DNA of 28,457 nt from Jaapia argillacea MUCL 33604. Lineage: Eukaryota; Basidiomycota; Agaricomycetes; Jaapiales; Jaapiaceae. Below are positions 1 through 28,457 of the stretch, in pieces. Positions within the stretch are counted from its first letter, which is position 1; each line of letters starts with the position of its first letter. Under the pieces are notes generated by a model. That model ran no database searches, was not told the origin of the DNA, and saw only the letters and a list, made by a program, of their open reading frames with translations. Both the position numbers and the translations under genes were made by a program. The stretch lies in assembly GCA_000697665.1 (NCBI GenBank), contig KL197720.1:30356-58812 (forward strand). The letters run 5' to 3'.

Positions 1-240
1 ATTTTCCTGGGCCCTGTATTGATGGTTTTACCATTTAGGATGGTCATGTGATCTGACAACCACCCCCAACTACCCTCCCTACCCTAGCAGAATTTATTCT
101 GATTTTTCCTGATTTTCCCCAAATTTTTCCAGGTCCAATTGATGGTTTTACCATTTTGGGAAGGTCATGTGACCTGCCAAACAGCACCAAATCCTCTGCC
201 TACCCTAGTGCAATTTATTCTGATTTTTCCTGATTTTTAG
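1..240. repeat. Two-copy tandem duplication, period about 120 bp
   Basis: Two diverged copies start at 21 and 141. Both begin with a GATGGTTTTACCATTT core followed by GGTCATGTGA, and both end in a CCTACCCTAG...AATTTATTCTGATTTTTCCTG block (81 and 202). Each copy carries one TCATGTGA octamer (44-51 and 165-172). It is probably part of a non-coding transposon end or a dispersed repeat. No coding potential is seen. Confidence 0.75.
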
Positions 241-705
241 TGATTTATTCCACTCTTTTATTCCGCTTTTTCAGCTATTTACCATTTTAGGTAGCTAGCT
301 ATATATGGACATCCCCTGAGTCAGGTCCACATGGTCCACATGGTCCCAGCAGGTCCTAGCTGGCCAAGCTATGCCACTGCCTGTGGACCTGGGACTTATT
401 GCAATAGATTTGCTGGGGTTTGTTGCAATACACTCCTAGCCATTTGCTGGTATAATTGCAATTATATTACAACAGTGGCTGACTGAAGGTTTTTGACTTG
501 TTTGGTCGAAGCCATGGAGAAGATCGCGAGAGTTGTAGAAGAAAGGTGTTGCAAGATGATGTTGTAGAACAAGAGCGTTTCAGAGGAAGACTTCAAACGC
601 CGAGAAATCAAGAAGGTACAATTACATAACAAATTTACAAAACAAAAGAAACGCCGGATTTGGCAATCTTGGTGCGAGGAATTGGCATCGCCAGATTTGG
701 ACAGC
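241..705. other. Intergenic stretch, no convincing gene
   Basis: Positions 300-365 hold short direct repeats of the type GGTCCACATGGTCC. From 568 onward a plus-strand frame is open with coding-like composition (Lys/Arg-rich, then WQSWCEEL) and joins the gene at 706 in frame. A TAG at 565-567 separates it from the only upstream in-frame ATG (514). The N-terminus of the next gene may therefore begin in an unrecognised exon here. Confidence 0.4.
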
Positions 706-1907
706 ATGCCACAAGGGAATGGGATCGATCCAAGCATTCAGCAACGCCAACAGGCCAAGGGCTGCAACCATCTTGATCCTGCACAAACAGTGCGTTCTCT
801 CCAGTATGCGTTCTTGTGTCTTCTCTGACTTCCCTGATGTTTCAGTGGAATGGGATATAGTCATGCACGGCGACTCAGATGGTAATGTGATTGCATTTCA
901 TCGAACGAGATCTGACTTCACTTGGTATTTAGATTCCAGCAACTCATCGATCTCCTTGGATCTACAGGAGATGGATGAAAGACAGAAGTCTGTTGGCCAT
1001 TCTCGCCAATCATCAGGATCCGATTCCTCCATAGATTGGGGTAGCCCTCCGCCGAGCAGTAATGCTCTGGTGATCAAATCCGATCTGATCGCTGAGACTG
1101 CAGAGGGTCTCCCATCCAGTCAGACCACGACCTCCTCCATTGACTTCGGATCCCAACCACAAATCCCAGGAGCGTCAGAAGTTCTCGCCGACCTCACATG
1201 GCACCAGGCTCCAGCACCTCGCCCCACCAGCCGAGGACCTTTTCCCGACTACCGCCCAGGTTTAGCTTTGGGCTGGGAATCCACTCCTGTGTCTACACCG
1301 TTGACGCCGGAGCTTCAGGAGACCGCTCGTGAGTCAATATCAATCATTTATCTTTTGAATGGCCTACAATGTTCCTCAGAACGATTTCTTTATAACATAG
1401 CCGAATCGCCAGAACATGCTTTGGTGATCTCAACCAAGGATAAGGGCAAAGGAAGAGAGTTGAAACCGGTAAGCACATCACGATATGACTTGCTTACATT
1501 GATGAACCCGTGAACAGGATCAAAGCCCCTCGACAAGCGTCACACCACACATGCATCAGCCACCTCTCCCGGTCCCATCCACATCGACTCATTTCGGCCA
1601 GTCCCGATCCAACTTGGGTACTCCTGCCTTCGCCGAGAATCAGTCTCATCCCTCCGGAGGACATCCATTCCTGCCCACGCCCATTGGCGGTGGGTTTGCT
1701 GGTGCAACACCCTCCTTGACGGTGATGTTGGGACTCTCTCAAAGGGTTTGGATGCACCAAGAGGCCATCCAAGACAACTACTTGAACACAATGACATCTC
1801 ACCTACAACAGCTCGACCAGCTCAGCGATCTCATCTACAGGGAACTGGAGGCCTTGGACATAGCGAGGGTGGCGATTTTGAATGCGGAAGTGGAGAATGT
1901 GTATTAA
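706..1907 (+). CDS. Uncharacterised Ser/Pro-rich protein with C-terminal helix, five exons
   Basis: I do not recognise this gene. The best splice model is 706-803, 846-881, 940-1328, 1380-1468 and 1518-1907, which sums to 1002 nt (333 residues) with no internal stop. The introns are 42, 58, 51 and 49 nt with donors GTATGC, GTAATG, GTGAGT and GTAAGC. The middle is Ser/Asp/Pro-rich and looks disordered (SSDSSIDWGS-like segments recur at two places). The last 60 residues look helical, possibly a coiled coil. The gene converges on the minus-strand gene ending at 1964, leaving only 56 nt between the stops. The start is uncertain, because the frame stays open upstream to 568 without an ATG, and an alternative acceptor at 1400 would give a 72-nt third intron. 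It sits at the left edge of the KDZ block, so it may be element cargo, but this is inferred from position only. Confidence 0.5.
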
Positions 1908-1963
1908 CTTTTTGATGAACTCGGATTGTAATGTAAAACTATTGATTGAAATGCAGATCATGA

Positions 1964-4900
1964 TCAACGGAGCCGAGATGGGCCGGCAATTGGCTGAGGT
2001 TTCACCAGTGAAATACTTCGAGTAACTGGGCAATGGTTCATGGGAAGAGTCTTTGGGACAACCCCTTTCATGCGTTTTGGCGGACCTTGCTCTGGAGAAT
2101 AATGAGTGATCGCCGGGGAACAAAAAGGTGAAGCACCAACTTGACAGGGGGACTTGAGACGTATACTGTTTCTTTTTGAGCGGTTCATCTGAAACTCTCT
2201 TAGTCACGATCGCCAAAGAATGTCGATTTCTTTCGTACCGGGATTGCTTTCCTCCCATCCTCAACTCGTGGTCTTTTCTTGACGGGTTGAACTTTGAGTT
2301 TGGTTGTAAATGTGAATGAGCGGTGTCATCCCCACAAGTCAATTCTAAATGTCATACATGGGACTCTCATCAAAGACTTTATGGACTCTGAAGTCGTGTT
2401 AGCCAAAATCCTCCATCGCATTGGAGGAAAAATATCTGACCTGGCTCTGGAGTCGGCAAAGCTGGGACGAAGACTGAAGCCATCATTAGCTCAAGGCTCT
2501 GGCGAGAATTGAGCGAGTCCCTCACCTGCTTTCCCCTTTTCCTGAGCTTGACTGGTAGCATTATCTGTGATAGATATGAATGTTGAGGCCATCTTCGCAG
2601 AATGACGTTGAAGACGCCTCTTACCAGCTTCCTCCTTCAACCGTCTCGCCATGGCCGAGTTGGCCAGGGGACGGGGTTTTGGGCGAGTGATGAGTTTAGT
2701 AACAGGGGTAGCAACAGGAGTAGCTTGAGATCCATGTCTGAGTCAAAGCACATGCAAAATAATTACATACACTTACCAGGTTCACTCTCGGACTCCTCAG
2801 AACTCTCGATGCGTGCCTGGCGAGACAATCGCCTGCCGGAAGGGACTCCACTCAGCAAGTCTGTGGTGGATCAAACCTAGTTGCTTCATTGTGAAGTCAA
2901 GTTGACTTACTGTCATCAGAAGGAAACTTGATGGGTTGTTTGCCTTTGTCTGGTTCTGATCACAGTCAGCGACACATCAATCGACCTTCCTGGTGACACA
3001 TACCTGTTCCCGGCGAGTCATCGACCAATGCAGTCTGAGGGGTTGACTTCTGCTTCGCTTTCCCTAATCTGGATGTGAATACAGCAACATTATCCCAGGC
3101 AATGATTCTCACGTACCCTTGTTCATCTTTGACATCCCTGCAGGTGTCTTTTTAACTACACCAGATGTTATTTAAGCAGTGGAGGGGCTAAGATAAACCG
3201 CTTACCTTGGGGAGGTTGGCCTTTCTTGTTTGCGGGGGTGGATGAGTCTGAGTCTATGTCGCTGAACATAGCGACAATTTCGTTTCTCTTGCCTTGACGC
3301 TCGGTATTCCTTTTATCTTCAGAAATCATCAATGTCCCAAGCATGTTTGGTGGAGTAATAGAGACTTACCCTCATCAGGACTTCCATGATGGCGAAGTTC
3401 CCAATCTGTGTGTTCTGAATCGTACGGATCCTCTCGTGCTTTCATCTTCCCTTTTGCCTTCGATGTCATTCCCACCTCTAGTCAGTGGGGTTCTGCCGTC
3501 AGCTGAATGGACGGAAAAGAGTGGAGACTACTCACCAATGACATCCTGGATGGCAGCCCGACGTTTCTTCTTTCCCTGGCTCCTAGTTGACTCTCGGCCT
3601 GTACGAGATGCAGTTGAATTATTTTCAGTGGGGGAGAGAAGTTGTTCTCACCGTTTTCATCATCTCCACTCCCATTTTGGGCCAACTCCCAATCCGTTTC
3701 ATCTGTATCGGATCAGAGGTCGGGCTTTTGCCTCCTGCTAGCCTTGGATCATTTCGCCTTACCATCTACAGCGAGTTGAGTCTGGAGTATGGCATATCAT
3801 AGGAGCTACACACCTTGCAACTTCTCCAGAGTCTCAGACTGGTCATCAACTCTGTCAAACTCGGTGGGATGGACCACCTGATCCTTTACCTTCACCTTCT
3901 TCCTCCGACCTCGAGTTCTCGTTTGCTTCTCCACCTTCCTGGTGTTCCCACCGACTGTGAAGTCGAACTTGTCGCTGGGAGTGTCCCTGATCTTTTCCAA
4001 CATCTCCTTGAGATCCTTGTAATGCATCTTTGAGGGATCTGTGACTTTTCCACTGCTAGGTAACCACGTCTCATCAATGTACATCTGTGGGTCTCGGGTC
4101 AGTTTCGCCCAAGGCACGGACTCTCCTTCGTTGCCCGTTACTAAGGCTGCCGGGGAACAGTGTCAGATGGCTGGGTCGATACGGGCAATAATATGAATAC
4201 TCCCACCCCATATCATGTTCAGGTAGTCCTGAAGGATGACTGCCAGGCGACCTTGTCCCTTCCCAAGCTCCGCCGGAATGACTGGACGGCCCTCAGGGTT
4301 GTGAGTAAGTTGAACATTGTCTGGACATTTCTTGTTGCGACCGCCCATTCCCGGTGGAATGAGATCGACTTTGCCATCTTTGAATCTGTCAGGACTACGG
4401 TCTCGGTGATGTAGATCCATGCACCAATCGCGATCTGACAGTACTCCCTGAAAGGTTTACAATTTTGGGTGATGAATTTGGGAAACATTTTGCTGAGCTT
4501 GACCTCCGTTTTGGTCTCAGCCCTACAACTTCTCAGAATGGATATGCAGAGTCCCGGCGAAGAACTTACACAAACACCTCAACCTCCCCGGCAGGTGTAC
4601 GGTAGGAGTAGAGTATCATGACCTCCATAGCAAGCTTTTCCTGGCAGTGATTGGCGAAGGCAGACATGATCTTGTGAGCTCTGCTTTCGGCGGTTCTACA
4701 TGGAACAACTCATGAGTCGGACTTGAAGGGAGAGATCGACGAGCTCACTGAGATTTCACCAAGGCTGGAGCTCCAATCTGGTTCCACTTTTCCGCCTGAA
4801 TAGTATACCCCCGCCTTTCCTTGTCAGTCAGCTCCTTCATTATCTCACTGACGACGGTCTGATAGCAGGTGAAAGCCCGCTTGTCATTTCCCTTTACCTC

Positions 4901-5329
4901 AGGGCCGACAGTCTCGGCGATCCTACGCCGGATGTCTTCCCTCCTCTCATACTTGACCACGTACTTTAAATTCCAATCCCTGAAGAAGAAACCCATCATG
5001 TCGCTCATGGTTCCAGGCCTTTCTTGCATGATGTGGCTGTGAACAGCCTGGAAGAAGTGTAACAGATGGTGAAGGGTCCGGTTCAGAGTGAATTGAGGAC
5101 TCACGGAGATGATTTCGTCTCTCTCATCCTCAGAGAGCTCAGCGAGTCCATCGTGAATGTCCAGAACAGCATCAGAAGTGTCAGCCAAGACACCAACATG
5201 TTCGTGTTGCTCAGCCGTCTCGTAGTGGGGGAGGAAGGTGTTGACCACCTCAATGTCCTGGGCAGTAAGAGAGTACCCCAGAGCATGTGGATTCCTCCTG
5301 AGACCTTTGGTGCACCGTTTGCATGCCAT
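1964..5329 (-). CDS. Uncharacterised 762-residue protein encoded in 20 exons
   Basis: I do not recognise a named family. Reading the minus strand from ATG at 5327-5329, the exons are 5329-5105, 5047-4749, 4695-4570, 4522-4445, 4394-4207, 4146-3814, 3702-3652, 3598-3536, 3477-3370, 3316-3206, 3155-3117, 3063-3004, 2955-2911, 2860-2777, 2723-2625, 2564-2526, 2473-2441, 2387-2358, 2291-2239 and 2188-1964. They total 2289 nt and the frame is open throughout. The first 260 or so residues are globular, with a helical stretch around 130-170 containing ELTDKERRGY and AEKWNQIGAP whose spacing faintly resembles an HMG box; I do not claim one. The C-terminal half is basic, Ser/Pro-rich and low in complexity, with clusters such as GKKKRR and VKKRPR that could act as nuclear localisation signals. 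A TDWEL motif appears in exons 7 and 9. Fourteen successive introns are phase 1. The acceptor of exon 5 (4394 or 4385) and the last two exons are the least certain. Confidence 0.6.
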
Positions 5330-6309
5330 AATACGTGGTGAAAGCGTAGAGGGGGAGAAACGAATATGAAAGACACAAGGTTAGCCGATGGTTGGACAAA
5401 CAGAAAGGCCCATAGCCGAACATTTGCAGTTCACACGGGTATCGGGACAGGTGGGTATCGGGGCAGATCCACCCCATCGAATGCCAGTTCCTTGCGATCA
5501 ATGCAAACGATCCCCCAGTGACAATGTATGGAGTTCACCTGTGAAGGCAATTGTTCGGGTGTCAGAATCGCCGAAGACAATTGATACACCCACATCAAGG
5601 AGGCTTCGATCACTTGCCATACGCACAACGGGCGCAAGGCGTATGTTGGTACAAAATTACTTGAAGCCTGGACCACGAGTAGTTGAAGCTCATTGACGAG
5701 CACAAAAGGCATGGCACCATTTTCTATCATTCCACTGTAGATAATTTTGGTGTAGAATGACTACGAAGTGGGGCGAGCAAGGAGGGTGGAACTCGCAATC
5801 AAATGTGGACAATCTGGCGTGCAATAAGTGTGAACAAGGGTGGAACTTGCGATCAATGGTGGACACTTCATTGCATGGTGTAGCTGGGGTCTCAAACTGA
5901 GGCCTCCATGCCTATTGTTATCTACAAATCCTTCCTTATTTTTGTGCAATGATGCAGTAATGTTGCTGCATTGGGTTGGGCATGTGGACGAGAATCAAAG
6001 CCAGAGTCGACCTTCATTGAGGGAATGGCCGAATTCGCGCAAACAAATGTGGACAGGCTGGCACAAACACGGTCCACTACTGTCTAGTTACATTCAGGTC
6101 GCTTCTGCCTTGACACAAAAGCACACCTGAATTAAAGTGTCACAAATATTCCCGGTTTCTGACTTGCTGGATATGAAGTTCAGATCGATGATGAATCGCT
6201 AGGAAACTTGATCTCAAGTCACCATCGAATCTTCCAACCAGCTCTCAATACTTCCCGCATCGCCAAAACCTATTTTGTCTCTTATTGAACCTTTTGCTCT
6301 ATTACATCC
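5330..6309. promoter_or_regulatory. Divergent intergenic region between the 20-exon gene and the TET/JBP gene
   Basis: These 980 bp separate two divergently transcribed genes and probably hold both promoters. A direct repeat beginning GGGTGGAACT occurs at 5784-5811 and 5838-5865 (54-bp spacing). A related AAATGTGGACA core occurs at about 5801 and again at about 6046. A minus-strand open frame of 99 codons (5431-5730) has no recognisable homology and could be an upstream exon or chance. No clear TATA box is seen close to either start codon. Confidence 0.4.
5784..5865. repeat. Direct repeat pair, 28 bp, 54-bp spacing
   Basis: The copies at 5784-5811 and 5838-5865 both read GGGTGGAACT, then Y-GC-R-ATCAA, then TGGACA, with a few substitutions. 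They lie in the middle of the divergent intergenic region and could be binding sites for a shared regulator. Function is not shown. Confidence 0.6.
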
Positions 6310-7592
6310 ATGACTCTGCCCAACCTCAATCATTTTCACTCTGTGATGGCATTTGAAGCTCAGGTCGCTCAATATCTTTACTGCCTTTTCTTGTGCAAGC
6401 TTGAGCCTGAATCGTCACTGTATCCTGCGTTACTGGCACTACCGGCCTCGATCATTGGTGAATGCCAATGGATGGCCAGCGTCATCTACGAGGCATTCAC
6501 TCACCCTAGTGAGTTTCATTTCGGAGGTGTTGTCTAATACCTGATCCTCTCAAGTTTCCTTTCGTTGGAGCAGCCACGAGTATGCGCTGGATCTCGGCAA
6601 GCAGACTGGGATGAATTGCAAGAAAGAAGAGGAGATGGAAGCTCTCTTTCCCCCATTGTTCACTGGCGATCTGCCCATATGCAAGGACCCTTTCGTGATT
6701 GTCGACTCCACCGGCATGGTGTTGATGTGGCAGCTTCCCTCTCTCCTCTGCTGGTCACGGCAGGTATGTTTCCCCTCTCACTCATTGATTTTGGCACATC
6801 TCACGGCAAAAAGATGGCTATGTTTTGCGCTGCTTTGAGCCTCAATCCACTGATGAGGACTTCTGGAAAACCTCAGGTCCCAGGGAAGTGTGGAAGCTGG
6901 CGAAATGACCCGGCGTACTTCAAAGCTCCCTCTGGTCAGTACAAGGTCACGCCCGGTGTTCTCAACTTTAGCCCAGCATGGTTTCAACTTGGTCATCAGG
7001 TATGTTTTGAAGCATTCCACACCTACGTTGTCCGGTGACGAGTTGAGTTGCTAAGGGTCCGGCGAGTTCGCTCGGTGTCTCGGCGACTTTGAACGCAAAG
7101 GCTCGCCTTTTAGGCACTGATCAATGGTTGAATGACACGATCCATTCAACGGCCATCGTGAATGCGATACTGAGGGTCATTCATCCTCGACTGTATGCGT
7201 ACGGTCGCAGGGGTCGAGAAGCCTTGTTGGCTGATGGGATGGATATGAATTGGTTGTCGATCTACACCGGAGCCGCAGTCATATCCAACAGGGAAACACC
7301 TGTGCATCGAGATACTCAATGCTGGGTGGGTTGGTATGATTTACTGGTTTCTGCAGGACCCTATAGATACGCGGAGATGGTCTTGCCAAGCATAGGCATC
7401 AGGACGCCGGATTTGCCAGGAACTCTATCCGCTCTCAGCGGTCATACTCTGCCCCATGGGGTGTCGGAAGCGGATGGAGAGAGAGTTTGCTATGCATTTT
7501 TCATGCGACACAAGGTCTCTCAGAGGTTAGGGTTACGTCTTGCCGAACCCATGATGGCGGACCATTACCTCCGCGCCAGGAGGAGCGTTTAG
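6310..7592 (+). CDS. TET/JBP-family 2-oxoglutarate/Fe(II) DNA dioxygenase
   Basis: Enzymes of this family oxidise 5-methylpyrimidines in DNA, in animals 5-methylcytosine to hydroxymethyl- and further oxidised forms, using Fe(II) and 2-oxoglutarate. The exons are 6310-6508, 6555-6763, 6814-6999 and 7056-7592, giving 376 residues. The introns are 46, 50, 50 and 56 nt minus one (three introns: 46, 50, 56), all GT-AG. The double-stranded beta-helix core lies in the last exon: PVHRDTQCWVGWYDLL supplies the iron ligands His282 and Asp284, SGHTLPHGV the distal His (about 332), and the Arg about nine residues later (341) is placed to bind 2-oxoglutarate. The upstream stretches VIVDSTGMVLMWQLPSLL and LNFSPAWFQLGHQ match the N-terminal part typical of fungal members. 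All ligands are present and no stop or frameshift is seen, so the enzyme is probably functional. The KDZ transposase begins 84 nt downstream on the same strand, the known genomic setting of basidiomycete TET/JBP genes. Substrate preference cannot be read from sequence. The start ATG is the first in the open frame. Confidence 0.85.
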
Positions 7593-7616
7593 TCTACACA
7601 TAGTCAACTGGCTGAC

Positions 7617-7622
7617 AATAAA
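7617..7622 (+). terminator. Candidate polyadenylation signal of the TET/JBP gene
   Basis: An AATAAA hexamer lies 25 nt after the TET/JBP stop codon and 54 nt before the KDZ start codon. It argues for a separate 3' end for the TET/JBP transcript despite the very short spacer. Confidence 0.4.
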
Positions 7623-7676
7623 ACTTTCGTGAACCTCTTTCTTCTGTGGCTATTCTGAACTTTGCCCTCCCTTCCT

Positions 7677-10600
7677 ATGGCTCGTCGAAAGGGTATCAAG
7701 TTCGCTGGTGATGCTCCTTTGAAGAGGATCACACGAAAAAAGAAGGCGAAGGGCTCTGCAAGGTGGAAAACGGTGTTGGTGCAGGGAACTGAAGATGGTG
7801 GGATGAGTAGCCCTAGTAAGTCAGGATGGGGCACCCCATCACAGGACTGGCAATCAAGAGAAGACTTCTTGCAAAATGCTACAGTGGAGATGGATCCTAT
7901 GACTTCCTTGTTGTCAAGCACACAAAAGGTACGCCGTTGCATCTGATGTCTGAGATGACCCACGATGATGTTTTGACAGACCCCAAATGACATGATGAGG
8001 GAATGGAAGGAGAAGGCCCCCATCTTCCTCCATACTCTGCTGTCTGGCGAAGCACGGCCTTCAGATGGCTGCTGCCATCGCTGTGGTCAGCCTGGATTGT
8101 GGCGATGTTTGCAATGTTTCGGCTGTCCGCTGTTCTGCACAGAGTGCTGCAGGGATGCTCACATGTCGCATCCCTTCCATCGGGTGGAGATTTGGAAGGA
8201 CGATCACTTCTCTACCGGTTGGCTTTGGCAGGTTGGGGTTTGCATTCATCTTGGACATGGAGGGGGAGAATGTCCTGGAAACACCTATCTGCGAACTACT
8301 ACGACCGCCGGGGACCAGGTTGGCCTTCAATCGCCAGAGTTTCTTCCGTACCCTGGCGATGTGCAGGGGGATGGCCACACACCTGATGAGTTAGAACCAA
8401 ATCTCAATGTTGATCCTGTTTCCGTTCCATCCTCCAGTCCACCCTTCAATCCTCCCAGTTTGCCAGCACCATCCAGCATCACCACTTCTCGCCGAGCAAC
8501 AGTAGAAGATGCGCCCGATGAGGATGATCCATTCCTGGAGGATGAGGAGCGGGATGGAGACGAGCATGAGATTTGGGAGGATAAGGAGGATGATGTGGAG
8601 GAGTGGAAGTCCGTGACAGAACTCCACCGTTTACTCACTCATGCGGAACTTACCTCCCTGCCAAGCACCAAAGGAAATGGGAGGAATTTTACGATAGTGG
8701 ATATGTCCGGCATTCACAAGGTTGTTGTTCATTTTTGCAATTGCGGGAAATGCCAGCTGGAGTTTCTCCAGCTTTTGGACTTGTCGATCTATCCTGGCAG
8801 CGTCAAGCGCCCAAGGACAGGCTTTACTTTTCAGGTTCTCGACAACTTTCACATTCATAACCTGGAATGTAAAACGAATGCTCGGGAGTACTATCAAACC
8901 ATTCGGCGGGCGACCAAGCCATCGTTTCCACATTTGGCTCAAGTACGTGGATCTCAACTGAGTGAAGAACTGAATGTGACTGTTTTTCAGGATCGGTATA
9001 GAGAATTCATGTGTGTCGTTCGCCAGTGGAGATATCTCAAGGTCATGAAATGGCATGGTTTTGGCCATGGCATGGCGAGAGTCATTGAACCCAGTGATCT
9101 CACGCTCTGGTGTGCTGCCTGCCCTCAACCAGGAATCAACTTACCTAGCGATTGGAAGGAGGATCAAAAAAGGTGCGTGAGGTTCATGTGGGGTGACTGT
9201 CTACTAAATGCACTTGGGTGTAGTTATCTCTACACTCGAATCATCAACTTGGATGGAAATATGAAAGCCGAGCAGATGGTCCAAAAACACGTCGATGTTC
9301 CCCTCACGGAGGGAGGGGGTTTTATGGTGGGGGATCAGGATTACAAAGCCTCTATCAAGGCTTCCATTGACGATCCACCGGTATGTACAATCTCACCTCA
9401 GTGGTTCAATCTCCTGACATCACTCCAGGGGGGAACATGTCACAATCATCAGGCTGTAACTCAAGGGAACATGGGATCCAAGAATCTTCAGGTCACCGGC
9501 ATTGGGGCTGCTGCTTGTGGGCGACATGGGGCTTTCTGCCCTCATTCGGTCGTAAACTTTCACAAAGGTGAAAGGTTTGTGTTTCTCCACTGCTCCATGC
9601 CCTGGTCGCCGAGAAACCGTCATTATAGACAAATGAACATGGACTACACATTCACTCAATCCCTCCTCCGTACCATGGGAGGGGCTGATGGCTTGCGCCT
9701 GGTGATGTCTCTCTACGACATAAACTGCCAGTATGCCATCAACCTTCTCAGAAGGATCACCCGGAACCGACAATATTTACCCCTTGCAAAAGGCATCACC
9801 ATCCGCCATGGCATCGGATTGTTCCATGTGCACGGTCATCAAGATTCGTGCACCCCGAGGTACTCGCCGAACTACATTCCCAGCGCTGGTCAAGTGGACG
9901 GCGAGGTTATTGAAACCCTTTGGTCGAATCTCAACTGGATTGCATCTAGCTGTCGAGCGATGGGGAACAATCATCGGGCGGAGACCCTTGACATCCACAT
10001 GAACGAAAACAACTGGAAGAAAATGTTGAATATCGGTGAGTGCCATTTCCGTTGTTTGCGGATGGGAGGCTGACAACCTCCACCCAGTCCTTTCGTTGCT
10101 CAAAAAGTATGTGAAAGCTCTGGACGGAGTCGCCATGAGCGCTGCAGGCTTCCGTGACATCAGCCAAGCGTCAACCCACAAGGAAATGAAGACCTGGAGT
10201 GAAGACGAATCAAACGCCCAGGAGTCTCACGGCTTTAATATTGTGGCAATGGACATTTACGCTCCCACCGTGAAAGAGGGTGAGCCCGTTGTTTGTTGAT
10301 TCATGCTAATACTCTGCTAACAATAAATCCAGCTCCCACAAAATCAGAAATCCAGCTCCAGCTCACCAAAGAGGAAGGAATGGACTCAACACCCATTCGA
10401 GGTTCTGCGAGTTGGTTGTCCAGCGGAATACGCATTCAGGAGGTGCAGTGAGTGAAGATTCCTAGTCACGTCATTTGGCAACTGATATTTGCCAAAGGTT
10501 GGAGCTTGCGGCGGAGGTGAGAAGGCTGGGTCGGCGACCAACAGTCACCCAAATGAATACTATTGAAGACCGTCGTCGCCGACTTCGTGACCGAATTTCA

Positions 10601-11668
10601 ACCTTCAACAACACCTCGCCAAAGTATCTTGGTCAGATCGCAGACATCCTAGGCGACGATCCAGACGCCGGAATTGATTTTGGAACTCGATTTGACAACC
10701 TTGACCTCGATGGGGAGATCAACGAACCGGACATCGACCTCGACAGATACCGTGTGGATTCCTCCAAAACACCTGCCGAGAAATTACCCATCTCACTTCC
10801 TTCGAGCATTGGCTTGGAAGCCTGCACTGGTAGCGCCCTGAAAAAGCTTGCCAAACAAGAACTTTGCCTGAGGAAAGGACAGGCCAATGACGCTCTGCAG
10901 CAGATTCGGATTGCCCTCAGCAATAAGTCTTACATCTTTCGCAAGTATGTTCGGCATTACAAAAGCCAATCGAAGAAAACTCGCACTTGGGGACATATTT
11001 CTCAACAGGACGGCATTGTGCAAAAGCATGCACAAATTTATGCACAATGTCGAAAAGCCATGGTTCAGCTAGGAGCATCTTCTCACACCCTCGAAAAATA
11101 CCAGATCCTCGAGAAGAGCGACTGCAGGGTGAACACAGGGATAATTGACGACCCAAGCGAAAGAGGAAATCGCAACAAGGTTTTGCCTTGGATTTGGGGC
11201 CTCGGCAATGGTGTGAATAAGGGCAAACATCTAACAGACTGTGAGTCCCGCCGATGACTAGATCACCGTGAGATCCGCTGGACTGACACTGCACAAGTCG
11301 TCAGGCTTCGTTGGCTCCGTGCAAAGGCCATGAGAGATTGCTGGCAGGAAGAGCTCACATTCATCATCAACGAGATGGATTGGGTCTGCAATTACTTCAA
11401 TTATCATGGTGACTCCTGGTGAAGGAGGGCGGAGCATCATTCCCCCACACCTGGCCACGAAGCATATGCTGCTCGTCAATGTCACATGCGGTATTATTTT
11501 GCTTGTACTGCACGTACTCAGTTCGAAGAGGCCAAGCTCATGCACCCGCACCCAATTTTAGCCGATTTCCAGGTCAACAGATCGGTGAAGAATTTTCAGG
11601 ATCTGCTCAACTCAGACTCCGAGGATCAGCAATCACAGTCCTCCAGTGGTGCCGAGGATGATGTATAG
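7677..11668 (+). pseudogene. KDZ-superfamily transposase with CxC2 cysteine cluster; in-frame TGA at 11420-11422
   Basis: This is a DNA transposase of the Kyakuja-Dileera-Zisupton superfamily, with an RNase H-like catalytic core. The exons are 7677-7928, 7980-8942, 8991-9172, 9224-9380, 9429-9574, 9629-10035, 10088-10279, 10333-10447, 10498-11240 and 11298-11668, totalling 3528 nt in a single frame interrupted once by TGA. Truncated there, the product is 1093 residues; otherwise it would be 1175. A basic N-terminus is followed by the CxC2 zinc cluster (about 115-165; CHRCGQ, FCTECCRDAHMSHPFH, then GHGGGECP), an acidic linker, and the transposase core. The core has LDGN near 476 (Asp), a CxNHxAVxQxN-type segment, RQMNMDY, YDINCQY (Asp about 597), FHVHGHQDSC and DGEVIETLW (Glu about 659/662), followed by the typical C-terminal helical region ending in LPWIWGLG. 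After the TGA the same frame continues for 82 codons with family-like sequence (AYAARQCHMRYYF), so the stop looks like a recent nonsense change. An alternative 54-nt intron (11409-11462) would remove it. Confidence 0.85.
11420..11422 (+). other. In-frame TGA inside the conserved C-terminus of the KDZ transposase
   Basis: The codons before (FNYHGDSW) and after (RRAEHH...AYAARQ) resemble one continuous KDZ C-terminal segment, where a tryptophan-rich WWxxR(A) motif is usual. A single base change, for example TGG to TGA, would explain it. The frame then stays open to TAG at 11666-11668. Confidence 0.6.
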
Positions 11669-11679
11669 ATAGATAGATA
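11666..11679. repeat. Short TAGA microsatellite
   Basis: About three and a half TAGA units follow directly from the natural stop codon of the KDZ frame. Confidence 0.7.
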
Positions 11680-11826
11680 CAATGATGACTTGTTCAATTG
11701 TTGAAATGATCCTTCCTTGTGTTGATCACCCAGTGATCACTCCGGCTTTTCAAATCTCAGCAAGGCAACTTTGCATCGCTCGCCAGCAGTCGCATTGCTC
11801 CAGCAGATTTTCCACACCTTGGCATA

Positions 11827-13016
11827 ATGGATCTCAGACTCGCAAATCCAACTACTCACTCGGCGAAGATGCAACCCCTGTGCATAAAGATTCTGGAGAA
11901 GATCATTCCCCCCACAGAAGGTGATCATCTGAAGACCTTGTACGGACTATTCCAAATCCCCAGGTTTTTCAACTCCCTCGCCGATCGATTGCATAGAGCA
12001 ATCCAAACCTATATTCTCCTCCATCCGCATGGTTGTTTGGACGAGGAGATCAGGGCTTGCTGGGTCTTAGGTATGCGATTAGAGTTGGTACGTCTTCCCC
12101 ACATCCTTCCTTTGCATGGATTTCGGCGTTGACATTCCCAGACTTTGGGAAATGTGGTTTGGGGTACGGCCTGTCAAGGCGGCTTGCCGCAGAGCAAACC
12201 TTCGCCGGCGTTTGATCAAGTCTACGCTTTCTTTTTCTCCTACGACACGCCAAGCGACCTCGATGTCCCAATCAGCTGGGAATCGATCTCATCCATTCTT
12301 TCAATTGAACCGTTCACCTGTCCAGATTCTATTCAATATCTCCAACTGCCGTTTTGGTGGGATCAACCCAATCTCAGGGATGGCATCTACAAGCTGATGA
12401 TGGCTACAGGCATGTTGGTGAGTAATTCTTTGTCCCCTGACGATATTCTGAGCTCATGAGTTATTTCTAGGAGGCTTCAATGGACTGGGTCATCGCTGGG
12501 AGGGTTCCTGACTTCCTCCGGCGGAATGGTTCTTGCCCGTTGCTGGGTAAAAATGCCTTTCCGTGGGAATTGGAACTCATGGGATTTGATGTTGAGTCCC
12601 AGTCAGACTATGTGAGTTGCTCGCTTGATTTGTCACATTCATATATTTAATGTCAATACTAGTCGGCGGAGGAGCTTCGTTACGACTTGATCTTGGCGAG
12701 AGCTTGCAGAAGGTTGGGCCTCCCACCCTCATCCGCCACACACTTGCGTCCCTCTCGGCTCCTCTCCTGTGCCTCAGCCATCTCCATTCCTCTCATTTCT
12801 CCCAAGATGACAGATGGCACCACAACAAATGCTCTCCGCAAGATTATGAAGCTCCAGCTAGAAAACGTCGCCCAACTCGTGGATACTTACAAGGACCTCA
12901 TCGAGTCAATAGATGCGTTGGATGGAGAATGGCAAGCTCACATCAAAGCATCCGAGAAGTATCAATTGGGAGCTGAGATATTTTTCTATGAGGACTTTGC
13001 CTGGACGATGATTTAG
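11827..13016 (+). CDS. Uncharacterised KDZ-linked protein, tandem paralogue A (343 residues)
   Basis: I do not recognise a named domain. The exons are 11827-12087, 12142-12417, 12471-12611 and 12663-13016 (87, 92, 47 and 117 codons plus stop). All introns are phase 0 and 51-54 nt long. The product shares a layout with the next gene: an N-terminal helical region with a LADRLHRAIQTY segment, an LGNVVWG motif at the start of exon 2 followed by VYAFFFS, a WVIAGRVPDFL segment opening exon 3, and a C-terminal helix of about 45 residues that looks like a coiled coil (QLENVAQLVDTYKDLIESI). No signal peptide or membrane segment is seen. The gene starts 158 nt after the KDZ stop on the same strand, suggesting element cargo or a transposition accessory factor; that is inference from position. 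Confidence 0.65.
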
Positions 13017-13176
13017 AGTAGTCTTCATGTATTTTATTATTACCATCGGCGAATCAATCCCATTGCAAAAGAATTGTCTGACAATAATCTTTTATTCACC
13101 GTATCGCTGGGAATCACCAGACATCGTTGGCGAAACCCTTTGCAACGTTGAGACTACCTCTTGTCCTTCATCATCA

Positions 13177-14362
13177 ATGGATCCTGATTCAAAGTCGTCC
13201 GCTCATCTCTCTCGCATCGCTTGCGTTTGCCGTCTTCAAGAACTCGTCGCTGGCCGGCACAAGCAATTGATCAACCTGCAAAATGCATGGAACTACATCC
13301 AAGATTTTTTCATCACCCTCGCTGGACGGCTTCACGCTGCCCTACAGGCCTATGTTGAGAAACATCCCTTTGGATGTCAGGATGTGGAGGAGCGCCTACT
13401 GTGGATCAAGGGAATATGCATTGAACTGGTGAGTTTGCATCCACCGCCATAAATGTCCTCTTCGTGTTAAGTGATGTCCAGATGCTTGGAAACATCTTGT
13501 GGGGAGAGGCTGCGATGTCTGGCCTCGCCAAGTACAAACTCCATCCTGTTTTCTCCGACCTCTACTCTTTCTTTTTCTCGGACTTCACCAGGAACGATCC
13601 AACAAAGACTCTGGCGAATTGGACTCATGTTCATGGCTATTTCCGTGACGCGACATTCCCCAGCGTTTCCAGCGATGCCTTTGCACACTGGCCAGCGTGG
13701 TATACCCATGTTGATCTCCGGCGAAGCATTGAACACCTGTCGGAGAGTTGTGAGGTCACGGTGAGGTCCTTTTCCTGCACTGGCTTCCTTCTGTTCATTC
13801 TGATTCGGTTCCTCTTAGGATATATTGCTTCAGTGGGTCATTGAAACCGGTGTTCCTGAGTTCATTCACCACTCCGACGACATGCCGCTGCAATACATAT
13901 ACCCTTATGAGAGACCTCTGCTTGGGCTCCCGGCGGTTGATTATATTTCAAACTATCTTCCTGTGAGCACCTTAATTTTGCTGACATCTTTGGAGCGCTT
14001 TGTTGATACATCTTCAGCCGCCGAGACATCTCAGCTGGGACTCTCTCATTGCCAATGTCACCACATTATTACCCCACGCCAGCACCCATTTGTGGCATGG
14101 AGGGGTGTCCATCACCCCCAGGCAACCCAGTCATGTACTGCGTTCAATCGAGGTGGCGTTGGAGCCTATGGCTGGTCCACACATGGTCAACGGACCAATC
14201 ACCAACTCCATTCGCCGAATCGTCTCCATTCATCAGGTCCAACTCCAGGTTTTGCAGGCCAGGTATACAGAAACTCTCAGAGCCTTGCAAAAGGCTTACG
14301 ACGATCTCATGGCCCATCGAGCATCTTATGAGATGATAATTCCCCAGGCTCCTCGTTCCTAG
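13177..14362 (+). CDS. Uncharacterised KDZ-linked protein, tandem paralogue B (339 residues)
   Basis: The exons are 13177-13428, 13482-13760, 13819-13962 and 14018-14362 (84, 93, 48 and 114 codons plus stop). All introns are phase 0 (53, 58 and 55 nt), at the same positions as in the preceding gene. Aligned motifs are LAGRLHAALQAY against LADRLHRAIQTY, LGNILWG against LGNVVWG, LYSFFFS against VYAFFFS, and WVIETGVPEFI against WVIAGRVPDFL, plus a matching C-terminal helix. Overall identity looks low, so the duplication is old or fast-evolving. The start at 13177 has a good context (CATCAATGG) and parallels the start of copy A; the frame is open upstream to 13027, so a longer N-terminus is possible. 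Function is unknown. The spacer to copy A is 160 nt. Confidence 0.65.
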
Positions 14363-14787
14363 TTAGCTCAGTCCATAGTTGTCATCGATAGTTTTCTGTA
14401 CTCCAGCATCTATCTGTGCGTGTCGTGAATTCAACGCCCTCCGACCTCTCGCCTGCTATGAAATATTTGACCACAATTCAACTTATGTACTCAACTTGTT
14501 TGCTGGGTGTCCTTGCAAACCCCCGGTATTGCTATCAAACTGTGTTCACTCACTGTGCATCTCAATACCATTGTTTACTCATTCAAAATCTCTGTTGTCA
14601 TTGTCTTCCCTACCAATATTTGACTTCATTCAACCATTGTTTCGCCGAGGGCTTCGCCGGGAGTTTGTAATCCAACCGCCGGATACCCTTGTGAAGACGC
14701 TACTCTCTTGGCTTGACTTTCAGAGAGTGTTTTATGTCTCCGGTTGTTCTGCTCAGTTGTTCGTCATTCACACTACCCAAGTTAGAG
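14363..14787. other. Non-coding stretch after paralogue B
   Basis: Pyrimidine-rich DNA leading into the 103-bp array. A plus-strand open frame (14379-14915) runs on into the tandem repeats and is not credible as a gene. No other feature is recognised. Confidence 0.5.
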
Positions 14788-15405
14788 TCTCTGGTCCTCC
14801 AATGAATTTTGATACTACTTTCCCCGGTCAGCCACCTATCTCCCACCCTCCCAAACTATCACCAGACCCTCCAAAGTACATTAGTAAGTGTCCCAGGTCT
14901 TCCAAAAAATTTTGACACTCCTTTCCCCGGTCAGCCACCCATCTCCCACCCTCCCCAACTATCACCAGACCCTCCAAAGTACATAAGTTAGCATCCCAGG
15001 TCTTCCAACAAACTTTGGCACTGCTTTCCCCGGTCACCTAACCATCTCCCACCCTCCCAAACTATCACCGGACCCTCCAAAGTACACTAGTTAGCATCCC
15101 AGGTCTTCCAACAAAATTTGACACTGCTTTCCCAGGTCACCTAACCATCTCCCACCCTCCCAAACTATCACCGGACCCTCCAAAGTACACTAGTCGGCGT
15201 CCCAGGTCCTCCATTAAATTTTGACACTCCCTTCCCCGGTCACCCATTCATATCCCAACCTTATACACCCTCCCCGGACCCTCCAAAAGTCTCTGGTTAG
15301 TGTCCCAGATACTCTGATAAATTTTGACCGTGCCTTCTCCAGTCACCCCCCCATCCCCCCCGGCCTCATACACCCTCCCCGGACCCTCCAAAGTAGCCCT
15401 TGAGC
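14788..15405. repeat. Six-unit tandem array, period 103 bp
   Basis: Unit starts are at 14788, 14891, 14994, 15097, 15200 and 15303, exactly 103 bp apart. Each unit begins TCCCAGGTCYTCC, continues with AAATTTTGACAC, then TTTCCCCGGTCA, CATCTCCCACCCTCCC and CCGGACCCTCCAAAGTAC. The inner units are the most alike, while the first and last are the most diverged, and a decayed partial seventh may follow (about 15406-15495). No coding function is seen. Confidence 0.9.
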
Positions 15406-15666
15406 ATCTATTGTACCTTGAGACCGGTGTACAATTTACTCCCGGTCACCCTCCTCAGTTCACGGCCCCCCTACCTCATCCCCGGTCCTATATATAATAC
15501 ATTATCAGTACTATACAGCCTTACAATACAAAGTCAATAGATGTTTCAGCAATATATATATGTGATCTTAGGTCGGCCGCTACATATCTATCCCAATTCT
15601 TGATTATCGGCCACTGCATTAGCATACAACCTACCCTCCATCGGCCGCACCATTAGTAGTGAGCCT
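15406..15666. other. AT-rich transition zone with TCGGCC motifs
   Basis: This starts with the decayed end of the tandem array, then a TATATATAA-like run near 15488. The first members of a TCGGCC(GC) motif cluster lie near 15572, 15609 and 15642; the cluster continues to about 15720. No gene is seen. Confidence 0.4.
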
Positions 15667-17070
15667 TTAGAAGACAGCGGCCGCTACGCTAGTAAAGGGC
15701 ATATTGGACCATCGGCCAGTGTCGGTTGGCCCGTTACCATCCTCAAAAATGTTCGTCGGGTGATGGGTTATTAAAGGAGGTAAATAGCTGAACCATGTGA
15801 TTTTACTCACTCCATTGGTGATCTGTTTCACATCTCTTTCAACTGCATCTCCTTGATCGTCTCTATCTTTACGTTTGACAACCTTCATAGTGACTGGAGA
15901 TGATGAGAAGCAATGCTTGAGCCAAGCATCCTAGTTTCTTTTAGTGTATATTCATTTTAAAATTAGAGTGAACCTACCATTACTAGGTCTTTCTCGAGCA
16001 CGAGTATGTATCTCAATGTGCAAAGTAATTTGTGACCACCACCCCTATGATGTCGAACTGTACCAAAGGACACCTCTATTTCAACAAGTTGACCTGGGCG
16101 AATAGTGTGGGGAAAACATGTCTTTGTGCGACGGAAACTAGTATTGTTTTTTAGTGATACATACTCTCAATCTTCAAATAAATTTCTCTTACCCTTCTGA
16201 TTCGGTCATCCTTTCCACTAGTTCCATGTAATGAACAACATTGTCTGGTGTATGGACAAGCCAATGCTTCTTCTTCTTGATGATTTGATGGGGATCAATA
16301 CTATCTGGAATGTCTATGACATCGATCAGCATCACCAGATTTGATGGGCAAAACAACAAATTTGAAAATTCAATGGATACAAAGTATGCAAATTGATCAA
16401 TGACATTGGTATCGAGAAGCCCGGATGGTACAGCTTGAGTAAGCACCATAGAAATTTGGCACATAGATTTGACTGCTTTGTCGAAGTAATCGAGTCCATG
16501 ACCATGAATATGAGTGGATTGCGATAAATAGCTCAAATTGTTCAGTAGACTGAATCTCCATCAGTAACTTTTTTTGGACTGTAATATAAAATTCTTACCT
16601 GTTCTGGTTCAGATAAGGTGGGAGTGACACCGTAATTACGAAATCTTGCAGTTGAAATACACATTCTTTGACTTCGTTTCCTTTCAATACACCGAGTCAA
16701 ATTCTTGTCGGCACACCACAGAGAATTCCTTTCAATGACCATTGTAACTCAGTGTTCTACAAAGTAAAAGAATCATCAGAAGATGTCCAATTGAAAGATA
16801 GATCGTACCTTTCTGACAAGGCACAATTGATCTTCTGGAGACTTAGTCTCTGCCTCAGTAACAAATTCTTGAAGGCAACAAGCTAAAATTCTTCAGACTG
16901 ATGTATATAAAAGAGTTACAGATGGTGACTTACTTGATTCTTCGACATTGAGCAAATCAGTTTTTATAATGTCAAACAGTTCAACAGGTATTGGTACGAT
17001 CCCAGTGGTGAAGGGATGCATCTTTGTGTTCAACCTTAATATGCCATTCACAGAGATCAGTTTTGGTCTA
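15667..17070 (-). pseudogene. Decayed multi-exon gene of unknown function
   Basis: Reading the minus strand from about 17070, spliceable coding pieces follow one another. The first contains PIPVELFDIIKTDLLNV, the second EAETKSPEDQLCLVRK, and the third starts with NTELQWSLKG. The fourth is long (16543 down to 16189, LDYFDKAVKSMC...HWLVHTPDNVVHYMELVE), followed by one with IRPGQLVEIEVSFGTVRHH and a last piece ending near 15667. The third piece has an in-frame TGA at 16697-16699, while joining it to the fourth through a 49-nt intron (donor GTAAGA, acceptor GATTCAG) keeps frame. The HTPDNVVHYMELV and IRPGQLVEIEVSF segments resemble uncharacterised proteins that recur in Agaricomycete genomes, but I cannot name a domain. 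The true start is not identified; a further minus-strand coding-like fragment lies at 17290-17637. Confidence 0.4.
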
Positions 17071-18003
17071 AGTTCAAAAATGGTTCTGTTTCAATCACAC
17101 AACTTATTAAAATTGAGATATGATCTGCAGAGTCCAATGAGGTCATTGATGTTTCAACATCTGGCCAGAGAAACCACAACTCTATTTGTCACCTCCACTA
17201 TGCCAGTCCTGGCCTTCTATAAATTGGAACTGACCATAAGTGGGAGAATCTTATTTGATTTGTCAAGTCTATCTACAACACGTGTAACTTCATTGGAACA
17301 CCATACAGACTCGATCCATTTGATATTTATAGTCTAATTTTGCCAAAAAAGCTACCTTAACCTTATAGACATTAGTTATATACATGTGATCAAGATCTTT
17401 TGTCTTTTGTCTTTGCTTACATCGACAATTGGAAACTGACTTATCTGAGCTTACTACATTTATACTAAACTGCAAGATTGTGCACTGGTAATCAAATACT
17501 CCTCCATAGCCTAAATAATTGGATCTATGTATGGTTAGTTGAAATGCCTTTGCTTGAACTCTGGTTCCAGCAGATCTGGATGACTTTATTCTGTATAGCC
17601 AAAGTAAATCAGAAGCAAATGACAGTGATGTCATCATGTGCCATGCATTTGATTTGGAACTTTTTCTTTTTTCTTTTTGTTCCCAACCTTACAAGGAATG
17701 GTGTGCTCACTCAAGACCACATTAAGATCTGGGAACATTTTTTATTGTCATTTTCTATTGTCCCATTTGCCATGTTAAATTCGATGACATCATTTTGATT
17801 TGCTGCCACTCTTCTGGATTGTGCTTATTGTTGATCAGCATCAGATGTATTGAACAGATTGGTTACATAAGACAATATCTCGCTACACACGCACTGATTT
17901 ATATACCCTGTCTATCAGACTGTTTCCCCTCCAAGGTCCATCTTGATTTTGAACCTTTTGTTTCACATAATCTCTCCTGGAACATTGACAATTTTTTTTG
18001 AAT
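17071..18003. other. AT-rich stretch with coding-like fragments only
   Basis: A minus-strand open frame at 17290-17637 (contains RSNYLGYGGVFDYQ) may be a further upstream piece of the decayed minus-strand gene. Plus-strand frames here (16948-17337, 17478-17798) look like antisense shadows. No promoter or RNA gene is recognised. Confidence 0.3.
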
Positions 18004-20616
18004 ATGTCTTCTAAAGCCAAGAAATCCAAAGTGTCACAATTGTCAGTATTTCCATTTAAATTTGGATCAATACATTATGTTTTAATGGTGTTCTGTTTTT
18101 ATAGAGTACCTTCTTCATCAAGGGTGACTAGAGCAAAATCCAAGAAAGGGAAGTCAAACATTGTATCTCCAACAAAGGGTACTACATCGACATCCAAGTC
18201 AGTGAATACACTCTTTCCTTTTGCTATCCTTTCTTGATGTTTTTATTTGACAGTAAACGCAATCCTCCCCCCCCAATTACCTTGCGTTCAAGGTGAATTT
18301 TTCTTTACCCATTTATTTGCATTACTAATGTAACAATCAAACTTAACAAGAAATTCTGACAAGAAGGGCTCAAAGTCTGTTAAAGAAACTGTTCCAACTG
18401 GTGATGAAGAAGACAATGAAGATGACATTGACAATGACGACGACAGCTCCAAATTCATTGAAGAAGATGAAGAAGCCAAAGATAATGAAAGCTATGCTCA
18501 GGTTGAAGGGGATGAGGATGATGATGAAGACGAGTACAATGATGAGTAAGTTTTGATCCCACAAATTCTATCTTTCATTGATCTAGTGATTGTTCAGCCT
18601 TTCTGTGGCACATATACCAGACGATGAGTAAGTCTCTTCCATTATATACATTTAATTGTAATAGATGCTGATCCATTCTCTATGTTAGTGAAGAAATGTT
18701 ATCTGAAGCTTCCGTGAACAGAAGGGAAGCTCTCAATAAAGAATCTTCCAACAAAAGAAAGATAACTCACAATAAGAAATCAGTGAAAAAGTGAGTAAAC
18801 CATGTAACTTTAATCAATTTGACACTAAATTGTGACAGATCTTCCTCTCGGAAATCAGTCCAGAAGTCAGTTCAGAGTTGACTATAGAATGAAACTAATA
18901 GATCTCAACTCCCTACAGGAAACTGGCTTCTAGGGCTGCTTTGGTTGTTGAAATTTCATCTGGAGAGTATGTAAATTCCTGTTTATGAAAAAGAGGCAAA
19001 TAACTTAAAATATTTTAGAGAACCTCTGATTATTAAATCTATAGGCAATCAATGTGCATATGTGGAAACCATCATGTACATTTTCAATAAATGGTTTAAA
19101 TTTTGCCTGCTCTGATTTCATTGTTTCAACAGAGATGAGGAAGATGTTGTCAAGAAAGCAACATCTTCTAAACACAAACATTCTCAGAATAAATCTCCAA
19201 GGAAAGCCATGGCAACCCCTCATACTCCCATCAGGAAAAGGTACAACTTACATTGATTCTTGGACTCTTGAATGCATTATCAATGTTGTTTCACAAGGGA
19301 TCAATTAGCGGATGCCAATGATGACAAGTCTAAAACATATATTTCTCTTTGAAGTATTTGACTCATAATTATAACAATGATCTATACTCTTTCACAGGAC
19401 AAAGAAACCTCAATTTCACGATGTTGATGAATCTGGAGGTACAAGTCAAGGGTTTGTAAACTTTCAGCTTTGACCTTAAGCATGTTATGACCATACTCCT
19501 ATCAGTGCATCAAAGGGAACCACTTGACTTAGAAGTCCTGTCGTACTTTCTAGAAAGCAGGGGTGCATAACACTATATTATTAACTTCATATATATAAAA
19601 ATTATAATTATGTCTTTTTTCAGTAACTGAACCAAAGCCTGTGAAGTTACTCGAGTCGAGGATGCAGATGATTACCTGAAGGATTCCTACTCTGGCTTGC
19701 CACCTTTAACTGCATTGGCAGTTAGAATGTCTACATCTGGATCCAATGAGAAAATGGTGTCACTCAAAGATTGGGAAACTGATGGTGCTGACATGGAGTG
19801 AGTATTCAATTATAAAATGTTATGATTTATATTCACTCTTGTGATGCTCATTCAGTTACATTGTGAAGACCATCCTCACAAAGAAATTAGGGGATGGGTT
19901 CATCAATCCATCTCAAGTCAACCCTGCTGATTTTGTAGTCAATCACATCAGCAAGACACCATACCTTGGCAAGAGAAGTGGAGGTGTGGTAGAATGCATG
20001 ATAGTGGGAGAAGTTCTATCGAGCAATATATCAACTCTGTGATCCATACTGGGGAATCAAGATGGAAAGGAATACAAATCAATTCAAATTATGCCAATCC
20101 CCGTCGAATATGAACAGTGTATAGCATTTATCGGTGAAGTATTTAATTTCAAGTCCATTATAATTCTCATGTGGAATGGAGGTCTTGAATTCAAGACAGT
20201 ACCTTCCCCTAAGGGTGGCACTCGTACGTTATCCACTATCTCAACTTATTTGGAATTAATGTCTTCTATTAGCACAATCTTCACCAACACAAGGCGTGAC
20301 TTATAAGTCCTGATTGAATGTTGCATCACCTTCTACCTCCAATCAGGGGCATTAAGCGTGACCGATGAAGGTAAGTCTATATTTACACTATAAGAAATTT
20401 CTCATCAACCACTGTTCCATAGTCCCCATTTACGATGCATCCTCAGGCAACTTTCCTTTTTCTTCAATTGTTAACATGACAAATGTCCCGAGATATAACC
20501 AGCCTGAAGTTCCAATTACTAAGCCCACTGTTGTTTGCTTTACCATCAATACATACACCTCTAATAATGGTCTCGCTCTTTCTTTTAATCTACACTGGGT
20601 TGCTGTATTAGTATAA
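18004..20616 (+). pseudogene. Acidic, Lys/Ser-rich multi-exon gene with internal TGA, unknown function
   Basis: The start is MSSKAKKSK at 18004. At least nine small exons follow, and every donor I could place up to about 19455 is phase 2: 18042, 18198, the one after the proline run near 18291, and those after EYNDE, IPDDE, SVKK, SVQK, SSGE and RKR. The N-terminal half is basic and Ser-rich with a strongly acidic block (18370-18548). The C-terminal half is globular and contains LKDSYSGLPPL, NPADFVVNHISKTPYLGKR, MPIPVEYEQCIAFIG and, after an intron near 20372-20429, VPIYDASSG...LSFNLHWVAVLV. This C-terminal arrangement resembles an uncharacterised family common in Agaricomycetes. A TGA at 20040-20042 falls inside otherwise continuous family-like sequence, and the exon near 19621 also opens with a stop, so the copy looks inactivated. 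Confidence 0.45.
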
Positions 20617-20916
20617 TTTTGTAGTGTCATATTTGTAAAACATTGTATGAACGTGCTTTGTATGAATAACCTTGTAATGGTTTCTGTGTACAACATATCT
20701 TATGTATTCCCTTTACCTTCATCCTAAACAAATATTGTGTATGAAAAAATAACTAATCTACATTTCATGTTTGATAATAATGATGTGGGAAATCACATGA
20801 CTTGATCGTGTGAACAAAGAATTTTGACTTGTTTACGCCCTTTCTTCCATAGGCATTCGACATGAAACACTTTTTGCTCATAATCTGAAATCTTTTTATC
20901 ATACATACAAGCCATC
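20617..20916. other. AT-rich intergenic, one TCACATGA site
   Basis: No gene is seen. A TCACATGA octamer lies at 20793-20800, about 117 bp before the next start codon. Confidence 0.35.
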
Positions 20917-22396
20917 ATGACAGCTAAAGAAGGTAAATGAATGCTTTTGCTCAATACTGCAACTATAATGAGTCTTATTGATTATTGGCAGTAAACTTCA
21001 ACATAATGTGCATTATCAGCAAACACATCTTTCAAGATCTCTATGAACCTTTTGCTTTGTGTCCATGTCCTGGACTCTTGCAACATCAAATGGCTGTCCA
21101 ACTTGGAAAATCAACTGGACTATATTTTGCCATCATGCCTGCACAAATTAGCAACCTTGTTATTGATTCTGATCAAATGGGAGCCCACTGCATTGCATCT
21201 ATTCACAATCCCTGAATCATTGACACTATTCACCTTCACAACTATGCTATGCCATGTCATCCTGGAGGATATGCAATTCAAATCTTGAAGCTTGCCATAA
21301 ACTTAACCAAGCTCGATATCTCGGATGCACATCCAGATTTTATATGGGATATTCTTCAGATTGCTGGAAATTTACCATTTTTGAATGTACTGAAACAAAG
21401 GGAAAGGTGTGTAATCCTTTCCAATCAAAGCAGATTAAATTGACAAGATTCAGCTCTTTTGACAGCACAAATGAACATCCTATAACAGTTCCTGTGGTTC
21501 CAACAAGGAGGGATCAACTGTTGCATCATTCAGGTTTATTTGGGCTGCCACAATATCTTTCAACGACAACACACACACTACCTCCGTTACCTTTACAAGA
21601 CATGACAACTCTAAAGCATCTATATATCGCAGCAAGATATCGACTCACACGAGATGATGATCATATCTTGAAAGCAATGTTGAATGCAATACCTTGGCAT
21701 TCCCTTCAAAGTCTCTCCATATCCACAGTTGGCAAAAAACGCGTGCCATCGCCTCTCATATGTAACTTTACAAGTTTCCTTGTTATATACCTTCAAGACA
21801 AACCACAAACTTCATCACATATTCCTTTCAACCTGATATCACTCACCATCGCCCACATTGAACCTCTATGGGATGATTTTGTGTTGTTCCTCTTGACACT
21901 TCAGAATCTACAATCATTCACAATCGAGTCATATTCTTCCATTGATTGCCCTATACCAAATTTTACTCAAATGGTGCTTCCTTCAAAGCTCGCTCGTATC
22001 CACATCCCAATCACGTTGATTGACCATGTTGCATGGAGGATTACAATCTGTCATCTGGAGATCTTGGAGACAATCCCATGTGCTCCTGACCTCATTGGTC
22101 TAGATTTGCAAAGGATGTTACACAATATAGGTCAAGGAGTCGAGTCAATCAAAGTGAGATTCAGCAATAGGCTCTGTATTCTGTGGTTTATGCTTGCAGT
22201 ACCTTTCATCCACGAATGGAATATATTCATTAAAAGACCAGACAGTGTCCAGGTGAGTTATCACTATGACACCTGCTGGAGATTATATAACAGATTTGTA
22301 ACAGTCAATTTTATCTCAATTAAGAAAAGTCTGCAACATGTTGCCTCTTATCCATTCATGCCATATAACAAGTGTTATTACTTTGTCAGAAGATGA
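20917..22396 (+). CDS. Leucine-rich, F-box/LRR-like protein, probably decayed
   Basis: A short first exon MTAKE (20917-20932) can splice over 59 nt (20933-20991) into a frame containing HIFQDLYEPFALC. LRR-like segments follow: NLTKLDISDAHPDFIWDIL and AGNLPFLNVLK (frame of 21249), then a 47-nt phase-2 intron (21407-21453) into the long frame to 22396 with TTLKHLYIAA, HSLQSLSIST, NLISLTIAHI and NLQSFTIES. The repeated Leu spacing and a length near 430 residues are typical of basidiomycete F-box/LRR-like proteins, though I see no convincing F-box. The link between the first exons and the LRR part needs a frame change around 21060-21250 that no good intron explains, and the true 3' end may lie beyond the donor-like GTGAGT at about 22252. 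It is probably a degenerating copy. Confidence 0.4.
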
Positions 22397-22868
22397 TCTT
22401 TTTCTATCATACAAGAATGGCAGACAGTGCATACCATGACCCATCTTTCATTCAACCAGATAATAATACTCTAAATGTTCAATTTCAAATGTACTATGCT
22501 TTATGATTCCAAGAACTTTTAACGATGTATAAAGCCCTTTTTTTTTATGATTTGTGCATCTTTAATGTCAAAAACACATATTTGACTTACAGTCTGGCAG
22601 TGAGTGTTCATGCTGTCAATGTTGTCACGCCAGGTAATGCATGTATACAATAATGTGACAAGGTTATCATAGACAGAGTCTATTACCACCACCTGTGATA
22701 ATTGCAATTTCTGTCTGAAAGGTTCAGGGGAGGTTGAAGTGGTTGGAATGGCCCTCTAGTTCTTGGAAATACTCCCTATTGATTCAAACACAGATTGGAC
22801 ATTTTCTACCAATGCAAAAGGAACACAACATTGTGTACACTATGTGCCTGAACATTTGTTCCTCTCAA
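22397..22868. other. No supported gene
   Basis: AT-rich. A minus-strand open frame (22519-22707) has no recognisable family; it could be a relic exon of the fragment just to its right. Confidence 0.3.
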
Positions 22869-23100
22869 CTAGAGATCCCAACTGGAGCACCTCGTCTCCC
22901 ACTTCATCAAAGGACGAAATGGTTCTCCACCATCAACCAGAAATTGTCCATCTACCACCAACTGTGACAACCCCTTGACATTGGCAATAAATTGCCTTCT
23001 AATGACCACCAAGTGCTCCACACACTGCCACCACACCTTTCTTGAATCAACACCAGTAATAACCACACATTCTAGTTTCTTGACTTGACCTAAAGCTTCA
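22869..23100 (-). pseudogene. Fragment of an uncharacterised protein
   Basis: A minus-strand frame carries a VKKLECVVITGVDSRKVWWQ segment followed by VEHLVVIRRQF and ends with a stop at 22869. It resembles the C-terminal part of an F-box/LRR-like protein, but no complete gene can be built around it. Confidence 0.25.
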
Positions 23101-23366
23101 GAGCATGTGATAACCCAGTCCCGTCACCACAGCGTCTCCAGTGTGTTCAATCATCTCGCTCCAAGAGATTACTGCCTTGAAACATAAGATGCTTTGTCAC
23201 ACATTGGAATGAACCCCTAGCAGTTGATGAGAAAGGTCGATTTCCCCGGAATTCAAGCCCACTCACACTTGGTTGGATCCACGAGTATCTTGACTGCTGA
23301 ATATCTTCATGGGTTTTTACAGGGGGATTTTCAGCAAGGAAAACACACTCACACTTGGTGGGGTCT

Positions 23367-23383
23367 GGTTTCGGACCGAAACC
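23367..23383. promoter_or_regulatory. Perfect 17-bp palindrome with inverted CGG triplets
   Basis: GGTTTCGG, a single A, then CCGAAACC: arms of 8 bp around a one-base centre. Inverted CGG triplets are the half-sites of fungal Zn2Cys6 regulators. It lies about 380 bp upstream of the TATA box of the small coiled-coil gene. Direct copies of an ACTCACACTTGG motif sit nearby (about 23262 and 23348). Confidence 0.4.
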
Positions 23384-23748
23384 CATGAGTTTATGTCAAA
23401 AGCGAACCTTTTCACCATCTTTAATTGGGTTTCTGGCAGGAACCAGGGAGTTCATCCTATCCTGGGTTTTGTAATCATTTGTCTCATGCATTTTGTGCAG
23501 TGAACCAAGTAGAACTGGAGCAGATCAAACTTCAAGACAGGGAGAGACAAGGTGAAGGTTAAGAAAGAGTTGGGTAGAAGCACCAAAACAAGAAAAAAAA
23601 GGGGGTCACATGGTCAAGCTCACCATGACATATCCAACAACACATCATTTTACAAATCCTATGGCATGAGAATGGGCACATGGGAGGTTGTGTAACAAAC
23701 CTTGAATCTGCATGACAGGCACCAGAGTGAACCTTAAGAGGCACAGTC

Positions 23749-23757
23749 TATATAAAG
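23749..23757 (+). promoter_or_regulatory. TATA box of the small coiled-coil gene
   Basis: TATATAAAG lies 90 bp before the ATG at 23839. Initiation about 30 bp downstream of it would fall after the earlier in-frame ATG at 23764, which is the reason for choosing 23839 as the start. Confidence 0.5.
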
Positions 23758-23838
23758 GAAGGGATGAAAGTGGGAAAAAGACCACACCAGTTGAATCAAC
23801 CATCTCAGTCAGCTCTAACCCTAACCAACAAGCCAAAT

Positions 23839-24328
23839 ATGTCCAACACCCCCACACCGAATACAAGTGGAAGCAAGACAGCTGCACTATCAAATAAAGA
23901 TGGAGGGGAGAACAGGAAGCAGAAGGTAAGCAGTATTTGTGCCCAGAATCAATGGTAGAGGTACTCAGACACTTTTTGTGGGACAGGATAAAGCAACAAA
24001 GAAGACGCAAGAGGATAGGAGCAGAAAGAGCAATGTTCAGCTTGCAGAGCTGGAAGCCAAGATGAAGCAGTACGAGGCGAGTTTGGTGGACATACTCAAG
24101 ACCCTGGACAACATATTCAATGACCAGGATGGGCTGACATCCCATGGGAGGGAGTTGATATCTGAGGTGTCACAACAGATGACTTACACGCAGATAAAAA
24201 TAAAGATGGAGGAAACCAGGATAAAGATGTATGACGACATGGATGAGTACATCGAATTCATGCTTGAAGTCATCCAGAGTGCGAGTGAAAGGTCAGAGGA
24301 ATCCGGGGATACTGAGATGAGGGATTAG
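23839..24328 (+). CDS. Small coiled-coil protein, two exons (142 residues)
   Basis: The exons are 23839-23925 and 23987-24328, with a 61-nt phase-0 intron (donor GTAAGC, acceptor GGACAG). The first 35 residues are Ser/Thr/Pro/Lys-rich and disordered. From about residue 40 the protein is almost wholly helical with heptad-like spacing (LAELEAKMKQYEASLVDILK, then MTYTQIKIKMEETRIKM) and an acidic tail ending TEMRD. It has no signal peptide or membrane segment. No family is recognised. The TATA box at 23749, clean intron and open frame make it one of the better-preserved genes in the AT-rich half. Possible roles are a scaffold or dimerising factor, but nothing in the sequence decides this. Confidence 0.6.
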
Positions 24329-25000
24329 GGGTGAATTTGTTTGGGTATGCTCCCACATCCTCAATTTTTGTCGTCCTTTTCCAAAGTTGCAACTTTCTTC
24401 ATCCTCTTTCATGGTAGTGGGGTTGAATAGTATGTATACCATGGACAAATGATTTGCCATTGAGTACAGATCAATTTTTCTTTATTCAAATTATGTTGCA
24501 GATTCATGTCAATCAAACATTTTATTGATCTTTAAGTCATAACTTAATGATAAACCTTACAATGGAAAAGCAACCTCATTGCATTGAAGTAAGTTGATTG
24601 ATGATGTTGCTGGGACACGACAATTAATGCCTTGAGACAATCAATTCATTTGTGATGCTAAAGTAGCAAGTTGATTGACGACAATATATTGATGTACCAA
24701 GTTCATAGAGTTAATCAAATCATACCTTCAAAATCTTTGACTTTTCTCCAAGTTCAATACATGAAATATCTATGTCATAAAGATGAAGACAATGTTACTA
24801 AAGTAATTTCCATATTAACTTCCATTTCATATGGCACATAAAAAAAATGATGAATAATCAGGGCATCACAATTCTGCAAAAATTCATCCTTTGTTTCAAG
24901 AAAGGGCACATAAGCTTCCCAAGACACTTTGGTTCAATGTGGACCCAATGAACCCTGTTGAACTGAACCTTTGAAGTTCAGAACATCATTTTCACCCTGC
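24329..25000. other. AT-rich intergenic, no gene seen
   Basis: Strongly AT-rich, with very few CpG dinucleotides by eye and no open frame of note. It contains a loosely repeated AAGTTGATTGATGA/AAGTTGATTGACGA pair (about 24590 and 24668). Confidence 0.4.
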
Positions 25001-25427
25001 TTAACATTCTAATGAAGATAAATAGTCAATATCACGTAAATCATATGGAATGAAATACTTCACTATTTCTTTCATCAATGTATATACAACCACCCGACCA
25101 CCCACTGAATCTGGTATCTCGCTGATGCTGTCAAGATCAACCATTGTCGATTTGAATTTGATGGCGAGAATCATATCATTATCTTGGATATCATCTAATG
25201 AGACTTCCACTATATGTGGATGATGTATTATATCATCCTGTGAGGTGATAATCCATGTTTTCTGATAATTAAATGAAACATCAGCAGTGCTTTTTATAAT
25301 GCTTAAAATCTGATCTTACGTTGATATTGATCTCCACCAAAGAAAGGTATCCATATGCAGGAAGTCCATCTTCAATGCACAAATCTTCTATCATTCTAAC
25401 GCCAGTGGGTTTATATGAATTGCTCAT
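25001..25427 (-). CDS. Small uncharacterised protein, two exons (122 residues)
   Basis: On the minus strand, exon 1 is 25427-25320 (36 codons) and exon 2 is 25261-25001 (86 codons plus stop). They are joined by a 58-nt phase-0 intron with donor GTAAGA and acceptor TATCAG. The product begins MSNSYKPTGVRMIEDL and contains VEVSLDDIQDNDMILAIKF and a Val/Tyr-rich segment near GRVVVYTLMKEIV. It is acidic and compact, with no signal peptide or transmembrane segment. I do not recognise a family. The exact splice arithmetic and absence of stops support a real or recently real gene. Confidence 0.5.
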
Positions 25428-25934
25428 CTAAATGAGTTCAATGGTGATGATGTATATCGATGCAACCGTGATACAATAACCATTCTGATCGCCTCACATG
25501 ATTATCTCATCAATTATGACATCATGTACAGACTTCTCTTACTAATTGAATTTTCATATATTGTCACATGATGTTTATGTAATATTTGTCATGTGACACA
25601 ACCTTATTTCCTCATATATAAGATAAGAAGCAATCTGAGACTGATGTAATCTCAACGCTTCCATCTACATCCATCACCTGTACTTCATCTGTAGCTCTCC
25701 CACCATACTTGAAACCAAAATAAAAAATCATCTCTTGAAATAATGAACCTAAATTACCTTGAATATGAAAATTTGTGTATTACACTCTATGATTGAAAAA
25801 AATTGAAATTTAGAAAGTTGATATCTTTACTGTTCATCTTCGTCATCACTATCCAACTACAACTGCTTCTCGTGTATTACTTTTCAAGACATATTCCTAT
25901 CACATACACCTGAATTACTGTAAATGTTGGATGT
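25428..25934. promoter_or_regulatory. Intergenic region with TATA box and inverted TCACATGA sites
   Basis: A perfect 9-bp inverted repeat (GTCACATGA at 25563-25571, TCATGTGAC at 25589-25597) precedes a TATATAA at 25615-25621 on the plus strand. Another TCACATGA is at 25494-25501. The octamer resembles a bHLH (M-box/E-box) site. No convincing coding exon directly downstream was found before 25935. Confidence 0.4.
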
Positions 25935-26750
25935 GTGTCATTTCATACTGAACGTGAATTACAATTCACAGAATTAGATCCAGTATTTCATCATGTCGCC
26001 TTTGATTACATTCTGGAGAAAAGCAATCCTAACCTTGGAAACAGTTCAACTTCATGGAACAAGTACGGTAACATCTCAAAAGACTGTCAGATGAGTCATG
26101 TTTTTTACATGATTGAACCAAGTTCCATTGATATCCCCTCGATTTTCCAAAAAATTAATCACAGTCACAATTTGACCAATTCTCTTTCACTTGCAACTTT
26201 GTACATTGTAAAATTGAACATATTCAGTGTCATCTCATGTATCAATGAAAATGTACCTTTCTTAATACAAATGTCTTACTCACGTCAATCAGTTGAAAGA
26301 ACAATTCAATTTGTTTGCACCCTTCTAATGCAATGTTATATTTGTAATCACGACTATGCAGTTGCATTGTACAATCAATCCTATCCAATTATCAGTGAAC
26401 TGCTTTTGTTTCGGGTCATTCAATGTTTAAGTACTATTATATGGAAATGTTTTCTTCAGACCCTCTTAACTGATGATACAATAGATTATCGAGGTCTAAA
26501 TCAGGGTCATTCTTTTAAGCAAACACATGATATGAGGTCAAAAATTTCACAGCTTGGAGGAGGAAACAAATCTATTAATAATCAAAGGATCATCAAAGTT
26601 GCTAAAGATGTGTTACATCGATACACGGGGGTCAACACAATACACGACTTGGGAATCATCATTTCATTCATGACTTTGAACATGAGTATTTCAGTTTTCT
26701 TGATTATCTTCCTTATGAGATTGCCATCAAAAAATACCCTACAAATATGA
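25935..26750 (+). CDS. Uncharacterised 271-residue open frame upstream of the Helitron-like region
   Basis: A long uninterrupted frame in AT-rich DNA, ending four bases into the next frame (ATGA overlap at 26747-26750). The N-terminal two thirds show no recognised motif. The part around 26540-26650 (ISQLGGGNKSINNQRIIKVA) looks like structured protein. The shift from this frame to the next, and from that to the third, suggests that all three once formed a single polyprotein, but an independent gene cannot be excluded. Confidence 0.3.
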   Translation: MSFHTERELQFTELDPVFHHVAFDYILEKSNPNLGNSSTSWNKYGNISKDCQMSHVFYMIEPSSIDIPSIFQKINHSHNLTNSLSLATLYIVKLNIFSVISCINENVPFLIQMSYSRQSVERTIQFVCTLLMQCYICNHDYAVALYNQSYPIISELLLFRVIQCLSTIIWKCFLQTLLTDDTIDYRGLNQGHSFKQTHDMRSKISQLGGGNKSINNQRIIKVAKDVLHRYTGVNTIHDLGIIISFMTLNMSISVFLIIFLMRLPSKNTLQI

Positions 26751-28073
26751 GAGTAGTATTTTACCAACTTCAAGTCAGTGCACTCCTTGAGTTTTTACCA
26801 AAAGGAGAACTTAAGAAAATCTCTGACTTACATGAAAATTTGACTTATAATCTGAGGGGACCAAGTAACATCAATCAACAAACATTTGACTTTCATTGGT
26901 GTTGGATATGTACATCATATGTCACTGTTTTTGAACCTCACGAGAAGAAAAAAAGAAACAGACAGACAAAAAAAAAAGAACCTCAAAAAAATCTGCTGCT
27001 GTACCCTACAGACATGCTGATAATCTCTACAAATATTATTAATGATAGTAACAAGTTTCCACCAAAACCTTTGGAAGACAGTCACATAAGAGAAATTGTC
27101 AGACAGTACTGTGATAACTTAGAACCGAGCTATTATGAAGAAAGGGGTTGTAAAGTTTGTGGAAGACTAACCATTGGCACTCAATTAACATCCGAAACTT
27201 TGTTAGACATTGATTGGAATATTCTTGCTCGACCTGGTGAGGGTGTTACAAGAAAGGAAAGAAAATCATCATCTGATCCAATTGAAGAATTTAAAGGGCC
27301 AATAGTAGCATCAAAATGTACCGAAGTATGCAAATATTGTGAAGAAGAGTTGAAGCAGGATAAGATACCTAAATTTTCATTGGCCAATGGAATGTGGCTT
27401 GGTAATGTACCTGAAGTGCTCAAAAACTTAACATGGGCAGAATGACTTCTATATCAAGAGCTCCAACAAACAACTACATCACAAGAGTATCAATGGGTCA
27501 AGGGGGTTACAAAATGAAAGCAAATGCTATAATATTTGCAAATCCTTCCACAAAAATTTATAAACATTTACCTCCACCAAAAAAAGATCTGGAAGAGATC
27601 TTAGCAATTATTTTCACTGGTCCTCACAAACCCACTGAGGATGATTTGAAACAAATTCCATTGCTGGTAAGACGAAACAAAGTGATGAATGTACTTGAAT
27701 GGTTAAAGTTAAACCATATAGACTATGCTGATTTAGAGATATCACATGAAAATATGAAAGAATATATCAATGATGAAATTCCTGTCCCCATTCAATACAA
27801 GCCTCAAGATAATAATATAGATCCTGAGTCAACTTTAACACACAATCTTGATGAAGAAGAAGGTTTTGATGAAGGAAATTGCCCATTTGCAGTTCATGGT
27901 ATATCTGGAGAGGAATATGCAGGAATGTCAGTCAATGCACTGAAAGCAACAGGTCTTCGACACCTACAAAATAACAGAATGGTTTTAGTGATATCGCAAG
28001 ATAATGAAATGCAATCCATATATAACAATCCTCAATTATATCCTCAAATGTTCCCATGGTTATTTCCATACGG
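26747..28073 (+). pseudogene. Helitron-type replicase/helicase N-terminal region with DUF6570-like segment, frameshifted and truncated
   Basis: Frame one (26747-27445) contains FPPKPLEDSHIREIVRQYC, a CKVCGRLT motif, a CxxC pair (CKYCEEEL) and PKFSLANGMWLGNVPEVLK, features of the DUF6570 segment found upstream of Helitron helicase domains in fungi. At 27444 the reading continues in another frame: WAE ends with TGA at 27443-27445, whereas the conserved continuation (SISRAPTNNYITRVSMGQGG, KMKANAIIF, FTGPHKPTEDD, LVRRNKVMNVLEWLKLNHIDY) runs from 27433, which implies a net one-base loss. The homologous part ends at PQMFPWLFPYG (about 28073), exactly where the LTR-like sequence begins. The Rep (HUH) and helicase domains would lie beyond the insertion and are not in the window. 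This copy cannot encode a complete protein. Confidence 0.7.
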
Positions 28074-28288
28074 TGTTGTGAACGCGTCTGGACTCGTAGA
28101 TTTACTGTCGTTTTCATTCTTCTATCGGACTTCATTCGCTTTCGTATCATTTCCCTTGTCTATGATACTTAGCATTCCTTCATCTTATCTTATCTTATCC
28201 TCTCTTATCTCAGGCATTATCTTATCTTGGACCTTGTACTATTTATAGCATCCAATGACTCGTCTTGTACAGCTTCGTACAGCCTCGT

Positions 28289-28422
28289 CATTGTTCTCCA
28301 GTTCATTGTTCTACCTTCATTGTTCATCGTCATTGTTCTGAACCTTAACTAGCTCACCATTGTCTTTAGACATTGTCTCGTTCATTATTGTCTACAGTAC
28401 ATTGTTCGAGATCCCATTGTTC
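28289..28422. repeat. Six CATTGTTC repeats
   Basis: Copies lie at 28289, 28304, 28318, 28331, 28400 and 28415. The first four are 13-15 bp apart. Three ATTGTC variants lie between the fourth and fifth. All are upstream of the TATA box. Confidence 0.85.
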
Positions 28423-28428
28423 CTGTAG

Positions 28429-28435
28429 TATATAA
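28429..28435 (+). promoter_or_regulatory. TATA box in the LTR
   Basis: TATATAAGG lies about 355 bp from the LTR start, where a retrotransposon promoter would be expected. Transcription would start at or beyond the window end. Confidence 0.5.
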
Positions 28436-28457
28436 GGACACCTACCTACTTTGTATT

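Follow-up and report, generated by a model that had tools for sequence, protein, structure and literature searches.

Iyer et al., in 2014, reportedly linked TET/JBP dioxygenases to KDZ transposases in basidiomycetes, and the elements concerned are said to encode further proteins, among them one with a divergent HMG domain. TET+ Kyakuja DNA transposons have been found in Agaricomycetes (Kojima 2025, PMC12730594), and the available text of that study already puts forward escape from methylation for TET+ KDZ elements, with the reason for keeping TET given as untested. KDZ elements are among the major DNA elements of the 44-Mb genome of the agaric Marasmius oreades, and their authors report TIR motifs characterised in a supplement (PMC8290104); the available text does not give gene content, unlike the description of the present element. 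The locus described here lies in a window of 28,457 nucleotides (that is, the whole stretch of DNA analysed) from Jaapia argillacea MUCL 33604. On the basis of sequence comparison, we give a probability of about 0.55 to a reading in which a transposon of the TET+ Kyakuja kind would combine end binding by its KDZ transposase, oxidation by its TET enzyme and cofactors encoded by a paralogous gene pair (A and B) that act together.

The preliminary description had delimited a KDZ cargo module of 8 kb. Its assignment to KDZ-element cargo stands, but the extent does not: the block makes up the right-hand three quarters of a cut-and-paste, seven-gene DNA transposon of ~19.5 kb, and the part in the window also includes the gene G1. 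The features (coordinates, strand, basis) are as follows.

1..481, no strand: non-element stretch, with other repeat sequence in place of the left arm (no match to sister copies)
482..15799, plus strand: right part (15.3 kb) of the ~19.5-kb TET+ KDZ/Kyakuja-type DNA transposon (homology to sister copies)
about 568..1907, plus strand: accessory gene G1, 5' end of the model uncertain (gene model)
2399..5329, minus strand: accessory gene M1, 17 exons, 660 aa, divergent from TET (gene model, comparison with copy C23)
5330..6309, no strand: 980 bp separating the divergent genes M1 and TET (head-to-head arrangement)
6310..7592, plus strand: TET/JBP dioxygenase, AG type, 376 aa, intact (gene model, Pfam, residues, solved relatives)
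7677..11668, plus strand: gene for the KDZ transposase, with its CxC2 cluster of cysteines; in-frame stop at 11420-11422 (Pfam, copy comparison)
11827..13016, plus strand: paralogue A (343 aa), first of the two in tandem (gene model, four exons)
13177..14362, plus strand: paralogue B (334 aa), second of the two in tandem (gene model, four exons)
14780..15395, no strand: subterminal array of a 103-bp unit repeated 6.0 times in tandem (repeat detection)
15400..15799, no strand: right end with the clustered CpG-bearing motif TCGGCYG/CRGCCGA/CGGCCG (motif counts)
15782..15799, plus strand: right terminus AAATAGCTGAACCATGTG (common end of the window copy, C12, and of C56 and C23)

The genome of the window holds three sister copies (C56, C1 and C23), with nucleotide identities to the window copy, over long aligned pieces, of 90-92%, 91-94% and 84-90%, respectively. 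Homology to all three starts at position 482, and the left arm of the sister copies continues for ~4 kb further, up to CAGCCCATTCAGCC, without matching window positions 1-481 over that stretch. As homology stops at 482 while the sister copies run on, the left end is missing from the window copy, which is ruled out as a complete element. Gene order is identical across the four close copies, as the preliminary description had suggested looking for around other KDZ transposases, and reads in the sister copies CAGCCC, Zn2Cys6-like gene (minus), G1 (plus), M1 (minus), TET (plus), KDZ (plus), A (plus), B (plus), tandem repeats, CATGTG, so that TET, KDZ, A, B, M1, G1 and the Zn2Cys6-like gene of the left arm all belong to one element. 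Copy C56 measures 19,552 bp once an 8,889-bp insert is removed; an earlier length of 21.5 kb, taken from C23, was corrected, as C23 carries extra sequence between A and B (2,233 bp, where the window equivalent is 310 bp). A search for target-site duplications, also proposed in the preliminary description, was successful: in C23 the left end CAGCCC and the right end CATGTG are both present, with a perfect duplication of 7 bp (7/7 bp, ATCTTAA), and C56 has 6/7 bp. The pattern TAAATAGCTGAACNNTGTG has 33 matches in the genome versus 7 for its reversed control (at most two mismatches).

We regard the element as Kyakuja-type on matching described features, namely a CxC KDZ transposase, an AG-type TET, the 7-bp duplication and 5'-CA..TG-3' termini (here CAGCCC..CATGTG, as published for TET+ Kyakuja ends; PMC12730594). 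Two differences from the available text of that study concern content and ends: no accessory proteins are named there, whereas the element of the window has five more genes, two of them paralogous, and no TIRs are reported, whereas both ends here have an interrupted inverted motif, CA-N5-TTCAGC, in common (short, and the sole terminal inverted similarity). The element type is already known. A literature search, the reach of which did not extend to Iyer et al. 2014, found no accessory proteins of TET+ KDZ elements.

Linkage was counted in this one genome among the matches listed, with loci merged by eye (at least 25 TET, 41 KDZ, 15 A/B and 17 M1 loci). Among these matches, a KDZ gene lies 1.1-2.1 kb downstream of TET on the same strand at 18/25 TET loci, M1 stands head-to-head with TET within 2 kb at 12 of the 17 M1 loci, and 11/15 A/B loci have KDZ within 4.1 kb upstream (0.14 expected within 5 kb). 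Of the 15 A/B loci listed, 12 are followed at 1.2-4.5 kb by a right end in the same orientation (8 exact, 2 with one mismatch and 2 with two), against 0.03 expected within 5 kb. The proposal that the accessory genes are a fixed addition, which a single window could not establish, is therefore largely borne out in this genome. That host genes merely happened to cluster next to a transposon is extremely improbable: although at two A/B loci (2/15 among the matches listed, each a short fragment on contig C49) both KDZ and a right end are absent within 5 kb, in C56 and C23 all these genes lie inside shared ends that carry target-site duplications, and because sister copies share these ends we reject a host cluster in this genome. 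The condition that the preliminary description had named as counting against element cargo was checked in this one genome and did not overturn it, the C49 fragments being the only such A/B loci among the matches listed.

TET and KDZ adjoin within the element, separated by the 84 nt given previously, an arrangement of the known basidiomycete kind. TET (exons 6310-6508, 6555-6763, 6814-6999 and 7056-7592) encodes an uninterrupted product that matches Pfam Tet_JBP (E = 7.7e-11); it sits within both ends in C56 and likewise in C23, where it is partly deleted. The catalytic residues named from the letters were exact, with His282, Asp284 and His332 (the HxD...H metal triad) and Arg341 (2OG-binding) all present. 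Its closest solved relative is CcTet of Coprinopsis cinerea (7vpn/8jkk, E = 1e-29), of which the His-x-Asp, distal His and Asp337 equivalents (the last as D293) are kept. At the CcTET Gly331 equivalent, given as Gly or Ser in the available text of PMC12730594, the window TET carries Cys (Cys287). With metal triad, 2OG-binding Arg and Asp337 equivalent in place, TET is predicted to be an active 5mC oxidase. The KDZ long ORF confirms the CxC2-type family proposed before (PF18758, E = 1.6e-44; CxC2 PF18803, E = 1.5e-27), but the window gene has a stop 81 codons short of the end of a frame that reaches 11668, and the three sister copies lack a stop at the matching position. As the automatic gene model splices around the stop-bearing stretch, the stop may be removed by splicing.

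The gene reported upstream as having 20 exons is M1; it exists and travels with the element, although it has 17 exons in our model and lies on the minus strand. In comparison with C23, 16/17 exons are gap-free and GT..AG is kept in 15/16 introns. An accessory protein with an HMG domain is said to have been described by Iyer et al.; for M1, Pfam, NCBIfam and PDB-sequence searches gave no HMG match. M1 as an HMG protein is without sequence support there, although a divergent HMG domain could escape a search at sequence level. Matches to G1 are confined to the four close copies. The region between M1 and TET is presumably a shared promoter region.

The two genes after KDZ are paralogous, as previously proposed (290 positions align at 30% identity, with E = 8e-40 when composition is left uncorrected; the start of A was taken at the ATG in frame of its second predicted exon). 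Pfam searches with A, B, M1 and G1 gave no family match (for G1, none over the cut-off), A/B gave none at E<=10 against solved structures, and an A/B profile gave nothing at E<=0.01 over loci L001-L038 (TET/KDZ loci with 1.5-kb flanks). A 197-residue model of A (pLDDT 38) was useless for assigning a fold. It is improbable that A, B and M1 play no part in transposition, whether as passengers or as genes of host origin, as their lack of an assignable domain in Pfam, NCBIfam and PDB-sequence searches, together with a subfamily locus (L064) that has a single, weakly matching A/B-like gene, might suggest: the order and orientation of A and B before the right end are fixed at the 12 loci counted above, and their duplication is older than the split of at least three subfamilies (C32, C77 and C18). 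Their dN/dS is 0.24-0.45 (for example, A 0.24 and B 0.39 for exons 1-2 of C76/C78, without a significance test), and across TET, KDZ (three exons), A and B it is 0.21-0.45 and below 1 in 12/12 comparisons, also without a significance test.

The motif TCGGCYG/CRGCCGA/CGGCCG was originally picked by eye; 5/7 of its matches in the window copy fall in the last 600 bp, and in L064, taken after the motif had been fixed in writing, 4/5 overlapping matches (3/4 separate sites) fall in the last ~200 bp. It is enriched at element ends and is a candidate binding site. In C76 the array between B and the right end is built from another unit, of 87 bp. In our preferred reading, the KDZ transposase would bind the CpG-bearing subterminal motifs and the terminal CA-N5-TTCAGC, then cut the element out and reinsert it elsewhere; TET would oxidise 5mC of the element at the divergent M1/TET promoter region and at the CpG-bearing end motifs, which would keep host CpG methylation from silencing expression or blocking end recognition; and A and B, as an old paralogue pair, would work together as cofactors that bind DNA or the transposase within the transposition complex. 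A more elaborate version, which we consider doubtful, envisions a full anti-silencing and transposition kit in which TET would clear the subterminal CpG motifs needed by KDZ, an obligate A-B heterodimer and the divergently expressed M1, methylation would gate transposition at the ends, and A/B would represent a transpososome cofactor of a new class. In the plant element En/Spm the TnpA sites are methylation-sensitive; the likeness lies in the idea of methylation gating binding at subterminal repeats, and as the proteins are unrelated it is an analogy only.

The suggestion that TET shields its own element from silencing gained no support from CpG retention. CpG o/e was compared at 29 of at least 41 KDZ loci (an overlapping locus record, L037, was dropped) and showed no difference (TET+ 0.541, n=12; TET- 0.554, n=17; p=0.81), therefore cis-protection is not visible at this level and CpG retention fails as proof of self-protection. 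In favour of the preferred reading, many CpGs have gone from the sister copies: the window core has 368 CpGs, and C56, C1 and C23 carry TG/CA at 191, 217 and 205 of them, against reverse counts of 62, 50 and 59. On the other side, many single-copy changes are C>T beyond CpG sites (69, 52 and 203 in C56, C1 and C23, versus 56, 77 and 96 at CpG), and the higher CpG content of the window copy may simply reflect younger age. The equality of TET+ and TET- loci would also be expected if, in the same transposon, TET acted in trans (in the service of the host or of all elements jointly), or if oxidised marks were signals rather than protection of the own copy, and 5hmC/5fC have been implicated in regulation and TE silencing in Laccaria and Coprinopsis (PMC8889193, available text). 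We regard this as possible, if rather unlikely, as the co-orientation of TET just upstream of KDZ and a dN/dS of TET similar to that of KDZ fit service to the element. Escape from methylation via TET, a hypothesis already published (PMC12730594), is plausible.

If the A/B pair is a transposition cofactor, KDZ elements would gain a component not found in the literature searched. The family offers defined ends, target-site duplications, copies with intact and broken TET, candidate CpG motifs and conserved co-travelling genes, and with such ends, graded copies, motifs and companion genes the idea of escape from methylation is directly testable.

The element in the window is a known kind of transposon, here newly delimited. 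We count it as such because TET+ Kyakuja elements are already described, in the portion of Kojima 2025 consulted (PMC12730594), as combining a KDZ transposase, an AG-type TET, a 7-bp duplication and CA..TG ends; KDZ elements are also among the dominant DNA elements of the Marasmius oreades genome, according to the excerpt of that report (PMC8290104). In the portions of the literature on such elements that were searched, we found no description of the conserved tandem pair 3' of KDZ (A and B) or of the head-to-head gene M1. Additional proteins are reportedly mentioned in Iyer 2014. All genes that a preliminary description had proposed as mobile cargo are present in the window, as judged by domain searches and gene models (all models being our own predictions).

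Genes of the window copy
6310-7592, + strand: TET, intact AG-type dioxygenase of 376 aa
7677-11668: KDZ transposase gene (KDZ 1.6e-44, CxC2 1.5e-27 on the long ORF)
11827-13016: A, four exons, paralogue of B
13177-14362: B, four exons, paralogue of A
5329-2399, - strand: M1, 17 exons, head-to-head with TET
Further left than M1: G1, left accessory gene (gene model, genome matches)

The preliminary description was also accurate in placing His282, Asp284, His332 and Arg341 in TET and in giving the gap between TET and KDZ as 84 nt. The nearest solved relative of this TET is CcTET. When eight loci (L001-L008) were scanned by pattern, the TET metal-site stretch turned up in four, all of which keep the equivalent of CcTET Asp337; the position of CcTET Gly331 is Cys in three of them, as in the window, and Ser in one. 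Read in the frame that continues to 11668, the window KDZ gene is interrupted by a stop codon (11420-11422) 81 codons short of its end, in a stretch that the automatic gene model spliced around, and none of the three sister copies (on contigs C56, C1 and C23) has a stop at the equivalent position. A and B are 30% identical (E=8e-40), and both have open reading frames in the window copy. The sister copies keep most of the splice sites; none of the three has an uninterrupted TET, A or B.

Searches of the 43.7-Mb genome with A, B, M1 and G1 returned as closest matches the same four places, that is, the window (C12:30356-58812), C56, C1 and C23, with conserved gene order. All three sisters become homologous to the window at position 482; in C56 and C23 the homology extends to the right terminus (15799), and C1 has lost its right end. 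The sisters run ~4 kb farther left, ending at CAGCCCATTCAGCC; this left arm, missing from the window copy, carries an extra gene on the minus strand, marked by the motif C-x2-C-x6-C ... C-x2-C-x6-C; a weak relative of this gene (C76:1786-1974, E=2e-4) lies on the left side of the C76 element. The C23 copy is flanked on both sides by ATCTTAA, and 6 of 7 bases match in the C56 flanks. Because the C23 copy (21,550 bp) has additional sequence between A and B, and the C56 copy measures 19,552 bp once an 8,889-bp insert is removed, we estimate the length of the element as about 19.5 kb. The C56 insert (C56:62353-71241) lies inside M1 and has 435-bp terminal direct repeats, 95% alike, which resemble those that LTR elements have; sequence akin to it, apparently in more than one copy, separates M1 from TET at C1:429.6-446.9k. 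Across the genome, the right-end pattern gave 33 matches versus 7 for the reversed control, and the left-end pattern 8 versus 0.

The window opens with a repeat (unit ~121 bp, positions 1-240) that adjoins the broken left arm and recurs past the broken right end of C1 (C1:457.7-458.4k) and in the extra A-B sequence of C23 (C23:472.6-472.75k). To their right, the window and C23 copies are flanked by homologous sequence (window 15800-17000 versus C23:468.3-469.3k, 67% nt; up to 69-73% aa over short minus-strand stretches), with insertion points ~55 bp apart, which would reflect either the independent insertion of each copy into related sequence or a preferred target. At C1:354449-362391, left and right ends of the family stand 7.9 kb apart in the same orientation with no KDZ or A/B matches between them, probably a non-autonomous derivative. 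A further KDZ C-terminal fragment with a right-end-like motif (two mismatches) lies just past the window (C12:65625-70652), and the AT-rich right half of the window encodes, on the + strand at 26606-28248, DUF6570 (PF20209; E=7e-27 on ORF 27415-28248, 2e-8 on 26606-27445), which we take to be Helitron-associated.

The gene order recurs beyond these four copies. Within this one genome, with loci merged by eye from hit lists that are lower bounds and neighbours scored by script, a KDZ domain lies 1.1-2.1 kb downstream on the same strand at 18 of the 25 listed TET loci, at 10 kb in one and nowhere near in six; some of the 41 listed KDZ loci are weak (C40, and C13:749k under the Pfam cut-off), and several divergent subfamilies were judged from coordinates alone. 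TET/JBP loci on C47, C31, C4 and C36 have no KDZ match on the contig, and C3:1089k has none within 500 kb; these five may be TET genes of the host or be carried by other transposons. M1 stands head-to-head with TET within 2 kb at 12 of 17 listed loci, the exceptions being C1:426k (separated by an insertion), C23 (TET decayed and absent from the TET list), C78:39k (rearranged), and C1:380k and C3:1612k (TET 27 and 14 kb off). KDZ lies within 4.1 kb upstream at 11 of 15 listed A/B loci (in opposite orientation on C78; chance within 5 kb 0.14), and 12 of 15 are followed within 1.2-4.5 kb, on their own strand, by the right-end motif (chance within 5 kb 0.03; eight exact, two with one mismatch, two with two). 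As the A/B loci on C18 and C85 have the right end, with KDZ missing nearby, they look like decayed elements; two A/B fragments on C49 fall outside the pattern. At C78:29-40k, a related element has its TET-KDZ part in reverse orientation to A/B and M1, the breakpoint falling within the KDZ gene.

The pair appears to be old. A tree was built from 16 A/B sequences, mostly partial, some of which read through introns. In it the first-position genes of C76, C78, C32, C77 and C18 form one group (support 0.94), and second-position genes of C32, C77 and C18, plus C1b, another (1.00); the duplication is therefore older than the C32, C77 and C18 subfamilies at the least. The node joining the C76 and C78 second-position genes is weak (0.14), and the window's own A and B, which likely stem from the same early duplication, are also weakly placed. 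With stop codons skipped and values given without a significance test, the window copy compared with its sisters gives dN/dS of 0.21-0.38 (TET), 0.21-0.43 (KDZ, three exons), 0.30-0.44 (A) and 0.37-0.45 (B); the corresponding values for C76 compared with C78 (exons 1-2) are 0.24 (A) and 0.39 (B). A more distant subfamily (C1:3346k) has one A/B-like gene 3' of KDZ (best exon E=8e-7); a second was not found downstream of KDZ there.

Escape from methylation silencing has already been put forward for TET+ Kyakuja (Kojima 2025, PMC12730594, in the part consulted), and in M. oreades CpG methylation is higher in repeats than elsewhere and lower in active transposons, according to the excerpt of PMC9674265. 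The core of the window copy has a CpG o/e of 0.70, that of C56 0.47 and those of C1 and C23 0.39 each. The 368 CpGs of the window copy are TG or CA at 191 (C56), 217 (C1) and 205 (C23) sites, and in the reverse direction 62, 50 and 59 sister CpGs are TG or CA in the window. CpG>TpG/CpA accounts for 56 of 183 single-copy changes in C56, 77 of 180 in C1, 96 of 721 in C23 and 24 of 129 in the window. The decay is not confined to CpG, since other C>T changes are likewise frequent among those seen in a single copy (69, 52, 203 and 40, respectively). CpG o/e is 0.61-0.73 along the window copy versus 0.05 in its left and 0.30-0.41 in its right flank. These CpG data are consistent with methylation by the host of copies that are dead. 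They fall short of showing that TET shields the element from silencing: the high CpG content of the window copy is equally well explained by youth, and CpG o/e is the same at TET+ and TET- KDZ loci (0.541, n=12, versus 0.554, n=17; p=0.81).

The ends may be a further target of TET. Matches to the motif TCGGCYG/CRGCCGA/CGGCCG cluster there, with 6 of 9 in C23, 6 of 12 in C56, 9 of 15 in C1 (which counts for its left end alone) and 5 of 7 in C12 (for its right end alone) lying in terminal 600-bp stretches, and with clustering P values inflated because the motif was picked by eye and some matches overlap. In a locus retrieved after the motif was fixed (L064), 4 of 5 matches (3 of 4 separate sites) lie in the last ~200 bp. 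Given this clustering and an inverted CA-N5-TTCAGC common to both ends, we propose that TET may act at candidate transposase-binding ends as well as for expression.
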